A stretch of 64,000 nucleotides of DNA from Hyphococcus sp. GTDB taxonomy: Bacteria; Pseudomonadota; Alphaproteobacteria; Caulobacterales; Parvularculaceae. Position numbers and translations under genes: made by a program. The stretch covers positions 1 to 64,000 of the forward strand of contig JAJFGA010000051.1 of assembly GCA_021776375.1 (NCBI GenBank). The letters are read 5' to 3'. Below are positions 1-64,000 of the stretch, piece by piece. The notes beneath the pieces were generated by a model, which was not told the DNA's origin, did not search any database, and saw nothing but the letters and a program-made list of their open reading frames with translations. Position 1 is the first letter of the stretch. Every line of letters begins with the position of its first letter.

Positions 1-594
1 TTTATGCGCTAAGGTCTCGATACGGATCGCAACATCCGTTCCGACGAAATTAGCCGCGGTTTCCATGCCCCAGTCGAGGCGGTCTAGCGTGCCGGTGATG
101 GAAAATCCGGCGCCCTCTTTTTTTGCTGCGCGGTCATCGCCAATCTTATTGAGCGTGACATCAAGCGTGACCGGCTTGGTAACGCCCAGCAATGTCAAAT
201 CGCCAGTGACGCGGGCGTGATCCTCGCCGTCCAGCTCAACCGCTGTGGATTTGAAACTCATGGTGGTAAATTCTTCGGCGTTAAACCAGAATTTGCTGAG
301 CACGGCTTCCTCGCGGCTGGCGTCGCCGCTGACCAGGCTGGCGACATCGATTTCAACCTCAACGCTGCTGTTCTCGGGGGCGTTTTTGTCGAGAGTGATG
401 ACGCCGCTGACGCCGGTAAACGTGCCGATGGTATTGCTGAAGCCAAAACGCAGCACCGAAAACTGCACATGGGTGTGGCCGGCGTCGATCTCATAACGGT
501 CCGCAGCGATCGCCGTATTGGGGCTAGAGCAAGCGGCGATGATGGCGGCGACGGCAAGAGCGACGGTAAATTTGACTTGTGCTGTGGTCGGCAT
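1..594 (-). CDS. YceI-family lipoprotein, 3' end cut by window edge
   Basis: This reads as a YceI-like (polyisoprenoid-binding lipocalin fold) envelope protein. The reading frame runs from an ATG at 594 through 198 codons to base 1 with no stop, so the end lies outside the window, probably only a few residues away given the usual YceI length. The N-terminus is a signal peptide with a lipobox-like IIAAC (Cys22), which predicts a lipoprotein. Family hallmarks include DAGHTHVQFSVLRFGFSN near the mature start, the VEVEIDVASL strand, and a C-terminal GTLDRLDWGMETAANFVG stretch. AAGGAG precedes the ATG at a suitable distance. YceI proteins bind amphiphilic isoprenoid-like ligands; the ligand here is unknown. 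It lies downstream of, and co-oriented with, the MBL sulfatase-like gene, with a gap of about 160 bases. Confidence 0.88.
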   Translation of the reverse strand, partial: MPTTAQVKFTVALAVAAIIAACSSPNTAIAADRYEIDAGHTHVQFSVLRFGFSNTIGTFTGVSGVITLDKNAPENSSVEVEIDVASLVSGDASREEAVLSKFWFNAEEFTTMSFKSTAVELDGEDHARVTGDLTLLGVTKPVTLDVTLNKIGDDRAAKKEGAGFSITGTLDRLDWGMETAANFVGTDVAIRIETLAHK

Positions 595-758
595 TGACCT
601 CTCCTTGATTTATTATACAATGTAGGAGTTATATCAGAACCCCGCCATCGGCAAGGGAAATATCGGCAAGGCGAATATTCTGGCGGGCTCAAATTTTTGT
701 GCATGCGGCTTCATTCATCTGCATTGAGATGTTTATGGCGCCGCTATCCGCTTGGCGT

Positions 759-2519
759 TTATGCTGCGCGAAAGAACTTCATGAAATCGCCGAAGGCGGC
801 GACATCCCCGAGACCGCCCGGAAACTTGATCGCGCCGGTTGCAATCGCAACGCCCGCACGGCGCCGCCCAAGCAGGAGGTCGATCCAGACGAGACTTGTG
901 GTCTCCACCACAAGGTCCGGCGCGCCCGCTGGCGCCGGTGTGACGATGGCGACGCCGCGGCGGATTTCAACGGTGAACACCTCGCCGGTATCGGTGAAAC
1001 GAAACTCGGCGATACGCTCCACCTCCAGCGCATCTTCCGCATTCAGACTAACCGGCAGGGAGGCCATGAAATTCGCAATCGGCGCCGCACGCGTAAACGC
1101 GATGCTGCGTTCGTCGGGGATTTCCTTGATTGTAAGGTTCCCGCGCAACTCATGCGCCTGGGTGAGGAGGTAGTTGCGGCCATTGGGCGAAATGCTGTGA
1201 TAGCCCATCGCCGACAATGCGTCGGCCTTGAGGGCGCGGGCGAGATCTGCATGCTCGCCCGCATCAATCGCTAATGTTGCAAGCTCGGCGGCCAGTGCAA
1301 ACCGGTCTGCCGCCAGCGCCTCGGCGGCGGCATTCGCCAGCGTCGTCTGTTCGCGCGCAATCTTCGCCATTGCGGCGGCGCGCACGGCGCGCGTCGGCGG
1401 GTTCAGCGCCGCGCCGTCGCCGTTGAACCAGCCGAGATAGCCGGCATAGATCGAGCGCACCGACCAGCGCACCGTGCCGTAATATTCCTGTAGATAGGGA
1501 TGGTTTTTAAGATGCGGCGGCAGTTGGACAAACTCAGCCAGCGCACCGGGGTCCATCCCCATATTCATACCGCGCACAGTTTGATCATGTACGAAGCGAA
1601 TGCCGTCGGCATAGGCGGTCAACAGATCGTTTATTGTCTCGCGGCCGGAAACCGGCCTTGTATGGCTCGGGACAAGATGCTCCGCGCCGATCACGCGCAT
1701 CGTATCAAGGCTCCGCGCCCATTTGACGACATCGCGATAGCTTGTGCCGCGGATGGTGTAGAGATTGGGGAAGGCCTTGTAGATATTGTCGCCCGGCATC
1801 AGGATTTTTTCATCGGGCAGGTAGACATAGATCTGATCGTCGGTCTCGCCCGGCGCGTGCTGCAAGATAACCTCGCGCCCGCAGATCTCCGTCTCCAGGC
1901 GGTCGGCGAATGTTTTTGTCGGCGGCAGGTAACCGATTGAGCCGCCATTGGGACCGGTCACGCCGAGCCCGGGACCGAGCCCGGCATTGATGAAGCCATT
2001 ATCGCCGGCATCAAGATAGGTGCCGAACATCCGCGCCGAACGCTTCGACAGAATCGGCCGGATAATATTGACCGCCTTGTCAACCTCAGCAGCGGTTGTC
2101 GCATGGGCGTAAATATCGATATCACGCCCACTTGCGAAGATCTCCGCGCCGAATACATGATCGGCGTGGTTATGGGTGTAGATTATCGCCTCAATCGGCA
2201 GCTCCGTGAGCTGATCAAACTCAGCGGCAATTGCTTGCGCGATCTCGCGGCTCTCGGTGGTGTCGACAATAAACGCGCAAGTCTCGCCCTCGACCAATAT
2301 GGAATTGCCCAGTCCAAAACCGATCGCGACTGTGACGCTATCGGTGACTTTGATAACATCGCGGCGCAGCTCGTTGGAATGACTTTCAAGGCCTTTTACG
2401 GCGGCGCTTGACGATGGTGGTGCGGCCGACGCCAGCTCGGCGGGCTCCGCCTCGCCATCCCTTTCGCAAGCGGCGAGCGCCAATAAAGCGAGCGTAAAGA
2501 CAATCTTGCCGTTTACCAT
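759..2519 (-). CDS. MBL-fold alkyl/aryl-sulfatase-like lipoprotein
   Basis: A protein of 586 residues resembling the SdsA1/BDS1 alkylsulfatase group, which cleave sulfate esters with a binuclear zinc MBL domain. The zinc motif THNHADH gives H116, H118, D120 and H121. Later elements are HAPGETDDQ, MPGDNIY and the HLVPSHTRPVSG block, followed by an alpha-helical dimerisation region and a C-terminal SCP2-like domain, the order expected for this family. The ATG at 2519 is chosen over the longer frame because GAGGAGGG lies just upstream and because the new N-terminus is a signal peptide with lipobox LAAC. The protein would therefore be exported and lipid-anchored. Substrate cannot be read from sequence; family members act on alkyl sulfates such as SDS. 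Confidence 0.87.
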   Translation of the reverse strand: MVNGKIVFTLALLALAACERDGEAEPAELASAAPPSSSAAVKGLESHSNELRRDVIKVTDSVTVAIGFGLGNSILVEGETCAFIVDTTESREIAQAIAAEFDQLTELPIEAIIYTHNHADHVFGAEIFASGRDIDIYAHATTAAEVDKAVNIIRPILSKRSARMFGTYLDAGDNGFINAGLGPGLGVTGPNGGSIGYLPPTKTFADRLETEICGREVILQHAPGETDDQIYVYLPDEKILMPGDNIYKAFPNLYTIRGTSYRDVVKWARSLDTMRVIGAEHLVPSHTRPVSGRETINDLLTAYADGIRFVHDQTVRGMNMGMDPGALAEFVQLPPHLKNHPYLQEYYGTVRWSVRSIYAGYLGWFNGDGAALNPPTRAVRAAAMAKIAREQTTLANAAAEALAADRFALAAELATLAIDAGEHADLARALKADALSAMGYHSISPNGRNYLLTQAHELRGNLTIKEIPDERSIAFTRAAPIANFMASLPVSLNAEDALEVERIAEFRFTDTGEVFTVEIRRGVAIVTPAPAGAPDLVVETTSLVWIDLLLGRRRAGVAIATGAIKFPGGLGDVAAFGDFMKFFRAA

Positions 2520-2665
2520 GAGCACGCCCTCCTCGTTTTTACGCAAGAAGAGCCTCCTGCAGATTGCGACCAAGCGTCAATGGCTTTGCACAGCCGCATT
2601 TCGCGAGCTTTCACTGCAGTCTGGCCGGAAGCCGTGCTGGGCCACCGGCTCAAAACCGATATTCC

Positions 2666-2732
2666 GTCATCCCGGATAGCTAGAAAGTACTACGAAATCA
2701 AAGATTTCGGCACTTTCGGCTTCCGGGATGAC
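2666..2732. repeat. Interspersed palindrome starting GTCATCCCGGA
   Basis: GTCATCCCGGA at the left end pairs with TCCGGGATGAC at the right end; internal arms AAAGT/ACTTT and CGAAATC/GATTTCG extend the stem. The same outer arms recur at 23997-24094, and related arms occur at 16208-16307 and 25663-25768, so this is one copy of a dispersed REP-like element. Confidence 0.8.
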
Positions 2733-2827
2733 CGGTTATGGGGCTATCACCAGCCCGGTATGTTCATGGACATCTCGGTCTTGTGATCGAACAACAAGCA
2801 AGTCTTTCTTGTCGTTTCGCAATTTAT

Positions 2828-2839
2828 GTGTAGACACAC
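2828..2839. promoter_or_regulatory. Probable MarR operator (copy 1)
   Basis: GTGTAGACACAC immediately precedes the marR-like start. It matches GTGTATTTACAC at 3302-3313 in 9 of 12 positions (GTGTANNNACAC), and both are inverted repeats. Their placement before each of the two genes suggests autoregulation plus control of the membrane protein. Confidence 0.5.
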
Positions 2840-2843
2840 TCTT

Positions 2844-3284
2844 ATGACCAAAACCCGACCCCATATGACCGACCCTGAAGACTGCCTGTGCTTCAATCTG
2901 CGGCGCGCCGCGCGGGCGGCGACCAGAGCTTATGATGATGCGCTGGCGCCAGCGGCGCTGACATCGGTGCAATTTTCCGCACTCGCCGTGCTTGCCAAGA
3001 CCGGCCCTCTAGCGACCAGCAGCTTTTCTAAAGCGATGGAAACCGAGCGCACCACATCAACGCGTAATCTGGCTTTGATGGAGCGCGAGGGCCTCGTCAA
3101 ACGCAAAGCCGGCGCCGATAAACGCGTCCGGCTGATCGAAATCACGGCGCGGGGCCGACGCCGGTTTGAGACGGCGTTTCCCCTGTGGCGTGCTGCGCAA
3201 AAATCTTTGGCGACAAAACTCGGCGAGGTGAATGCGGCAAGCGTGCTGAAACGCAGCCGAGGCGTGGTCACGGTTCTGGAATAA
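2844..3284 (+). CDS. MarR-family transcriptional regulator
   Basis: A winged-helix regulator of about 146 residues. It shows the typical MarR layout: an N-terminal dimerisation helix (CLCFNLRRAARAATRAYD), then LTSVQFSALAVLAKTGPLATSSFSKAM, the recognition helix region ERTTSTRNLALMEREGLV, and a basic wing KAGADKRVRLIEITARGRR. Such proteins usually repress transcription and release DNA on binding phenolic or oxidative ligands. The start is uncertain: ATG codons at 2826, 2844 and 2865 are all in frame and none has a clear ribosome site. The first overlaps the operator-like repeat, so 2844 or 2865 is more likely. The membrane protein gene follows 47 bases downstream behind a second copy of the same repeat, suggesting it is the target. 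Confidence 0.85.
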   Translation: MTKTRPHMTDPEDCLCFNLRRAARAATRAYDDALAPAALTSVQFSALAVLAKTGPLATSSFSKAMETERTTSTRNLALMEREGLVKRKAGADKRVRLIEITARGRRRFETAFPLWRAAQKSLATKLGEVNAASVLKRSRGVVTVLE

Positions 3285-3301
3285 AAATTTTACCGATATA
3301 C

Positions 3302-3313
3302 GTGTATTTACAC
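3302..3313. promoter_or_regulatory. Probable MarR operator (copy 2)
   Basis: GTGTATTTACAC, an inverted repeat (GTGTA-TT-TACAC) sharing 9 of 12 bases with 2828-2839, sits between marR and the membrane protein, just upstream of the AAGGAG ribosome site. Confidence 0.5.
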
Positions 3314-3331
3314 CTAAAAGGAGAAAACCCG

Positions 3332-3982
3332 ATGACGACCCAAACCTATGGCGCTACTGGCGCTGATGTTATAAACGCAACCAAGCTGTCGCGGACGCCT
3401 TTTGTCTGGGCGATCCTCGCTGTCTGGGGCTACGCCGCCTTTGCCTTAAGCCAAAACGGCGTCTTTCAAAGCACGGCGGCGACCCCGCCCATCGCCATTG
3501 CCATCGCCGCCATTGGCCCGGCAGTATTATTTTTATCTGTATACAGTGTTTTTGCGCCGCTACGGCGCTGGGTTGATGGGCTCGACCTGTCCGAAATCAT
3601 CGCGTTGCAGGCCTGGCGTATTATAGGCTTCGCGTTTGTGGCCATTTGGGGACTTGGCGAGATCCCGGCTGTGTTCGCCTTGCCCGCCGGCATTGGCGAC
3701 ATGGCCGTCGGCATCGCCGCGCCGGCTGTCGCGCTCGCCGTTGAACGCCGCAGCAAAGGCTGGCGCCTCGGCGCCTATGGGCTGATCGCCGCCGGGATTT
3801 TCGATTTTATCGTTGCGTTTGCGACCGGCATCCTGTCGCGGCAAGGCGGCCCATTCGATTTTGAGGGCCATGTCGCCTCAAGCCTGCTTGGCGTTGCGCC
3901 TTTAAGCATGTTCCCGGCCTTCATCGTCCCGGCGTTCTTTATCTTGCACATTATCGCGCTGATTAAATTGCGCCGCGCATAG
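3332..3982 (+). CDS. Multi-pass membrane protein of unknown function
   Basis: A 216-residue hydrophobic protein with about six predicted membrane segments, beginning with VWAILAVWGYAAFAL and ending with FILHIIALIKLRRA. The ATG at 3332 is preceded by AAAAGGAG with normal spacing; the longer upstream frame overlaps marR and is discarded. No catalytic motif or family name is recognised. It follows the MarR gene and the operator-like repeat at 3302, so it is likely repressed by that regulator. A GC-rich hairpin with a short T run follows the stop. A role in solvent or stress response is possible from context only. Confidence 0.75.
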   Translation: MTTQTYGATGADVINATKLSRTPFVWAILAVWGYAAFALSQNGVFQSTAATPPIAIAIAAIGPAVLFLSVYSVFAPLRRWVDGLDLSEIIALQAWRIIGFAFVAIWGLGEIPAVFALPAGIGDMAVGIAAPAVALAVERRSKGWRLGAYGLIAAGIFDFIVAFATGILSRQGGPFDFEGHVASSLLGVAPLSMFPAFIVPAFFILHIIALIKLRRA

Positions 3983-3993
3983 TCGAAGCCGGG

Positions 3994-4020
3994 CCCGGCG
4001 GGTGATGTCCCGCCGGGTTT
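3994..4020 (+). terminator. Rho-independent-like terminator
   Basis: CCCGGCGGG and CCCGCCGGG form a perfect 9-bp stem with a 6-base loop, followed by TTT, just after the membrane protein stop codon. Confidence 0.65.
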
Positions 4021-4065
4021 GGCAGCGCAGTTGAACATGCATTAAATCACATGCCGTTCTTTGAA

Positions 4066-4920
4066 TTACGACGCACGCCGCCATGGCGCGGCGACGAAAC
4101 GGTCTTTTTGGTGCGCGCGAAACAGAAAATACAGCGCCAGAACAAGGCCGATGATGATGGTGACGACCGACGCTTCGACGCCGAACGCGCCGCCGGTCAT
4201 CAATTCCGGGCCGGCGATGGTCGCATCAAGCAAACCCTCTTGCTCAAAGCCGGAAACTGCGCCGCTATAAACCCCGCCAAGGGTGAAGTTCCAGCCGGCA
4301 TGCAGGCCGATCACCACCCACAGCCGGCGCGTGACCATATAGACCGCCGCCAGCAAAACGCCGGCTTCAAGGGCGATGGCGACCGCGGCGATAAGCGTTG
4401 CATTGTCATTGCCAAGATGCAGCGCGCCAAACAACGCGGCGCTGAACAACAACGAAATCCAGGTGCCGAGCCATTCCTCGATGATGCGAAAAATCACGCC
4501 GCGAAGGGCGATCTCCTCAACGAACCCGGTTGCGATCGCCGCAATCAATGGCGCGAGCAACAGATCTAAGCTGCGCACGCCGTTGATCTCAAAAAACCCC
4601 AGCAGATATAAAACGCCCATCACCGATGAGATGAACGCGACGCCGATCAGCATGCCGATCAATAATTCCGGAACCGCATAGCGGGCGGTAAGCTCTGACA
4701 CCACGCGCCCTTCAATAATGCGCACCAATATCCAATAGGAAAAACACGCTGCAAGGACCATAAGGCCCGTATTCAGCCCCGCGGCGACCAGCTGATCTTT
4801 CACGTCAAGGGTCACAATCAGGATCTGGATCGCATATCCCGCCGCGGACAAAAACCCGAGCAGCAAGACAATACCGAGGATAAGCCGCGTCAGCGGATAT
4901 CTGATGACTTTTAACAACAT
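4066..4920 (-). CDS. CPBP-family intramembrane glutamic protease
   Basis: A 284-residue polytopic membrane protein of the CPBP (CAAX protease and bacteriocin-processing, Abi) family. Catalytic motifs are EEIALR (E135, E136, R140), a later His in FGALHLGN, and HAGWNF near the C-terminus, in the order and spacing expected. These proteins cleave substrates within the membrane; bacterial roles range from maturation of sorted proteins to bacteriocin immunity. ATG 4920 is chosen, although a TTG at 4938 directly abutting the upstream stop is possible. It is the second gene after the SH3 lipoprotein. It is only 3 kb from the exosortase/CPBP fusion, but no functional link is shown. Confidence 0.88.
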   Translation of the reverse strand: MLLKVIRYPLTRLILGIVLLLGFLSAAGYAIQILIVTLDVKDQLVAAGLNTGLMVLAACFSYWILVRIIEGRVVSELTARYAVPELLIGMLIGVAFISSVMGVLYLLGFFEINGVRSLDLLLAPLIAAIATGFVEEIALRGVIFRIIEEWLGTWISLLFSAALFGALHLGNDNATLIAAVAIALEAGVLLAAVYMVTRRLWVVIGLHAGWNFTLGGVYSGAVSGFEQEGLLDATIAGPELMTGGAFGVEASVVTIIIGLVLALYFLFRAHQKDRFVAAPWRRAS

Positions 4921-4938
4921 CGGCGCGTCCCGTTTCAA

Positions 4939-5661
4939 TTATAGCCCGAGCAAGTCATCATCAGCAGCCGGTGGCGGGGCGACCGGACCGGCGCGGCGCC
5001 AGGCGACGCCGTCATGACAGGCCGCATCCGCCCATTCGTCTTGTTCGCTGGAAACACTGATCCGCTGGGTAAATTCACGACACCGGACCGGACGCCGCCG
5101 CGGCCCGCCCGCAAGCAACAGCTCCGTTCCCGGCGCCTTAATCGCCAGACTTTTATGGATATAGCCGCGCACCTTGCCATCGACCGCCGCCAACATCCAT
5201 ATCCCATCCGTCAGCCTACCGACAATTTCAACGCCAGAGCCCGCCGGCAGCTTTTCAGCAATCGCATATTGCGTGCCCGGTCCGATGCGGACGTTGGAAT
5301 TGCGGGTCAGGACATACAGACCAAGCTCGGTCTCCATCACATAGCCGATATCGATGTCTTCACGCGCAAGCGTGATGCGCGCATTCGGGTCGGGCTTTAA
5401 ATTGGCGATGGAATAATCGCCCGGCATAACCACGCCCGCCGCCCGCACGCCGCGCCAGCGCTGCGGCTGGCCGCTCTCCACCGCGGCAACCACCGCGCCG
5501 CCCAGCGCCTTGCGATCGCCAGAGGCAAGCCGCGCCGACAGGGCAGAGCCGGCGGCATAGTTTTCCTCCTCGCCGGTAAGGCCGAGCGATGACAGGCTGG
5601 CGCAGCCGCCAAGCATCAGCACGGCAAGGCAAGCAAGAGAGAAGGAGCGCGGCCAGAACAT
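4939..5661 (-). CDS. SH3-domain lipoprotein
   Basis: A 240-residue envelope protein with an N-terminal signal and lipobox (LMLGGC), predicting a lipoprotein. The central part is a bacterial SH3 domain: SNVRIGPGTQYAIAEKLPAG, followed by GIWMLAAVDGKVRGYIHKSL. The C-terminal part (CREFTQRISV..WADAACHDGVAWR) resembles the short cysteine-containing domain found in alphaproteobacterial surface-antigen-like lipoproteins. SH3b domains typically bind peptidoglycan, so a cell-wall-tethered role is likely. The stop codon directly abuts the possible TTG start of the CPBP gene, so the two are probably cotranscribed. Confidence 0.8.
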   Translation of the reverse strand: MFWPRSFSLACLAVLMLGGCASLSSLGLTGEEENYAAGSALSARLASGDRKALGGAVVAAVESGQPQRWRGVRAAGVVMPGDYSIANLKPDPNARITLAREDIDIGYVMETELGLYVLTRNSNVRIGPGTQYAIAEKLPAGSGVEIVGRLTDGIWMLAAVDGKVRGYIHKSLAIKAPGTELLLAGGPRRRPVRCREFTQRISVSSEQDEWADAACHDGVAWRRAGPVAPPPAADDDLLGL

Positions 5662-5751
5662 AGGGGGGAACCTTTCAAATTATACGCATTCAAGGGTTGC
5701 ACATTTAAGGACGGTTGTGGAGAGCGCCGGCGGGCGGTCCGCAAAGCTTGC

Positions 5752-6075
5752 TCAATCCAAAAACGCCCTCCCTTCACGGTCCTCAATTTCAACGATCCAC
5801 AGATCCGGATCGATGGCGATCTCTTTTTTGAGCCAGGCGTCGATCTTATTCTCGCTCAAATCATCTGCAAACGGCTCGCGCCAGATCGGGACGCCGTCCA
5901 GATCGCGGCTCTGAACGAACAGCTTCGCCTCCCCGGCGCCAAGATAGATTTTGACCGCAACGGCGCCCGCGTCGGGATCACCCTTGCGCGCCACTGTTGC
6001 AAACGCGCCCTCGCCCTGCGCCCGGCGCATATGGGCGGTGACGCGGATTTCGGTTTTGAGCCGCGGCTCAATCAT
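5752..6075 (-). CDS. DUF1491 family protein
   Basis: A 107-residue soluble protein matching the alphaproteobacterial DUF1491 pattern: LKTEIRVTAHMRRAQGEG at the start, a core KIYL..LFVQSRDLDGVPIWREPF, and the C-terminal KEIAIDPDLWIVEIEDREG. ATG 6075 is used because it gives the expected N-terminus and overlaps the upstream desaturase-like gene by 8 bases, a sign of translational coupling. The function of the family is unknown. It is often a single-copy core gene in Alphaproteobacteria, which supports the taxonomic inference. Confidence 0.85.
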   Translation of the reverse strand: MIEPRLKTEIRVTAHMRRAQGEGAFATVARKGDPDAGAVAVKIYLGAGEAKLFVQSRDLDGVPIWREPFADDLSENKIDAWLKKEIAIDPDLWIVEIEDREGRAFLD

Positions 6076-6964
6076 GTTTATGGCTGGCATGTTCGCGGCC
6101 GGCATGCTCGCTGTCGTCATCCGCTGCGGCCGTTTTCGGGATCGCCGCATGATCCGGCTTGCGGAATGGATCGAGCGCAAGATTGGCGAAACTGTCCGGC
6201 GTAATCGCCTCCGGGCCTTCGATGCCGAATATCTCGCCCTCGCGCAGACGGTCAGACGGCGTAAAGGAGTTGAACATCCGGTCCCACAGCGAGAACACCG
6301 TACCGAAATTTGTGTCGAGCCGCTCCGGCGCCGCTGAGTGATGCAGGCGGTGAATATGCGGCGTCACAAACACGCGCGAGACCACGCGCTCCACGGCCGG
6401 CGCCAGCGCGATATTCGTGTGGGTGTATGTATTGACCAGAATCAGCACCACAAAATTCACCACGATCGCTTCGGCCGGCAGGCCGAGAACAAACACCACC
6501 GGCAAATCGATGACCGCGCGGATCAGCGTTTCAAACGGATGAAATCGCAACGAGGTGGTTGCATCAATATGCCCATCGCCATGATGAGTGCGGTGGGTGC
6601 GCCACAGAAAATACCATTTGTGTAAAGAGCGATGAACGCTATAAGCAACCAGATCAAAGGCGATAATCGTCGCTAGCGCTGTCACCCACAGCGGCGCGGC
6701 GATCTGGTTAAACAGCCCAATGCCGTGCGCATCCGCGATCAGCGCGCCGCCAAACGTCGATAAAAACGGCAGCATGCCTAACAGGATAAATCCGTAAAAA
6801 CTCATCGACGCATTGCGCGTCCAGCGCGCCAGACTAATTTTAACGCCGCGCCGCCATGGCATGATCGCCTCGAGCACAAGCGCCGACGCCAGCACTCCAA
6901 GGGCAAAATATAACCCCGTTACGCCTTTGAAAAATTCCATAAGATTTTTGCCTGCTGACCTCAT
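6068..6964 (-). CDS. Sterol desaturase / fatty acid hydroxylase family protein
   Basis: A membrane-bound di-iron hydroxylase of about 298 residues. The histidine clusters of the superfamily are all visible: HRSLHK, HRTHHGDGHID, RFHPFE and HIHRLHHS, the last followed by DTNFGTVFSLWDRMF, a signature of the group. Several membrane segments precede the first box. Members oxidise sterols, carotenoids or fatty acyl chains; the substrate here is not determinable. ATG 6964 is the longest start; ATG 6940 is equally possible. It overlaps the DUF1491 gene at its 3' end. Confidence 0.9.
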   Translation of the reverse strand: MRSAGKNLMEFFKGVTGLYFALGVLASALVLEAIMPWRRGVKISLARWTRNASMSFYGFILLGMLPFLSTFGGALIADAHGIGLFNQIAAPLWVTALATIIAFDLVAYSVHRSLHKWYFLWRTHRTHHGDGHIDATTSLRFHPFETLIRAVIDLPVVFVLGLPAEAIVVNFVVLILVNTYTHTNIALAPAVERVVSRVFVTPHIHRLHHSAAPERLDTNFGTVFSLWDRMFNSFTPSDRLREGEIFGIEGPEAITPDSFANLALDPFRKPDHAAIPKTAAADDDSEHAGREHASHKHD

Positions 6965-7297
6965 AATGAGTCGCTTTTCAGCGTATTAGCATAAAACTCT
7001 ATCGCCGCCGGACGGGCGGCGAATTTTTGTGCCGTGCAACAACCGTAATTACTAAGCCGTTTTGGCGTGCAAACGCAAAAGTGTTACGCGAGTCTCCCGC
7101 ACCGCTCACAACCTTTACGGGCCATGCGTTGCATTCAACCTTACCAAACTGTATCATTTGGGGACTGCAGGATTGCGGTGTTTAAGGCGGGACAATGGGG
7201 GAATGAAATATTTCAAATTGCGTCGGCGCAGCGCGGCTTGATGGCTTTGCCGCCCGCACTGACGACAATAAAACCCGTAAATTGAGGAGAAATGACG
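6965..7297. other. Intergenic region upstream of the VPEM array
   Basis: About 330 bases shared by the divergent hydroxylase gene and the small-protein array. No tRNA, hairpin or credible reading frame was recognised; it must carry at least the array promoter. The ribosome site GAGGAGA lies at its right end. Confidence 0.6.
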
Positions 7298-7462
7298 ATG
7301 ACAAAATATATTCTGGCTGGAGCCCTGGCGTTTATGTCGACGGCGGCTATGGCTGGCCAAGCGGTGAAAGTGCCTGAAATGGGCGCCGGCGCTGGTGTTG
7401 CCGCGGTTGCGTTACTGATCGGCGTTGCTGCGATCATTCGTGAGCGTAGCAAACGTAAATAA
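7298..7462 (+). CDS. VPEM-type sorting-signal small protein 1
   Basis: A 54-residue precursor too short for ordinary gene calling. It has a signal peptide (MTKYILAGALAFMSTAAMA), a five-residue linker GQAVK, and then the tripartite C-terminal sorting signal: VPEM motif, GAGAG, a hydrophobic stretch VAAVALLIGVAAII and a basic tail RERSKRK. The layout matches substrates of exosortases, specifically the VPEID-CTERM group paired with exosortase E. ATG 7298 is preferred over 7292 because of spacing from GAGGAGA. It is first of four tandem paralogues upstream of the exosortase gene. If the signal peptide is removed, almost nothing remains outside the membrane except five residues plus the motif. Confidence 0.85.
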   Translation: MTKYILAGALAFMSTAAMAGQAVKVPEMGAGAGVAAVALLIGVAAIIRERSKRK

Positions 7463-7494
7463 ACAAAGCTGATAGAAACGGGGAGACAATGACG

Positions 7495-7719
7495 ATGAAA
7501 AACCTGACGATTTTGGGCGCACTGGCGCTCCTTACGACGCCCGCGAACGCGCAAGTAGCAGGGTGCAATGACATCACCATCACATCTGCAATTAAGGGAT
7601 TGGTCCTGGATAACCCTTGCTATGAAGTGCCTGAAATGAGCGCAGGCGCTGGTGTTGCCGCGATCGCGTTGCTTGTCGGCGTCGCCGCCATCATTCGTGA
7701 ACGAAACAAACGGAAATAG
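7495..7719 (+). CDS. VPEM-type sorting-signal small protein 2, with cysteine pair
   Basis: A 74-residue paralogue with a signal peptide ending TTPANA, a longer linker of about 25 residues (QVAGCNDITI... then IKGLVLDNPCYE) and the same C-terminal signal VPEMSAGAGVAAIALLVGV, ending RERNKRK. It is the only member with a sizeable exposed segment and the only one with cysteines there (two, about 18 residues apart), which could form a disulfide in the periplasm. The start at 7495 follows GGGGAGA with good spacing; 7489 is an in-frame alternative. It lies 32 bases after copy 1 and 13 before copy 3. Confidence 0.83.
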   Translation: MKNLTILGALALLTTPANAQVAGCNDITITSAIKGLVLDNPCYEVPEMSAGAGVAAIALLVGVAAIIRERNKRK

Positions 7720-7732
7720 AGGAGTAATGAAT

Positions 7733-7900
7733 ATGACAAAATATATTCTGGCGGGCGTCCTGGCTTTTATGTCGACGACGGCTATGGCTAGCATACCGAT
7801 GCATGAAGTGCCTGAAATGAGCGCTGGCGCTGGTGTTGCAGCGGTTGCGTTGCTTGTCGGCGTCGCCGCAATCATTCGTGAACGCAGCAAACGTAAATAG
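7733..7900 (+). CDS. VPEM-type sorting-signal small protein 3
   Basis: A 55-residue paralogue: signal peptide MTKYILAGVLAFMSTTAMA, short linker SIPMHE, then VPEMSAGAG, the hydrophobic segment and RERSKRK. Its signal peptide is nearly identical to copy 1, while the linker differs completely. GAGGAG lies upstream of ATG 7733. The gene follows copy 2 by 13 bases, so the array is a tight operon. The strong conservation of both ends, with only the few central residues free to change, is what one would expect if the centre is the product or the recognition tag. Confidence 0.85.
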   Translation: MTKYILAGVLAFMSTTAMASIPMHEVPEMSAGAGVAAVALLVGVAAIIRERSKRK

Positions 7901-7914
7901 GGGAGAACGGAAAG

Positions 7915-8085
7915 ATGATGAAATATATTCTTGGCGGAGCCATGGCTCTGGTTTCAACGGTGGCTATGGCTGGCAACGGTCACATCCCAGACGTGCCCGA
8001 AATGAGCGCCGGCGCCGGCGTTGCTGCGGTGGCGTTGCTAATCGGCGTTGCCGCAATCATTCGTGAGCGCAGCAAACGCAAATAG
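7915..8085 (+). CDS. VPEM-type sorting-signal small protein 4
   Basis: A 56-residue paralogue: signal peptide MMKYILGGAMALVSTVAMA, linker GNGHIPD, then VPEMSAGAG, the hydrophobic segment and RERSKRK. Two adjacent ATG codons (7915, 7918) follow GGGGAGAACGG. This is the last copy; a strong terminator follows 24 bases downstream, before the exosortase gene. Expression of substrates and enzyme can therefore be uncoupled. Confidence 0.83.
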   Translation: MMKYILGGAMALVSTVAMAGNGHIPDVPEMSAGAGVAAVALLIGVAAIIRERSKRK

Positions 8086-8109
8086 GCTTTGGTTTCGTTA
8101 ACCATTAAG

Positions 8110-8144
8110 ACGGCCCTTCACCTTTGTGGAGGGCCGTTTTTCTT
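8110..8144 (+). terminator. Rho-independent terminator after the VPEM array
   Basis: ACGGCCCT pairs with AGGGCCGT across a 12-base loop and is followed by TTTTTCTTT. It separates the four small genes from the exosortase gene. Confidence 0.85.
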
Positions 8145-8245
8145 TCCTGCGATTGGCATATGCCAGGCATATCATTTGGCGCAGTTCTCGCAGGCCTCTA
8201 GTCGGTAATCTTTTGCTTCCAAATCGAGCGCGGGTATAAACAGAC

Positions 8246-9904
8246 GTGGCTGAAACATCTTCATATCCGGTTGCGGCAGCGCCTGCGGGCCCTCCTCTCG
8301 CATTGCGCGGGTCGCTAATCTTTGTGCTAGCGCTGGTTGAGATGCCGGTTCTGGCTTTCCTTTACGATCCGCTGGCGATTAACGCCGCCGACCCGCTCTG
8401 GCTGACCGTGCGCGCGGGGCTCCGGGAAATGGTCCCGGTAGCGATCTTTTTTGGCGCCGCGCTCGGCGTTTTGCTGGCGCCGCAGTGGCGCACGCTGTTT
8501 GCGGACTGGCGGGCAGTCGCGACCGATCGCGGCTGGGCGCCCTGGGCAGGCGCAAATCTTGTCGGATTTGCCGCCCTCGCCGCCGCGACCGTCCTGTTCA
8601 ACACCCATGGCGCGGGCCTTAGCGAGCCGCCCTGGGTTTTGTTCAGCTTATGGTGCGTCGGCGTATTCGGCCTCTATTTTCTGTTGGCGCTGGCGCTGGC
8701 GCCATTTAAATTCTCTATACAGATTGTTGAGCGCCAAAAATGGCTGGTCTTGTTGGCGGCCGGCGCCGCCGGCTTTGTCGCCATAGCGTCAGAAATGTCG
8801 CAAAAATCCTGGACCTTCCTCTCCGAAGCGACGTTCCAGGTCTCCGCCTTTGTGCTTGGGCTTTATGAAAAAGATGTGTTCGTCGATCCCGCGCGCCGGC
8901 TGCTCGGCGCCGACGGCTTCGTCGTCAATATTGCGGCGGCCTGCTCCGGTTATGAGGGGATCGGCCTGGTGACCGCGTTTCTCGCAATTTATCTGTGGAT
9001 CTTCCGCACAGCGTTGCGGTTTCCCAATGCCTATCTGGTGTTGCCAATCGGCATCGCCGCAATCTGGACCTTAAACAGCGTGCGCATCGCCGCGCTGATC
9101 AGCCTCGGCGCGCATGTCTCGCCGGAGATCGCCGGCGCCGGATTTCACTCCCAGGCCGGGTGGATGATGTTCCTGATCGTCACCATCGGCATTATGCTGG
9201 CGACCCACCGCATTGGTTTTTTCCGCAACGAAAACGCCCATGCGTCAGACGCACCGCCATCCCCGGGCTTTCGCGAGGCGATGTTTTTACTGACGCCGTT
9301 CCTCGCCATGACCGCCGCGGGCATCATCGCCGCCGCCTTCACCGCCGACGGCTTTTGGCTTTACAGCTTACGGGTGATTGCGATTAGCGCGGCGCTTGTT
9401 GTCGGCTGGCGGTTTTATCGCAATCTTGCCCTACCAGAGAACTTGCGCGCTTACGCCGAGCCGGCGCTGATCGGTGCGATTGTCGGCGTGGCGTGGATTG
9501 CCACCGATCCGGGACGCGGCGAGACCAGCGATCTCGGGATCTGGCTGGCGGGCATGCCGGCGGCGGCGGCAATTTTCTGGATCGCCATGCGCACCATCGG
9601 TACAATCATCCTTGTACCGATTGCCGAGGAGCTTGTGTTTCGCGGCTATCTTCACCGCAAGCTGATCGCCGACCACTTTGAGACGGTCAAAGAGGCCGCC
9701 TTCACCTGGAAAGCATTCGCCATCTCAACGGTTCTGTTCGCGCTGCTGCACGACCGCTGGCTCGCCGGCGGCCTCGCCGGCGCCGCCTTCGCGCTCGCGC
9801 TTTATCGTTCCGGCAAAGTCACGGGCGCCATCATCGCGCATATGTCGGCCAATGCGGTGATCGCCTTCTGGGCGATTGTCTTTGGGCAGTGGAGTTTGCT
9901 TTAG
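8246..9904 (+). CDS. xrtE: Exosortase E / CPBP protease fusion
   Basis: A 552-residue polytopic membrane protein fusing two peptidase-like domains. The N-terminal exosortase domain carries the expected catalytic triad: Cys233 in AACSGYEGIG, Arg280 in NSVRIAALISLG, and His301 in GAGFHSQAGW. The C-terminal third is a CPBP domain with EELVFRGY (E461, E462, R466) and a later His502. This architecture is that of exosortase E of the VPEID-CTERM system. Exosortases cleave C-terminal sorting signals and probably transfer the product to an envelope acceptor. The start is GTG 8246. The four VPEM proteins directly upstream are the obvious substrates. Confidence 0.92.
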   Translation: MAETSSYPVAAAPAGPPLALRGSLIFVLALVEMPVLAFLYDPLAINAADPLWLTVRAGLREMVPVAIFFGAALGVLLAPQWRTLFADWRAVATDRGWAPWAGANLVGFAALAAATVLFNTHGAGLSEPPWVLFSLWCVGVFGLYFLLALALAPFKFSIQIVERQKWLVLLAAGAAGFVAIASEMSQKSWTFLSEATFQVSAFVLGLYEKDVFVDPARRLLGADGFVVNIAAACSGYEGIGLVTAFLAIYLWIFRTALRFPNAYLVLPIGIAAIWTLNSVRIAALISLGAHVSPEIAGAGFHSQAGWMMFLIVTIGIMLATHRIGFFRNENAHASDAPPSPGFREAMFLLTPFLAMTAAGIIAAAFTADGFWLYSLRVIAISAALVVGWRFYRNLALPENLRAYAEPALIGAIVGVAWIATDPGRGETSDLGIWLAGMPAAAAIFWIAMRTIGTIILVPIAEELVFRGYLHRKLIADHFETVKEAAFTWKAFAISTVLFALLHDRWLAGGLAGAAFALALYRSGKVTGAIIAHMSANAVIAFWAIVFGQWSLL

Positions 9905-10059
9905 AGCGCTTATGCTCTTGCTAATTTCCGTTATTGGCCCTTTTGAGACAATCGCATAGCTTGGCATGAGTGGTAGGTTCATCTCAGAAGCGGACATAAC
10001 AAAACGTAAGTTCTATAACCTGCCAGCAGTTTTGGGCGTTGTAGAATCGCGGTTTTGCA

Positions 10060-10440
10060 TCATGCTAAGACTTCCAAGGCATTTGAGAAAATTTGATCTA
10101 GTGCATCGTCCAATTCCACACGCCATTCACGCGCAATTATTTCATCCGCGCCAAGTACTTCTCCTGCTCGTAAGGGGCTACCTGACACCTCGAAAAACGG
10201 AGCATCAGTTTCCGTCAAGACCCGGCCTCGCGGCGCCACTGCTATCAATGCTTGGCCTGACTTGGTTGCCAACATCTGTTGGTTCACAGAAAACCAACAA
10301 CCCATGTCAATCGCTCTCCGGACCTCGGTCATTCCGCCGGTACACCAGTGCAGAACCACTGTGTTTGAACCACAAGCGCGAGGCGCTTCCAAGCAGTCGA
10401 GGACCTGCCGGGCACATCGCACACTGTGTATGCTGATCAC
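10060..10440 (-). pseudogene. TatD-family nuclease fragment (QatD-like), N-terminus missing
   Basis: This frame encodes the C-terminal half of a TatD-type metal-dependent deoxyribonuclease. Recognisable elements are SIHSVRCARQVLD, VVLHWCTGGMTEVRRAIDMGCWFSVN and the metal-binding RVLTETDAPF. Intact TatD proteins are roughly twice as long; here the first half, with the HxH metal site, is absent and an in-frame TGA lies just upstream of the GTG at 10440. The wording LHW..G....RRAIDxGCWFSV is closer to the nuclease of Qat antiphage systems (QatD) than to housekeeping TatD, as far as memory allows. No other Qat gene is visible. It is best read as a decayed remnant of a defence gene. Confidence 0.7.
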
Positions 10441-10689
10441 CTTTCTACCTCAAAGCCATATCACCGTACACGAATGATCTTAAAAACGATGCAAACATTA
10501 TCGCCGATATTCAAGTTTCAGGACTTGAGGAGAGCGCGCAAAATAGGGGAAATTCGGGTGGAGGTAATATCGATATTGCACTTGGCCCACACCCATTACG
10601 CAACACTTTACCGTGAGGGGCTTGTATTGGGGTGGGCGCTTTGCGAGAAGGCACGCACCGGAAAATCAGTCTAGGAGAATTTCAAAAAA

Positions 10690-11907
10690 ATGATTAGAGC
10701 AGCGGAAAATTGGGCCATGGTATTGGCAGTGGTTACAGGTTCGGTTTTGTTAGGGGCGTCAAATGCAACTTACGCTGATATGGATGAGACCCGTGCAACT
10801 GAAACCGAAAAAAGCCCACAGCAATCCGAGGAACAACTGGTTGCTCGCTATGATTCATTAATGAAAAAAAACGAAGAAAATGGCTTCTCGGGTGTCGTAT
10901 TGGTCGAAGAAAGAGGCAAGCTTATTTATAACAAGGCTTTCGGGTATGCCGACAAAATAAAGGAAATCAAGAATACGCCGGAAACATTATTCGATATAGG
11001 GTCCATCACCAAGCAGTTCACGGCTGCAGCCATTTTAAAGCTGATGGAAAACGGCGAGCTTTCCGTGAATGATCCCTTGTCAAAATTCTTTGACGGGGCG
11101 CCTGCCGACAAGAAAGACATCACCCTTCATCAACTGCTGACGCATACCTCGGGGATTTCCGCCTATACTGGCGACGATTATGAATATCTATCATCCGACG
11201 ATTTTCTAAAGCAGGTTTTCAAACGAAAGCTAAAGGCAAAACCGGGGAAGAAACACATCTATGCCAATGTCGGCTACAGTCTTCTTGCAATGATTGTTGA
11301 GCGCGTTTCTGGCCAGTCTTACGAAACATTCCTCTATGAAAATATTCTCCACCCGGCAGGGCTCGAAAATACCGGCTACCTGAGGCTTGATTACAGTCAG
11401 TATGTTGTTGCACAGGGCCGTAATTATAGAAACAACAAACCGTGGGGGTCCAATGTTGAACGCTGGGCGGAAGCTGGCGGGGTTTCTTGGCATTTGAAAG
11501 GCAATGGCGGCATTCTGTCGACCACACTTGATATGTATAAGTGGCATCGCGCCATCCAGACCGCAAAGGTGCTCAAACCTGAAACAGTCGAATTATACCA
11601 GGCGCCGCATGTTGTAACTGGAGTTAACCCTAAAAGACATTACGCTTATGGATGGGGAATCCTCACCAGCAGCAAAAGGGGCAAAGTGGCAACGCATGAC
11701 GGCAGCAATGGTATTTTTTCCGCCTACGTGCTGCGTTATGTCGACGCCAATGGGGCAGTCATTTATATGACGAACGAGACAAGCCCCGGTACGAGTAAAC
11801 TGCTCCAGGAACTGGTTAATATCCTTCGCTTGCCAGATTACGAACCGCAGATAATCCAAAAACCAACACCGTCTAGCCGATTAAAGTGCAGAATTAACTG
11901 TTTTTAA
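10690..11907 (+). CDS. Serine beta-lactamase-like hydrolase, exported
   Basis: A 405-residue protein of the class C beta-lactamase/penicillin-binding superfamily (COG1680-like). A signal peptide is followed by the SxxK nucleophile motif in DIGSITKQFTAAA, the YAN motif in HIYANVGYSLLA, and a late HDGSNG block that replaces the KTG box. HTSGI after LLTH is also typical. These enzymes are usually esterases or D-amino-acid peptidases and only rarely true lactamases. Lysine content and AT-rich codons are higher than in neighbouring genes, and the gene sits beside a TatD remnant, so acquisition by transfer is likely. ATG 10690 follows TAGGAG. Confidence 0.87.
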   Translation: MIRAAENWAMVLAVVTGSVLLGASNATYADMDETRATETEKSPQQSEEQLVARYDSLMKKNEENGFSGVVLVEERGKLIYNKAFGYADKIKEIKNTPETLFDIGSITKQFTAAAILKLMENGELSVNDPLSKFFDGAPADKKDITLHQLLTHTSGISAYTGDDYEYLSSDDFLKQVFKRKLKAKPGKKHIYANVGYSLLAMIVERVSGQSYETFLYENILHPAGLENTGYLRLDYSQYVVAQGRNYRNNKPWGSNVERWAEAGGVSWHLKGNGGILSTTLDMYKWHRAIQTAKVLKPETVELYQAPHVVTGVNPKRHYAYGWGILTSSKRGKVATHDGSNGIFSAYVLRYVDANGAVIYMTNETSPGTSKLLQELVNILRLPDYEPQIIQKPTPSSRLKCRINCF

Positions 11908-12017
11908 TTGAGTTTTCCCCGTGAAGGCGCTCGTCAGAACCGAAAGCCGGTTGAGTGTGTGGGGCCACAAAATCAGACTTTCCAGGATTAAGGCGATAAA
12001 ATCAGGAGCGTTTTGTA

Positions 12018-13340
12018 GTGCGTAAAATCAAGGCAGTTTTGTCCGTGTCTCTGTTGGTGCTTGCCGTTTCTGGCTGCGAGAACATTGGTCAACTTAGGTA
12101 TCTCTCAAATGTGTCGCTGGACCCGAATGGAGACCCTGCGCAACCAGCCGTGTTGGCGGAGTTTGAAGGTGACGCAGCGGTGAATTCAGCCGACGAATGG
12201 CGAGACCGTCGCGCGTCTGTATTGCGCGAGGCGTTTCAACGTGACCTGTACGGATATTTCCCGGACGACTCCGAAGTCGTGGTCGGCGACGTTCAGCTGA
12301 TTGACGACGACGCCTATGAGGGTTTGGCGACGATCGAACTTGTCCCATTAACAATCCGCACTCGGTTTGGAGAAGGTGAATGGGTTGAACGAACGATTCG
12401 GCTTGTCCTGGCAAAACCAAAAGCGGCAACCACACCCTCACCAGTGATCCTAAAAATGGACTTTTGCCCGTTTAATGAAACATTTCGACATGACGGCCTG
12501 CCGAATGGCGAGATCGAGGTAATCCTGCCTGAAAGAACAGGAAACTCAAACGTGAGCTGCGCAATTACGGGGTTTAGTCCTCTTGATCGGCTGGCGTCTT
12601 ATGCCTTGGGGCGGTACCACGTATCGCCTCCGATTGAAGAAATGATAGCGCGTGGGTATGCCTTCGCCGCTATTAACGTGCTTGAATACGTCGTTGATAG
12701 TTCAGATTTTGGCCGCAAGCAATTGGAGTTGTTATCGCGCGGCCATGACGGAAATGCCGCATGGGGCGCCATTGCAGCATGGGCGTCGCAATTCTCACGT
12801 GCAATAGACTATCTTGATACAGACGAAGACCTTGACACTAATCGGACAGCGATTTACGGCCATTCGCGTTACGGAAAAGCAGCGCTGGTCGCGGGCGCAT
12901 TTGATGACCGCATTGACGCCGTCATTGCACATCAATCAGGTAGAGGCGGCGCCGCGCTGACCCGCAGCGTAGTCGGTGAGCCCATCGTGGAAATGACTGC
13001 GACATACCCTGATTGGTTTTCAAAAGCGTATACAAAGCGCGCGAAAGACAGCCCGGAACTGCCGTTTGATCAACACCAGCTGATCGCGCTGCTCGCCCCC
13101 CGGCCGGTTCTGCTGGGACATGCGCGGCGTGATAAATGGTCTGATCCGAACGGCGCCTTCCGCGCAGCTCAAGGGGCAGACCTGGTTTATGGGCTATTTG
13201 ACTCAGAAGGCCTGACCGCGGAACGCCTGAATGAATTCGATCCGGATGCCGACATCGCATTTTGGATTAGGCCCGGCACGCATGGCGAAGTGAAGGAAGA
13301 CTGGCCAGCATTTTTAGAATTTCTCGATGCGCATTTTTAA
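12018..13340 (+). CDS. Alpha/beta-hydrolase lipoprotein, CE15 glucuronoyl-esterase-like
   Basis: A 440-residue exported lipoprotein (lipobox AVSGC) with an alpha/beta-hydrolase fold. The nucleophile motif GHSRYGKAAL resembles the GCSRxGK motif of carbohydrate esterase family 15; it is followed by HQSGRGGAALTR, LPFDQHQLIALLAPRPVLL (acid-bearing strand) and PGTHGE (catalytic His). CE15 enzymes cleave ester bonds between lignin and 4-O-methylglucuronic acid in xylan; a related sugar ester could be the target here. The start is a GTG at 12018. The gene is co-oriented with the beta-lactamase-like gene, about 110 bases apart. Confidence 0.75.
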   Translation: MRKIKAVLSVSLLVLAVSGCENIGQLRYLSNVSLDPNGDPAQPAVLAEFEGDAAVNSADEWRDRRASVLREAFQRDLYGYFPDDSEVVVGDVQLIDDDAYEGLATIELVPLTIRTRFGEGEWVERTIRLVLAKPKAATTPSPVILKMDFCPFNETFRHDGLPNGEIEVILPERTGNSNVSCAITGFSPLDRLASYALGRYHVSPPIEEMIARGYAFAAINVLEYVVDSSDFGRKQLELLSRGHDGNAAWGAIAAWASQFSRAIDYLDTDEDLDTNRTAIYGHSRYGKAALVAGAFDDRIDAVIAHQSGRGGAALTRSVVGEPIVEMTATYPDWFSKAYTKRAKDSPELPFDQHQLIALLAPRPVLLGHARRDKWSDPNGAFRAAQGADLVYGLFDSEGLTAERLNEFDPDADIAFWIRPGTHGEVKEDWPAFLEFLDAHF

Positions 13341-13557
13341 ACGGTTGATCCGCCTTAGCGGTCGCAAACAGATGCGTCCGCATTTCCCAAAACTCGCCAC
13401 TCATGGGCGACTCCGCGATCGACCGTTTTGGGCCAGAAATACTCGGTCGAGCGTTCGAATCCGAATGTCTCCTTTTGCGCCCATTCCCGTCCTGTGCAAA
13501 GCGAAGCGCTACGCCTGCTTTAGACGAACAGGCCACTCGGTATCAATCGAAAACGCT

Positions 13558-14871
13558 CTATGCCGCATCCGCGGCGCGGTCTCGGCGATAGGCGTTGACG
13601 CGGTCAAGCTGGCTTTGAATATCGCAAACCGATGCGCTGACGGCGGAGCTTTCCTGCCCGCCCGCAAACGAGCGCCGCACCGGCAGAGTGAGGCGCGCGG
13701 TGGTGCCTTTGCCGAGTTCCGATTGCAACCTAAGCGCGCCGCCATGCAGTTTGGCCAGTGAGAACGCCAGGGACAGGCCGAGGCCAGAGCCTTTTGCTCC
13801 GCGGACGCCGTCTTTATGGGTGTCGGAATAGCGCCCGCCCTGTTTGGCAAGCTCTATCGCGTTCATGCCGATGCCGGTGTCGCGCACCGTGAAATCAAGT
13901 GCGCCGCATTTTTCTTCAACCGACAATTCAATCTCGCCTTCGGCGGTAAACTTGACCGCATTGGTGAGCAGGTTGATCAAAATTTGTTTGACCGCGCGCA
14001 CATCAATCATGGTTTCGGGAAGATCCGGCGCGATGTTAACCCGCAAGGAAAGCCCGGCGCGCGCCGCCTCGTCGCGGATCATCGCCGCGCATTCACGCGC
14101 CACCGGCCCCGGCGCGCCCAACACCGGATGTAAATCATAACGCCCGGTCTCGACCTTGGCGTAGTCGAACAGCGAGGCGATGAGATCTTGTAAATGCGCG
14201 CCGGCCGCGTGGATATCGCCGACATATTCGACATATTTCTCATGCCCGAGCGGGCCGTAGGTCTCCGCCCGCATAGAGTCGGCAAAACCCATAATGGCGT
14301 TGAGCGGGGTTTTCATCTCATGGCTCAAATTGGCCATCAGCTCAGGCTGCGCCGTTGGTGCGGGATCGGGTGAAAGGATTGTTTCAGGCGGCGTTTGCGG
14401 TGCGGTTTGCGCGGCAATGGAATGCGGCATCGCCTGGCGGGCGATACGCTCTTCCTCGATGCGGATCTCGCGGCTTCGCGCCAGCTCCTCGCTGCGGTCG
14501 CGGATCAGCGCCATCAGCCGGCCGCGGCCAAGCGGTTTAAAGGTGATTTCCGCCAACGCCGCCGCCCGGCGCACGCGCAACAGCCGGAAATCAGCGCGCA
14601 GCCGGCTCGCCGGCGCATAAGGGCTGGTCGTCGCCTGGGCCATCGCCGCACGCACCGCCGCACGGTCTTCCCGGCGGACAAAATCAAATAGCGAGCGGCC
14701 AACCAGATTGCCCGCCGCGCCGATCATCTCGGCCGCTGATGGCGAGACCTCAAGGAAGATGCCGTCATCATAGAGCGAGGCCACCATATCGCCGGTTCCG
14801 CCGCGCCAGACCGGGGCGCCGCGAACGCCCAGAGCGAGTTTTCTAAACAGGGAGAATGGGCGAAATTCCAT
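13558..14871 (-). CDS. PAS-containing sensor histidine kinase
   Basis: A 437-residue cytosolic-looking kinase without obvious membrane segments. Residues about 30-125 form a PAS-like domain (SLYDDGIFLEVSPSAAEMIG). The HisKA motif NLSHEMKTPLNAIMGFAD places the phospho-acceptor at His184. The HATPase domain shows N (LINLLTNAVKF), G1 (RDTGIGM) and G2 (GSGLGLSLAFSLAKLHGG) boxes. It would autophosphorylate in response to a PAS-sensed cue, but no response regulator is adjacent, so it is an orphan kinase. The gene is convergent with the CE15-like esterase. An AAT-rich promoter region lies upstream. Confidence 0.92.
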   Translation of the reverse strand: MEFRPFSLFRKLALGVRGAPVWRGGTGDMVASLYDDGIFLEVSPSAAEMIGAAGNLVGRSLFDFVRREDRAAVRAAMAQATTSPYAPASRLRADFRLLRVRRAAALAEITFKPLGRGRLMALIRDRSEELARSREIRIEEERIARQAMPHSIAAQTAPQTPPETILSPDPAPTAQPELMANLSHEMKTPLNAIMGFADSMRAETYGPLGHEKYVEYVGDIHAAGAHLQDLIASLFDYAKVETGRYDLHPVLGAPGPVARECAAMIRDEAARAGLSLRVNIAPDLPETMIDVRAVKQILINLLTNAVKFTAEGEIELSVEEKCGALDFTVRDTGIGMNAIELAKQGGRYSDTHKDGVRGAKGSGLGLSLAFSLAKLHGGALRLQSELGKGTTARLTLPVRRSFAGGQESSAVSASVCDIQSQLDRVNAYRRDRAADAA

Positions 14872-15072
14872 GGGCTATCAGGGGTCTGGGGGCCGCTGCC
14901 TTCTTAACTATTTCGACAGATTCGTTAACGTCGGTTCACCATGGAGCAATTGTCGTTAATAAAGACTGAATGAGGCAAAGCCCCACAAAAATTGCATATT
15001 GCTCCCGTGAATGGTCGAATTTGGTGATAATTCAGTTAGGATCGTCAGCGCGGTGTTAATCGCTGGGGCGGT

Positions 15073-15126
15073 AATGTGACGGGCATGTCGGGGGGGCTTT
15101 TGCACGCCCGATGGGACTGTCACATT
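15073..15126 (+). promoter_or_regulatory. Long hairpin in the leader of the 15143 gene
   Basis: AATGTGAC (15073-15080) pairs perfectly with GTCACATT (15119-15126), and inner arms TCGGG/CCCGA continue the stem. It ends about 8 bases before the ribosome site GGGAGAAG of the gene at 15143, so if transcribed it could control translation or mRNA stability. Confidence 0.5.
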
Positions 15127-15142
15127 CTGGGAGAAGTTATCT

Positions 15143-16180
15143 ATGTCGCGTAACAGATTGCAACACCGGGCCACCATCGCTGCGCGTTTTGCCCCCCTTA
15201 CACAACGCCGCCCAATCGCCTCCAAACGCCTGATTATGATCGCCGCTCTGGCCGCCGGCTTTGCCGTCACCGGGGTTTCAGCCGACACGCTCGCGCAACC
15301 CAAGGACGAAGCGCTGGAGCGCACGGCCGCCAATTACATCCGCTTTCGTGAAGACGTCGCCGCGATTGAGGCGATGACCTTTGACAATGCCAAAGTCACG
15401 CGCGAGGCCCATCGCCGTCTCGCCGCGCATGATTCCAGCGAGCTGTCCGCCGGTTGGGTCGCCTATGCGGCGCTGGTCGCCGCCGACACGCCGGAATTTG
15501 CCAACGCGCTCAAAAAAGAAATGAAGAAGAAAAAACGCCGCAACGAACTTGGCGGCGCTAAGGGACTGCTCTCTAATCTGGCGCAGGACCCGTCCTACGC
15601 CCGCAAGCTCCCCGGCGCCAAGACCGCCATCGCCGCGGTCCTCTCCATGACCGCCAATGATGGCGCGCGCATCGCCGCGCTTGGCGAAGCGTTTAAGACC
15701 CAGGCCTATGCGATGCAGAAAACCAAATGGGGCAAGCAGCGCATTGCCGGCAGTCAGGAACGCATCAAGGAAGCCTCCACCTATCGCCGCAAACGCGGCG
15801 CCGCCGCGGCGCCGACCCTGGCGCGCTCAACCGATGGCGGCGCTATTGCGCCGTCGCTCGCCAGCGCTAACGAGAATTGGGGCGCCAACTGGGGCGAGGA
15901 TGCGCCCGCCAGCGCCATGAGCGAGAAAAATGCGCAAGTGATCATGGACCGTGTCCTGAATTTGGCGGCGCGTTATTCCACCGGGGCGCTGAATTCCAAA
16001 GTCGTCAGCGTCTACGCCAAGAACAACAAGTCCGACCGCTGTCTTTCCATGGCCAAGCTGACGCTCGACCAATGTATCGCCGCCACGCGCACGCCCTATG
16101 AAGAAGCGTTCTGCCTCGGCGAGCACGGCCTCAACGACATCGCCACCTGCGTCGGCTGGGTCGGCGCGCCCTCATCTTAA
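15143..16180 (+). CDS. Exported protein of unknown function
   Basis: A 345-residue protein with a long basic N-terminus followed by a hydrophobic segment (LIMIAALAAGFAVTGVSADTLA), consistent with a signal peptide and periplasmic location. The mature part is helical, rich in Ala, Lys and Arg, with a KKEMKKKKRRN cluster, an Ala-rich linker and a C-terminal region with paired cysteines (DRCLSMAKLTLDQC... then FCLGEHG and ATCVGW). The conserved C-terminal cysteines suggest disulfides. No family is recognised with confidence; it resembles conserved alphaproteobacterial hypothetical envelope proteins. GGGAGAAG precedes the ATG, behind the hairpin leader. Confidence 0.78.
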   Translation: MSRNRLQHRATIAARFAPLTQRRPIASKRLIMIAALAAGFAVTGVSADTLAQPKDEALERTAANYIRFREDVAAIEAMTFDNAKVTREAHRRLAAHDSSELSAGWVAYAALVAADTPEFANALKKEMKKKKRRNELGGAKGLLSNLAQDPSYARKLPGAKTAIAAVLSMTANDGARIAALGEAFKTQAYAMQKTKWGKQRIAGSQERIKEASTYRRKRGAAAAPTLARSTDGGAIAPSLASANENWGANWGEDAPASAMSEKNAQVIMDRVLNLAARYSTGALNSKVVSVYAKNNKSDRCLSMAKLTLDQCIAATRTPYEEAFCLGEHGLNDIATCVGWVGAPSS

Positions 16181-16207
16181 GGTTGCTCCAAGAAGAATTT
16201 TCTTCTT

Positions 16208-16307
16208 GTCATTGCCGGACTTGTTCCGGCAATCCAGGGCAGAAAATAAAGCAGACTTTCTGGATCACCGGGCTGGATTGAGCAAGCAATTCAGGCCCGG
16301 TGATGAC
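16208..16307. repeat. Interspersed double-hairpin element (GTCATTGCCGGA type)
   Basis: The left end GTCATTGCCGGA forms a small hairpin with TCCGGCAATCCAGG; the right end carries CTGGATCACCGGG ... CCCGGTGATGAC. Layout and end sequences match the element at 25663-25768. Confidence 0.8.
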
Positions 16308-16399
16308 ACGAGGAAGGGTTCACCGGTGCTAACGGATAGAAATAACTCATCTCGTTTTGGAACACGCTCTTAACACTGACTTGCACTCATAAACGCATG

Positions 16400-16434
16400 A
16401 AAAAAGGCCGCTTGTTATGAGCGGTCTTTTTTTT
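16400..16434. terminator. Bidirectional terminator
   Basis: AAAAAAGGCCGCT and AGCGGTCTTTTTTTT form a stem flanked by A and T runs, lying between the converging gene at 15143 and the HxlR gene (it overlaps the latter's stop). Confidence 0.75.
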
Positions 16435-16789
16435 GCGCCCGGCGCTTGGCGCGCAGTTTGAGCTTGTGGCCGACCTCGGCGATCGCCTCGAGCGCTGGCA
16501 ACAGGGCGCGGCCATCGCTCGTCAACGCATATTCGACCGAGGGCGGCGAGGTTGGCTTGACCGCGCGGCTGACAATGCCTTTTTCTTCAAGCTGTTTCAG
16601 CCGCACCGTCAGCACCTTCGCCGAGATCGGCGGAATATCGACCCGCAGCTCACTGAATCGGCGCGGACCGGCGCTGAGATTCCACAAAATATTCGGCGCC
16701 CAGGCGCCGCCGATCACCGACATGCATTCGGAGAGCGGGCAATCATGGGGGACCGGCGGGCTGTTATTTTTTCGAACTTTCAAAGCCAT
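16415..16789 (-). CDS. HxlR-family transcriptional regulator
   Basis: A 124-residue winged-helix regulator. Typical HxlR elements are CPLSECMSVIGGAWAPNILWNLSAGPRRFSELR, the recognition segment ISAKVLTVRLKQLEEKGIV and the wing ending YALTSDGRALLPAL. The N-terminal cysteine, often redox-sensing in this family, is present. It is transcribed divergently from a glutathione S-transferase, with operator-like repeats in between, so it probably controls the GST/tautomerase pair in response to electrophiles. Confidence 0.9.
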   Translation of the reverse strand: MALKVRKNNSPPVPHDCPLSECMSVIGGAWAPNILWNLSAGPRRFSELRVDIPPISAKVLTVRLKQLEEKGIVSRAVKPTSPPSVEYALTSDGRALLPALEAIAEVGHKLKLRAKRRAQKKDRS

Positions 16790-16802
16790 GGGACGTCCAT
16801 CC

Positions 16803-16863
16803 GTTACCAGGTGGAAACTCTATAATTTAGTTTCAATAAATAATCTAGTTTACAAAGGTAACC
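16803..16863. promoter_or_regulatory. Operator region between hxlR and gst
   Basis: GAAACT (16814-16819) and AGTTTC (16829-16834) form an inverted repeat, nested within GTTACC (16803-16808) and GGTAAC (16857-16862). The stretch is much richer in AT than its flanks, as expected for a divergent promoter. Confidence 0.45.
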
Positions 16864-16915
16864 ATGGATCGTAATTCAGCGCCCTCATTGGCAGCAACCC
16901 CCAAGGACCATCCCC

Positions 16916-17527
16916 ATGAAACTCTATTACATGCCCGGCGCCTGCTCTCTCGCCTCTCATATCGCGTTGCGCGAAATTGGCGCTGATTTCGTCCTCGAAA
17001 AAGTCGATGTCAAAGAACAGAAAACCGAAAGCGGCGAGGATTTCTCATCCGTCAACCCGAACGGTTATGTCCCGGCGCTGCGCTTTGATGATGACGAGAT
17101 CCTGACCGAGGGCGTGGCGGTTTTGCAATTTCTGGGGGAACAAAACCCAGATGCAAAGATATTGCCCGCAACCGGAACCCGCGAGCGCGCCCGCGTCAAC
17201 CAGCATCTCAGCTTTATTGGCTCGGAACTACACAAAGCTTTTGCACCATTCTTCGCCAGCAACTTTGAGGGCGAGGCGCGCACCGCCGCCGAAGTCAAAC
17301 TCGCCAAACGCATGGACTATATTGAGACCCAGTTTGCCGACGGGCGCGCCTATCTGACGGGCGATCAATTCACCATCGCCGACGCCTATCTGTTTGTGGT
17401 CGCAAACTGGTCGAGCCTTGTCGGCATCGAGCTTGGCCAGTGGCCGAATGTCTCCAGCTTCACCAAACGCGTCGCCGCGCGGCCTACGGTCGAAGCGGCT
17501 ATGAAGGCTGAAGGCATCCTGCAATAA
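16916..17527 (+). CDS. gstA: Beta-class glutathione S-transferase
   Basis: A 203-residue cytosolic GST. The N-terminal thioredoxin-like domain starts MKLYYMPGACSLASHIAL with the beta-class Cys10, and the glutathione-binding VNPNGYVPAL and EGVAVLQFL segments follow. The C-terminal helical domain has the N-capping GDQFTIADAYLFVV motif. The enzyme conjugates glutathione to electrophiles. It is divergent from the HxlR regulator and followed by a tautomerase, a plausible detoxification unit. A second GST begins at 63891. Confidence 0.92.
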   Translation: MKLYYMPGACSLASHIALREIGADFVLEKVDVKEQKTESGEDFSSVNPNGYVPALRFDDDEILTEGVAVLQFLGEQNPDAKILPATGTRERARVNQHLSFIGSELHKAFAPFFASNFEGEARTAAEVKLAKRMDYIETQFADGRAYLTGDQFTIADAYLFVVANWSSLVGIELGQWPNVSSFTKRVAARPTVEAAMKAEGILQ

Positions 17528-17540
17528 ACTTGAACCAGTT

Positions 17541-17562
17541 GGCGGCGCCGTATGGCGCCGCC
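17541..17562. other. Perfect hairpin between gst and tautomerase
   Basis: GGCGGCGCC-GTAT-GGCGCCGCC, a 9-bp GC stem with a 4-base loop and no T run, so more likely an mRNA-stabilising or attenuating structure than a full terminator. Confidence 0.55.
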
Positions 17563-17584
17563 ACACACTGTCAGGAGGGCGAAC

Positions 17585-17794
17585 ATGCCTTATGTGAATA
17601 TCAAGATCACCCGCGAAGGCGGCGTGACGTCGGAACAAAAAGCCGAACTTATCAAGGGCGCGACAGAGCTGCTGCAGCGCGTTCTCAACAAGTCACCGGC
17701 GACGACCTTTGTAGTAATCGACGAGGTCGAGCTGGAAAACTGGGGGATCGGCGGCCTGCCGGTAGAGGAATATCGAAAACAGGCGAAAAGCTGA
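17585..17794 (+). CDS. 4-oxalocrotonate tautomerase family protein
   Basis: A 69-residue tautomerase. The N-terminal MPYVNIKITREGG provides the catalytic Pro that becomes residue 1 after Met removal, and the pattern TSEQKAELIKGATELLQRVLNKSPATTFVVIDEV fits the 4-OT fold, which assembles as hexamers. AGGAGGG precedes ATG 17585. It follows gstA by 57 bases, probably in one transcript. The substrate is unknown. Confidence 0.9.
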   Translation: MPYVNIKITREGGVTSEQKAELIKGATELLQRVLNKSPATTFVVIDEVELENWGIGGLPVEEYRKQAKS

Positions 17795-17852
17795 CCGCGA
17801 GGGCGTTGGCGGTTGCGGTGAACTCGCCCCGACCGACCGCGCCCCGCGACTC

Positions 17853-18347
17853 TCAACCGGCGGCGAGTAAAACACACCCAACAAAAAAACACACCGCCGA
17901 TGCGCCAGACGCAATGGTCCGCACATGATTCCATAACGTCCATGAGACCGCGTAGATCGACCAGTAACCCTGGGCTTTCGCGGTGGTGTGATCCATCACA
18001 TCGAGCCGCTTGTTCATCGGCACGTTGCAAATCATCGTGACGAGCACAACGCCGACGAGATAGACCACGGCGCCAGCGATCATCCAGATGGCGGCCGGGT
18101 CTTGCAAGAAAAACCAGGCATAGACCGCAAGGCCAAGCGATGCCGGCGCCATCCCCAATAGTAGAACCAGAAAAGCCGAGCCATAAACCTTCCGATTGAT
18201 TTGCTGCATCGCCTCAGCGCCGCTTTGCGGGCTGGCGGCGCGCAGAGCCGTCATCACGAAATCGGAAAAGGTCAAAAACACGCCCGCAATGACAGCGGCG
18301 ACAATCGCGGCTACACCGTATACGAATAATAACAATTGAATGGTCAT
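17853..18347 (-). CDS. DUF1772 membrane protein
   Basis: A 164-residue four-helix membrane protein that fits DUF1772 (anthrone-oxygenase-like): GVFLTFSDFVMTAL, the MQQINRKVYG motif after helix 1, ICNVPMNKRLD between helices 3 and 4, and W..WNHVRT. Its start overlaps the stop of the upstream oxidoreductase by four bases (ATGA), so the two are translationally coupled and share the TetR-associated operator region. It may modify a quinone-like or polyketide-like compound, by analogy with family members only. Confidence 0.83.
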   Translation of the reverse strand: MTIQLLLFVYGVAAIVAAVIAGVFLTFSDFVMTALRAASPQSGAEAMQQINRKVYGSAFLVLLLGMAPASLGLAVYAWFFLQDPAAIWMIAGAVVYLVGVVLVTMICNVPMNKRLDVMDHTTAKAQGYWSIYAVSWTLWNHVRTIASGASAVCFFVGCVLLAAG

Positions 18348-18949
18348 TTTGCGCCTCGCAAATCATTGCCAGCAGCGTTGGCGCCCATTTTTTCAACTGC
18401 ATAAACCCAATTGCCGATCTTCTTCGCGCTCGCGGTCTTAACGGAGCCGAATTGAACGACTTTATTTGTTTTGATCCCGCAAAAGTCGAACACTTGGTTC
18501 TTGATCACTCGCCGGGCGGGCTTGTTGTAGATGAAGCGATCGACCAGCGGCGGCGTATCGGAGGTAATGATGGCGTCCGCCGTCTTGCCTTTCAAAAGCT
18601 TGTCCCAGGCAACGGTCTTGCTGTGATAATTGAAGCCAAACCCCGGCGCGAGCGCGCGATCGAGAACGGCTTTGGCCTTGGCCGGCATGGCGCCCCACCA
18701 ATATGGATGCACGATCAATAGATGATCGGCCCATGCGATCGCCTTTTGCCAGGCATCGAGGTCCGGCTCCAGCGCCGCCGCGCCCTCGCCATAGCCCTCA
18801 AACGCCATATCGAAAGACATCTCGGACAGGTTCATCCGCCTGATCTCGGCGCCCTTTTGCCTGGCCCCGGCCGCATAGGCGTCCGCCAATCCCTCGCTCA
18901 GCGAGCCGGCTTTCGGGTGGGCCGCCCATATGAAAATTCGTTTTGCCAT
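18344..18949 (-). CDS. NAD(P)H-dependent quinone/flavodoxin-fold oxidoreductase
   Basis: A 201-residue flavodoxin-like oxidoreductase of the NQO1/MdaB type. It shows the FMN/FAD-binding start IFIWAAHPKAGSLSEGLADAY, the HLLIVHPYWWGAMPAKAKAVLDR core and a C-terminal GNWVYAVEKMG helix. Such enzymes reduce quinones by two electrons, protecting against redox cycling. It is first of a two-gene operon with the DUF1772 gene, divergent from a TetR regulator across three operator-like palindromes, implying induction by quinone-like compounds. Confidence 0.88.
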   Translation of the reverse strand: MAKRIFIWAAHPKAGSLSEGLADAYAAGARQKGAEIRRMNLSEMSFDMAFEGYGEGAAALEPDLDAWQKAIAWADHLLIVHPYWWGAMPAKAKAVLDRALAPGFGFNYHSKTVAWDKLLKGKTADAIITSDTPPLVDRFIYNKPARRVIKNQVFDFCGIKTNKVVQFGSVKTASAKKIGNWVYAVEKMGANAAGNDLRGAK

Positions 18950-18980
18950 TGTCAGTCCCTTTCACTTGAAACTACGCCAC

Positions 18981-19036
18981 TTGACATCGTGTCAATTGAC
19001 ATGGCGTCAAGTAGGTGATACTTTACATCATGTCAA
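18981..19036. promoter_or_regulatory. Three tandem TetR operator-like palindromes
   Basis: Three 15-base sites: TTGACATCGTGTCAA (18981-18995, perfect), TTGACATGGCGTCAA (18996-19010) and TTTACATCATGTCAA (19022-19036). The first two abut; the third covers the TetR start codon. They lie between divergent genes and fit control of both. Confidence 0.75.
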
Positions 19037-19629
19037 GCACAAATCTTCAAACCCGAAACCGCATTTTGAAATCCGCCTGCGCCCTCCTTGCGGCCGAGCA
19101 CGGCAAGGCCGTGCGCGTGGCTGATATCGCCAAACAGGCGGGCATCAGCCGGCAGGCGCTCTACCTTCATTTCCCGGCCCGGGCAGAGTTGCTTATCGCG
19201 GCGACGCGCTATGTCGACGAAGTCAAGAATATCGATGAGCGGCTCGCCGCAAGCCGCAGCGCGAAAACCGGCGCCGAACGGCTCAACGCTTATATCGAGG
19301 CGTGGGGCAACTATATCCCGGAGGTATATCCGATTATCAAAGCGCTACTGGCGATGCGGGATACTGACGATGCCGCAGCGCTGGCCTGGGACGACCGCAT
19401 GCAGGCCATGCGTCATGGCTGCGAGGCGGCGATCCTTGCACTGAAGAAAGACCGCGCCCTATCGCCCGATCACAGCCCCAAGCAAGCGACGGATATTTTG
19501 TGGACTATGCTCTCGGTGCGCAATTGGGAACAACTAACCATCGACTGCGGCTGGCCCCAGAAGCACTATATCGAGAAAACAAAACTGCTGGCCCGGCGGA
19601 TTTTGGTGAGCGAGCCCGCCTCAGCGTAA
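19030..19629 (+). CDS. TetR-family transcriptional regulator
   Basis: A 199-residue regulator with an N-terminal TetR helix-turn-helix: RNRILKSACALLAAEHGKAVRVADIAKQAGISRQALYLHFPARAELL. The rest is an all-helical ligand-binding domain. ATG 19030 lies inside the third operator repeat; a GTG at 19015 would add five residues. It probably represses itself and the divergent oxidoreductase/DUF1772 pair. The inducer is unknown. Confidence 0.9.
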   Translation: MSSTNLQTRNRILKSACALLAAEHGKAVRVADIAKQAGISRQALYLHFPARAELLIAATRYVDEVKNIDERLAASRSAKTGAERLNAYIEAWGNYIPEVYPIIKALLAMRDTDDAAALAWDDRMQAMRHGCEAAILALKKDRALSPDHSPKQATDILWTMLSVRNWEQLTIDCGWPQKHYIEKTKLLARRILVSEPASA

Positions 19630-19695
19630 GTTAGCTGAGCGGCGGCTCGCCGGTGGAGACCTATGATAGCAGGCGGCGCAGAAGTAACCGCGCGC

Positions 19696-20886
19696 TTATT
19701 GCGCCTCCGCCTTATCGCGGTTGCGCTTGAGGCCGCGCTCTAACCCATCGATGTGAATGACATTGGGATGCAAATCGTTATCGCGCGCGATGGCAATGGC
19801 GCGTTCATATTCCGCTGCGGCTTGCCCATAGCGCGCGTTTTTCTCAAACACGGAACCCGCGAAAGAAGCGACATGCGCGTTGTGCGGATAGTGCCTCTTC
19901 AAATGCGCCATCAGCGCCATCGCCGCATCGCCATCACCGGTTCCAGACAAGCGCAATGAAGCGACCCCGAGGTCAAACCAGGACGGCTTAAACCGATAGC
20001 CGAGGGCTGCTTCCTTTTCCAAGAACCACGCATCAATACCGGCGGCGCCTTGTTCTCGACCGCGCGCCATAAGCTCAGCGTCAAAACTCCATGCCGGAAA
20101 AAGCGCCATAAACGCATCATGCATGCCGGTTGCAAAATTCTTGAAGTGATCCGCCTTTGGCGTCACGTCAAATACCCATTCGAGCGAAGTTGGCGCATGG
20201 GTTTTAAAAAGCTCGGCAAGCGCCTGGCTTGACGGAACGGTCGGGCCGCCATCGCCCTCGCCGACCGCCATATATACAAATGACGCATCTGTTGTGTTGC
20301 GCTCAAAAAATGCGCTCGCTTCTTCGAACAAAACGCGATCGCCAATCCATGCGCTGGCCCCCAATGCGATATAGGCGTCGAACAATTTCGGGTTCTGGAA
20401 CAACGTATGCAATGTAAACACGCCGCCAAATGAGTGGCCGATTAAAATTCGTTCGCCGCTCGTTGGATAGTTTTTTTCAACATCGCGTATCCAGTCCTGT
20501 TCGACGAAAGCCAGGAACTTGTCGGCCTGGCCGGTATCAGAGAAATGGGCGTCGCTTCTCGGAACATAGTCGCGATTGCGATTGACATTTTTTACGCCGG
20601 TAACGATCAGATCCGGATAGACTTCATTGTCGAACATATAGTCGAGATAGCTGGCGACAAACTCAAAATTCCATTCGCCGTCCAGAACATAAACCACCGG
20701 ATAACTATGGTCAGGATTATAATTTGGCGGTGTGCGTACATAAATTTGCCGCTCCTCACCGAGTACATCTGAACTGACCACATGGTCACGGGTGCGGTCG
20801 GCCGATCCATAAGTGTCGGCAACGGCGCTGGTGGGCGCGATCAACGACGCGGAAATAATAGCGGCGACAAAGCCTATGGCGCGCAC
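19696..20886 (-). CDS. Exported esterase (COG2819-like) with C-terminal TPR region
   Basis: A 396-residue protein starting at GTG 20886, preceded by AAGGAG; the signal peptide ends near SAVADTYG. The alpha/beta-hydrolase domain carries YPVVYVLDGEWNF, nucleophile motif IGHSFGGVFTLHTL and a late His in KADHFKNF, as in the putative esterase family related to siderophore esterases. After about residue 290 a TPR-like helical region follows (HNAHVASFAGSVFEKNARYGQAAAEYERAIAIA). The same enzyme-plus-TPR design recurs in the gene at 42598. Substrate is unknown. Confidence 0.83.
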   Translation of the reverse strand: MRAIGFVAAIISASLIAPTSAVADTYGSADRTRDHVVSSDVLGEERQIYVRTPPNYNPDHSYPVVYVLDGEWNFEFVASYLDYMFDNEVYPDLIVTGVKNVNRNRDYVPRSDAHFSDTGQADKFLAFVEQDWIRDVEKNYPTSGERILIGHSFGGVFTLHTLFQNPKLFDAYIALGASAWIGDRVLFEEASAFFERNTTDASFVYMAVGEGDGGPTVPSSQALAELFKTHAPTSLEWVFDVTPKADHFKNFATGMHDAFMALFPAWSFDAELMARGREQGAAGIDAWFLEKEAALGYRFKPSWFDLGVASLRLSGTGDGDAAMALMAHLKRHYPHNAHVASFAGSVFEKNARYGQAAAEYERAIAIARDNDLHPNVIHIDGLERGLKRNRDKAEAQ

Positions 20887-21024
20887 GGCATTCTCCTTGT
20901 TATGCTTAAATCTTGCGCGATGATCATACGTGCTCGGCAGCATCCCTCAAATTCGGCTCACCGCATGAGGCGCTCGCCTCACCGCGCCATTGCCTATTGC
21001 GCTCAAGGCGCCTATTTGGTCGCC

Positions 21025-21438
21025 ATGAGCAAATTCGACGATATTCGCAGCGACTTTGAATTCCTCGATGCGTGGGACGAGCGGTATAAATATATCATCG
21101 ATCTCGGCCGCGACCTTGCGCCTTACCCGGAAGAGTATCGCGACGACGCCCATAAGGTTCGCGGTTGCGCCAGCCAGGTCTGGCTCCATGCCGAGCATGA
21201 CGGCGCGATGATCTTATTCAAGGGCGATAGCGACGCGCATATCGTCAAAGGCCTGGTGGCTTTGTTGATCGCGTTATATTCCGGCAAAACCGCCGCAGAA
21301 ATTATCGCCATTGATCCCGCTGCAGCGCTGGCGCCCTTTGACCTCAAGGACCATCTGACGCCGCAGCGCTCAAACGGGCTCTATTCGATGGTTAACCGCA
21401 TTCGCGCCATCGCCGCTGAAAAAGCCGGTCGTGCTTAA
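21025..21438 (+). CDS. sufE: Cysteine desulfuration protein SufE
   Basis: A 137-residue SufE. It contains the conserved core [27 protein letters not shown], the sulfur-accepting Cys48 in VRGCASQVW, and the C-terminal SPQRSNG-like [17 protein letters not shown]. SufE takes persulfide sulfur from the desulfurase SufS and passes it to the Fe-S scaffold. No other suf gene is in the window. Its stop overlaps the end of the converging DnaA-C-like gene by four bases, an arrangement that appears stable in related bacteria as far as recalled. Confidence 0.93.
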
Positions 21439-21833
21439 CGCCGGGTCAAAAAAGATTTGCCCTTCTGTGTCAGTTCTTTTTCTATCACCTTACCGGACCG
21501 CCATTCACGCAGCCGGGTGCGCATTCGCTTTTCCATAAATTCCAGTTGCAGATCAAATATCGGACCGTCGCGGCGATCTTCTATATTGATGCAAGCATGG
21601 CTCACCGTAGAACGCTCGCGCTCGAATATTTCGGCAACCTCATTGAGGGTTAGCTGGCCGACCACATGCGCCAGATACATTGCCGTCTGACGGGCGAGCG
21701 CAAGCCCGCCCAGACGGTTTTCCGTCCTCAGCGCCGCGTGGGGTATGCCATAAGCCTCGCAAACAACCTCTCTCGCCATGCGCGCGATCACCCGGCACGC
21801 ATGTTCCGAAAAGGCGTTTTGGTGTTCTACCAT
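21435..21833 (-). CDS. DnaA domain IV-like DNA-binding protein
   Basis: A 132-residue protein resembling only the C-terminal DNA-binding domain of the replication initiator Dna[56 protein letters not shown] match the helix-turn-helix and the signature region that binds DnaA boxes, but no AAA+ domain is present. It could compete for or modulate DnaA-box binding; this is inference. The protein has a basic C-terminal tail (KGKSFLTRR). It is convergent with sufE. Confidence 0.82.
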
Positions 21834-21974
21834 CTGCTACTCCCGCTCATGTTAAAGCGGCAAAACGCACCGCTCACATGAGTAAGGATAAGACTTGAAT
21901 TTAAGTTGAGGATAAGTTTACGAGCGTGTTTGACGCGCGGTTAAAACTTAACCTTAAGCCGGGCCGAAAGGGCG

Positions 21975-23714
21975 TTAGGCGAGGAAAGACAAGATCAAAA
22001 CAAAGCCAAGCAAAACCGCAGTCCACAGCGCCATAAAGCCTATTGGCCAGGACCGCGCCATTTGCCCTTCCGGACCATGGACAGCGTAAATTCTTGCCAT
22101 CAGAGCTTGTATTCGGCCAGTGAAAATCGCCCATAGCGCGTTCCATGTTGCGCGCGACGCACCACTTGCCCATGACAGCAGCGCCCGTCCCGGCACCCGC
22201 CACAACCAATCAACGTCAAGATTGGTCGACGGGATTTCCGGCGGATACCACTTGATCAACACCAAGACCGCAAACGCCAGCACCGCCCATAGCAACAGCT
22301 GCAACTGCTCGATGATGTGATAGGCGGTATAGGGCTCATAGCCGGCGATCTGATCCTGGTTCGGCAACAGCGCATAAAGCGGCTCGGGGAAGACGCCGAT
22401 GCCGATGGAAAGCACCGCGGCAATCGACATCGCAACCAGCATGCCGATCGGCGCCTCTTTCGGGCGCTTACCGCTGTCATGGCCAAAGAATGTGAAATAC
22501 GGGATTTTGATGCCGGCATGTTCCAGAACGCCGGCGGATGCAAATAACAGCGTCAGCCAAATCCAGATATTGACGCCGCCGGCGCCGTCGACAATCAGCC
22601 CCTTGGTGACAAAGCCGGCAAAGAACGGAAACGCCGAAATCGACAAGGCGCCGATGATGCAGAACGTCATGGTCAGCGGCATGGTGCGGTAAAGACCGCC
22701 AAGCTCGGTCGCCTTCGACGTGCCGGTGCGGAACATTGCAGCCCCCACCGCCATGAACAACAGACTTTCAAAGATAATGTTGCTGAACGCATAACCCGTC
22801 GCACCGTTGAGCGCGCCGGCGGTGCCAATGCCGATGCCGACCACCATAAAGCCGACCTGATTGTTGATGGAATAGGTCAAAACCTTGCGCAAATCGTTTT
22901 CAATCAGCGCAAAGAAGATTGGGAATATGGTCATCACCGCGCCGATATAGATCAGCTCATTTGTGCCCGGGAACGCCCGCGCCAGGGCATAGACCGCAAG
23001 CTTGGTGGTGAACACCGAAAGAATGATCGTGCCTGAGATGGTCGATTTCGGATAGGCATCCTGCACCCAGGTATGCAGCAGCGGGAACGCGCATTTGATA
23101 CCGAAGGCGAGGAACATGACCAGCGCAGAGAGCTTGATCACGCCCGAAGCGTCGCGCAGGCCGACAAAGTCAAACGCCAGAGACCCGGTCTCGCGAAAGA
23201 GCAGCACAATCCCGGCGAGCAGCATCACGCCGGACAGCACCTGGATCGCCAGATAGCGCATGCCGGAAACATAAGTCGCGCGCGTGCCCGGCGCCCAGAC
23301 CAGGAAGACGGATGTGATCGCGGCGATCTCCCACCACACAAACAGCGTGATCATATCGCCGGCGAGCACGCCGCCAAGCGCCGCCGCCGGATAGGCGAGC
23401 GTTGCAAAATTCTGCGCCCGATCTTTTTGACCCCAGGCGTAAATAATGTTGAGCGCCGCGGCGATGTGGAAGGCGATCGCAAACAGCCGCGATAACGGAT
23501 CGAGCCGCAGCGTCGTCAGTTGATTGTCAAACAGCGTGATCGCGCCATATTCGCCGAGCCCGAGCATCGACAGCTTGATTGCCGACAGCGCCGTGGCGAT
23601 CAACAGGATCGGGCTCGCCAGATGGCGCGGCGTGGCGATGCACATGAGCGCGCCGACCATCATGATGATCGCAGGATTGCCGGCGAAGAAAGCGAAGATG
23701 CTACTCGCGCTCAT
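21975..23714 (-). CDS. Mrp-type antiporter large subunit, third copy (NuoL/M/N-like)
   Basis: A 579-residue polytopic protein of the proton-translocating subunit family shared by MrpA/D and NuoL/M/N. It has the LRLDPLSRLFAIAFHI segment, VWWEIAAITSVFLVW with the conserved membrane Glu, CAFPLLHTWVQDAYPKS in the Lys/His helix, and the broken-helix region ALIENDLRKVLTYSINNQVGFMVVGIGIG. The C-terminal extension (PGRALLSWASGASRATW) is longer than in MrpD. ATG 23714 is chosen because it overlaps the preceding gene by 14 bases. It is last in the antiporter operon. Confidence 0.88.
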   Translation of the reverse strand: MSASSIFAFFAGNPAIIMMVGALMCIATPRHLASPILLIATALSAIKLSMLGLGEYGAITLFDNQLTTLRLDPLSRLFAIAFHIAAALNIIYAWGQKDRAQNFATLAYPAAALGGVLAGDMITLFVWWEIAAITSVFLVWAPGTRATYVSGMRYLAIQVLSGVMLLAGIVLLFRETGSLAFDFVGLRDASGVIKLSALVMFLAFGIKCAFPLLHTWVQDAYPKSTISGTIILSVFTTKLAVYALARAFPGTNELIYIGAVMTIFPIFFALIENDLRKVLTYSINNQVGFMVVGIGIGTAGALNGATGYAFSNIIFESLLFMAVGAAMFRTGTSKATELGGLYRTMPLTMTFCIIGALSISAFPFFAGFVTKGLIVDGAGGVNIWIWLTLLFASAGVLEHAGIKIPYFTFFGHDSGKRPKEAPIGMLVAMSIAAVLSIGIGVFPEPLYALLPNQDQIAGYEPYTAYHIIEQLQLLLWAVLAFAVLVLIKWYPPEIPSTNLDVDWLWRVPGRALLSWASGASRATWNALWAIFTGRIQALMARIYAVHGPEGQMARSWPIGFMALWTAVLLGFVLILSFLA

Positions 23715-23979
23715 CGTAATACTCCTCCTTGCGGCCAACAAGCTTGCGCAAATGCTGGCCGGCGAGAACGATGAAAGCGAAGGCGACAAAGCCGTAAATT
23801 GCGAAGAAAATCGGGAAACCTTCTATGCCGAAATGCGGGTGCGGGTTATGCCTGGCCGGGTTGAGCCCGGCCAGCGCCGCGGCAACCGCCGAGATGGTCA
23901 GTATACCGATAAAGATGCGAATAAAGGTCGGGTTGTCGGCCCAGCCGGGTTTTTCATCGGGGGTGTGGTTGTCACTCAT
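23701..23979 (-). CDS. Small two-helix membrane protein of the Mrp operon
   Basis: A 92-residue protein with a soluble charged N-terminus (MSDNHTPDEKPGWAD), two membrane segments (IFIGILTISAVAAALAGL and FPIFFAIYGFVAFAFIVLAG) and a charged tail RKEEYYDERE. It is not one of the standard Mrp subunits. Its position between two antiporter-like genes and overlap with the last one suggest an accessory subunit. No family is recognised with confidence. Confidence 0.8.
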   Translation of the reverse strand: MSDNHTPDEKPGWADNPTFIRIFIGILTISAVAAALAGLNPARHNPHPHFGIEGFPIFFAIYGFVAFAFIVLAGQHLRKLVGRKEEYYDERE

Positions 23980-23996
23980 AGCTCACTCATTTCTTC

Positions 23997-24094
23997 GTCA
24001 TCCCGGATGCACTGCAGCACCCGCGTGCGAAGGCACGCAGAATATGATTCGACCGCCTTCGCAGTCGGGTGCTGCTGTGCTGGTCCGGGATGAC
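23997..24094. repeat. Interspersed palindrome inside the Mrp operon
   Basis: Outer arms GTCATCCCGGA and TCCGGGATGAC are identical to those at 2666-2732; inner GCAGCACCCG/CGGGTGCTGC and GTGCGAAGGC arms add further stem. It fills the gap between two antiporter subunits. Confidence 0.82.
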
Positions 24095-24115
24095 GGATAT
24101 TGTTGATATGACCCA

Positions 24116-25624
24116 TCATCCACCCCCAATCAGCGGCAACAAGAACCGATAAAGCGGGTCGATGAAGAAAAACAACGCGATGACGCCGGCCGCTGTGAAC
24201 ATCGGCGGCGCGATGCATAATATTGGCGCTTCTTTCAACGCGCCCCAGTCGATGAAAGCGCCGCCGGCGCCCTGGGGTTTGACGTCGCCGTCGGCTGGGT
24301 TCATGTAAAACGCCTGCACGGGGATCGACAACAGATACACTACATTGAGGATCGATGAGATAATCAGCACCACGATGATCGCCAGCTGTCCGGCGTCAGC
24401 GGCGCCGAGCATCAGGAAAAACTTCGGCCACGACCCGGCCATGGGCGGCAGGCCGACGATTGACATGGCGCCCAAAAAGAACGCACCAAAAGTGAACGGC
24501 ATGACCCGGCCAAGCCCGCGCATTTCCGATATCAGCGTCTTGTGATGGGCGACATAAATCGCGCCGGCGCACATGAACAACGTCATCTTGCCGAGCGCAT
24601 GGGCGGCGATCTGCATCGCCCCGCCCATCACCCCCATGGAGGTCGCGAGCATCGCGCCAAGGGTGATGTAGGAAAGCTGCGAGACCGTGGAATAGGCAAG
24701 CCGAGCTTTGAGATTGTCCTGGTTCATGGCAATCGCCGAGGCCAGCAGGATCGACCCCGCAGCAATCCACATGAACGGAACCGAGGCGCCGGTATCGTGC
24801 AGAGATTCAATGCCGAAAATATAGATGACGATTTTTAAGATCGCGAACACCCCCGCCTTGACCACCGCCACGGCGTGTAAGAAAGCCGAGACCGGCGTCG
24901 GGGCGACCATCGCATTGGGCAGCCACGGATGGGCTGGCATCAGCGCCGCCTTGCCGATACCGAACGCGTAGAGCCCCAGCAATATACCGACCAGCGGGCC
25001 CGCCGCATCGACATGCTGGGCGAGGAGACCGCCCGGCATGAAGTCGGTGGTCCCGGCAATGACATAGGTCCAGACGATCGCCGGCAATAACAATCCGATC
25101 GACGTCGCCATCAAGACGCCAAGATAAATCCGCCCGCCGCGGCGCGCTTTTTCATCGCCCTTATGGGTGACCAGCGGGAAGGTCGACAGCGTCAGGACCT
25201 CATAAAAAATAAACAGGGTGAAGAGATTGGCAGCGAAAGCCACCCCAATCGCCGCCGAGATTGCGACCGCAAACGACATGTAAAATCGTGTCTGGTGCTG
25301 CTCATTGTTGCTGCGCATATAGCCGATGGAATAGACCGAATTCACCAGCCACAGGCCGGAGGCGATCACCGCAAACAAGGCGCCCAAGGGTTCGGCCTGA
25401 AACGCAATCGGCAAGCCGTCAATAACTTCCAGCACCTGAAAGCCGGGGCGATGGCCCTCGCTCACCGCCATGAAAATAGTTACCGTCAGTGCAAAGAGGA
25501 TAACGCCGGTAATCAACGTCGCCGCTTCGCGCAGGTTCGGCGATTTATCGAGCAGCCAGATGGCCAGGCAACCGAGCAACGGAACCCACAAAGCCAAAGG
25601 AATGGCGAGACCGGGAGAGATCAT
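24116..25624 (-). CDS. Mrp-type antiporter large subunit, second copy (MrpD/NuoN-like)
   Basis: A 502-residue membrane protein of the NuoM/N and MrpD superfamily. Conserved elements include LFTLFIFYEVLTLSTFPLV (the key Glu), ALMPAHPWLPNAMVAPTPVSAFLHAVAVVKAGVF and LKARLAYSTVSQLSYITLGAML. It would form one proton or cation channel module. GGGAGAAG precedes ATG 25624. It follows mrpD by about 170 bases, filled by a dispersed hairpin element. Confidence 0.9.
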   Translation of the reverse strand: MISPGLAIPLALWVPLLGCLAIWLLDKSPNLREAATLITGVILFALTVTIFMAVSEGHRPGFQVLEVIDGLPIAFQAEPLGALFAVIASGLWLVNSVYSIGYMRSNNEQHQTRFYMSFAVAISAAIGVAFAANLFTLFIFYEVLTLSTFPLVTHKGDEKARRGGRIYLGVLMATSIGLLLPAIVWTYVIAGTTDFMPGGLLAQHVDAAGPLVGILLGLYAFGIGKAALMPAHPWLPNAMVAPTPVSAFLHAVAVVKAGVFAILKIVIYIFGIESLHDTGASVPFMWIAAGSILLASAIAMNQDNLKARLAYSTVSQLSYITLGAMLATSMGVMGGAMQIAAHALGKMTLFMCAGAIYVAHHKTLISEMRGLGRVMPFTFGAFFLGAMSIVGLPPMAGSWPKFFLMLGAADAGQLAIIVVLIISSILNVVYLLSIPVQAFYMNPADGDVKPQGAGGAFIDWGALKEAPILCIAPPMFTAAGVIALFFFIDPLYRFLLPLIGGG

Positions 25625-25662
25625 GATAGTCTTCTCCCGCTTTTATAACTTAATCTCCCATC

Positions 25663-25768
25663 GTCATGCCCGGATTTATTCCGGGCATCCAGGATTATCC
25701 AATTGTTGCATTGCCGCTTGCATAACACGACGACACTTCTGGATTGCCGGGACAAGCCCGGCAATGAC
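25663..25768. repeat. Interspersed double-hairpin element inside the Mrp operon
   Basis: The left hairpin GTCATGCCCGGA/TCCGGGCATCCAGG and the right hairpin CTGGATTGCCGGG/CCCGGCAATGAC match the architecture of 16208-16307, here between two antiporter subunits. Confidence 0.82.
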
Positions 25769-25796
25769 ATCATCATATTAAGAGGGGAGCACATGT

Positions 25797-27302
25797 TCAT
25801 GGCGCGCCTCCCGCAGCCAGCATTAAGGCTTCAGCGGCGCGGGTCGCGAGATCGCCGGTGAGGTCGGTTCGGACGCCGAAATAGACATTGGCGGCGACCA
25901 GCACCCACATCGGGATTAGCATCGACAGCGGCGCCTCTTTTAAGGGGATCGCATATGGCCCCTCGCTCGGCGGCTCGCGCAACAACATCATTTCTGCAAC
26001 CCGCCCGATATAGACCAGCGCGATCAACGAGCTGGCGACAATCAAGAACGCTGCATAACCGTGACCGGCGGCAAAGGCTGCGGTCAGTAAATACCATTTG
26101 GAAATAAATCCGACCGTTAAGGGCACGCCGATCAGCGACAGACCGCTGAGGATAAACGCCCAGGTCGTCACCGGCATGCGTTTCGCCAATCCCGCAAACG
26201 CCTGCAGCGAATGACTGCCCGTACGGAAGACGACGCAGGCGACCGCCATAAACAGGGCGCCCTTCATCAAGGCGTGGTTGAGGACATGCACCAGCGACGC
26301 TGTCAGCCCCTCAACGGTTGCGAATGACAGGCCCAGCAGCATGTAGCCGATCTGCGCCACTGACGAATAAGCGAGCATGCGTTTCACATCGTCCTGGAAC
26401 AGCGCCACCAGCGAGGCGATGAACATGCCGGCAAGGCCGAGCGGCAACAACACATAGGTGAAAGCGTGGCCGACAAAGGCGAAGTCAAACCCGAAGACGG
26501 AATAGAAAAACCGGATCAACACATAGACCGCAACTTTTGTCGCCGTCGCGGCGATAAACGCGCTCACCGCCGAGGGCGCGTAGGTGTAGGCGTTAGGAAG
26601 CCACAGATGGAGCGGGAACATCGCCAGCTTCAACCCGATGCCGACGACGATAAACGCAAAACCCGCCTCAACCATGCGGTTCGACTGACCAGCGAGGCGG
26701 TCATGAAGGTCGGCCATGTTAAGCGTGCCGGTCGCCTGATAAAGGAGGCCAATGCCGATAACGAAGAAGGTCGCGCCGATCGTGCCCATCACCAGATAGT
26801 TAAACGACGACGTCAATGCGCGGCGGTCGCGATTGGCGCCCATGGCGATCAGCGCATAGGTCGAGAGCGAGGAAATCTCTAAGAAGACAAAGACATTGAA
26901 CGCATCGCCGGTGATCGTCACACCCATCAGCCCGGTCAGGCAGATCAACATCGCGCAATAGAAAAATGTTGACTGGCGCGGATCAACCTCGACCCGGACC
27001 GAGCGATAAGCGAAGGCAAACACCACCGAGGCAATCCCTGAGACCAGCGCCAGCACAAGCGCATTGGCAAGGTCGATGCGATATTCAATGCCGAGCGGCG
27101 GGGCCCAATCGCCAAGATGGTAGGAGATCAGCCCAGTATCGTTGACCATTCTGACGAGGGCGATGCTGGCGGCAAATGTCAGCCAGCTGATCAATGTCGC
27201 CCATAGATGCGGCGCGCGACCCTGGGGCAGGAGCAGCGTAATCGGCGCCGCGACAAGGGGAATGATGACCGGCAGGACCGGCAGTTGTTCAGCCAGATTC
27301 AT
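25797..27302 (-). CDS. mrpD: Mrp antiporter subunit D
   Basis: A 501-residue MrpD/MnhD-like channel subunit: FNVFVFLEISSLSTYALIAMG with the conserved Glu, LAMFPLHLWLPNAYTYAPSAVSAFIAATATKVAVY, and VKRMLAYSSVAQIGYMLLGLS. The sequence is the closest of the three large subunits to canonical MrpD. Its start overlaps the mrpC stop by four bases (ATGA), the standard C-D arrangement. It carries a proton-translocating role within the hetero-oligomeric antiporter. Confidence 0.93.
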   Translation of the reverse strand: MNLAEQLPVLPVIIPLVAAPITLLLPQGRAPHLWATLISWLTFAASIALVRMVNDTGLISYHLGDWAPPLGIEYRIDLANALVLALVSGIASVVFAFAYRSVRVEVDPRQSTFFYCAMLICLTGLMGVTITGDAFNVFVFLEISSLSTYALIAMGANRDRRALTSSFNYLVMGTIGATFFVIGIGLLYQATGTLNMADLHDRLAGQSNRMVEAGFAFIVVGIGLKLAMFPLHLWLPNAYTYAPSAVSAFIAATATKVAVYVLIRFFYSVFGFDFAFVGHAFTYVLLPLGLAGMFIASLVALFQDDVKRMLAYSSVAQIGYMLLGLSFATVEGLTASLVHVLNHALMKGALFMAVACVVFRTGSHSLQAFAGLAKRMPVTTWAFILSGLSLIGVPLTVGFISKWYLLTAAFAAGHGYAAFLIVASSLIALVYIGRVAEMMLLREPPSEGPYAIPLKEAPLSMLIPMWVLVAANVYFGVRTDLTGDLATRAAEALMLAAGGAP

Positions 27303-28120
27303 GACGCCGCCCCTGCTGGCGCTGCGCCCTCGCCGAACTCGGCGATATTGTCGATCGCCTCCAGCTCGTCTTCTTCAATGGTCCCATAGGCCTCGCGAAT
27401 GCGCACGGCGAGGGCAAGCCCCACCGCCGTGGTCGCGACGCCGACGACAATCGCCGTCAGGATTAAAACATGCGGCAGAGGGTTGGAGTAAGTCACTTCG
27501 CTCACATGATGGACCGCTGCGCCAATCGCATTATGGGCGGCGTTGGCGGCGTCGGCGCCGTGCAGACCCGCCGGGTCAGCAAGGTCGAGCGCCAGGGCCG
27601 GCGGTTTTTCAACTGCCGCCAGCGCGTCATTGGCAATCTTGCCCGCATCGATATCCGGCGCCGCATGCAAAGATGCATCTGCGGTTGTGTCGGCGGGGGA
27701 TTTAAGGCTTTCCAAACCGGCCTTCAAATCATTGGCGGGAAAGTCGTTAGCGATTTTCCCATGCAATATTGGCTCGCTATTGTTGATCTTGTCAGCCAGA
27801 TCCGGCGTTGCTGCGCCGGCGCTGTCGCCAAGCGTATTGGCGCCGTCGGCGGGCGCCTCGTGCAGGGGCCCAACGCCGGCGGGTTCACCCTCGCTTTCAC
27901 CATGCTCCAGCTCGCCGCCAATATAAATCGGCGCGGTGCCGTCGGCGATTTTGCCGATGGTGATGTAGAAAATGAAAACGCTGGTCTGGAACAGGTTGAG
28001 CCCAACCACTTTCTTCACCAGGTTGCCGCGCTCATAAACGATATAGAGCCCGGTCATCATCAAGATGATGGCGATCCAGTAATTATATCGCCCGAGCGCG
28101 AAATCGATCCAACCGTCCAT
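27299..28120 (-). CDS. mrpC: Mrp antiporter subunit C with a large inserted loop
   Basis: A 273-residue NuoK-like subunit, more than twice the usual MrpC length. Residues 1-68 (two helices, with VVGLNLFQTSVFIFYI) and 211-245 (NPLPHVLILTAIVVGVATTAVGLALAVR, the third helix) are canonical. Between them lies an insert of about 138 residues rich in Ala, Asp, Glu and Pro, without membrane segments, containing the repeated motif GKIAND. The insert falls in the TM2-TM3 loop. The frame is open throughout and linked by overlap to mrpD, so this is not an assembly accident by appearance. The insert's role is unknown. Confidence 0.88.
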   Translation of the reverse strand: MDGWIDFALGRYNYWIAIILMMTGLYIVYERGNLVKKVVGLNLFQTSVFIFYITIGKIADGTAPIYIGGELEHGESEGEPAGVGPLHEAPADGANTLGDSAGAATPDLADKINNSEPILHGKIANDFPANDLKAGLESLKSPADTTADASLHAAPDIDAGKIANDALAAVEKPPALALDLADPAGLHGADAANAAHNAIGAAVHHVSEVTYSNPLPHVLILTAIVVGVATTAVGLALAVRIREAYGTIEEDELEAIDNIAEFGEGAAPAGAAS

Positions 28121-28124
28121 GGCC

Positions 28125-28565
28125 CTACCAGTCCTCTTGATCGATATCCGGCTCGCGGCCGGTGAAGTGGTAGAAAATCGTCAGCATGGTCGAGGCGACA
28201 GTAACGCCGACGCCCCACTCCACCAGCAAGATGCCGTAATGTTGGCCGGCATGATGGGTCGAGCCCGGAACGATGACGTCATAGCCGAGAAGGTTGCCGC
28301 CGAGCAGCATCGTCGCAACGCCGGTCCCGGCGTAAAACAACAGCCCGATCACCATAGCGACAATCAATGCGCGTTGCGGCAGCGCCTTTTTGGTTTGGTC
28401 AAGGCCGAAACAAAAAGCGTGGAGAATAAACGCCACTGCGAAAATGATCCCCGCCTGAAAACCGCCGCCGGGACCGTAATCACCATGAAACTGCACATAG
28501 AGCGCATAGAGAATGATTGGCGCAAAAAAGATCTTGGTGGTCACTCTTAAAATCGCGCGTTCCAT
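28125..28565 (-). CDS. mrpB: Mrp antiporter subunit B (MnhB domain)
   Basis: A 146-residue membrane protein with the MnhB domain: VTTKIFFAPIILYALYVQFHGDYGPGGGFQAGIIFAVAFILHAF is diagnostic (the HG..GPGGGFQAG motif). Four hydrophobic segments. Start and upstream stop overlap as TAATG. In other bacteria this domain is a separate MrpB or fused to MrpA; here it is separate. It is required for assembly of the antiporter. Confidence 0.92.
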   Translation of the reverse strand: MERAILRVTTKIFFAPIILYALYVQFHGDYGPGGGFQAGIIFAVAFILHAFCFGLDQTKKALPQRALIVAMVIGLLFYAGTGVATMLLGGNLLGYDVIVPGSTHHAGQHYGILLVEWGVGVTVASTMLTIFYHFTGREPDIDQEDW

Positions 28566-29185
28566 TATTTCGCCTCCCGGTTGGCGGCGTCATGGTCAGG
28601 GGTTCCGCGATCAGCGACCTTGCGGCCGCCGCGTCCGGAGCCTGCGCCGAGTAGTAAAATCACCGCAATCCCGGCGGTAAAAATCACCATGGTTTCGCCC
28701 AGCGTATCAAACCCCCGATAGCTGGCCAGGACCGCGGTGACGATATTCGGAACCGCGATATCGTTCGGTGTTTCTTCAACATAGCGTTGGCCGACAGCCG
28801 AGTTGGCAGGGGCATTCGGATCGCCAAAGGCCGGCATATCGGTGGTCGCATAAAGAAGCGCCGCACCGGTCGCCACCACCACCGCAAGCGCTACGGGCGC
28901 GCGCCCCTTCGCTGCTGGTTTTTCCCGCCGCGCTGTTAACAACATGCCGCCCAGCATCAACACCGTGGAAATCCCTGCGCCAACCGCCGCCTCCGTAAAG
29001 GCGACATCGACAGCATCCAGCGAAACGAAGAACGCCGCGGAGAGCAGCGAGTAAATTCCGGAAAGCATCACCACGGCGAATAAATGTCGTGAACGGAGCA
29101 TCGCAAAGGCGACAATGATCAACATCGTCAATAGCGACAGATCAAGCAGCACAATCGGGCTGATATGGGCGGTGAACTCGGTCAT
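28565..29185 (-). CDS. Mrp subunit A C-terminal part (DUF4040/MbhD-E-like)
   Basis: A 206-residue protein corresponding to the C-terminal region of MrpA, with MbhD-like (SLLSAAFFVSLDAVDVAFTEAAVGAGISTVLML, containing the conserved Glu) and MbhE-like (NIVTAVLASYRGFDTLGETMVIF) parts. In most Mrp systems this is fused to the large channel domain of MrpA; here it stands alone, as in Mbh/Mbs-type hydrogenase-related complexes. ATG 29185 overlaps the mrpG stop by four bases. Confidence 0.88.
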   Translation of the reverse strand: MTEFTAHISPIVLLDLSLLTMLIIVAFAMLRSRHLFAVVMLSGIYSLLSAAFFVSLDAVDVAFTEAAVGAGISTVLMLGGMLLTARREKPAAKGRAPVALAVVVATGAALLYATTDMPAFGDPNAPANSAVGQRYVEETPNDIAVPNIVTAVLASYRGFDTLGETMVIFTAGIAVILLLGAGSGRGGRKVADRGTPDHDAANREAK

Positions 29186-29523
29186 TCGCCGTCCTCGCCA
29201 TAGTGCAAGTCCGCACCCAGCATTGGCCGGAAACCCACCATCCACGCCGCATGAGCAATCGCATGGGTCGCGACCGGTGATGTGAGGCCAAGAAACACCG
29301 CAATGAAGCCAAGCTTGGCGACGATAACCCAGCTTGGCGCTTGCAGCATCATGCCGAATATAATCAGCTCCGCGCCAGCGGTATCGGTAACGCCGGCGGC
29401 GTGAAGCCTTGTGTAGAAATCAGGAAACCGCACCAGCCCGAGCGCGCCGGCGCCAACGCCGGCGCTGCCGATCAGGATCAGCGCCCAGGAGGCAATATCG
29501 CGCACCAGCAACCAGTCGATCAT
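29182..29523 (-). CDS. mrpG: Mrp antiporter subunit G
   Basis: A 113-residue three-helix protein with the MnhG motif GALGLVRFPDFYTRLHAAGVTDTAGAELIIFGMM and LTSPVATHAIAHAAW. It overlaps both neighbours by four bases. A structural subunit of the antiporter. Confidence 0.93.
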   Translation of the reverse strand: MIDWLLVRDIASWALILIGSAGVGAGALGLVRFPDFYTRLHAAGVTDTAGAELIIFGMMLQAPSWVIVAKLGFIAVFLGLTSPVATHAIAHAAWMVGFRPMLGADLHYGEDGE

Positions 29524-29837
29524 GGCGCGCCTTCTTTCTGCGACGGCGCTTTTTTTGACGATGGCTCTGCGAGCGCGCGCGACGGCGTGCGGTAGGAGAA
29601 AAACCGCAAAATCGCCAGCGTTCCGGTGAAGTTTATCAGCGCATATAGCAACGCAATATCGAGAAAGTCCGGCCGTCCGGTTAAAAACCCCATCAACCCG
29701 ATCAGCAACACTGTCTTTGTACCGAAGGAGTTGCCCGCCAGCACCCGGTCATAGAGCGACGGCCCGGCAATCGCCCGGATAAGCGCCAGCACCATCGCGA
29801 TGACAATCGCGGTGGTTGCAACGGCGAACATGGTCAT
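29520..29837 (-). CDS. mrpF: Mrp antiporter subunit F
   Basis: A 105-residue three-helix protein: LIRAIAGPSLYDRVLAGNSFGTKTVLLIG and PDFLDIALLYALINFTGTLAI are the MnhF signature. The C-terminal tail is charged and basic. Overlaps with mrpE and mrpG indicate coupled translation. Confidence 0.93.
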   Translation of the reverse strand: MTMFAVATTAIVIAMVLALIRAIAGPSLYDRVLAGNSFGTKTVLLIGLMGFLTGRPDFLDIALLYALINFTGTLAILRFFSYRTPSRALAEPSSKKAPSQKEGAP

Positions 29838-30334
29838 GCTTGCCCCCGCTCAATTTTTGCAACCCGCGCGCCCATCGCCTTGATGCCAGCCTCGTCACAC
29901 AATTCATCAGTCAAACCGTGGACCAGGACTTCGCCCTCGCGCAGATCGATACTCACCGTTCCAGGGGTTAAGGTGATGGAATTGGCGAAAATCACCTTGC
30001 CAAGGGTCGAGCGTGGCGGGTTGGGCACAAGAAACAGCCGCGGCGAGAGCTTTGGCTCAACCGCCAGCGCCTGACGCGCGACTATGAGGTTGGCTTTGCC
30101 GATCTCAAAGGTGAGCCAGGCCATATAGCCCAAAATGCCCGGGAAAACCCCGAGCGGCACGCCTTCGGAATCAAGAACCTTGGCGCGGTGCGCCAGAAAG
30201 GCGGCAAATAACACCGAGGCCGCGCCGAAACCAAGCAGCAGCGGCTTGTCGAAATAGCCCGATAGCGCAAGCCAAACTGCCGCTAGCGCCACAACCAGAA
30301 TGATAAACCGCCCCATCGACCCTGCTTTGCCCAT
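29834..30334 (-). CDS. mrpE: Mrp antiporter subunit E
   Basis: About 166 residues, first gene of the antiporter operon. Two or three N-terminal helices precede the conserved soluble part: TFEIGKANLIVARQAL, ANSITLTPGTVSIDLREGEVLVHGL. ATG 30334 (after TAAGG) or 30316 are possible; the longer frame upstream is not supported. The roughly 280 bases upstream must hold the operon promoter. Confidence 0.92.
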   Translation of the reverse strand: MGKAGSMGRFIILVVALAAVWLALSGYFDKPLLLGFGAASVLFAAFLAHRAKVLDSEGVPLGVFPGILGYMAWLTFEIGKANLIVARQALAVEPKLSPRLFLVPNPPRSTLGKVIFANSITLTPGTVSIDLREGEVLVHGLTDELCDEAGIKAMGARVAKIERGQA

Positions 30335-30616
30335 CGACCTTACTTGTTTGAAGCCTCGAAAAGCCCCGTTCGATACGCCCTGAAGGGCGAAAACCCATGT
30401 AAAACACCGCAATACGAGTCGGTCCGTTGCGCAACAACAAGCAAGGCCGAGGACGGACGCAAAAAATCAGAGCGGCGTAAAAAGAATATGGAATTTCGCA
30501 GATTTTGCGCAGAAATCAACGGGTTGTCGCAATGAAAAGATGGCGCAGCAGGATCGGGCATGGGGAAAACGGCCATGAGCTGCCATGACAATCCGACGGG
30601 CGCGGCCGCTCACCAC

Positions 30617-31234
30617 CTATCGGCGCCTGGTTTTCCCCAGCGACCGGATCAGTTTTTCGACTTCGGTTTTGCAGACATCTTCCGAGACCGGCTCCACATC
30701 GTTGCCGTCAAGATAGGCGCCCAGCGCATCGAGGATGATTGACTGGCACGACATTTCAAAGTCGCGTGAGGCAAAGCGCAGGCGGACAAAATCTTTCGCC
30801 GGCATGCGAAACGTCACCGTCGCCCTGCGATCACCCTCTACGGCGGCCTCGCGCCGTATATTTCGGCGCACCAGGCGCGAGCGCACCCTTGGCGGAATAA
30901 TTGTCCAGTTGGCCGGCGGCTGATCGGCCCCGCCTTCTGTATGCGGAATGTGAACGCCCGGCGACGCCGGAAAACCGCGCGCCTCTTCGCTCGCATGCGC
31001 AGCATCGCCCTCGCCGCTTGCATTTATCGGATAAAGCGTCTCGATCGCCTGCTGACTGACGACGCGCGGCGCCTCGCGCGCAGGCTTCAACTTAAGCTTG
31101 GCAATATCGACGCCGGCATGGGCCTCAGCGTCAACCGCTGGCGCGGCTTCGCCCTTGCGTGCGAGCAGCCCCGCGGTCAGCGAAGCAGCGCCGTCTTCAG
31201 CGCCCGGGGTGGGGTTCGGCGCATAGGGGCTCAT
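30617..31234 (-). CDS. ParA-linked ribbon-helix-helix-like protein
   Basis: A 205-residue protein whose N-terminal 120 residues look disordered (Ala, Pro, Gly and charged residues), followed by a region RRATVTFRMPAKDFVRLRFASRDFEMSCQSIILDALGAYL that fits a ribbon-helix-helix DNA- or partner-binding fold. The start overlaps the ParA stop as TAATG. In small segregation or protein-positioning cassettes the gene after a ParA ATPase usually encodes its activating partner, often with an unstructured N-terminus that stimulates the ATPase. The function is inferred from that context. Confidence 0.72.
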   Translation of the reverse strand: MSPYAPNPTPGAEDGAASLTAGLLARKGEAAPAVDAEAHAGVDIAKLKLKPAREAPRVVSQQAIETLYPINASGEGDAAHASEEARGFPASPGVHIPHTEGGADQPPANWTIIPPRVRSRLVRRNIRREAAVEGDRRATVTFRMPAKDFVRLRFASRDFEMSCQSIILDALGAYLDGNDVEPVSEDVCKTEVEKLIRSLGKTRRR

Positions 31235-31944
31235 TACGCACGGCGCCCAAATACGCGGTTTTGTGGGTTAGCGACGGCGGCGGCGTCTTCCTGGGCGCTA
31301 TAGCCTCCATCGGCGCGCTGCAGGCGCTCATATAAATATTTCCATAGAGCGCTGATTTCCAGCGCCGACTGGCAGAACGGGTCAATCTCCATCACCGTGC
31401 GCCCATCAATCATCGAGGCGGCGAAATCTACGCGATGATGGATTGTGGTCGGCGCGACAGTGCCGTGCTGGGAAAGCGCGATGGCGGCCTCAGAGGTAAT
31501 GCGCGCACGCGGCGTTGCGCCATTGACGACAAAGATCAGCGGCTTGCCGCGCGCCTCGGCGATATCGACCGTCGGCCCGACAGCACGCAAATCATGCGGG
31601 CTTGGCCGGGTCGGCGCAACGACAATATCGGCAAAGCTCACCACTTCCGAAATCGCCCGCGTCACCGCCGGCGGCGTGTCGATGACGACCATGCGGAAGC
31701 CTTCGTCGCGGGCGCTGTCGAGGTCGTAGAACAGGTTTGAAAACACCGACTGAATAAACGCCGGCGCCGGGTCTTTGCGTACGTTCCACCATTTCGCCAG
31801 CGAGCCTTGCGGATCGGTATCGATCAACGCAACAGGCCCCGCACCCTGACGCTCGGCTTCCACCGCAATATGGCCAGACAATGTCGTCTTGCCAGACCCG
31901 CCCTTTTGCGACGCAAAGACGATGACACGCATCGATGGAAACAT
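31234..31944 (-). CDS. ParA-family ATPase
   Basis: A 236-residue ParA/MinD-type ATPase. The deviant Walker A motif KGGSGKTT occupies residues 14-21; DTDPQGSLAKWW and VVIDTPPAVTRA are Walker A' and B. GGAGG lies six bases before ATG 31944. No classical parB or parS is seen nearby, and the single partner has no ParB nuclease-like motif, so a role in positioning a protein complex, or an orphan system of this type, is as likely as DNA segregation. Confidence 0.9.
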   Translation of the reverse strand: MFPSMRVIVFASQKGGSGKTTLSGHIAVEAERQGAGPVALIDTDPQGSLAKWWNVRKDPAPAFIQSVFSNLFYDLDSARDEGFRMVVIDTPPAVTRAISEVVSFADIVVAPTRPSPHDLRAVGPTVDIAEARGKPLIFVVNGATPRARITSEAAIALSQHGTVAPTTIHHRVDFAASMIDGRTVMEIDPFCQSALEISALWKYLYERLQRADGGYSAQEDAAAVANPQNRVFGRRA

Positions 31945-32217
31945 GCGCCCTCCAGAAGTTCATCTTCGAACAGAATGTTCGCAGGCGAGTGTGTCACAAG
32001 CCGCGTTAACACGGCGAGCAACGCACAGCCATAATTTCATTCAAATTGTTCGGAGATGGTAAACGCTAAAAAAAGAAACGCCGGAAGCAGCCTAGATACG
32101 CAAGGCCGCGACCAGCGCATATATGTTCTGCCACAGTACGATTAAGCGAGACTTAAGGCTGGGCTTTATTACTTCTAAGGCTGTATTGTTTTGCCGATTG
32201 AGCTTGTCGCGATTGCT

Positions 32218-33450
32218 CTAATCAACAAATTCCTCGGCGAGGCCGAGCTTTTGCTTAAGGTCGGCCTCCTGCTCAATCCCCAGCCCCTGCTCAAGGCCCA
32301 ACAGGCGGGTAATGAGGGCGATGCGCGGATTGGAATCCCAATCCCAGTACCGCAAGACGGCGCGGGAGAAATCGCGCGCCATGGAGTCAAAAATCCCTAA
32401 CAGATATTCGGCTTTTTCCGTGGCTTGCTCGTCTTCTCCGTCCTCGGTTTCAAACAAAGCAAAGAAATCATCGCGCGGAATGCCAAGACTTTTGCACATC
32501 ACCGCATGCGGCTCGCCGCCCGGGTCGCGCAGGATGCGCGCTGCCAATTCGCGAGAAATGCCCGCAACCATGGCAACCGCATCAATAATTTCCTGTGCGG
32601 GATATTTTTGCGCCGCCGCCAGCGTACGCAAAACAACATCCATCCCCACCCGCTCGCCGTCCATACCGCGCGGACGATGACGGCGCTCGGCAAGGATCAA
32701 TATATCGCGCACAAACGGGTCCGGATCGGTCTTTGAGCGGAACACTTTCGGGTAGAGATCGGCCAGCACGTCCTGAATGATCCGGCGGTCAAGCGAGAAC
32801 CGTGCAAGAATGCGTTTGCGCCGTTCCGCATCCACCCACCAAAACATCATAAAGCCATGCGCCGGCTCCAACTCGCTGCGGCGCAGGAGCAAGGGTTGCA
32901 GATCCTTACGGGTTGCGCTGAGCGCAACCAACGTGTTGATCGCGTTCGGCGACAACCGGCATTCATCACGTTTTAACACCGCAATACAAACGTCCGGCTC
33001 GCCTTTTCGCAGCACCGCATCCGCCACCGCCGTCGTCAGATCAGGGCGCTTTGCAATCATCAGTCGATGCGCCTGCCCCCCCTCTTGCGCAGCCTCGATC
33101 AACAAGGCTTCGGGGATGGTTTGCGCGCCGCTAATAATTTTCTCCGCGACCTCGGGCTCGTCGATGAGCAAGGCATGGATCAAGGCCGGCGGGCATTCGG
33201 CCACTCTGGCCACCCGTACGGCGATTTCCATGCGCAGCTCGATTTCAACATTATCGACAACCTGGAGCAGAATATCGGCCACCAGCGCGCGTTCATTCGA
33301 GGATATCCTCCCCGTGGGCAAAACCACGATATCAGAGAGTTTGCGCACCAATTGGGCGCGCGGCGTCGGGCCGATCTTGGTGATCGGCGTTAGCAGTGTT
33401 TCTGCATCGGGTGTGGGCTCACCGTTGCCCGCAATGTCAAAATCGGCCAT
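32218..33450 (-). CDS. DUF2336 family protein
   Basis: A 410-residue, HEAT-like helical protein matching alphaproteobacterial DUF2336: LVRKLSDIVVLPTGRISSNERALVADILLQVVDNVEIELRMEIAVRVA near the N-terminus, paired repeats such as HALLIDEPEVAEKII, and the C-terminal CKSLGIPRDDFFALF. ATG 33450 gives the proper N-terminus; the longer open frame runs into the promoter of the divergent lipoprotein gene. DUF2336 proteins have no established role, though some are linked to cell-cycle or stress regulators. Confidence 0.85.
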   Translation of the reverse strand: MADFDIAGNGEPTPDAETLLTPITKIGPTPRAQLVRKLSDIVVLPTGRISSNERALVADILLQVVDNVEIELRMEIAVRVARVAECPPALIHALLIDEPEVAEKIISGAQTIPEALLIEAAQEGGQAHRLMIAKRPDLTTAVADAVLRKGEPDVCIAVLKRDECRLSPNAINTLVALSATRKDLQPLLLRRSELEPAHGFMMFWWVDAERRKRILARFSLDRRIIQDVLADLYPKVFRSKTDPDPFVRDILILAERRHRPRGMDGERVGMDVVLRTLAAAQKYPAQEIIDAVAMVAGISRELAARILRDPGGEPHAVMCKSLGIPRDDFFALFETEDGEDEQATEKAEYLLGIFDSMARDFSRAVLRYWDWDSNPRIALITRLLGLEQGLGIEQEADLKQKLGLAEEFVD

Positions 33451-33573
33451 TTCCGCCAAATTCCAGTGTTTCCTGCCAATCGTTGTAACCGGAACACCGT
33501 TAACGGGTGATTTCACTTTTTGAACGGGTTTTCCAAGACGCCGAGGCGGCCTTTTGCTATAGATCGGGGGTAG

Positions 33574-33888
33574 ATGAAAAGGATCCGCGCCTTGTTGTAT
33601 CGTATTGTTCCGATTGCCGCCGTCGCGGCCCTTGCCGGCTGCGCTCTGTCTCCTGAAGATCAGGCGTTGCGCGAGCAACCGAGCTTTCATGTCGGTTATG
33701 GCGATGGATGCGCTACCTCTAACGAGGAAGATAAGAGTTTTTCAACCAAATCCGAGCGCGACGCTTACGCCTTCGAGAACGACAAGGCCTATCGTGCGGG
33801 CTGGCGCCAAGGCTATCTGGAATGCAACAACCGCACGCCGGACGCTAGTGATGGCGGACGGATCTTAGGCGAGCGCAACGAATATTAA
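33574..33888 (+). CDS. Small lipoprotein
   Basis: A 104-residue protein with a signal peptide and lipobox ALAGC (Cys23). The mature part has the pattern FHVGYGDGCATSNEED... then AYRAGWRQGYLECNN, including two cysteines. The GYxDGCxT and YRxGWxxGYxxC motifs recur in short alphaproteobacterial lipoproteins of unknown function. Divergent from DUF2336, followed by a bidirectional terminator. Confidence 0.78.
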   Translation: MKRIRALLYRIVPIAAVAALAGCALSPEDQALREQPSFHVGYGDGCATSNEEDKSFSTKSERDAYAFENDKAYRAGWRQGYLECNNRTPDASDGGRILGERNEY

Positions 33889-33952
33889 GAGGGCGTTAAG
33901 GCGTGCATCGCGAATAGAAATATTTCGGGGCCTTCCTACAAACAATACGCAT

Positions 33953-33982
33953 AAAAAAAGCGGCCCAAGGGCCGCTTTTTTA
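33953..33982. terminator. Bidirectional terminator
   Basis: AAAAAAAGCGGCCC and GGGCCGCTTTTTT with a 2-base centre lie between the small lipoprotein (+) and the converging TPR gene (-). Confidence 0.88.
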
Positions 33983-34001
33983 ATTTGAACCTGCGAATTT
34001 T

Positions 34002-35567
34002 CTAATTCGCACCCTCGCTCTCACCTTCTTCGGGCGCAATTTCAGCGTCGTCGCCACCACCGCCACCGCCGGTCTCAGCAGCCTGATCCAGGCCAAGCGG
34101 TCCAGTGCAACGCTCCAGGAATTCAGTTTCGAACGCCCGGTCTTCAGCTGTCTCCGGCCGGTTTTGCAGATCGCGAATGCGCTGATCACGGTCGAGGCGG
34201 CCTTGATCCTGCTCGCAACGCTCACGAATCTGGCGCTCTTCCAATTCTTTCCCACGCCTGTATGTGTCCACGACAGCATCAATATAGGTGATCCAGTCGG
34301 TGGCGCGTCTGCGTGCGGTCTCATAACGCTGGGCGTTGACGAAAGCGCGCCGCGCGCTCGCCCATATAGCTGTACTTTCCGGTCCGGCCTGGCTGAACCG
34401 GGCCGTCCCCAGAAGAAGCCAGGCGTCGCCAGTATTCTTGCGATTCATACCGCCCTTGTTAAGGGCGCCTTCAAGCGCGGTTTGGGCGTCTGCGTATTTT
34501 TCATCCGCCAGCAGCACTTGACCCAAACGGTAGGATAGATCGCCGTTCGGTGCGCCGCGGGCGGCTTCGCGCAGGATCGGGATCGATTTTTTGTGCTCGC
34601 GCGATTGCGACCACAATTGCGACAGCAAGACAAGGTTGTCCTTAGTGCGCTTGATATTGCCAGCGGCCATTTCGCGCTCAAGCATTTTTGCGCCGCGATA
34701 GGGATTGTCAAAAAACGAGAAATACTGGATCAGCGTTTTAAGCTCTGCTTCCGTCGATAAAAGGCCGGCGCGATAGGCGACTTCCAGCACCGAAAACGCA
34801 TCACGGTCCTTACCGGCGGTGGAATAGGCGCCGGAGAGCTGCGTCCAGTATCCCTTCTCACCTGGCCAAAAATTGACCATTTTTTCCAGCAGCGCCTCTC
34901 GTTTTGTCCTTGCGTTCATTTCAGAATAAACAAGGTTCGCCAGATCGTAATAGCTCTTCTTCGGCTCCGTCGCCCCTGCAATTGCCTGCTCCGCCGGCTG
35001 CACCGCCGCGCGATAATTCGGCGGCGTTAACTGCACATAGGCTGCAGCCAGAAGATAATAGGCATTTGAATCAACTTTATCGCCGCAAGCTGTGGCGTTG
35101 CGAATCCAGGCGTTGAGCCCACGGATCGCGCCCTGAAAATCGTCCAGCTGAAAGCTTATCTGGGATATGTAATACCGCAGATTATTATTACGAGAAGCGG
35201 ATAGTTCATTGGTATCAAGAGCAACCTGAAAATCACGCTGGGCGCCGCGATAATCCTCTAAGCTGGCTTTAACCGAGCCGCGCAATTCATAGGTCGTGGC
35301 CCTATCAAAGTCCCTCATGCCGTCGCCGCGCTGGGCAATCAACTGGTTCAGTGAGGCAAGCGCTTCATTATATTGCTCGGCCTGCATCAGCTCAAACACT
35401 TCCCCCAGCGATTGCGCTATGCGGGGGTTGAGCGTCTTTGACGCCCCGCCCTGATCGGCTTCGCACTGTTGCGCCATTGCAGGCGCAACAGTGGCAGTCG
35501 CCACAGTGAGCAAACTCGTGCTGGCGAAAAGGAGAAGCATTTTATATTTCATACGCATGTTGATCAT
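34002..35567 (-). CDS. Periplasmic TPR protein of the TonB operon
   Basis: A 521-residue exported protein; the signal peptide ends near APAMAQ. The body is a series of TPR-like helical repeats (RGSVKASLEDYRGAQRDFQVAL, YRLGQVLLADEKYADAQTALEGAL and others). The C-terminus is charged and acidic. It is last in the DUF3450-TtpC-ExbB-ExbD-ExbD-TonB operon, in the place of the TPR protein seen in similar operons of Vibrio and Shewanella. It probably scaffolds or couples the periplasmic parts of the energising complex; that is inference. Confidence 0.85.
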   Translation of the reverse strand: MINMRMKYKMLLLFASTSLLTVATATVAPAMAQQCEADQGGASKTLNPRIAQSLGEVFELMQAEQYNEALASLNQLIAQRGDGMRDFDRATTYELRGSVKASLEDYRGAQRDFQVALDTNELSASRNNNLRYYISQISFQLDDFQGAIRGLNAWIRNATACGDKVDSNAYYLLAAAYVQLTPPNYRAAVQPAEQAIAGATEPKKSYYDLANLVYSEMNARTKREALLEKMVNFWPGEKGYWTQLSGAYSTAGKDRDAFSVLEVAYRAGLLSTEAELKTLIQYFSFFDNPYRGAKMLEREMAAGNIKRTKDNLVLLSQLWSQSREHKKSIPILREAARGAPNGDLSYRLGQVLLADEKYADAQTALEGALNKGGMNRKNTGDAWLLLGTARFSQAGPESTAIWASARRAFVNAQRYETARRRATDWITYIDAVVDTYRRGKELEERQIRERCEQDQGRLDRDQRIRDLQNRPETAEDRAFETEFLERCTGPLGLDQAAETGGGGGGDDAEIAPEEGESEGAN

Positions 35568-35655
35568 CTCGCCGCCTAAACCCAGTGATTTTCTCTAAAA
35601 CCGAAAACGGCCCTTCTTCTACCACCTGTTGCCGGAACGCCTTTCTTGACGATTT

Positions 35656-36255
35656 TTATTCTTCCAAAACGAATGTCACGGTTGTCTGCACGCCACGCCG
35701 CCATTGCGCCTCGTTGTCGACAATTTTCGGCTGATATTTCCACCGCTCAACAGAGCGCACCGCAGCGCGATTGAGGCAACTGTTGGAGCTGTCAACGACG
35801 TTGGCGTTCGTGGTCTGGCCTTCCGGCGTCACATCGAACTGAACAACAACAGATTCCGACGGTCCCGCACGCGACATGCACCGATCAGGATATTGCGGCG
35901 GAATCCGCACCAGCGGTTGGGCGTCGCGGTCGGGGTTGAAGCCGGAGCCAATGCTGAGATTGGCGTCAATTGTCGGGATCGTAGCGCGCACACCGTCCAG
36001 AGCCGGACGGTTTGACGGATCGTTGACCGCAGGCGGTGGCGGCGGCGGCGCATCGAGCGTCGGCCGCTTGAATTCCTTATTGGCGCTATTGAGGTCGGTA
36101 TCGTCAATCTTCGCGGTAATGCTGATATTGACAGAATCCGCCTCGTCATTGAGCCGCGTCGGGCCTTTGATCATCGCCGCCATAAACAGGAACAATAACC
36201 CCGTGACCGCAAAGGCCACAGGCACGCCCATTATCAAGCGAATGAGAGATCCCAT
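35656..36255 (-). CDS. tonB: TonB-family energy-transducing protein
   Basis: A 199-residue TonB. A single N-terminal helix (VPVAFAVTGLLFLFMAAMI) anchors it in the inner membrane; a short proline stretch (LDAPPPPPPAVNDP) replaces the long rigid linker of classical TonB; the C-terminal domain has the PPQYPDRC start, GQTTNANVV, and SVERWKYQPKIVDN. It transfers proton-motive-force energy to outer-membrane receptors. The short length fits TonB2-type proteins that need TtpC. Confidence 0.9.
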   Translation of the reverse strand: MGSLIRLIMGVPVAFAVTGLLFLFMAAMIKGPTRLNDEADSVNISITAKIDDTDLNSANKEFKRPTLDAPPPPPPAVNDPSNRPALDGVRATIPTIDANLSIGSGFNPDRDAQPLVRIPPQYPDRCMSRAGPSESVVVQFDVTPEGQTTNANVVDSSNSCLNRAAVRSVERWKYQPKIVDNEAQWRRGVQTTVTFVLEE

Positions 36256-36267
36256 GCCGGCCCTCCT

Positions 36268-36675
36268 CTATACGTCTTCAGTTGAGACAGCGACATCACT
36301 GATGCCGGTGGCGCGAATTTGGGTGACGACTTCTACGAGCATGCGGGTTTTTGAGGCAGAGTCAGCTTGCACCACCGCCGTCCCCTTAGGATTTTCCACC
36401 CGCAGCTGAGCAACAATGGTTTTCACCTCGGAAAGATCGACCCGGTCGCCGTTGATCCAGATTTCATCTTCAGCGGAAATCGCAACGATGATCGAGGCGG
36501 CCTTTCGGTCCGTCGCCGAGACAGCTTCGGGCCGCAAAACATCGATGCCCGGCTCTTTGACAAAGGTCGAGGTGACGATGAAAAAGATCAGCATGATGAA
36601 GACGATATCCAGAAGCGGCGTGACGTTAACGTCCTCGTCATTTTCTTCCCGTTGGAATGTGTTGCGTCTGGCCAT
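36268..36675 (-). CDS. exbD: ExbD-family protein (copy 2)
   Basis: A 135-residue biopolymer transport protein with one helix bearing the essential Asp: VNVTPLLDIVFIMLIFFIVTSTF. The periplasmic domain carries the GDRVDLSEVKTIVAQL and ATGISDVAVSTEDV segments. Adjacent to tonB and a second exbD, with which it shares only the membrane segment strongly. Confidence 0.92.
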   Translation of the reverse strand: MARRNTFQREENDEDVNVTPLLDIVFIMLIFFIVTSTFVKEPGIDVLRPEAVSATDRKAASIIVAISAEDEIWINGDRVDLSEVKTIVAQLRVENPKGTAVVQADSASKTRMLVEVVTQIRATGISDVAVSTEDV

Positions 36676-36732
36676 GTTTAATCCGTTTGCAAACTAAATA
36701 CACAATTGTCGGAAAGGCGCGAGCCTCGCCGC

Positions 36733-37149
36733 TTATTCTTGTTCTTTCTGCAACGCGAGAGATACCGCGCCGGCGCCGCCGTCCTGCGCCTGGTCCATCA
36801 CCTGAACCGCAACGCCGGATTCTGAATCCGGTGCGGCGCTAACGAGGACAACGCCTTGCGGCTCTCGCGCGACAAACTCCTGCACCACAGGCTTGACCGA
36901 CGCCGGATCGATGACGCGGACATTGTTAACGCGTACAAAACCGTCCTCCTGCACAGCAAGCAACAGGGCGGGGGGCAGAATAGTCGGCTCATCCGGAGGC
37001 GTATCTTCCGGCGTGCGGACATCAATGCCCTTTTCGCGCAGGAACGTCGCGGTGACGATAAAGAAGATCAGCAGGATAAAGACGATATCGAGAAGCGGCG
37101 TAATGTTAACGTCGGCTTCTTCGGATGCGTGGGAGGCTTTTTTTCTCAT
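36733..37149 (-). CDS. exbD: ExbD-family protein (copy 1)
   Basis: A 138-residue ExbD with VNITPLLDIVFILLIFFIVTATF and a periplasmic domain unlike its neighbour. It starts five bases after the exbB stop. Two ExbD-like proteins in one operon could form a heterodimer within the ExbB pentamer, or serve TonB and another process. Confidence 0.92.
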   Translation of the reverse strand: MRKKASHASEEADVNITPLLDIVFILLIFFIVTATFLREKGIDVRTPEDTPPDEPTILPPALLLAVQEDGFVRVNNVRVIDPASVKPVVQEFVAREPQGVVLVSAAPDSESGVAVQVMDQAQDGGAGAVSLALQKEQE

Positions 37150-37153
37150 CGCC

Positions 37154-37687
37154 CTACTCGATCAACAAATCGTCAGAAATGCGGTGGGAGGCTTTTTGAA
37201 CGTTGCTGTCAAAGGTGTTGATAAAGATCAACCCGGACAGAGACGCCACAAGGCCAGCCATAGTCGGGATCGTCGCTTTGGAAATGCCCGCCGCCATCAG
37301 CCGCGCATTGGACGAGCCGGTGACCGCCATCACATCGAAGACTTCAACCATGCCGGTCACGGTTCCGAGCAGGCCAAGCAAAGGCGTCACCGCGACAAGC
37401 GCGCGAATAACGCCATTGAAGCGCGAGGCCTCTTGCATGGCTTCGGAGATCAACTTGTCACGCACGGCATGCGCATACCAGGATTTGTGATCGCTGCGCG
37501 CAGCCCATGCCCGCGAGGCCCGCTTGGCGACGCCGGAATGGGCGCCGGACCAATACATCAACCGCTCAACGATCATGGCCCACATGAAAAAGGTTGTGAC
37601 CATGATGATGCGAAGGACGTTGCCGCCCGCTGAGAGAAAGTCCCTCAGCGCATCGAAGGCAATTGCAGGGTTTAATAGCTCGAGCAT
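37154..37687 (-). CDS. exbB: ExbB-type MotA/TolQ/ExbB proton channel
   Basis: A 177-residue inner-membrane protein with three helices. VAVTPLLGLLGTVTGMVEVF and SKATIPTMAGLVASLSGLIF are the conserved second and third helices that line the proton path. It is the short ExbB that works with ExbD and TonB. It follows the TtpC-like gene directly. Confidence 0.92.
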   Translation of the reverse strand: MLELLNPAIAFDALRDFLSAGGNVLRIIMVTTFFMWAMIVERLMYWSGAHSGVAKRASRAWAARSDHKSWYAHAVRDKLISEAMQEASRFNGVIRALVAVTPLLGLLGTVTGMVEVFDVMAVTGSSNARLMAAGISKATIPTMAGLVASLSGLIFINTFDSNVQKASHRISDDLLIE

Positions 37688-37714
37688 CTCTCGAGGGTCC
37701 CTTTCCGCCGGGCC

Positions 37715-39094
37715 TTAGGCCCGGCCGCTTTCTGCATGTTCGGCGATGATGCCGGCGGCTTGCTCTTCAAGAATTTGGCTGACGCGCTTGGAGGCGCCTG
37801 ACGCAAATGAGTGGAGCAATAGAAGCGGTATCGCCGCGATCAGACCGAGCACCGTCGTGACCAGCGCTTCGGAAATACCCGACGCCATAATCTGCGGATC
37901 GCCGGTGCCGAACAACGTGATCGCCTGGAAGGTGTTGATCATGCCGATGACCGTGCCGAGCAGACCGAGAAGCGGCGCGGTCGCGGCCAGCACTTTCACC
38001 AGATTAAGACCGCCTTCCAGTTTCGGCAGCTCTTTCAAGATCGCATCGTCCAGCTTGAGCGCAACCGTTTCGACATCGTTCGATTGGGTGTTCTCGTAAG
38101 CCAGCATAACGCGGCCGAGCGGGTTGGATTTTGACGGCTTCTTACGACGCACCTGACCGCGCACGGCGCCAGCCAGCATCGTTAAGGTCACCCATTTATA
38201 GATACCGATCAGCATGCCGACGGCGGCGGCGGCCAGGATCACTTTACCGATAAACCGGCCCTGATCGATACGTTCCGTCACGGTTGGCGATTGCACACTA
38301 AGATCGAGCAACTGACCCAGCGAAGGATCAATGGCGGCGCGCACAAAATTGTCGCCGGTGGCTCTCTCAACCCGGCTCGCCGCGCCAGTAATGTCGCCAG
38401 CGGGCTGACGTGCAAGGAACTTCAACCGGCCGTCGCCATAGGTGAGGTATTTGCCGCCCGAAAACGCCACAAAAGGACCAACCCGTGTGACTGTCTCGTC
38501 CGCAGTCTCACCATTGGCAAGCACAACCCGCGTCTGGTAGGTCGTGGTTTTTGCTTGTTCGGCGATCTGCTGGATCATGATGTCCCAGAGATCGCGGAGC
38601 TGATCTTCGCTCGGCAGTTTTTCCGTTTGCGCCAGCTCGATTAGCGTCTCGCCCCGGCCCGGGAACTGAGTGGAGATAATCGACCGCGTGACTTGCGCGT
38701 TAAGATCGGCGGCGGCGGAACGCGCGGCGCCGAAAAGCTCCTGGAACTCGCCCTGTTTGTCGGCAAGCTCCTCATCGAGCGCTTCGATCACCAACTTGTT
38801 GGCTTCCATCACCCCTTCAAGCCGAGTGGATTCTGCTTCCGCCGCAGCGACCTGCGCCTTGACGCGATTAAGCGCCGCCCGCTGATTATTGCGCTCGCGT
38901 AGAAACTGCGCCTCGCGCGCTTGGTTTTCCTGGCTGACTTCGGTGCGTTCGCGGCGCACCGCATTCAACACCTGATCGAGGGTCACCGCTGTTTCCTGCG
39001 CCAATGCACCGGGTACGAGTTGACCGTTTATGTCCATTCCGAGAGCGGCAACGCCGGCAACCAGAGAAAGACCTGCAAGTTTGAAGAATTTCAT
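37715..39094 (-). CDS. TtpC-like long ExbB family protein
   Basis: A 459-residue protein with a signal peptide (ends PGALAQ), a periplasmic extension that begins with a coiled coil of about 90 residues (NAVRRERTEVSQENQAREAQFL onward), then a C-terminal MotA/TolQ/ExbB module with ATAPLLGLLGTVIGMINTFQAITLF and VLGLIAAIPLLLLHSF. This design matches TtpC of the Vibrio TonB2 complex, which is needed for transport with short TonBs. It lies between the DUF3450 gene and exbB, the order known from those operons. Confidence 0.9.
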   Translation of the reverse strand: MKFFKLAGLSLVAGVAALGMDINGQLVPGALAQETAVTLDQVLNAVRRERTEVSQENQAREAQFLRERNNQRAALNRVKAQVAAAEAESTRLEGVMEANKLVIEALDEELADKQGEFQELFGAARSAAADLNAQVTRSIISTQFPGRGETLIELAQTEKLPSEDQLRDLWDIMIQQIAEQAKTTTYQTRVVLANGETADETVTRVGPFVAFSGGKYLTYGDGRLKFLARQPAGDITGAASRVERATGDNFVRAAIDPSLGQLLDLSVQSPTVTERIDQGRFIGKVILAAAAVGMLIGIYKWVTLTMLAGAVRGQVRRKKPSKSNPLGRVMLAYENTQSNDVETVALKLDDAILKELPKLEGGLNLVKVLAATAPLLGLLGTVIGMINTFQAITLFGTGDPQIMASGISEALVTTVLGLIAAIPLLLLHSFASGASKRVSQILEEQAAGIIAEHAESGRA

Positions 39095-39124
39095 GACTTG
39101 TTTATCCCTTGCCTTAAGCTGGCG

Positions 39125-39889
39125 TTACTGAGCCGAAACTGGCGGTTTGACCGGCACGAAGAAAATGTCCGGCGCAGTTTGTTCTTTCGCCATTCTGAGA
39201 CCGAACTTCACGTCCTGCAGATAGCTGCGATTGAGGTCGACAAAATCACCCGCGGATGCATCGTAAATCTTCAACTCCGAATCGTCGGGGGTTTTAAACA
39301 TCAACGCGATGCGGCCGATGCGGAGGAATTCCCCGGTGAGCGCATCCTCGCCATCGCCGATCGTGCCTTCATAAAAGCCAATCGTGCGACCATATTCATT
39401 TTCAATCTGATAGGCCTCAACAATCAGGCGGTAACGCTGCGCCGCCGACATTGAAGGATTATCCAAAATCGTGGAGAGGCGAGCCGCCCGCGCGCCGCGA
39501 TCGCCAATCATGAACGGCAAATCCGCGTTCACCAGATCGCCAAAGCGCGCAACCATATCTTCCATCAAAGGCTGCATCGCACGTTGCAGACCTTCAACAT
39601 TGTCGATGTCTTCGCGCAGTCGCTCAATCTCGCTGTTTTGCGCATCGATGTTCCGGTTGAGCGAGGCGTTGTAGCGGCGCGCCGCATCAAGCTGTTTCAC
39701 ATTCGCGCGGTAATCATTCAGCAAGGCCGCAGTCTGATCATCGAGTTGATCGATGCGTTGCTGTGACCTCGCGGTGTCGCGCTGGGTTTGCTGACTGGTG
39801 TCAATCGCAGGCTTGAACTGCGCCTGGGCGGGTGCGCATATCATTGCGAGCATTACCGCTGCTGAACCTAAAATCGCTGCTCTATTCAT
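39125..39889 (-). CDS. DUF3450 periplasmic coiled-coil protein
   Basis: A 254-residue exported protein (signal ends ICAPAQA) with a coiled-coil N-terminal half (QQRIDQLDDQTAALLNDYRANVKQL) and a C-terminal part GRTIGFYEGTIGDGEDALTGEFLRIGRIALMF typical of DUF3450. It is the first gene of the TonB operon, where DUF3450 commonly precedes ttpC. Probably a periplasmic partner of the TtpC extension. Confidence 0.9.
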   Translation of the reverse strand: MNRAAILGSAAVMLAMICAPAQAQFKPAIDTSQQTQRDTARSQQRIDQLDDQTAALLNDYRANVKQLDAARRYNASLNRNIDAQNSEIERLREDIDNVEGLQRAMQPLMEDMVARFGDLVNADLPFMIGDRGARAARLSTILDNPSMSAAQRYRLIVEAYQIENEYGRTIGFYEGTIGDGEDALTGEFLRIGRIALMFKTPDDSELKIYDASAGDFVDLNRSYLQDVKFGLRMAKEQTAPDIFFVPVKPPVSAQ

Positions 39890-40348
39890 ATTTGCCTCAC
39901 CTACCGGATTGTTACGGCTGATTGCTTACGGCGCGAACGCCGACGAAAAATTATGTGCGGCCACGCCTGAAACTTGGCAGAGCCCCTATGGACAACGGGA
40001 CGAAACAGCCCCTCAAAACGGGCGTCGTAAATTGTATAGAAAAAATCACTTCCACCCCGATACTGCCCCTGCCAGCGCCCCTGGCCCCTTTGAATTCGAA
40101 GATTGCGTAGATATTGAAACGGCGTTTTGACGAAAGAGTCAATTACGCGTTTTTTTCCCAAGACACTTTGCAACCGGCCGTTTCCTTTAGCCACCCCTCG
40201 GCTATCCCCGTTAATTTGTAACAACACATTCACGTGCTGGCAACGAAAGAATACGGTAAATACGAATTTATAGGTGTTGGCGCCAATCTCTAAAGGCGTG
40301 GTTAACGCCAGAAGAAAGCCAGAAGTAATGTCATAAGATTGAATGTAT
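39890..40348. other. Intergenic region upstream of the TonB operon
   Basis: About 460 bases with no credible gene, no strong hairpin and no tRNA. It should hold the promoter of the DUF3450-tonB operon (minus). Open frames here have no coding character. Confidence 0.55.
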
Positions 40349-40423
40349 TGGCTGGGGCGCCAGGATTCGAACCTGGGAATGTCGATACCAAAAACCGATG
40401 CCTTACCACTTGGCGACGCCCCA
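40349..40423 (-). tRNA. tRNA-Gln (anticodon TTG)
   Basis: On the minus strand the cloverleaf folds fully: acceptor TGGGGCG/CGCCCCA, D arm GCC..GGC, anticodon stem TCGGT/ATCGA around loop TTTTGGT (anticodon TTG), and T arm CCAGG-TTCGAAT-CCTGG. The discriminator is G and CCA is encoded (40349-40351). Confidence 0.95.
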
Positions 40424-40662
40424 ATAACGCAATTTTACTCGCTTCCAGCGTTTTTGAGCAAGCCCCCAAACGCCGATGGGTGCGGGGAAATAGCGCTTTC
40501 CACCACGCCTTGCAATGGGGCCGCCCGCGAAAAATTCCAACCCCGCCTTTGCAATGCGTCAGCGCCTTGCGCGCGCCGCCGCAGCATTGGCTATACGTCA
40601 TTGCACATCGCCATATCGGCGGCTATAGGAAGCGCCCCCGCACTACCAAAACAGCCCCATGT

Positions 40663-40739
40663 CGGAGTGTAGCTCAGCCTGGTAGAGCACTGCCTTCGGG
40701 AGGCAGGGGCCGGGTGTTCGAATCACCCCACTCCGACCA
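40663..40739 (+). tRNA. tRNA-Pro (anticodon CGG)
   Basis: Acceptor CGGAGTG/CACTCCG, D arm GCTC..GAGC, anticodon stem CTGCC/GGCAG around loop TTCGGGA (anticodon CGG), T arm GGGTG-TTCGAAT-CACCC, and encoded CCA. 77 bases. Confidence 0.96.
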
Positions 40740-40899
40740 TTTTTCTTTATCATGACACACAATAAGTTGATCGCCGCTACGCTGGCTCACCACTCCAGGC
40801 GGCCGCATCCGGCGCCGGCGCCTTGCTCGCGCGGGCGCGCAACGATACCAAAGCGTAGCCATTGAAACGCGTATGTTCGCCGCCCGCAGGAGCCTCGCC

Positions 40900-42585
40900 A
40901 TGACCGACCTTAGACTGCCCGCCGTCGCTTTACTCGCGCTCGCCCTCACCGCTTGCGGCGGCGCGGACAAACCCGCCGACGCCGCAAGCGATGCGCCCGT
41001 GACGGTTTTCACTGGCGGCATGATTTACACCGGGCTTGATGATGGGCCGACCGCCGAAGCGGTGGCGGTTGCCGACGGAATTATTCTCGGCGTCGGAACG
41101 AGAGCCTTGATCGAAGAGAGCGCCGGCGACAAGGCGGTGATCGTCGACCTTGACGGTGCGGCCATGTATCCGGGCTTTACTGATTCCCACGCGCATTTCC
41201 TCGGCATCGGCATGCGCGAGCTTACGCTTAACCTTGAAGACGTCGGCTCAATCGACGCGCTTGTCGCGATCCTTACGAAGACTGTTCAGGGCACTGAACA
41301 AGGCGAGACGGTCTATGGCCGCGGCTGGATTGAGACCGGCTGGCCGGAAGGGCGGATGCCGACACGCGACGATCTCGACCCGGCGAGCCCGAACAATCCG
41401 GTAGTTTTCAGGCGCGCCGACGGTCATGCGCTGGTGGCCAATTCCGCCGCCCTCGCCGCCGCCGGCATAGATGACGCAACGTCCGACCCCGATGGCGGGC
41501 GCATTGAACGCGATGGCGCCGGACGCGCGACAGGGTTGTTGATCGACCGTGCTCAAGGGCTGGTTGCGGACCTCATCGCCGCACCAGGAAAAGAAAAGAA
41601 GCGGGAAGCTTACGCCAAAGCCTCTAGCGTTTACGCCGCCTATGGATGGACCGGCCTCCACAATATGTCAGTCGATCCCGGCAATGCGGAAATGATTGCG
41701 ATCCTCTCCGACGACGGAACGGTTGATATCCGGGTCTATAATTCAATAGACAAACCCGGCCTCGACGCCCTTGCGGCCAGCGGTCCGCAGGCGAGCGAGA
41801 ATGGACGCATCCTGACCCGCGCGATGAAGCTTTATATGGACGGTGCGCTCGGCTCGCGCGGCGCCCTCCTCACTGAGCCCTATAGCGACCAGCCCGATAC
41901 CAGCGGGCTCCTCTTGATGCAGCGCGACGAAGCGCTCGATCTTTTTGAGCGCGCAATCGCCGGCGGCGTGCAGGTCAACACCCATGCGATTGGCGATGAA
42001 GGCAACAAGCTCGTCCTTGACTGGTACGCCGAGGCCTTCGCCGCCCACCCGGAGGCAAGCGACCTTCGCTGGCGCATTGAGCATTCTCAAATTCTTCACA
42101 CGGATGATATTCAACGCTTCGCCGATATGGGCGTGATTGCCTCTATGCAGCCGAGCCATGCGATTGGCGATCTTTATTTCGCGCCAGATCGTCTGGGCCC
42201 GGACCGCCTCGACGGCGCCTATGCATGGCGCTCGCTGATTGACGCCGGCGTCATTATCGCCGCCGGGTCCGATGCGCCGGTCGAGCGCGGCGATCCGTTG
42301 ATCGAGTTTTACGCCGCCGTCGCGCGGCGCGGCCTTGACGGCGTGCAAACCGAAGACTGGCGCCCGGCGGAGGCGGTCACGCGCGCCGAAGCCTTGAAGA
42401 TGTTCACCTTGTGGCCAGCCTACGCCTCGTTCCAGGATGAAACCCTTGGCGTGATCGAGCCCGGCAAGCGCGCCGACTTCACGGTCTTTTCAAAAGACAT
42501 CATGACGGTTCCGGAAGCAGAAATCCTGTCCGCCAAGCCGGTGATGACTGTCGTTGACGGCGAGATTGTTTATCGCCGCGAATAG
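40900..42585 (+). CDS. Amidohydrolase-family lipoprotein (YtcJ-like)
   Basis: A 561-residue exported metal-dependent hydrolase. ATG 40900 (after AGGAG) gives a signal peptide with lipobox LTAC. The TIM-barrel metal motif FTDSHAHFLG, then KLYMDGALGSRGA, VNTHAIGDEGN, WRIEHSQILH and GSDAPVER place all expected metal ligands in the amidohydrolase_3 family. The substrate is unknown; family members hydrolyse amides, formamides or cyclic ureas. It is followed by a converging NHL-TPR gene. Confidence 0.9.
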   Translation: MTDLRLPAVALLALALTACGGADKPADAASDAPVTVFTGGMIYTGLDDGPTAEAVAVADGIILGVGTRALIEESAGDKAVIVDLDGAAMYPGFTDSHAHFLGIGMRELTLNLEDVGSIDALVAILTKTVQGTEQGETVYGRGWIETGWPEGRMPTRDDLDPASPNNPVVFRRADGHALVANSAALAAAGIDDATSDPDGGRIERDGAGRATGLLIDRAQGLVADLIAAPGKEKKREAYAKASSVYAAYGWTGLHNMSVDPGNAEMIAILSDDGTVDIRVYNSIDKPGLDALAASGPQASENGRILTRAMKLYMDGALGSRGALLTEPYSDQPDTSGLLLMQRDEALDLFERAIAGGVQVNTHAIGDEGNKLVLDWYAEAFAAHPEASDLRWRIEHSQILHTDDIQRFADMGVIASMQPSHAIGDLYFAPDRLGPDRLDGAYAWRSLIDAGVIIAAGSDAPVERGDPLIEFYAAVARRGLDGVQTEDWRPAEAVTRAEALKMFTLWPAYASFQDETLGVIEPGKRADFTVFSKDIMTVPEAEILSAKPVMTVVDGEIVYRRE

Positions 42586-42597
42586 GGCGGGCGCCAA

Positions 42598-43848
42598 TTA
42601 CTGCAGATCTTCGATCCGCTTTTGCAGCGATAAATCGTCCGGCTTCATTACGGCGGCGGCCTGATAGAGCTCCTTCGCGCGCTCGCGATCGCCATATTGT
42701 GCATGGGCGTCGGCAAGGTTCATCAGCGATTGCTCATTTTCGCCGGCCTGTTTCAAATCATGCTCCAGCAGGCGAACGCCAGCGTCATGATGGCCCTGCT
42801 GCAACAAAACTGTTGCGGCGCCGGAGACCTGACTGGCCGCGCCCGGCGCGCTCGCATGTTGGTCATAGACCGCCAGCATCCGCCGGACGCCGCCCGCTTC
42901 AAACGCCTTGCGAATGCTCCGCGACAGGCTGGGAAGATAGGTTTTGCGGATCACCAGCCGCGCCCGGTCGCCTACCATCATCGGGCCGTCAATACTGTTG
43001 TGGATCAGCACCGATCCGCCGCTCGCCGCAGCAAGACCGTTCGGATGCGTCACGCTCGCCGCCCTATCGTGACCGTCTTTAAGGCCGGGCCGCCCGTCTC
43101 CGGCCACAACCTTATGATTGCCATTCATCTCGAGGCGGATGATTTTGTGATTCCAGAGCTGCGCGATATAAAGCGCGCCCTGCGCGTAAGCGATATGGCC
43201 GTGACCGCCGCCAGGCAAATGCGCAAACACCGTCGTCTCGCCTTCAGGCGTGATCTTGAACACATACGTATCCTGATTATTCACGATATATAAATTGCCG
43301 TCCGGGTCCGCCGTCACGCCATTTGGACAATTAAACAATTCATGGGTTGCGAAAACTTCCGCTGCGCCGCCTTCGAGCGGGATGCGGGCAATATTACCGG
43401 CGAAACAGTTGGTGACAAAAATGCCGCGATCGCGCAACACGGCGATGCCGACCGGGCCGCTCAACCCCTCATCGGAAAACAGCGTGCGTTCCCCCGCTTT
43501 GAAGCGATCGATTTTCCAAATTCGGCCGGTCGCGAACTCGGCCTGCAAAATATCGCCGCCGGGCAAAGCGGCGTTGCCGGAGGCGGACAGAAACCCGTCA
43601 CCAAACTCTTTAACCTCGCCGCTTTTTGGGTGAATACGCCACAAATACTCTCCGAAATTCGACTGCCAGATATAACCTTGCCGATCGACGGCGACGCCGC
43701 CCATCCCGCCCCATGAAATCATGTCGGCGCTGGTCTCCAGCGTTTCCGTCTCATGGCGCTCAAGATCAAATGTCTGCGCGACCGCTTGCCCCGAAAGAAG
43801 CGCTGCGCCGATTGCAAGTGTCAAAAGTCGAAAAAAATTCACCGCCAT
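42598..43848 (-). CDS. Exported NHL/SMP-30-like beta-propeller with C-terminal TPR
   Basis: A 416-residue protein with signal peptide (ends SGQAVAQ). Residues about 30-280 form a beta-propeller with repeated VAVDRQGYIWQSNFGEYLWRI, CPNGVTADPDGNLYIVNNQDTYVFKI and HPNGLAAASGGSVLIHNSI blades, like NHL or SMP-30/gluconolactonase-type domains. The last 110 residues are TPR helices (EQSLMNLADAHAQYGDRERAKELYQAAAVMKPDD). The combination suggests a sensor or scaffold rather than a defined lactonase; metal ligands were not assigned. Confidence 0.8.
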   Translation of the reverse strand: MAVNFFRLLTLAIGAALLSGQAVAQTFDLERHETETLETSADMISWGGMGGVAVDRQGYIWQSNFGEYLWRIHPKSGEVKEFGDGFLSASGNAALPGGDILQAEFATGRIWKIDRFKAGERTLFSDEGLSGPVGIAVLRDRGIFVTNCFAGNIARIPLEGGAAEVFATHELFNCPNGVTADPDGNLYIVNNQDTYVFKITPEGETTVFAHLPGGGHGHIAYAQGALYIAQLWNHKIIRLEMNGNHKVVAGDGRPGLKDGHDRAASVTHPNGLAAASGGSVLIHNSIDGPMMVGDRARLVIRKTYLPSLSRSIRKAFEAGGVRRMLAVYDQHASAPGAASQVSGAATVLLQQGHHDAGVRLLEHDLKQAGENEQSLMNLADAHAQYGDRERAKELYQAAAVMKPDDLSLQKRIEDLQ

Positions 43849-44459
43849 GCCAGTCCCTCTGAAATTTCAGCCGCCGGGGACGCTAACAAAATTTGCCATT
43901 CTAACCTGTCGTAATCGACAAAACGGTCTCGCAGCGCGACGAACGGACCGTTTCGAAAGCCTGCATAGGATTGAAACACCTGCGCCACTGCTCAATTCGG
44001 GGCAATTTGTGTGGGCAACGAAAATACCAAAAGGGCCGACCTTTAGGGATTTGAACCGCGGCCTATCATGATTGACGGCGCCAGACCGCATTTCCGCGCT
44101 GGCGGCATAACGCCAAATTTCCCCCGTGATCACTATATTTTGAGGCCGCCGCTTATTGTGCACCGCCAGCACCCTCCCCATCTAGTGGCTATGATGGCCT
44201 TTCTACAGTTCGTAATTTTTTTCGGGCTGATGGTTTTTGTGCTCTGGAACATCTGGATCGCGATCCGCTCCCTTGGCGACATTGGCGACGAGGATTAGCA
44301 CGAGAATAGTTGCGGCCCGAAACTCAATTGATGCAAGCGCTGTGATGCAATACGCAGCGCGGGGACAGTCGCTTTGCCGAAAAATTTGAACATCGCTGAG
44401 GTCTTGTTTCCGCCTGTCGCTTATTCGTATAGAATTTAGCAACCCCATCTGGAGGCGGA
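43849..44459. other. Gene-poor stretch
   Basis: About 610 bases in which only the 35-codon membrane ORF at 44191 looks plausible. The rest shows no tRNA, long repeat or conserved protein. Longer open frames on both strands lack any recognisable domain. Confidence 0.5.
44191..44298 (+). CDS. Possible 35-residue membrane microprotein
   Basis: MMAFLQFVIFFGLMVFVLW, then NIWIAIRSLGDIGDED: one strong hydrophobic helix and an acidic tail. No clear ribosome site precedes it, although a longer in-frame start at 44068 exists. Single-helix microproteins of this type are common regulators, but this may be chance. Confidence 0.35.
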   Translation: MMAFLQFVIFFGLMVFVLWNIWIAIRSLGDIGDED

Positions 44460-44768
44460 ATGATGATCGTAAGGCTTTGGCATGGACGCACGAAACTGTC
44501 TGACGGCGACGCCTATGAGCGGTTTATGAAAGACCGCGCCGCGCCCGATTACGGCTCGGTCGAGGGGCTGAAGAAACTTTACTTCCTTCGACGTAATGAG
44601 GGGGACGTTGCGCATTTTCTGCTCGTCACCCATTGGGACGACATGAACGCCGTCATCCGCTTTGCCGGCGACGACCCGAACAAGGCGAAATACTACCCGG
44701 AAGACGATCAGTATCTTTTGGAAAAGGAAGAACACTCACAAAATTACGAGATGTTTTTCAACCAATAA
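44460..44768 (+). CDS. Dimeric alpha-beta barrel protein (ABM-like)
   Basis: A 102-residue protein with the ferredoxin-like strand-helix pattern of the antibiotic biosynthesis monooxygenase and related families: MIVRLWHGRTKLSDGDAYERFMKD, LKKLYFLRRNEGDVAHFLLVTHWDDMNAVIRFAG, and a C-terminal YEMFF. GGAGGCGG precedes ATG 44460. Small proteins of this fold act as monooxygenases or heme-binding factors; no specific substrate can be assigned. Confidence 0.8.
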   Translation: MMIVRLWHGRTKLSDGDAYERFMKDRAAPDYGSVEGLKKLYFLRRNEGDVAHFLLVTHWDDMNAVIRFAGDDPNKAKYYPEDDQYLLEKEEHSQNYEMFFNQ

Positions 44769-44773
44769 AAATT

Positions 44774-44801
44774 GCGCCGCCGGAATAATATCCAGCGGCG
44801 C
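44774..44801 (-). terminator. Terminator for the YciI gene (minus)
   Basis: GCGCCGC and GCGGCGC pair around a 14-base loop; on the minus strand the stem is followed by AATTTTTA, directly after the end of the YciI-like gene. Confidence 0.6.
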
Positions 44802-44837
44802 GTCATCGTTGCGATTACACGAAAAAAGCGCGCGCTC

Positions 44838-45149
44838 TCACATCTCGATTATTTCTGCAACCTCAACATTGCCGCCGGCCTCAAGGATCGGGCAGCCTTT
44901 CGCCAGCCCGATCGCGGCATCGATATTGGCTGCGGAAAATAGCCCGTAGCCGGAAGCCGGGTTGGCGCCGCCATCATCGGCAAGACGGCCTTTAAAGACG
45001 GTTTTTGACGGACCTACCGGGTTGCCGCCATCGACAACGGCCGAGCCCATTTTCTCACCCCATGTGACCCATTGGGCCATGATTTTTTCAACTTCCTCGG
45101 GCGCCTCCGGTTTCTTTCCGCCATGATAAACAAACAAAAATTTCGGCAT
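44838..45149 (-). CDS. YciI-family (YCII/DGPF) protein
   Basis: A 103-residue protein: MPKFLFVYHGG at the start, WVTWGEKMGSAVVDGGNPVGPSK and a C-terminal GYGLFSAANIDAAIGLAKGCPILEAGGNVEVAEI match YCII-related proteins, which have a ferredoxin-like fold with a catalytic His-Asp pair of unclear function and are often linked to ECF sigma factors. None is adjacent here. GAGGAGAGTT lies upstream of the ATG. Confidence 0.85.
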   Translation of the reverse strand: MPKFLFVYHGGKKPEAPEEVEKIMAQWVTWGEKMGSAVVDGGNPVGPSKTVFKGRLADDGGANPASGYGLFSAANIDAAIGLAKGCPILEAGGNVEVAEIIEM

Positions 45150-45405
45150 TGAACTCTCCTCGCTGAATGATGGAACTAAGCTTAAGGCGGGACAATCCCC
45201 GCGCCATCAACAGACGGATGAAACCAACGGCATTCGACAAACCGACAGCGGGCGCCGCGAAAAGAAAGGGCCACGCCCCTCATAAATATCTTGCTATTGC
45301 GACGGCGGATAGAAATCGAAAGAAGCAGGCAATTCGACTTAGTCATAGGCCGGGGTTGCGCCTTTGACAGTTTTGGGGCTTGTGGCCCGATAAAAGGGAG
45401 GCCGC

Positions 45406-46863
45406 ATGTCCTTGCAACGCATCACGATCATCGCCGCGATAATCCTTCTGGGCTTGTGCGCCTGGCTCGCCAAAGCAACGACCGGATTCCCATCCGCGCT
45501 CTCGCCGCCGAAGACGCTACCGGCCGTCACGCGCATCGACAATGTGCGGCTGATCTCCATGGTTCCCGGCGCGCAAGAGGTCCAGGAGGGTCAGTCGGTT
45601 CTGATCGTCAATGGAGAAATTGCGGCGGTGGGCCCGTCAGCTTCGCTCGCAAGTCCAGACAATCTTTCTACAGATGATATGCAAATCATCGATGGGGCTG
45701 GGCAGACATTGTTGCCCGGCCTCATCGACGCTCACATTCACCTATGGGACGAGGCCGAGCTTGCAGGTTATCTCGCCTACGGCGTGACGACGCTGCGCAA
45801 TATGGGCGGCATGCCGCTCCATGGCGATCTTATTAAACGGATCGAGGCGGGGCGGATTTTGGGGCCCGATCTTGCGACCACCGGACCGATATTAAACAGC
45901 CCCGGCCCGAACCAGCAGGACATTCACCAGATTGTTTCAACGGCGGAAGAGGCGCGCGCCGCGGTGCAGGCGCAATATGACGCCGGCTACCGCTCGCTCA
46001 AGGTCTACTCAAATCTTTACCGCGAAGCTTATGAGGCGATCCTCTCCGAAGCTGAGCGGCTCGATATGTCGGTGGCCGGCCACACGCCTGAAGGCGTGCG
46101 CGAGCAAGGCGTTCCGCATATGCGCCCATTCGACATCACTTTCGAGGAGGTGCTGGATGACGGCTTCACGACCATCGAGCATGTGGAATCCATCGCCTGG
46201 CATGGGCTTCGCGATCAGCTCGACGAAGAGAAAATGCGTGCGCTCGCCAGCCTTATCGCGCAATCAGGCGTCACCGTTACGCCGACCTTGATCGCCCATG
46301 ACAATCTTGTGCGCGTCGCGAAATCTGACGGCGCCTATCTTTCGCGCCCCGGCACACAAACGCTCAATCCGCTGGTCAGCCGGATTGAGCAGAGAACTTA
46401 TGAGTTCTGGAGCAATGCTGATCCCGAAGCCCGCGAGGCGCCGCGTGCTGCATTTTATCTGAAAGCGACGGGCATGCTTCATGAAGCGGGCGTTCCACTC
46501 ATTGCCGGATCCGACGCCGGTATTTTCACCAATATTCCAGGCTCCTCCCTGACCCGGGAACTTGAATTGCTGGTTGAGGCGGGGCTCACGCCTTACGAGG
46601 CGCTCGCCGCAGCAACCACAACCGCCGGACCGGCAATCGGCTTTGCCGACCGCGGCCAAATCACCCCCGGCTTTCGCGCCAATCTCATTTTGCTGACAGG
46701 CGATCCGCTGAACGATATTAGCCTGGTTGAGCGTCCGAGCGCGGTCATGATCGGCGGTGTTTGGCTCGATGAAGAGGCGCTTGCCAACCTTCACAAAGCC
46801 GCCCGGCAAACATCTACATTGCGCACTGCGCGCCGGCTCATCGCGATGTTGATGGCGAACTGA
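45406..46863 (+). CDS. Amidohydrolase, imidazolonepropionase-like, membrane-anchored
   Basis: A 485-residue metal-dependent hydrolase. An N-terminal hydrophobic helix (ITIIAAIILLGLCAWLA) anchors or exports it. The barrel has LLPGLIDAHIHLWDEAE (HxH), the Lys region YRSLKVYSNLY, HTPEGVR, TIEHVES and GSDAGIFTNIPG, the ligand pattern of COG1228-type amidohydrolases. These include prolidase-like and cyclic-imide enzymes; the substrate is not assignable. It is independent of the other amidohydrolase at 40900, from which it differs in sequence. Confidence 0.88.
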   Translation: MSLQRITIIAAIILLGLCAWLAKATTGFPSALSPPKTLPAVTRIDNVRLISMVPGAQEVQEGQSVLIVNGEIAAVGPSASLASPDNLSTDDMQIIDGAGQTLLPGLIDAHIHLWDEAELAGYLAYGVTTLRNMGGMPLHGDLIKRIEAGRILGPDLATTGPILNSPGPNQQDIHQIVSTAEEARAAVQAQYDAGYRSLKVYSNLYREAYEAILSEAERLDMSVAGHTPEGVREQGVPHMRPFDITFEEVLDDGFTTIEHVESIAWHGLRDQLDEEKMRALASLIAQSGVTVTPTLIAHDNLVRVAKSDGAYLSRPGTQTLNPLVSRIEQRTYEFWSNADPEAREAPRAAFYLKATGMLHEAGVPLIAGSDAGIFTNIPGSSLTRELELLVEAGLTPYEALAAATTTAGPAIGFADRGQITPGFRANLILLTGDPLNDISLVERPSAVMIGGVWLDEEALANLHKAARQTSTLRTARRLIAMLMAN

Positions 46864-46904
46864 TTATAAGGACCGCCGCCCCCGCTATGCAAAAATCTGC
46901 GCCC

Positions 46905-47468
46905 TTACCCGTTCCCCATAGCCGACCAAAACGCTGCAGAGACATAATCATCGATTGCTTCGGGTACGGCGCGCGCCGGGAGGTAAAGCCTGACGGCGCC
47001 GAGCGGAAAGGCGACCAGTCCTAACCGGCAAGCCTCAAGCGAATGGCCGGTGTGCTTAGCGTATCGGCGAATTGCAGCGGCGCCCGCCGCGTTCACGCGT
47101 GTAATTTCTTTTTGCAGATCTTGCGGCGTTGCGGGCGAAAAGAACTCCGACGCGCGGCAACAGGAAAGCACGATTGCGCGCTGACGATCACTTCTGCAGA
47201 ACCGCGGCGTCGCCAGCGCCGCGCATTCGCCGGCGTCTTCGTGGCCAGATTCCAGCTCAGCCAGAAAGCGTTCTTGAAACGCCTTGACGGCGTCAAGCCA
47301 GGTTAGCGCAAGAAGGCCTTCCCGCGAGCCATAGCGATGATAGAGCGACCCTACGGAAACGCCGGTCTCAGCGACGACCGTCTGCAACGTTATTGCGCCC
47401 TCCGCGGCGAGGCGCGCGCCCACCGCCGAAAAGACCTCGTCGTCGTGAACTGTTGACAGGCGTCCCAT
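46905..47468 (-). CDS. TetR-family transcriptional regulator
   Basis: A 187-residue regulator with a TetR-type HTH: AVGARLAAEGAITLQTVVAETGVSVGSLYHRYGSREGLLALTW. It is divergent from two tandem membrane-protein genes, with a perfect 20-base palindrome in the 45-base gap, which is the likely operator. An effector cannot be inferred. Confidence 0.9.
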   Translation of the reverse strand: MGRLSTVHDDEVFSAVGARLAAEGAITLQTVVAETGVSVGSLYHRYGSREGLLALTWLDAVKAFQERFLAELESGHEDAGECAALATPRFCRSDRQRAIVLSCCRASEFFSPATPQDLQKEITRVNAAGAAAIRRYAKHTGHSLEACRLGLVAFPLGAVRLYLPARAVPEAIDDYVSAAFWSAMGNG

Positions 47469-47481
47469 GCAAAATATATAT

Positions 47482-47501
47482 ACTAGAATTATTATTCTAG
47501 T
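47482..47501. promoter_or_regulatory. TetR operator palindrome
   Basis: ACTAGAAT-TATT-ATTCTAGT: perfect 8-bp inverted repeats with a 4-base spacer, between the divergent TetR and membrane-protein genes. Overlaps the short shared promoter region. Confidence 0.75.
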
Positions 47502-47513
47502 AAAGAGCTGGTG

Positions 47514-47891
47514 ATGACATTATTCCTCTGGGGCGCGGCAGCGAGCGCAATCGTAACCTTCGCGCTACACACTTTCGCCGGCGGCAAGGCGGTCGCTCGT
47601 CCGCTTCTGGCCGATGAGAGCCTGCCGAAAGCATCGAAATGGCTGAACTATTATTGCTGGCACATCACCACAGTCGTCATCGCATTCATTGCCGTAATGT
47701 TCGCCTGGCTCGCCTTAACCACTCCGCAGACGGATATAATCTTCGCCTTGTCGTCGCTCACCGCCGTTCTTTCCCTGCTTAGCGCCGGCGTCGCCATCAA
47801 AGCTGGCATGCATCCGCTGAAATTTCCATCGACCTCACTGTTCGCAATTATAGCCGCCTTCGGCTGGCTCGCTTTTTTTGCGGGGCAATAA
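47514..47891 (+). CDS. Four-helix membrane protein (tandem paralogue 1)
   Basis: A 125-residue hydrophobic protein with about four membrane segments. Key features are ALHTFAGGKAVARPLL near the N-terminus and WLNYYCWHITTVVIAF. ATG 47514 or the GTG at 47511 start it. The following gene shares the H(T/S)xxGG...P(L/I)L and W-H motifs, so they arose by duplication. Unknown function; controlled by the divergent TetR by position. Confidence 0.78.
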   Translation: MTLFLWGAAASAIVTFALHTFAGGKAVARPLLADESLPKASKWLNYYCWHITTVVIAFIAVMFAWLALTTPQTDIIFALSSLTAVLSLLSAGVAIKAGMHPLKFPSTSLFAIIAAFGWLAFFAGQ

Positions 47892-47901
47892 AGGAGGTTT
47901 C

Positions 47902-48273
47902 ATGCTTCTCGTCGCCGCCCTTGTAACTATCCTCGTCAGCCTCATGCACTCCGTTCTCGGCGGCAGACGGCTGATCGCGCCGATCCTGCGCATGGAAGGC
48001 CTGCCGATCATTCTCGGTAGTCTGAAGAATACCAGGCTGACGCTATGGGCCGGATGGCATATGCTGACGATGACCTGGCTGGGGCTCGCCGCCATGCTGG
48101 CTTATCTCCACTTCACGCCGGACCACGCCGGCAAGGCGTTCCTCTTTATGGTCGCCGTGCTATTTGCGATCAGCGGCGCCGCGGCGTTGGTCTTGTCCCG
48201 AGGCGCGCATCTGTCCTGGGTGTTGTTTTTGCCCGTTGCGGCGATTACGGGGTATGCGGCTTTCACTGGTTGA
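47902..48273 (+). CDS. Four-helix membrane protein (tandem paralogue 2)
   Basis: A 123-residue hydrophobic protein: LMHSVLGGRRLIAPIL aligns with the corresponding part of the preceding gene, and LWAGWHMLTMTWLGLAAML with its WHIT segment. AAGGAGG precedes ATG 47902, ten bases after the previous stop, so the two are cotranscribed. The histidines and paired glycines near membrane borders are shared by both and may bind a cofactor or metal; no evidence beyond conservation. Confidence 0.78.
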   Translation: MLLVAALVTILVSLMHSVLGGRRLIAPILRMEGLPIILGSLKNTRLTLWAGWHMLTMTWLGLAAMLAYLHFTPDHAGKAFLFMVAVLFAISGAAALVLSRGAHLSWVLFLPVAAITGYAAFTG

Positions 48274-48295
48274 GGCGGATTTGCTCAGGACCTCT

Positions 48296-48721
48296 TCACG
48301 CCGCAAAAAGCTGGTCTAAATCTTCGAAATATTTGAACTCGAGCGCATTCCCGGCTGGATCGGTGAAGAAGAACGTGCCTTGCTCGCCCGCCTCGCCGGC
48401 AAACCGTATGCCTGGCTCAATGATAAACTCGACCTTCGCCGCGCGAAGCCGGTCGGCAAGAGATTGCCAGTCGCCGCGCTCAAGCACGATGCCGAAATGT
48501 CTTGCCGGAACTTGTTTTCCGTCAACCTCGTTGGTCGTCACACGTAAGCATTCTTCTGGCGCCAGGTGAATGACAAGTTGATGGCCAAAGAAATCGAGAT
48601 CGACCCAGCGCGCCGAGCGCCGCCCGGTTCCGCAGCCGATCACCTCGCGATAGAAAACTTCGGCTCTTTCCAGATCATCAACCGGGATCGCGAGATGAAA
48701 CGGTTGCAGTTTTGTGGTCAT
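48296..48721 (-). CDS. VOC-superfamily (glyoxalase-like) protein
   Basis: A 141-residue vicinal-oxygen-chelate fold protein: FHLAIPVDDLERAEVFYREVIGC, HFGIVLERGDWQSLADRL, and TFFFTDPAGNALEFKYF supply the paired beta-alpha-beta modules and the usual His and Glu metal ligands. Members act as lyases, dioxygenases or resistance proteins. It is preceded by the methyltransferase gene (about 30 bases), possibly cotranscribed. Confidence 0.88.
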   Translation of the reverse strand: MTTKLQPFHLAIPVDDLERAEVFYREVIGCGTGRRSARWVDLDFFGHQLVIHLAPEECLRVTTNEVDGKQVPARHFGIVLERGDWQSLADRLRAAKVEFIIEPGIRFAGEAGEQGTFFFTDPAGNALEFKYFEDLDQLFAA

Positions 48722-48752
48722 AGGAAAGCCTCTGTAAAATCCGCCGGGCGCT

Positions 48753-49655
48753 TTACGGCGCCACCACTTCTATCATCAACGCCTCTCCCGCATCGTTCCG
48801 GTCGAGACGTTTTCCAACCCGGCGGGCAATCGGGTCTATTACAAAAGACAATTTCTCGGAAACTCGGATTGGAATTAAGAATTTTTTCCGTAGATAGGAT
48901 TTGAAGGTCGCGGTGATGGCGCTTTCCAGCGAGTATGTGTACAGGCGCTTCAGCTTCAGCCCTGACTTCTCAACTAAAATCGCTGAGCTTTTCGTATTAA
49001 AATGCATCAAGTGGTAAGGCAGATCCAGACTATGCCATTGGTCACGCAAAGCTTTTGCGTAATAAAACCCTGCATTAGGCACTGACAGCCAAATCATACC
49101 GTTCGGCTTCAACAATTTGCGCATTTCAGCCAGCATCATTGCTGGATTGGGGTGGTGTTCCAGGACGTGGTTTGCGGTGATGACATCGAATTTTTTCTCA
49201 TCGCCAACCTGCTCTAAATAATCTGTCAGATCGCCGTGGAATACATTTATTCCCATTTCTTTTGCTGTCTTCACACCATGCTTGCTGGGCTCTATCCCTT
49301 GCGTTACAGCGCCAAGGTTTTTCAGCACATATAAAAATTCCCCACTCCCGCAGCCAATATCCAAAACCTCCGTACCCGGGGTAACTTTAATATGTCTGTA
49401 TGAGGATGTTTGTTTTGCCTTTGCAATGACCGAATCCATTTCTTCACTATTCAGCCGAAATGAATATTGGCTGTACCCAGAATGGTAAAACGGCTCAAGC
49501 TCTTCCCAGTCCGGCTGAGGATTAATAAAATAATGTTGACAAGGATCGCATATGGACAAATCAAACCAGTTTCCCGGAACCCTTTCCGACTGCCCTTTGT
49601 AATAAAATTTAATATCCGGGGACTGGCAAATCGGGCAACGGTCTATATTTTTCAT
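48753..49655 (-). CDS. Class I SAM methyltransferase with N-terminal zinc ribbon
   Basis: A 300-residue methyltransferase. The N-terminus has two CxxC-type pairs (RCPICQS and ICDPCQHYF), as in the methyltransferase type that acts with sugar or glycan pathways. The SAM-binding motifs are VLDIGCGSGEFLYVL, GIEPSKHG, FDVITANHVLEHHPNP and LLKPNGMIWLSVPN. AT-rich codon use differs from neighbours, and no glycan genes are adjacent, suggesting transfer. The substrate is unknown. Confidence 0.87.
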   Translation of the reverse strand: MKNIDRCPICQSPDIKFYYKGQSERVPGNWFDLSICDPCQHYFINPQPDWEELEPFYHSGYSQYSFRLNSEEMDSVIAKAKQTSSYRHIKVTPGTEVLDIGCGSGEFLYVLKNLGAVTQGIEPSKHGVKTAKEMGINVFHGDLTDYLEQVGDEKKFDVITANHVLEHHPNPAMMLAEMRKLLKPNGMIWLSVPNAGFYYAKALRDQWHSLDLPYHLMHFNTKSSAILVEKSGLKLKRLYTYSLESAITATFKSYLRKKFLIPIRVSEKLSFVIDPIARRVGKRLDRNDAGEALMIEVVAP

Positions 49656-49842
49656 GCATTTAAACTCAGCGTTAATTGGCGATCAAGTTACCGGGATCGA
49701 TACGAAATTGCCGGTCCCTGGTCAAATAGGCTCGGCTATCTGCACCAGGATATGATGGAGGTCGGATACAGGGGGGCCGATTTTACCCGCGCCGTAGCCA
49801 TCAGGTCTTGCATCAGCGGCCCCGAAGGACGAAATTAAGCCC

Positions 49843-50427
49843 ATGAGAATATTTATTGCACCCTTGGCGCTCACCGCTTCCGTTGCTTTTGCGGAGGCTG
49901 GCGCTTATGCGGGGTCTGGCGCGAACGGGTCTGAAGCAGCCCCTCAAGAGGAAACACAAATGACTGACACATTCAAAAAGGTCAGCGATGAATTCTGGGT
50001 CGCACCGCAAATCAGCGTCAATGACATCCAAAAAGCGGCGGCGATGGGCGTCAAGCTGATCATCAACAACCGCCCCGACGGAGAGGCGATCGGTCAGCCC
50101 AAGAGCGCCGACATTGAGGCTGCGGCAACCGCTGCCGGCATTGCCTACATCAATATTCCGGTCGACCGCACCGGCATTTCGCCGAACCACACCGCCGCCT
50201 TTGAGACCGCCATGAACGACGCTGAAGATGGCCCGGTGCTCGCTTTTTGCCGCTCCGGTATGCGCTCTATTCTGGTGCGCTCTTATGCTGAGGCGCGCTT
50301 CGGCAAGCCGGTCGATCTGATCATTTCAGAGGCCGCCGACGCCGGTTACGATATTTCCGGACATGAGCCGGCGATGACGCTATTGCATGACGCCAGCAAG
50401 ACGCCGCGCACCGAGCCGCCGGTATAA
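49843..50427 (+). CDS. TIGR01244-like sulfurtransferase/phosphatase (DUF442)
   Basis: A 194-residue protein; the last 155 residues match the beta-lactamase-hydrolase-like phosphatase family: FWVAPQISVNDIQKAAAMGVKLIINNRPDGE, INIPVDRTGISP and active-site loop VLAFCRSGMRSILV. A signal peptide seems present if translation starts at 49843; a second start at 49960 (after GAGG) would give a cytosolic form. Members fall in sulfur and peroxide handling; no operon partner helps here. Confidence 0.83.
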   Translation: MRIFIAPLALTASVAFAEAGAYAGSGANGSEAAPQEETQMTDTFKKVSDEFWVAPQISVNDIQKAAAMGVKLIINNRPDGEAIGQPKSADIEAAATAAGIAYINIPVDRTGISPNHTAAFETAMNDAEDGPVLAFCRSGMRSILVRSYAEARFGKPVDLIISEAADAGYDISGHEPAMTLLHDASKTPRTEPPV

Positions 50428-50429
50428 CG

Positions 50430-50466
50430 CCAAAGTGCAAAATGAGCTTTTCATTTTGTACTTTGG
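50430..50466. terminator. Hairpin terminator after the DUF442 gene
   Basis: CCAAAGTGCAAAATGA pairs with TCATTTTGTACTTTGG around a short loop, with one mismatch. A second stem CAACGGTCA/TGACCGTTG follows at about 50524-50549. Confidence 0.65.
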
Positions 50467-50579
50467 CAAGGCCGACTGGCCGCCGCGCCTTATGGTGCGA
50501 AAGCCTGCGTGGCGCTTGAACGCCCAACGGTCATTCTTTTTGACCGTTGGTATATTGTAATTTACGGGAACGAGTTGCT

Positions 50580-51011
50580 ATGTTGAGTATCGGCGCCGGA
50601 TTGTTTTTTTTAGTCTCAGCCCTCGGCGGTCAGTCGGCGGATGATGCGCTTACTGCGCCGCCGGTCTTGCGCAAAGCTCCGGTAAAGACATGCACCTGCT
50701 CAGATGCGCGCGAGACCGGCATTATCGTTCTTGAAGGCCTGATTGTTGACGCCGAGGTCACGCTCGCGCCCGACCGGCTCTCCATCAACGACCGCCAGGC
50801 GACGATTATGGATGTCGCAAAATCAAGCGACAACGACAATGACATTAAGGGCCGCACCCGCATCTGGCATACGACAAGCGAAAAAAGCTGCGGCGTTACG
50901 TTTGATTATGGACGAACCTATGAGGTCCCAGTACGTACAACTGATGACGGTGAATTTGAAACCGATCAATGTTTGATCTCGCCGCGCGTTAACATCAGTA
51001 GTGAACAATAA
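50580..51011 (+). CDS. Exported protein of unknown function
   Basis: A 143-residue protein with an N-terminal hydrophobic signal (MLSIGAGLFFLVSALGG). The mature part has the CTCSDARETGIIVLEGLIVDAEV segment, KSCGVTFDYGRTYEVPVRTTDDG and TDQCLISPRV, with four cysteines that could form two disulfides. No family is recognised. ATG 50580 is preferred to an upstream TTG. Its end overlaps the end of the converging gene at 50995. Confidence 0.72.
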   Translation: MLSIGAGLFFLVSALGGQSADDALTAPPVLRKAPVKTCTCSDARETGIIVLEGLIVDAEVTLAPDRLSINDRQATIMDVAKSSDNDNDIKGRTRIWHTTSEKSCGVTFDYGRTYEVPVRTTDDGEFETDQCLISPRVNISSEQ

Positions 51012-51366
51012 TCCGCGCGCTTGATGCGGCGGCGGGAATGACGATGGTCTCCGTCAGTGTCACGCCGCAGCGCAGCGTCGCCAGATCACGTCCATCTGTG
51101 TCCGTCGCCCGCATCTCCTGGCCCTCGCCGCAATCAAGAAAGCTGCCGCGCTCGCGCTCAACAACATAGAGATAGTTCGGCGGGGCGGTGACATATGCAC
51201 GGTCGGTAATGCCCCCGCCCCCCGCGCCAACCACGACACCGCCCGCCGATCCCTCGCGCGGCGCCGGATCGCCATCGGCGGCGGCGAAAGCCGGCGCGCC
51301 AAGGATGAACCAGGCCGCTAAAATTTGGCTGGCCGTCTTAAGCTTTTGTTTACGATCGGGACACAT
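50995..51366 (-). CDS. Exported protein of unknown function
   Basis: A 123-residue protein with signal peptide (ILAAWFILGAPAFA) and a Gly-rich linker (GSAGGVVVGAGGGGITD). Two cysteines (FLDCGEGQEM and LRCGVTLTE) flank a loop. No family is recognised. It is convergent with the preceding gene, overlapping by 17 bases, so both cannot be expressed without some antisense. Confidence 0.65.
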   Translation of the reverse strand: MCPDRKQKLKTASQILAAWFILGAPAFAAADGDPAPREGSAGGVVVGAGGGGITDRAYVTAPPNYLYVVERERGSFLDCGEGQEMRATDTDGRDLATLRCGVTLTETIVIPAAASSARIIVHY

Positions 51367-51680
51367 GGCCGTTTCATCGCAAAAGCCGCGCCGTTGGCCG
51401 CTTTTTGGGCGCGCGCGCCCTATATCGGGAGACGCCGAAGCGCCATATTGGTCGCTGTTGTCGCGCGGAATGCGCGCCCGTCAGGGTTGTTCTTGGTTAA
51501 TGATTATGCCTGGCGCAACGCTATTGGGGCCGCATCGCGCCAGTGTTTTGGCGCATTAGAGGAGGCGGGAACAGGCGGTAACTGTTTTTGATGCTCACGA
51601 GCAGTTTATTTCCTTGTCATCGCCTGAATGGCCATGGTGTAAAGAACATGCTGGTTTTGGTATGGGCCTGCGGAGTTTGA
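51367..51680. other. Intergenic region without a supported gene
   Basis: About 310 bases. Open frames at 51325-51591 on the plus strand lack coding features and overlap the minus-strand gene's leader. It should carry the promoters of the divergent genes. Confidence 0.5.
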
Positions 51681-52613
51681 ATGTCTCTTTTTGACGATTT
51701 TAAAATCGACGGAACCCAGCTGGTCGCCAAGGAAACCGGCGCGCAGATTCCGCTGACGGCGGGCTTTGCCCGCGACGCGTTGCGGATTGCGAGCTTTGTG
51801 TGGTTCATCAATGGCTTGCGCGCCTCGCGCATCGTCAAGGGCCGCGAGCCGCGGGCGCGGATTTCTTTCTACCCGAAAAAGCCGCGTTCCTATTATGCAA
51901 TCTGGCCGGTGTGCCAACTTGCCGATGTTAAGATCGTCGATGACCCGGCTGATGCGGACCTCCATTTTTATTTCGAGGACCGCGAATTCCTGATCGCACC
52001 GCATCCGACGCCGAGCGACAAGCCAGCCTTCAATATCGGTTGCTTCGACATTCGCAAAAGCGTCGTCACGCGGATTTTTGAAGAAACCTTCGGCTACGGA
52101 TTTTCCATTGACCCAACCGCCCATGTGGGGCCGGCGGTTGAAAAATCGGAAGCCAACGGCAAACATGACGGCCGCATCATTCAGTGCCCGATTGATGCGC
52201 CGCGCCATGGCTTTGTCTATCAGCGGCTGGTCGACAACACGTTTAATGGCGACGAACATGTCGATATCCGCACGCCAATTGTCGGCGGTAGTATTCCGAA
52301 TGTGTTTTTAAAACGCCGCACCCGGGATTTGCGGTTTTCCAACGACAATCATCGCGTCGATCTGGTAGAAACCGATGCGTTTTTATCGCCTGACGAGCAG
52401 GAAAAGATTTGCGCCTTCGCGCATGCCATCGCCATGGATTTCGGCGGCCTCGATATTTTGCGCGACCGCAATAACGGCCGCATCTACATTGTCGACGCCA
52501 ACAAAACCGATATGGGCCCGCCAGCGGCAATGCGCGGACCGGACAAACTGCGCGCCATGCGCGGGCTCGCCGACGCTTTCGCGGCGATGGTCGATGACGC
52601 GATTGCGAAATAA
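51681..52613 (+). CDS. Putative ATP-grasp-like protein
   Basis: A 310-residue cytosolic protein. The C-terminal part DFGGLDILRDRNNGRIYIVDANKTDMGPP resembles the metal- and ATP-binding end of ATP-grasp ligases, and RHGFVYQRLVDNTFNGDEHVDIRTPIVG in the middle fits such a fold, but the N-terminal glycine loop is unclear. The region HFYFEDREFLIAPHP before it is unfamiliar. GGAG precedes the ATG. It is cotranscribed with an MBL hydrolase and a second ATP-grasp-like protein, which suggests a shared pathway. The exact reaction is unknown. Confidence 0.68.
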   Translation: MSLFDDFKIDGTQLVAKETGAQIPLTAGFARDALRIASFVWFINGLRASRIVKGREPRARISFYPKKPRSYYAIWPVCQLADVKIVDDPADADLHFYFEDREFLIAPHPTPSDKPAFNIGCFDIRKSVVTRIFEETFGYGFSIDPTAHVGPAVEKSEANGKHDGRIIQCPIDAPRHGFVYQRLVDNTFNGDEHVDIRTPIVGGSIPNVFLKRRTRDLRFSNDNHRVDLVETDAFLSPDEQEKICAFAHAIAMDFGGLDILRDRNNGRIYIVDANKTDMGPPAAMRGPDKLRAMRGLADAFAAMVDDAIAK

Positions 52614-52661
52614 CGCGAACACACACCGCAACGCCAACCGCTAACACGCAAGGTCCCGATT

Positions 52662-53564
52662 TTGGCCGGCATTCCCTTCGTTAAAGATATCGACTTCACC
52701 CCCGGCGCGCCCGACCGGGTCCATCCCGGCGTGCGGCGGGTAATCGCAAACAATCCCGGCCCCTACACCTATACCGGCAGCGGCGCCTACATAATCGGGC
52801 GCGGCGAGGTTGCGGTGATTGATCCGGGACCGGACGATCCGACGCATCTGGATGCGCTGTTGCGCGCGACGACGGGTGAAACGGTCAGCCATATCCTCAT
52901 CACGCACACCCATTCAGACCATTGCGGGCTGGCGCGCGCATTCGCTGCGCGCACCGGCGCGCCAATCCTCGCTTTCGGCCCGCATCCGGTTGGCGACAAG
53001 CAAGATGACGCCCCCGCCCTTGATGAAGGGGCGGACTATTCCTTCGCGCCCGATATTTTACTCCGCGACGGCGATCTTATCGAAGGGTCGGGCTGGAAAA
53101 TTGAAGCGGTCTGGACGCCCGGACACCTCTCGAACCATCTTTGCTTCGCGTTGCCGGCGGAAAATGCGCTGTTCACCGGCGATCATATGATGGGGTGGGC
53201 GACCACCGTCGTGGCGCCACCCGATGGCGATATGACAGCCTATATTGAGAGCCTGGAAAAATTGCTCACGCGCGATGATGCGATCTATTTTCCGACCCAT
53301 GGCGCGCCAATTGAAACTCCGCATCGTTTCGTGCGCGCGGTCAGAACCCACCGGCTGATGCGCGACGCGCAAATTGTTGAACAGCTCAAAAAAGGCCGCA
53401 GCGGCATCAAAGAGATCGTTACGGCGATGTATGCCGATATCGACCCTCGGCTGCATGGCGCCGCGGCGCTCAACGTCCTCGCCCATCTCATCCGGCTTGT
53501 CCGTAACGAGACAGTGCGCTGCGAGGGTGAACCCGGGATGAAATCAATATACACGCTGCGTTAA
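52662..53564 (+). CDS. MBL-fold hydrolase (LACTB2-like)
   Basis: A 300-residue metallo-beta-lactamase-fold protein starting at TTG 52662. The zinc motif ITHTHSDHCGLA (HxHxDH), later TPGHLSNHLCF, FTGDHMMGW and FPTHGAP carry the remaining ligands. The C-terminal winged-helix-like region (HGAAALNVLAHLIRLVRNETV) matches LACTB2 and related enzymes that act as ribonucleases or hydrolases. It is placed between two ATP-grasp-like genes in a tight run. Confidence 0.9.
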   Translation: MAGIPFVKDIDFTPGAPDRVHPGVRRVIANNPGPYTYTGSGAYIIGRGEVAVIDPGPDDPTHLDALLRATTGETVSHILITHTHSDHCGLARAFAARTGAPILAFGPHPVGDKQDDAPALDEGADYSFAPDILLRDGDLIEGSGWKIEAVWTPGHLSNHLCFALPAENALFTGDHMMGWATTVVAPPDGDMTAYIESLEKLLTRDDAIYFPTHGAPIETPHRFVRAVRTHRLMRDAQIVEQLKKGRSGIKEIVTAMYADIDPRLHGAAALNVLAHLIRLVRNETVRCEGEPGMKSIYTLR

Positions 53565-53590
53565 ACCAGCCGCGCTGTCCGGAGCTCCCT

Positions 53591-54463
53591 ATGAAAGTCG
53601 CCTATCTCGCCTCGCAAACAACCCTGCCCAGCGCGTTGGACCGACGCACCGACGCCTATGAACATGACGCAATGATGGATTGCCTATGCTCGGCGTTTGA
53701 ACCCAAAGGCGCGCGGGTTGACGATATCGCCTGGGACGACCGCGATACCGATTGGAAAACTTATGACGCGGCGATCATTGGCACGACCTGGGACTATTGG
53801 GATCGGCATGAGGAATTCCTGAATACGCTTCAAACCATTGCCGATGCAACGCAGCTGTTTAACTCCACCGCAATGGTCCAGTGGAACAGTCACAAAAGCT
53901 ACCTCCGCGATCTTGGCGCAAAAGACGTCAAATTGATCCCGACCTTGTGGCTTGAGAACGCCAATGTGGATGCGGCCGCCGCCGCTTTTGATGCGCTTGA
54001 TGCGGACGATGTTGTCTTCAAACGTCAGGTCGGCGCCAGCGCAAGAGGACAGCACCGCATCCGCCGCGGCAATCCGATCCCCGCCATGAGCGAGCCAATG
54101 ATGGCCCAGCCGTTTCTTCACACCATTCAAAGCGAAGGTGAGTTTAGTTTTATCTTTGTCGACGGCGCCTTTTCCCATGCGTTGATGAAACGCGCCGCTG
54201 ACGGGGATTACAGAATTCAATCGGAATATGGCGGCATAGAGGTCGCCATCACGCCGTCGCCAAAAGATATCGCCACAGCGATAAGCGCGCTCTTAGCCGC
54301 GCCGGGCGAAACGCCGCTTTATGCGCGCGTCGATATGCTGCGCGGCGAAACTGGCGATTTGCTCCTCATGGAACTGGAACTGGTGGAGCCGTTTCTCTAT
54401 CCGTTGCAAGGTCCAGAACTCGGCGATCGGCTCTATCAGGCGGTCAAACGCAGACTCGGATAA
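53591..54463 (+). CDS. ATP-grasp-like ligase
   Basis: A 290-residue protein resembling the prokaryotic glutathione synthetase ATP-grasp family: MKVAYLASQTTLP then AAIIGTTWDYWDRHEEFLNTL, QWNSHKSYLRDL, VVFKRQVGASARGQHRI (ATP-binding Lys and Gly-rich loop) and a C-terminal DLLLMELELVEPFLYP with metal-binding Glu residues. Such enzymes join a carboxylate to an amine or thiol. It follows the MBL gene by about 25 bases. Confidence 0.82.
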   Translation: MKVAYLASQTTLPSALDRRTDAYEHDAMMDCLCSAFEPKGARVDDIAWDDRDTDWKTYDAAIIGTTWDYWDRHEEFLNTLQTIADATQLFNSTAMVQWNSHKSYLRDLGAKDVKLIPTLWLENANVDAAAAAFDALDADDVVFKRQVGASARGQHRIRRGNPIPAMSEPMMAQPFLHTIQSEGEFSFIFVDGAFSHALMKRAADGDYRIQSEYGGIEVAITPSPKDIATAISALLAAPGETPLYARVDMLRGETGDLLLMELELVEPFLYPLQGPELGDRLYQAVKRRLG

Positions 54464-54483
54464 ACCTGATTTACTCATCACTA

Positions 54484-54606
54484 GCGCCGGGAGAAAAAGT
54501 GGAAACCGGTTTTTCGCCCCCCCGACCGCGAAGGCGGTCAGATCATAGTTGGCGCGCCTTCGCGCGCGGGCCGGCGCGCAATAAACAATCTAGATCATCG
54601 GGTGAT
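54484..54606. repeat. Alphaproteobacterial intergenic repeat-like segment
   Basis: GAAAAA-GTGGAAACCGG-TTTTTC forms an arm, followed by a GC-rich palindromic stretch and CAATCTAGATCATCGG. The GTGGAAACCGGTTTT and ATCTAGA..ATC pieces are recalled from dispersed intergenic repeats in other Alphaproteobacteria; no second copy was found in this window, so the call is tentative. Confidence 0.4.
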
Positions 54607-54627
54607 TAACAAAAGTCACGCGATGGT

Positions 54628-55149
54628 CTAGGCGGCCTCGAGCAACATCCGCCGCGCTTCGGCGATCAGCCGGCGCTGCATATCTGTTGGCGGGGCTTCA
54701 ATTTCCGCCGCGCGGTCGAGCATGTCGATGAGCGATTGCTTTTCCGCTGGCGTGCACACCTCCATGACCGGCGCCAAAATCTTGCGCACTGAATTGCCAG
54801 CGTCGTGAATTTGACCGACGGCCATCCGCGCAAACGCATAAAGTCCTTCGGCGGTTTCTTCGTCCGCATCGAAGCCGGCGCGCATATCCGCGACCATCGC
54901 ATGATGTTGGCGCTCAGTAACGGCGCCGTCATAGGCCATGACCTGATAGATCATCACCGCCGCGGCCTCGCGCGGGTCGGAGAGGTTTTCAATCAACCGT
55001 TGGTCGATTTTCCGGTTCCACTTGCCGCTGCGAATAACACCCTTCACATCGCGGATGGCCTCGCGGCCTTCACCCGCTGCGTTAACGAAATAGGTAAACG
55101 CCCAGAAGGCCGCCGCAGCGGCGCCTAAAACAGCGAGAATGATGTGCAT
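54628..55149 (-). CDS. TerB-like domain protein, membrane-anchored
   Basis: A 173-residue protein with an N-terminal membrane helix (LAVLGAAAAAFWAFTYFV) and a helical domain AAAVMIYQVMAYDGAVTERQHHAMVADMRAGFDADEETAEGLYAFAR, which resembles tellurite-resistance TerB domains (paired YDG...E repeats). TerB-like domains bind metal and act in membrane-linked stress complexes. AAGGAG lies before the ATG. It is divergent from the metalloprotease gene. Confidence 0.7.
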   Translation of the reverse strand: MHIILAVLGAAAAAFWAFTYFVNAAGEGREAIRDVKGVIRSGKWNRKIDQRLIENLSDPREAAAVMIYQVMAYDGAVTERQHHAMVADMRAGFDADEETAEGLYAFARMAVGQIHDAGNSVRKILAPVMEVCTPAEKQSLIDMLDRAAEIEAPPTDMQRRLIAEARRMLLEAA

Positions 55150-55311
55150 GGCCAGGCTCCTTTGAAGCGAACTCTAAACACTGTTTGCGGTTATTGCGAA
55201 GCAAAAGCATGGGCTTGTCTTAAACACCACAAAAGCCTTCAGGCGGTGATTTGTCGATCTTGCATGGCTCGGATAGGGTTTGCAAAACAGATTAAGTATC
55301 AGGGGGAGATT

Positions 55312-57144
55312 ATGAGAAAATTGCTAACCGTGCTGGCGTTTTTGTTAAGCGCGATCACATCCAGCTCGGCGCTGGCGGAAAACACATCCTGTACTACGCT
55401 GCCTTTTGCATCCGAGATGCCGGACTATTTCGCGCCCTGTTACAAATGGGACGGCAGCCCTCGGGACGCCTATCTTCTCTACCCCCAAAGCTGGGGCGCG
55501 GAGCCTAGCGCCGCCCAACAGAACGATCTGCGTACGGTCAAACGCGCCTTTGCGGACATTAAAAGTTTCTACCGCCGCTATGCGGAGCTGCCGGTTCCGT
55601 TTGTGTTTTATGTAACTGACTCTCCAGCGCCGAGGCGCGCGGACGATCCGACATTCGTCGCCGACTTCGAAGCCTTTCAGGACCCGCATATCTCGCGGCG
55701 CTTTCCCGATGCCTGCTGGATATCAACCACCGGCCTCGGGCTTTCCTCCCCGGCGGAAAAACTCAAATTCATCATCGCCCATGAGGTCGGCCATTGCCTG
55801 ATCGAGACTTATGCCGGCGTCCAACTACAAGACAATGAGGATGTGTGGTTTGAAGGCGTCGCCGAATTTATCGCCAACCAGATCTATCTCTCGGCAGATT
55901 ATGAAAACCTATACGCATCCAACTATGTCATCACCGACAACGTGTTCGACACACCTTATTTCAATGTTTTGTTTTTTCAGCACTACGCCAACCAGCGCGG
56001 CGGCGCGCGCGCGATGTTGGACCTCGGCAAACTGTTGGCCGCGCATCCAGACAAGTTGGATTTTCACCCGGTCCTGAACGGCCTGTCCGATATCGAAACT
56101 CTGTGGCACGACTTCGCCAAGGCCCTTGTCGACAACACGATTGCCGACCGCGCCGGCGGGCGCAGCGACGGAACCATGGCGCGCGGCGCCGTGGCGACAT
56201 TGGCGGAAGATCTGGAGCTGACGCCATCGTCGGAAGACGGAACGCTTTCGATGGAAGAAAACAACACCTTCGCCGGCTACCCGCAGCACATCAAACTGGC
56301 GCCGAAAGGCGTCTACCGCATCGACATGCCGCAAAGCTCGTCAACAAATTTGCGCGCATCGGTGAAAAATGGCGGCAGCTGGCGCGCCTTTACCGAACCG
56401 CTCGACATCACCACCGGCTGCGAGGATGGCGACGCACAGGAATTATTGATGCTCATCAGCACCACAAGCGCAGAGTTAAATTTTCCGACCTTGTCGTTTT
56501 CCTATACCGCCGGCGAAAATGAAGAATGCGAGGAAGAAGAGGAGGTCGCAGAGGGGTGCGCCTGCACAACTCAGGTCGATCAATGCGTCATCGGCCGCTG
56601 GACCATGGCGCCGGGCCAACGCACCGGCTTTTTGAGTGGCGGCGGAGAAACCCTCGACATTGCGCAAATGATGTCGGGCTCAGGCTCGGCCAGGCGTGGC
56701 GATAAGTCCATCGAATGGGACACTATCAGCCGCGAGGTCAACGGCGTGCTGGAATTTTCCCGGCCCAACAACGCCAATGGCGCCTTCTCCGAGCGCGGAG
56801 AGCGGCGTTTTCGTCATGAGTATGGCCGCGGCGAATCCATGACGGGGACGGTTAAAGACGCCCAGTCTCAAACCATGGAGGCGAATTTTTGCGCCGACCG
56901 CACAACCGGCGAGCTTTGCTTTTTCAACATCGAGAGTAATTACACCGAGTATTTGTTTCAGGTCGCAATGGAGTTCGGCATTGTGATGGACAGGCGCACA
57001 CCGCCGCCCGAAGCATTGCGCCCCGAAACGGCGCCGGTCGGTCTCAGCTATACGTGCACGGCGGATGCGCTCAGCTATACGCTGAACGTCAATAGCGGCG
57101 GCGGCTCGGGCGAGATCACCTGGTCGATGACCCGGGACGATTAG
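55312..57144 (+). CDS. Secreted gluzincin-like metalloprotease
   Basis: A 610-residue exported protein with signal peptide ending SSALAE. The zinc motif HEVGH gives H157, E158 and H161, and the downstream WFEGVAEF supplies a likely third ligand Glu181, the pattern of gluzincin peptidases. The remaining two-thirds are beta-rich with an acidic stretch (ENEECEEEEEVAEGCACTT) and several cysteines, of unknown role. AGGGGGAGA precedes ATG 55312; the longer frame overlaps the promoter of the TerB-like gene. The substrate is unknown; location is periplasmic or extracellular. Confidence 0.83.
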   Translation: MRKLLTVLAFLLSAITSSSALAENTSCTTLPFASEMPDYFAPCYKWDGSPRDAYLLYPQSWGAEPSAAQQNDLRTVKRAFADIKSFYRRYAELPVPFVFYVTDSPAPRRADDPTFVADFEAFQDPHISRRFPDACWISTTGLGLSSPAEKLKFIIAHEVGHCLIETYAGVQLQDNEDVWFEGVAEFIANQIYLSADYENLYASNYVITDNVFDTPYFNVLFFQHYANQRGGARAMLDLGKLLAAHPDKLDFHPVLNGLSDIETLWHDFAKALVDNTIADRAGGRSDGTMARGAVATLAEDLELTPSSEDGTLSMEENNTFAGYPQHIKLAPKGVYRIDMPQSSSTNLRASVKNGGSWRAFTEPLDITTGCEDGDAQELLMLISTTSAELNFPTLSFSYTAGENEECEEEEEVAEGCACTTQVDQCVIGRWTMAPGQRTGFLSGGGETLDIAQMMSGSGSARRGDKSIEWDTISREVNGVLEFSRPNNANGAFSERGERRFRHEYGRGESMTGTVKDAQSQTMEANFCADRTTGELCFFNIESNYTEYLFQVAMEFGIVMDRRTPPPEALRPETAPVGLSYTCTADALSYTLNVNSGGGSGEITWSMTRDD

Positions 57145-57187
57145 GGCGGGCAAGAAGCCGCATCGCGTCTTTAACGCCATCATCTAC

Positions 57188-57303
57188 CCTCATCCTGAGG
57201 AGCCTTTGCGAAGCGAAGGCGTCTCGAAGGATAAGATGCGAAGCGCAGCGTATGTAGCCGATCCTTCGCGAGGCGAACCTTCGGTTCGCTCCTCGCGATG
57301 AGG
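57188..57303. repeat. Interspersed palindromic element (CCTCATCCTGAGG type)
   Basis: CCTCATCCTGAGGAG at the left and CTCCTCGCGATGAGG at the right form the outer arms, with inner GCGAAGCGAAGGC and CTTCGCGAGGCGAAC palindromes. It lies between the metalloprotease and ridA genes, whose 3' ends converge. This class is common in alphaproteobacterial intergenic DNA. Confidence 0.75.
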
Positions 57304-57309
57304 AAGTAG

Positions 57310-57711
57310 TTAAGGATCGCCCTTTTCCACCGCCGTCAGGTTCATGGTGACGAGGGCGCCGGGTTTGGGCAACGCCGTTACCGCGATCGCTGTGCGCGCC
57401 GGGCGATGCTCCCCCATTGCCGCTGCGTAAGCGGTGTTCATCGCTTTAAAATTCGACATGTCGGTGAGGAAAACATTGACATGCAGAATATGCGCAAGGT
57501 CAGAGTTGACCGTTGCGAGCATGCTCGCAAAGGACTTGATGATTTGTGTTGTTTGGCTCGCCACATCATCGCTGACAAGGTTTTGCGTCGACGGATCAAC
57601 GCCCGCCGTTGCGCTGATCGCAATGAAACCGTTAGTTTTGGCAATGTGGCTGTAAGGCCCGATCGGCGCCATCACATCCAGCGGCGTGAAGGTTTCAACT
57701 TTGGGTGGCAC
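57310..57711 (-). CDS. RidA-family protein
   Basis: A 133-residue member of the YjgF/YER057c/UK114 family: APIGPYSHIAKTNGFIAISATAGVDPSTQ at the N-terminus, LAHILHVNVFLTDMSNFKAMNTAYAAAM, and the C-terminal HRPARTAIAVTALPKPGALVTMNLTAV with the conserved Arg. RidA hydrolyses reactive enamines and imines from PLP enzymes. It starts with GTG 57711 after AAGGG. Its position beside pdxH (two genes away) is suggestive only. Confidence 0.9.
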   Translation of the reverse strand: MPPKVETFTPLDVMAPIGPYSHIAKTNGFIAISATAGVDPSTQNLVSDDVASQTTQIIKSFASMLATVNSDLAHILHVNVFLTDMSNFKAMNTAYAAAMGEHRPARTAIAVTALPKPGALVTMNLTAVEKGDP

Positions 57712-57923
57712 GGCTGCCCTTTACGTGAAATTAGTTAGTATTTTTCTAAACACAGATTCGATGAAAATAGTAGTCATGTGTGCAGATTATGCATTAAAAC
57801 TAGCATTCACATCACGACGAAACGTAATATTTTTTTAGAGGCACAAGCAAGTTGCTACACCCCTAACAATCAAGACATCATAACAGTTGCCCGCAAATAC
57901 AAGGCCCTTGAAGTTTATTGAAA

Positions 57924-58991
57924 ATGGCTGCCGCTCAGAGAGATTTGATATTACTAGGCGCTGGCGCCTCCGTAGAGGCGGGGATGCCAACCGCAATTCA
58001 AGCACCGGATGTTTTGAGGCAGGCTATGGTAGATAATGAAGGGTTTGAAGAACACATAAAGACTTTAGATTATGTTTTAAATAGATTGAAAACCGCCAAT
58101 CGATCTCCAGATATTGAGCAAGTCTTTCGTAGCTTAGATGCCCTTAATAACGCAAAGGAACAAGACATCGCCCCCTTTGTGAAAGAATGGGACACGGATC
58201 TTGTTGATACTTTCTGTGGAACAAAAAACCCTGTGCACAAAACTGGATTCCTAGCTAAACCACCCAGCCAACCAACATATACAAAGTACCAACTTCTAAA
58301 AGATGATTTGCTTACTGTGTTTGACTTTTTGAGTTGGCCCAAAATGGCGAACGTCCAACCTTTGGCGTATCTACAACCGCTAATTCGTTATGCCAAAGAA
58401 CAAAAAGTATGTGTGGCTACATTGAATTATGATCCCTTCGTTGAAAGGGCGGCTGAGATAATTAATATTAAGGCCTGTACTGGAATTGAATCCTGGCAAA
58501 CAAGTAAGAAGCTCACATGGGATACCCAAAGCTTCAACTTGATCAAACTGCATGGATCGTTTGAGTGGTGGCTTGAGTCCGGGATATGGCACTACAATGA
58601 TACATTTTGCAGCAATCATCCAAACCGCTCATCCATGTCAGCTTGTCGACAACTTTTATTTGGTCAGAATGCTAAATTAGACCCCTACGGCCCATTTCTC
58701 GAACTATATATATCATTCAAGGCTGCTTTAAAAAAGGCAGATAGGATCAGTATAATTGGGTTTTCATTAAAAGACGATCACATCACTGAATGCTTATATC
58801 AGTGGTTATTGGATAGCCCACTAAATACAATTAGAATTGCAAACGGACCTGATTTCAAACAAATAGAGGTGCCGGCAAGGATAAGAGAGAATTCATACTC
58901 TCAAGAACTTCTAGGCCGTTCTGAAATCCACCCATATTTTGCTAGCGAGGCTATTTCAAAATGGTTTTGTTCTAGTGGAACAACAGCCTAG
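57924..58991 (+). CDS. Stand-alone SIR2-like protein, candidate defence gene
   Basis: A 355-residue protein. The N-terminus ILLGAGASVEAGMPTA is the SIR2 NAD-binding motif (GAGAS...AGxPT); ATLNYDPFVERAAE, LIKLHGSFEWW and SIIGFSLKDDHI match the remaining SIR2-like (SIR2_2) core. No second domain is visible. Many antiphage systems use such NAD-degrading SIR2 domains; here no partner gene (HerA, ThsB, pAgo) is seen. AT content and codon use differ from all neighbours and the gene lies in an AT-rich island with about 210 AT-rich bases before it. ATG 57924 is chosen over TTG 57918. Confidence 0.82.
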   Translation: MAAAQRDLILLGAGASVEAGMPTAIQAPDVLRQAMVDNEGFEEHIKTLDYVLNRLKTANRSPDIEQVFRSLDALNNAKEQDIAPFVKEWDTDLVDTFCGTKNPVHKTGFLAKPPSQPTYTKYQLLKDDLLTVFDFLSWPKMANVQPLAYLQPLIRYAKEQKVCVATLNYDPFVERAAEIINIKACTGIESWQTSKKLTWDTQSFNLIKLHGSFEWWLESGIWHYNDTFCSNHPNRSSMSACRQLLFGQNAKLDPYGPFLELYISFKAALKKADRISIIGFSLKDDHITECLYQWLLDSPLNTIRIANGPDFKQIEVPARIRENSYSQELLGRSEIHPYFASEAISKWFCSSGTTA

Positions 58992-59055
58992 TCTTCTCCC
59001 GTTTACTACTATTACCATGGCCTTATGCATATAGTGGAGGGACTGGCGGTCTAAC

Positions 59056-59718
59056 TCACGGATACAACTTCTCCGTCGTCCATTCGGATTGCGCGTTCTT
59101 GCGTTTGAACTGTAGGCGGTCATGCAAACGGAATGGGCGGTTGACCCAGAATTCTATCTGTGTCGGGACTATACGGTAGCCCGACCAATGCGGCGGGCGC
59201 GGAACTTCGCCGAGGCCGAATTGCGCGGCTTTTATCGCCACTTCCTTGGCGAGCGCCAACTTGCCGGCCATGGGGCGCGATTGCGCCGAGGCCCAGGCGC
59301 CAATGCGGGCGCTGCGGGCTCTGGTTTTGAAATAGGCGTCGGCGGCCTCATCGCTCACCGGCGCGACGGCCCCGCGAAAGCGCACCTGACGACGGATGGT
59401 CTTCCAATGAAAGCAGATAGCCGCTTTTGAGTTAGCAGCGAGCTGTTCACCCTTAGCGCTCTCTGTGTTGGTGTAAAAAGTCAGCCCCGCCGCATCGACG
59501 TCCTTTAACAGCACCATGCGCACATCCGGCAGGCCGTCCGCATCGACCGTAGCGAGCGCCATGGCGTTGGGATCGTTGGGCTCGGTTGTCTTCGCCAGCG
59601 CCAGCCAGTCGGAGAACAGCGCAACCGGATCGTCATCGGTGAAGACCTCGCCCTGATCTTCGTCGGCCGAATACGCCTCCTCCGAGGGGCTTGGCGGGAT
59701 TAATTCATCGGCGGTCAT
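59056..59718 (-). CDS. pdxH: Pyridoxamine 5'-phosphate oxidase
   Basis: A 220-residue PNPOx. Core motifs are [62 protein letters not shown] (FMN and substrate binding) and the C-terminal [30 protein letters not shown]. The enzyme oxidises pyridoxine or pyridoxamine phosphate to PLP with FMN. ATG 59718 follows GGAG. It is divergent from aroC, as in several alphaproteobacteria. Confidence 0.94.
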
Positions 59719-59821
59719 GGCGATTATCTCCAAAATCTGCGCGCGTTAACCCTTATGCGCCGTGGATGCGTCATGTTAGACCTACGCGGCTTGAGAATTT
59801 GACGCTAGAGCGGAAAACGAA

Positions 59822-60919
59822 ATGTCTTTTAACACATTCGGCCATGTCTTTCGGATCACCACATGGGGCGAGTCTCATGGGCCCGCGCTTGGCGTGGTGA
59901 TTGACGGATGCCCGCCGGGGATCGTGCTGCGCGCCGCGGACATTCAAACCGCGCTCGACAAGCGCAAACCCGGCACCTCGAAATTCGTCACCCAGCGCAA
60001 AGAACCCGATACGGTGAAAATCCTCTCCGGTGTGTTTGAAGACGACCGCACCGATGGACCGCGCACCACCGGCGCGCCGATCAGCCTGATGATTGATAAT
60101 GTCGACCAGCGCTCGAAGGATTATTCAGACATCCGCGATAAATATCGCCCCGGCCATGCCGACTTCACCTATGATGCTAAATATGGTTTCCGCGATTATC
60201 GCGGCGGCGGGCGCTCTTCCGCGCGCGAGACCGCCGCGCGCGTCGCCGCCGGCGTGGTTGCGGAAAAGGCGCTGGCGCATGTGCACCCCGGCGTCATGAT
60301 CCGCGCCTACCTCACTCAAATCGGCCCCTACAAAATTGACCGCGCCCGGTTCGACTGGGCAGAGATAAACAACAATCCGTTCTGGTGCCCCGACCCCGTT
60401 GCAGCGAAACTCTGGGAAGAAAAACTCGACGACGCGCGCAAGGCCGGCTCATCCCTCGGCGCGATTGTCGAGGTTGTCGCCTCCGGCATTCCCGCCGGCC
60501 TCGGCGCGCCGGTCTATGGCAAGCTTGATGCGGATCTAGCCTCCGCAATGATGTCGATTAACGCCGCCAAGGGCGTTGAGATCGGCGCCGGCATGGGCGC
60601 GGCGGCGCTCACCGGCGAGGAAAACGCCGATGAAATCCGTATAAAGAACGGCGCCCCGCATTTCCTCTCAAACCACGCCGGCGGCATTCTCGGCGGAATA
60701 TCTTCCGGCCAGGACATCGTCGTGCGGTTTTCGGTTAAACCGACCTCGTCGATATCCACCCCGCGCAAGACCGTTACCGCGGGCGGCGAGGAAACCGAAA
60801 TCTCCACCAAAGGCCGTCACGATCCTTGCGTCGGCATCAGGGGCGTACCCGTCGGCGCGGCGATGATGGCGCTGGTGCTTGCCGACCACGCATTGCTGCA
60901 CCGCGCCCAATGCGGTTGA
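59822..60919 (+). CDS. aroC: Chorismate synthase
   Basis: A 365-residue chorismate synthase, the last step of the shikimate pathway, converting EPSP to chorismate with reduced FMN. Signature regions: [48 protein letters not shown] and [20 protein letters not shown], and the terminal [19 protein letters not shown]. Full length. No other aro gene is adjacent. Confidence 0.97.
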
Positions 60920-60949
60920 GGCTTTGCGAATAAGGAGGCTGATTCTTGC

Positions 60950-61693
60950 CTACTTCCCCCCGCCAAAAGGCAAGATCGCCGGCACCTTGGCCATGTAGTC
61001 GCGATATGTGTCGCCGAATAGCGCAATCATGTCGCGTTCTTCATAGCCGACCGCAACGAAAATATAGGTCGTCCATATCCCAGCGAACAGCAAATGCCCC
61101 GCCGTCATATGGGGCGTCGCCCAAAACGCGATAATCCAGCCAAGATAAAGCGGATGGCGAACATATTTGTATAGTGACGGTGTGACGAAATGAGGTTTTG
61201 GCGGTTCCTGTTTTTTGAACCCGAGCCAACCCTGCAACAGGCCAAAAAGTTCGAAATGATTGATTAGGCAAGTCGACAGGAGGACAAGGCCAATACCGGC
61301 GAAATAGAGCGCCGTTAACAGTCCCGACCACAGCGGCGCATCGACCGACCAGACCACCGCGGGCATGGGCTGCCAGTAACGAAACAACAGCACAAGCACG
61401 ACAACGGTGAGAAGCACATAAGTGCTGCGTTCAAAGGCGCGGGGCAGGAATTTGATCAAAGCTTTCTTAAAGCCCCATCGCGCCATCACCGTGTGCTGCA
61501 CGCCAAACAAAAGTAGAAGACCAATATTGACCAACGCCGCCGGCGCCGCCACGGCCAGACCGCCACTGTCGATTGTGCTTGGGACGTTTACAAACGACGT
61601 CATGTCGCCGCCCATAAAAACGATGAGATACAAAAACGATGCAAAAAACATCAAGTAAACGACAACACTATAAATGAGCGCGATGATCCCCAT
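60950..61693 (-). CDS. mddA: Methanethiol S-methyltransferase-like (MddA) membrane protein
   Basis: A 247-residue polytopic membrane methyltransferase. VQHTVMARWGFK, the TPSLYKYVRHPLYLGWIIAFWATPHMTAGHLLFA block and a C-terminal EERDMIALFGDTYRDYMAKVP fit MddA, which methylates methanethiol with SAM to dimethyl sulfide, and the related isoprenylcysteine methyltransferase fold. ATG 61693 follows GGGAGGG. If correct, the host produces DMS; the exact substrate should be treated as probable. Confidence 0.83.
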   Translation of the reverse strand: MGIIALIYSVVVYLMFFASFLYLIVFMGGDMTSFVNVPSTIDSGGLAVAAPAALVNIGLLLLFGVQHTVMARWGFKKALIKFLPRAFERSTYVLLTVVVLVLLFRYWQPMPAVVWSVDAPLWSGLLTALYFAGIGLVLLSTCLINHFELFGLLQGWLGFKKQEPPKPHFVTPSLYKYVRHPLYLGWIIAFWATPHMTAGHLLFAGIWTTYIFVAVGYEERDMIALFGDTYRDYMAKVPAILPFGGGK

Positions 61694-61880
61694 CGGTCCC
61701 TCCCGTTGCTGTATGTGATGACGCAACTTATCGGAGCGGGGTCCTTACGTCATTTTGCGCTCTCGGAATAGTATAAAATTGCCCACCAAGAGATTATTCT
61801 GTATGCCCCGCACAATAACTGTGCAGTGCACAAATATATTACGCAGACGCACAATTTTTTTAACAGAAATAGCCTGCGCC

Positions 61881-62792
61881 CTAGCGACAGGACTGATCAA
61901 GCCAGCCGGCCAGCTCGCCCGCCAGTCGGATGCGATGCCATGAGAATGAATGATCAGCATCAAGTCGTAATTCGGCAAGGTCGATGCCGGGCGCAGCTTT
62001 ATATGTTTCTACCAGGCTTTCAAAGACAGAAATATCAACCGCCTGATCACGCTCGCCGCCGATCAGGAAGATGCTTTTGCCCGCCAGGCGCGGCTCTAGC
62101 TGGCGAAGATCAAAACTGGCGCCCGCTGCGGCGAGTTCAGAGATGGCGCCGCCGCCCGAAAAACCGTTCAGCATACCGAGCGTATTGGAATATTGTTTGA
62201 ACCCTTCAAGCGCTTCCGGCGAGGCTTCAGCGATTGCCGCGCGGTCGCCAAGATTGGCGGCGGCGATGCCGGCGATGCATTTGACGCCCGCATCGGCCGC
62301 CCCGCCCTGCAACGCCATAAACCCGCCCATGGAATGACCGATGAGGGCGATGCGGCCGGTATCGACCCGCAGCGCGGCATTCGCCGGGGCGCGCAGAAAC
62401 GCGAGCGCGACGGCGACGTCCTCAATGCCGTTCGTAAAACTGAAGACGCCCTCAGAGCCCCAGGCGCCACGATAATGGAAGAACAAAACATTCCAACCGC
62501 TGCGCCGGATCGCCTGAGCGATGTCGAGATTTTTTTCAAACCCCGGAAACCCATGCAGCAAGATCACGGTCGGGTGCGGCCCGGCGCCGTCAGCGAGATA
62601 GATATGTGCGTTCATCATTGCGCCATCACTGTCGATACGCAGCTCACGCACCGCTGGCGGGTAATCCAGATCAATTCTCGTCGGGTCCTCAACCACAGGA
62701 TCGCCCGCGCGTGCCGGCGCAATCGCCATTAGCGACGTGATCAACAATGATGCGGCAACGATTGCGCTAAGCACGCTTTTTTCACGGCCCAT
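61881..62792 (-). CDS. Alpha/beta hydrolase, exported
   Basis: A 303-residue protein with signal peptide (ends PARAGD). The fold is clear: PTVILLHGFPGFEKNLDIAQ (oxyanion), nucleophile motif IALIGHSMGGFMAL, acid in LIGGERDQAV and His in DADHSFSWH. Probably a serine esterase or peptidase. GAGGAG lies upstream of ATG 62792. It is divergent from the next hydrolase gene across about 130 bases. Confidence 0.88.
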   Translation of the reverse strand: MGREKSVLSAIVAASLLITSLMAIAPARAGDPVVEDPTRIDLDYPPAVRELRIDSDGAMMNAHIYLADGAGPHPTVILLHGFPGFEKNLDIAQAIRRSGWNVLFFHYRGAWGSEGVFSFTNGIEDVAVALAFLRAPANAALRVDTGRIALIGHSMGGFMALQGGAADAGVKCIAGIAAANLGDRAAIAEASPEALEGFKQYSNTLGMLNGFSGGGAISELAAAGASFDLRQLEPRLAGKSIFLIGGERDQAVDISVFESLVETYKAAPGIDLAELRLDADHSFSWHRIRLAGELAGWLDQSCR

Positions 62793-62919
62793 TCTGGCTC
62801 TCCTCTCAGGTAAGAAAGGCAAGCCTAACCGGCGCAAGAGGCCGCGTCTATGTATATGGATGCATGCACAGTGAGATTACTATTTCACACTGCAGAGATA
62901 GCACGCTAAGCTCATCCTT

Positions 62920-63894
62920 ATGAAAAAATTACTTTTATTGACCCTGCCCTTTGTGGCGGTTTTCGCCGGTCTGTGGCTGTTGCGCACGCCGGACACGGAC
63001 CCGGCGGCGATGACTGATAAATATACCAACGCACAATCCCGGTTTGTCGAAAACACTGAAGGTTTGCGGGTTCATTATCGTGAGGGAGGAAACCCGGAAG
63101 GCGCGCCGATCATTTTTGTGCATGGCACATCGGCGTCGCTCCACACCTGGGCGCCGCTGACGGAGCGCCTCGGCGAAGATTACCGCATCATCACCTACAC
63201 CCAGCCGGGTCACGGCCTTACCGGTCCGCATCCGCGCGATGATTATTCCTATACCGGCATGGCCGAAGCGCTTGATCTGGTTACGGAAGAACTCGGGCTT
63301 GACCATTTCACCCTTGGCGGTAACTCCATGGGCGGCTGGGTCGCCTGGCGCTATGCGCTCGCCAATCCGACCCGCATCAATGCGCTCATCCTGCTTGACG
63401 CCTCGGGCATGCCATTGCGTGCGGGCGAGGAAGCGCCGCCGCTTAATCTCGGTTTTAAACTTCTTCAAACCCCGTTCGGACGCATGTTAATGCAAAATTA
63501 TACGCCGCGGCCGCTGGTCGCGAAGTCTGCGCGCCAGACCGTGTCTGTGCAGTCTGTGATGGATGAGGCTGCGATCGACCGCTATTGGGAACTTATCCGC
63601 CTGCCCGGCAATCGGCGCGCAGCCGCGCTTGGCGCGATGGCTGACCGGGACGCGCATTACGCCGACCACGTTGGCGAGATCACCGCGCCAACGCTGATCC
63701 TTTGGGGGGCCGAAGACCAGCTTATTTTTGCTTCCGCGGCAAAGACTTTTGATGAGCGCCTGCCCAATGCCCATGTGATCGTCTATGACGGCGTCGGGCA
63801 TATCCCTATGGAAGAGGCGCCAGACCGAACCGCAAGCGATATTGATGCGTTTTTACAAGCCGTCCTTGAGCCGCAATTGGAGTTACAACAATGA
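62920..63894 (+). CDS. Alpha/beta hydrolase, membrane-anchored or exported
   Basis: A 324-residue hydrolase with an N-terminal hydrophobic segment (LLLLTLPFVAVFAGLWLL). IIFVHGTSASLHTW forms the oxyanion loop, LGGNSMGGWVAW the nucleophile elbow (Ser), WGAEDQLI the acid and VGHIPMEEAP the catalytic His. Related to lipase and haloperoxidase-type hydrolases. Its stop overlaps the start of the following GST by four bases (ATGA), so the two are coupled. Confidence 0.88.
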   Translation: MKKLLLLTLPFVAVFAGLWLLRTPDTDPAAMTDKYTNAQSRFVENTEGLRVHYREGGNPEGAPIIFVHGTSASLHTWAPLTERLGEDYRIITYTQPGHGLTGPHPRDDYSYTGMAEALDLVTEELGLDHFTLGGNSMGGWVAWRYALANPTRINALILLDASGMPLRAGEEAPPLNLGFKLLQTPFGRMLMQNYTPRPLVAKSARQTVSVQSVMDEAAIDRYWELIRLPGNRRAAALGAMADRDAHYADHVGEITAPTLILWGAEDQLIFASAAKTFDERLPNAHVIVYDGVGHIPMEEAPDRTASDIDAFLQAVLEPQLELQQ

Positions 63895-64000
63895 AGCTTT
63901 TCTGGTGCCCGCAAACCCGCTCCCAGCGCGCGCTCTGGCTGTTGGAAGAGGCCGGCGTTGATTATGAGCGTGTACTGATTGATATTCGCGATCCAGCCAG
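63891..64000 (+). CDS. Glutathione S-transferase, 5' part only
   Basis: The first 36 codons are visible: MKLFWCPQTRSQRALWLLEE then AGVDYERVLIDIRDPA, the N-terminal thioredoxin-like GST start. The gene runs off the window. It overlaps the previous stop by four bases. Confidence 0.85.
   Translation, partial: MKLFWCPQTRSQRALWLLEEAGVDYERVLIDIRDPA

What the first reader, a model, noticed from the sequence alone, without database searches (positions are those of the whole stretch)
7298..9904. Exosortase E with a tandem array of four tiny VPEM substrates
Four consecutive genes of 54-74 codons share a signal peptide and a nearly identical tripartite C-terminal signal (VPEM-GAGAG, hydrophobic helix, RER.KRK) and sit directly before an exosortase/CPBP fusion with all catalytic residues present (Cys233, Arg280, His301; E461/E462). 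The exosortase E/VPEID-CTERM pairing is known at family level; an array of four minimal substrates with Met in place of Ile-Asp seems unusual. A terminator separates array and enzyme, so substrate dosage may be set independently.
Basis: partly seen in the sequence, partly recalled or inferred. Interest (0 to 1): 0.88.

Follow-up and report, generated by a model that had tools for sequence, protein, structure and literature searches.

The report
Exosortase with nearly cargo-less substrate genes
A marine bacterium carries a protein-sorting enzyme whose neighbouring substrate genes are almost nothing but address labels, next to a dedicated lipid-hydroxylase-type gene; the same trio recurs in distant bacterial groups and gives a concrete way to ask what this class of enzyme attaches its substrates to.

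Summary
Four genes (54, 74, 55, 56 codons; 7298-8085) with signal peptides and a VPEM/helix/RERxKRK tail precede an exosortase E-protease fusion (8246-9904; 259 bits, cut-off 150), with a terminator between. The array is not a quirk: 11 of 11 Marinicaulis loci have 2-4 such genes. A tail profile finds 37 strong hits in 10 of 60 genomes, 36 beside xrtE. The substrates are nearly cargo-less: 4-11 residues separate the predicted signal-peptidase site from VPEM in 32 of 36. Acidobacteriota show the same. It accompanies all 11 Marinicaulis arrays; linked homologues occur in two gammaproteobacterial, one other alphaproteobacterial and six acidobacterial loci. Away from xrtE, 12 of 13 hydroxylases of this subfamily that I examined flank tiny VPE genes, against 0 of 20 other PF04116 genes. 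I read it as a dedicated three-part exosortase system that makes very small exported peptides, probably joined to a lipid that the hydroxylase supplies or modifies. Cleavage, transfer and acceptor are inferred, and most short-substrate loci outside Marinicaulis show no adjacent hydroxylase. New variant of a known kind.

The parts
6068..6964 (-). PF04116 membrane hydroxylase (298 aa), divergent from the array; three His boxes
   Evidence: PF04116 97.3 bits, cut-off 31; His boxes in 31 of 32 homologues checked, this one included; family beside all 11 Marinicaulis arrays
6965..7297 (.). 333-nt region between hydroxylase and array, presumed to hold promoters for both
   Evidence: aligned among five Marinicaulis loci with several conserved blocks; no sigma-70-type site found there
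7298..7462 (+). VPEM gene 1, 54 aa; predicted core GQAVK (5 aa)
7495..7719 (+). VPEM gene 2, 74 aa; 25-aa core with two Cys, a subtype shared with L033, L042 and L045
7733..7900 (+). VPEM gene 3, 55 aa; predicted core SIPMHE (6 aa)
7915..8085 (+). VPEM gene 4, 56 aa; predicted core GNGHIPD (7 aa)
8107..8140 (+). intrinsic terminator between array and xrtE
   Evidence: comparable hairpins in 11 of 11 Marinicaulis loci
8246..9904 (+). xrtE, exosortase E/protease fusion, 552 aa (exosortase half with Cys233, Arg280, His301; CPBP half with E461, E462, R466, H502, N536)
   Evidence: TIGR04162 259.1 bits; PF09721 and PF02517; residues

Best explanation
This is a dedicated exosortase E system built from three parts: (1) XrtE, a membrane cysteine exosortase fused to a CPBP glutamic protease; (2) an array of nearly cargo-less substrates, each a signal peptide, a core of usually 4-11 residues, and a VPEM/helix/basic tail; (3) a dedicated PF04116 di-iron-type membrane hydroxylase. 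Proposed working: Sec exports each mini-protein and signal peptidase removes the leader. The exosortase half cuts at VPE(M) on the outer face and passes the short peptide to a membrane acceptor. The hydroxylase makes or modifies the lipid acceptor or the lipid of the product. The CPBP half may clear the left-over helix or trim the product. The output would be small peptide-lipid conjugates, needed in number, hence the tandem copies. Shown: gene content, selection on the tails, co-occurrence and linkage. Inferred: cleavage, transfer, lipid acceptor and the roles of the hydroxylase and CPBP halves.
For: Tails and XrtE co-occur (10 of 12 XrtE genomes, 0 of 48 others); 37 tail hits at E<1e-15, next best 0.002, so no further VPEM proteins are seen in those genomes. 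Cores are 4-11 aa in 32 of 36 genes, with an invariant Ala at the predicted -1 site (six rows re-read by eye). Array-type hydroxylases (13 hits, 298 bits or more) are in the same 10 genomes and no others; other PF04116 hits score 157 bits or less. Hydroxylase-linked loci need at least 4 changes on the XrtE tree of 41 loci, and gene order differs between lineages: divergent, co-directional 20-25 nt downstream of xrtE, or convergent with the tiny genes. In Acidobacteriota 6 of 60 PF04116 genes lie in XrtE windows, 0.09 expected under even placement, P 7e-10. Away from xrtE, 12 of 13 subfamily hydroxylases flank tiny VPE genes, against 0 of 20 other PF04116 genes (P 4e-8). Precedent: the related archaeosortase ArtA processes its substrate with lipid attachment and needs PssA/PssD (passages of PMC9263693).
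Against: No cleavage, lipidation or expression data exist here. Hydroxylase linkage is not universal: 31 of 39 short-substrate xrtE loci outside Marinicaulis have none in view, none of the 18 loci whose shortest substrate exceeds 62 aa has it, and 11 of the 46 XrtE+ acidobacterial genomes have no PF04116 hit at all. Some acidobacterial cores are 0-3 residues, which leaves little peptide to transfer. On the larger hydroxylase tree the xrtE-linked copies are not one clade (6 changes; 2 on the smaller tree).
Confidence: 0.4

Rival explanations
1. The tiny proteins are membrane-embedded partners or regulators of the hydroxylase; the conserved helix is the functional part, and XrtE controls how long each stays in the membrane.
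For: The helix and tail are the most conserved part (mean column identity 84%; pN/pS 0.19 against 0.44 for signal peptides). Tiny genes sit with the hydroxylase even away from xrtE. Some cores are almost absent.
Against: Conservation of the tail is also expected if it is only the XrtE recognition signal. A regulator would not obviously need up to five copies or an invariant Ala at the predicted signal-peptidase site. 31 of 39 short-substrate xrtE loci outside Marinicaulis show no hydroxylase in view.
Confidence: 0.27
2. The cores are secreted signal peptides, made much as AgrD is processed by a membrane cysteine protease (AgrB) plus a CPBP protease (MroQ); here the two activities are fused.
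For: Short precursors with leader, short variable core and conserved tail; a cysteine and a CPBP protease in one chain; recurring core types between species; MroQ removes the AgrD leader (passages of PMC10482373). NF046050 (MroQ) hits the CPBP half weakly, 17.3 bits, cut-off 270.
Against: Acidobacterial cores hold almost no information. No receptor gene family was found at all loci; the histidine kinase near 8 of 11 Marinicaulis loci shows no membrane sensor to my eye (not tested). The hydroxylase is unexplained.
Confidence: 0.12
3. Ordinary VPEID-type surface proteins that happen to be short; the array is a copy-number expansion and the hydroxylase neighbourhood reflects shared regulation only.
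For: Where a substrate was detected, xrtE neighbours in most gammaproteobacterial loci and in two alphaproteobacterial genomes (G081, G387) are longer proteins with the same kind of tail, so short forms could be one end of a range.
Against: Short forms recur in at least four lineages, no further VPEM protein is seen in the Marinicaulis genomes, and the hydroxylase pairing persists at sites without xrtE.
Confidence: 0.18
4. The four ORFs are not genes.
For: They are very short.
Against: Ribosome-binding sites, signal peptides, strong excess of synonymous change and conservation across 11 loci.
Confidence: 0.01

Closest known systems
Exosortase E/protease with VPEID-CTERM proteins (NCBIfam TIGR04162/TIGR04161)
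   Same: Same enzyme family by score and catalytic residues; tripartite tail of the same shape; substrate gene beside the enzyme.
   Different: Window tails fall below the TIGR04161 cut-off; substrates almost lack cargo and come in arrays; a dedicated PF04116 hydroxylase accompanies them.
PEP-CTERM/EpsH exosortase systems (PMC1569441)
   Same: Signal peptide plus motif, helix and basic tail. That paper already reports four EpsH-CAAX protease fusions (passages).
   Different: Species with PEP-CTERM often have twenty or more such proteins (passage of PMC3237569), and the system is tied to exopolysaccharide genes; here 2-4 mini-substrates and a lipid-type hydroxylase.
Archaeosortase A/PGF-CTERM of Haloferax (PMC9263693)
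   Same: Related cysteine enzyme family; C-terminal cleavage with lipid attachment that depends on lipid-synthesis enzymes (passages).
   Different: Its best-known substrate is the S-layer glycoprotein; no CPBP fusion, array or hydroxylase is described in the passages seen.
Myxosortase MrtX and MYXO-CTERM (PMC11980579)
   Same: A CPBP-family protease that cleaves a tripartite C-terminal tag (passages).
   Different: A CPBP enzyme without an exosortase half as far as the passages say; dozens of targets per genome.
Ornithine lipid hydroxylase OlsE (NF052566; PMC3972451)
   Same: Nearest named NCBIfam model of the hydroxylase; OlsE hydroxylates the ornithine part of a lipid (passages).
   Different: Window protein scores 73.9 bits against a cut-off of 475, so it is not OlsE.

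Membership tests
Exosortase E/protease (TIGR04162) | Profile score over the curated cut-off (150 bits) | tested here: met
   259.1 bits over residues 53-551
Exosortase E/protease (TIGR04162) | Exosortase Cys/Arg/His and CPBP Glu-Glu in one chain | tested here: met
   C233, R280, H301, E461, E462, R466, H502, N536
Exosortase E/protease (TIGR04162) | Cleaves and transfers a C-terminally tagged protein | not testable with these tools
   no experiment available
VPEID-CTERM (TIGR04161) | Profile score over the curated cut-off (33 bits) | tested here: not met
   16.3-18.4 bits for the four window proteins; a congeneric member in G022 reaches 33.2 with its neighbours in the frame, the only one of 60 genomes over the cut-off
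VPEID-CTERM (TIGR04161) | Signal peptide, motif, hydrophobic helix, basic tail, gene beside xrtE | tested here: met
   36 of 36 aligned Marinicaulis genes by alignment and pattern; signal peptides judged by AxA rule and hydropathy, no dedicated predictor
PF04116 fatty acid hydroxylase superfamily (gene at 6068-6964) | Profile score over cut-off and three His boxes | tested here: met
   97.3 bits, cut-off 31; full pattern in the window protein
Ornithine lipid hydroxylase OlsE (NF052566) | Profile score over the curated cut-off (475 bits) | tested here: not met
   73.9 bits; five linked homologues 68-89 bits
AgrD/AgrB/MroQ peptide signalling | MroQ profile score over cut-off (270 bits) | tested here: not met
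   NF046050 17.3 bits; works-like comparison only
AgrD/AgrB/MroQ peptide signalling | Secreted core peptide sensed by a membrane receptor | not testable with these tools
   no experiment available; neighbour clustering found no further family at all 11 Marinicaulis loci

The most novel reading that the evidence does not exclude
An exosortase has been turned into a synthase of ribosomal lipopeptides: the precursors are signal peptide plus sorting signal with a tiny core, XrtE joins the exported core to a lipid, and a dedicated PF04116 hydroxylase tailors that lipid. The cassette of hydroxylase and precursor array occurs in two bacterial phyla (three classes) and can sit away from the enzyme.
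Probability: 0.25. Interest if true: 0.85.

Novelty: new variant of a known kind. Interest (0 to 1): 0.64.

Why it matters
What exosortases attach their substrates to is, to my knowledge, still open. A version in which the substrate is stripped to a few residues and is tied genetically to a lipid-type hydroxylase points at a lipid acceptor and makes the product small enough for direct mass spectrometry. Gene callers may also drop proteins this short, so such systems are probably under-annotated (inference).

Tried and rejected
Chance ORFs: rejected by synonymous/non-synonymous counts and conservation over 11 loci. Recent tandem duplication or gene conversion as the sole cause of similarity: rejected, synonymous differences within loci are high (pS 0.54). 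A hidden set of other VPEM proteins: not found with a 31-position tail profile in own genome and 59 relatives (29 of the 37 hits were training rows, so the search bears on absence elsewhere, not on the hits themselves). Tiny substrates always need an adjacent hydroxylase: rejected, 31 of 39 short-substrate loci outside Marinicaulis have none in view; the association at xrtE loci is only suggestive (8 of 39 against 0 of 18, one-sided P 0.037). One single origin of hydroxylase linkage: not supported by the XrtE tree. Solved relatives: none by sequence for XrtE or the hydroxylase, and Foldseek of the XrtE model (mean pLDDT 83.4) found nothing at E below 0.001, so the model added nothing. Peptide signalling through the nearby histidine kinase: considered, weak. 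Literature: ten searches of the held PMC library. Those for VPEID, XrtE, TIGR04161/TIGR04162 and for exosortase with hydroxylase terms (in 82 only 12 of 88 papers were listed) showed no paper on this pairing. A 2012 exosortase/archaeosortase paper that I recalled by its PMC number is not held and may describe short VPEID substrates.

Limits of the counts. Substrate lengths use the shortest plausible start and are lower bounds; the script also lists false or doubtful hits (a 193-aa frame in the window, second hits in L223, L239, L250, L251, L262) and finds no substrate in 20 loci. Of the 13 acidobacterial loci it scores as having two or more substrates, I count nine with two or more clear tiny genes on reading. 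The 200-bit line that separates the hydroxylase subfamily was set after seeing the scores (13 at 218 or more, 19 at 140 or less, one, L313, not re-found by my profile and counted among the others). The hydroxylase profile was trained on linked and unlinked genes outside the test loci, the tail profile only on xrtE-adjacent acidobacterial genes. In one search I fetched, chosen by hand, 20 of the 54 PF04116 genes that lie away from xrtE in the 46 XrtE+ genomes; eight of them had already grouped with linked ones, and of the other twelve five fell in the subfamily, four with tiny genes. In one search I fetched all 13 PF04116 genes of 20 genomes without XrtE, out of 197 such genomes. Places of G handles bear no organism names; 'Acidobacteriota' rests on the titles of L083 and L079, whose genomes lie in that order. 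The host genus is judged from titles of same-genus records.

Full report
What is there. The window lies in contig C47 of a 3.1-Mb MAG (84% complete, 2.3% contaminated). Same-genus records are titled Marinicaulis. Four + strand genes of 54, 74, 55 and 56 codons (7298-8085) each encode a signal peptide ending in AxA, a short core, VPEM, an Ala/Val/Leu-rich helix and RERSKRK or RERNKRK. A hairpin with a T run follows at 8107-8140. Then comes a 552-aa protein at 8246-9904 that passes TIGR04162 (259.1 bits against 150) and has exosortase (PF09721) and CPBP/Rce1-like (PF02517) halves. The named catalytic residues are correct.

Real genes. Within loci the tail codons have pS 0.54 and pN 0.10, and signal-peptide codons pS 0.62 and pN 0.27. 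Across 36 genes from 11 Marinicaulis loci, V, P, E, M, the Ala before the predicted signal-peptidase site and several helix positions are invariant. The proteins are old and selected.

Not the formal VPEID family. TIGR04161 is the best NCBIfam hit of all four proteins but at 16-18 bits, below its cut-off of 33. A homologue in G022 reaches 33.2 with its neighbours in the frame. I therefore call the tail a VPEM variant of VPEID-CTERM and do not file the four proteins as members.

Distribution inside the genus. Sixty genomes, own included, were searched. XrtE over the cut-off is in 12. A profile of the VPEM tail has 37 hits at E below 1e-15, in 10 genomes, all 10 with XrtE; the next best hit has E 0.002. 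Thirty-six of the 37 lie beside xrtE; the other is near the end of contig G026:C89, with a hydroxylase of the same kind as neighbour. Some of these tails end open frames of up to 160 aa, but an in-frame start that gives a signal peptide yields 53-76 aa. Two XrtE genomes lack tails: G024, whose xrtE starts at base 7 of a contig, and G056, whose XrtE relative has Tyr for the catalytic Cys. Array sizes at the 11 loci are 4, 4, 4, 3, 3, 3, 2, 3, 3, 4 and 3. The window's own genome has a second, syntenic array and xrtE on contig C37. A terminator-like hairpin separates array from xrtE in all 11 loci.

Nearly cargo-less substrates. By the AxA rule the core is 4-11 residues in 32 of 36 genes and 25-27 residues with two Cys in four (the script took the first AxA, and I re-read six rows in which a later AxA fits better). 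After signal peptidase and a cut at VPE(M), the usual product would be a peptide of roughly 7-14 residues. The same design is common elsewhere. In the order of G456 (Acidobacteriota by the titles of L083 and L079), 46 of 257 genomes have XrtE over the cut-off. Of 48 loci (47 fetched, plus L083) 47 could be scored; 35 have a detected substrate and 33 of these have one no longer than 62 aa. About nine have two or more clear tiny genes, and L228 has five in a row. Three genes of 57-61 aa precede xrtE in a Cellvibrionales MAG, L070. By contrast, nine loci on the gammaproteobacterial side (L072, L074, L076, L077, L128-L131, L133) and the alphaproteobacterial G387 and G081 loci have one detected substrate of 91-160 aa counted from the first start, and G446 and G448 also have tails away from xrtE. 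Eight of the 30 other loci scored show no substrate.

The hydroxylase. Clustering the neighbours of xrtE over Marinicaulis and distant loci gave one other family at all 11 Marinicaulis loci: a PF04116 hydroxylase, also found at two distant loci (Pfam). A profile search added L083 (Solibacteraceae) and L137 (an alphaproteobacterium of another family, two copies), and L221, L239, L257, L259 (partial, at a contig end) and L262 in Acidobacteriota. Gene order varies: divergent in Marinicaulis; 20 and 25 nt downstream of xrtE on the same strand in L069 and L070; a frame that begins at the xrtE stop in L083; convergent with tiny genes in many acidobacterial sites. L036 has two hydroxylases, each with its own VPEM pair.

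Is the linkage more than chance? In the 60 genomes the array-type hydroxylase (13 hits, 298 bits or more) is in exactly the 10 genomes with VPEM tails; other PF04116 hits score 157 bits or less, and 57 of 60 genomes have some hit. One exception is a truncated copy, 134 aa at 51% identity, in G016, which has no XrtE over the cut-off and no strong tail and looks like a remnant. In the 46 XrtE+ acidobacterial genomes 60 PF04116 genes were found. Six lie in the XrtE windows, which make up 0.46 of 310.5 Mb; 0.09 are expected and P is 7e-10 if genes are placed evenly. On the XrtE tree of 41 loci hydroxylase linkage needs at least four changes.

The cassette away from xrtE. In the larger hydroxylase tree, acidobacterial genes beside xrtE grouped with eight that are not. 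I fetched surroundings of 20 of the 54 PF04116 genes that are away from xrtE in XrtE+ genomes and all 13 from 20 XrtE-lacking genomes. With a tail profile trained only on xrtE-adjacent genes, 12 of 13 hydroxylases of the subfamily have one to four tail genes (frames of at most 125 aa) within 1.5 kb, ten of the twelve tail to tail; 0 of 20 other PF04116 genes do (P 4e-8), and none of the 13 genes from XrtE-lacking genomes scores as subfamily. A pattern scan had given 11 of 13. So hydroxylase and tiny genes form a unit that XrtE can serve from elsewhere. All but one of 32 hydroxylases checked keep the three His boxes.

How it most likely works. Shown: gene content, selection, co-occurrence, linkage and conserved active-site residues. 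Inferred: signal peptidase removes the leader; the exosortase half cuts at VPE(M) and transfers the short peptide; the acceptor is a lipid made or modified by the hydroxylase; the CPBP half removes the helix or trims the product. For lipid transfer the closest precedent is archaeosortase A, which processes the S-layer glycoprotein with lipid attachment and depends on PssA and PssD (passages of PMC9263693). For CPBP cleavage of such tags the precedent is myxosortase (passages of PMC11980579).

Evidence against this reading. 31 of 39 short-substrate xrtE loci outside Marinicaulis show no hydroxylase in view; 11 of the 46 XrtE+ acidobacterial genomes had no PF04116 hit; some cores are nearly absent; linked hydroxylases are not one clade on the larger tree; nothing here proves cleavage or a lipid. 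A reading in which the helix is the working part, as a partner of the hydroxylase, is a serious rival.

Novelty. Exosortase E, its fusion and its VPEID partner are known; fusions were noted in 2006 (passages of PMC1569441). Searches of the held library showed no paper on the hydroxylase pairing or on arrays of mini-substrates (82 was a capped list), but a 2012 exosortase paper I recall is not held. I rate it a new variant of a known kind.

Noticed in passing
G000:C37 (L033 whole, 18.8 kb) against window 1-17600: A second, near-syntenic copy of the window's left end in the same MAG (CPBP gene, SH3 gene, hydroxylase, array, xrtE, serine hydrolase, kinase and others in the same order); a large duplication or a mix of two related strains.
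   Followed up: partly
L147 (G016:C41), 8689-9201: Truncated array-type hydroxylase in a genome without XrtE over the cut-off or strong VPEM tails, probably a remnant of a lost system.
   Followed up: partly
L035, 9722-11428: XrtE relative in which the catalytic Cys, CPBP His502 and Asn536 are replaced; no substrate found beside it.
   Followed up: partly
L042, 4908-5756 (-): 282-aa protein with a PEP-CTERM-like tail (GIPEIPLPGAF...) 2.5 kb from xrtE; weak exosortase-like matches are on G000:C20, G009:C35 and G026:C119, so a second sorting system is likely.
   Followed up: no
L293 1923-2750; L301 933-2662: PF04116 genes of another subfamily next to roughly 270-aa PEP-CTERM-like proteins, a possible parallel pairing of a hydroxylase with an exosortase substrate.
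   Followed up: no
window 13558-14871 (-): Histidine-kinase-like gene found near xrtE in 8 of 11 Marinicaulis loci, directly adjacent and convergent in several.
   Followed up: no
window 7495-7719; L033 8500-8724; L042 7826-8059; L045 8943-9179: A distinct array member with a 25-27 aa core and two conserved cysteines recurs at four loci.
   Followed up: partly
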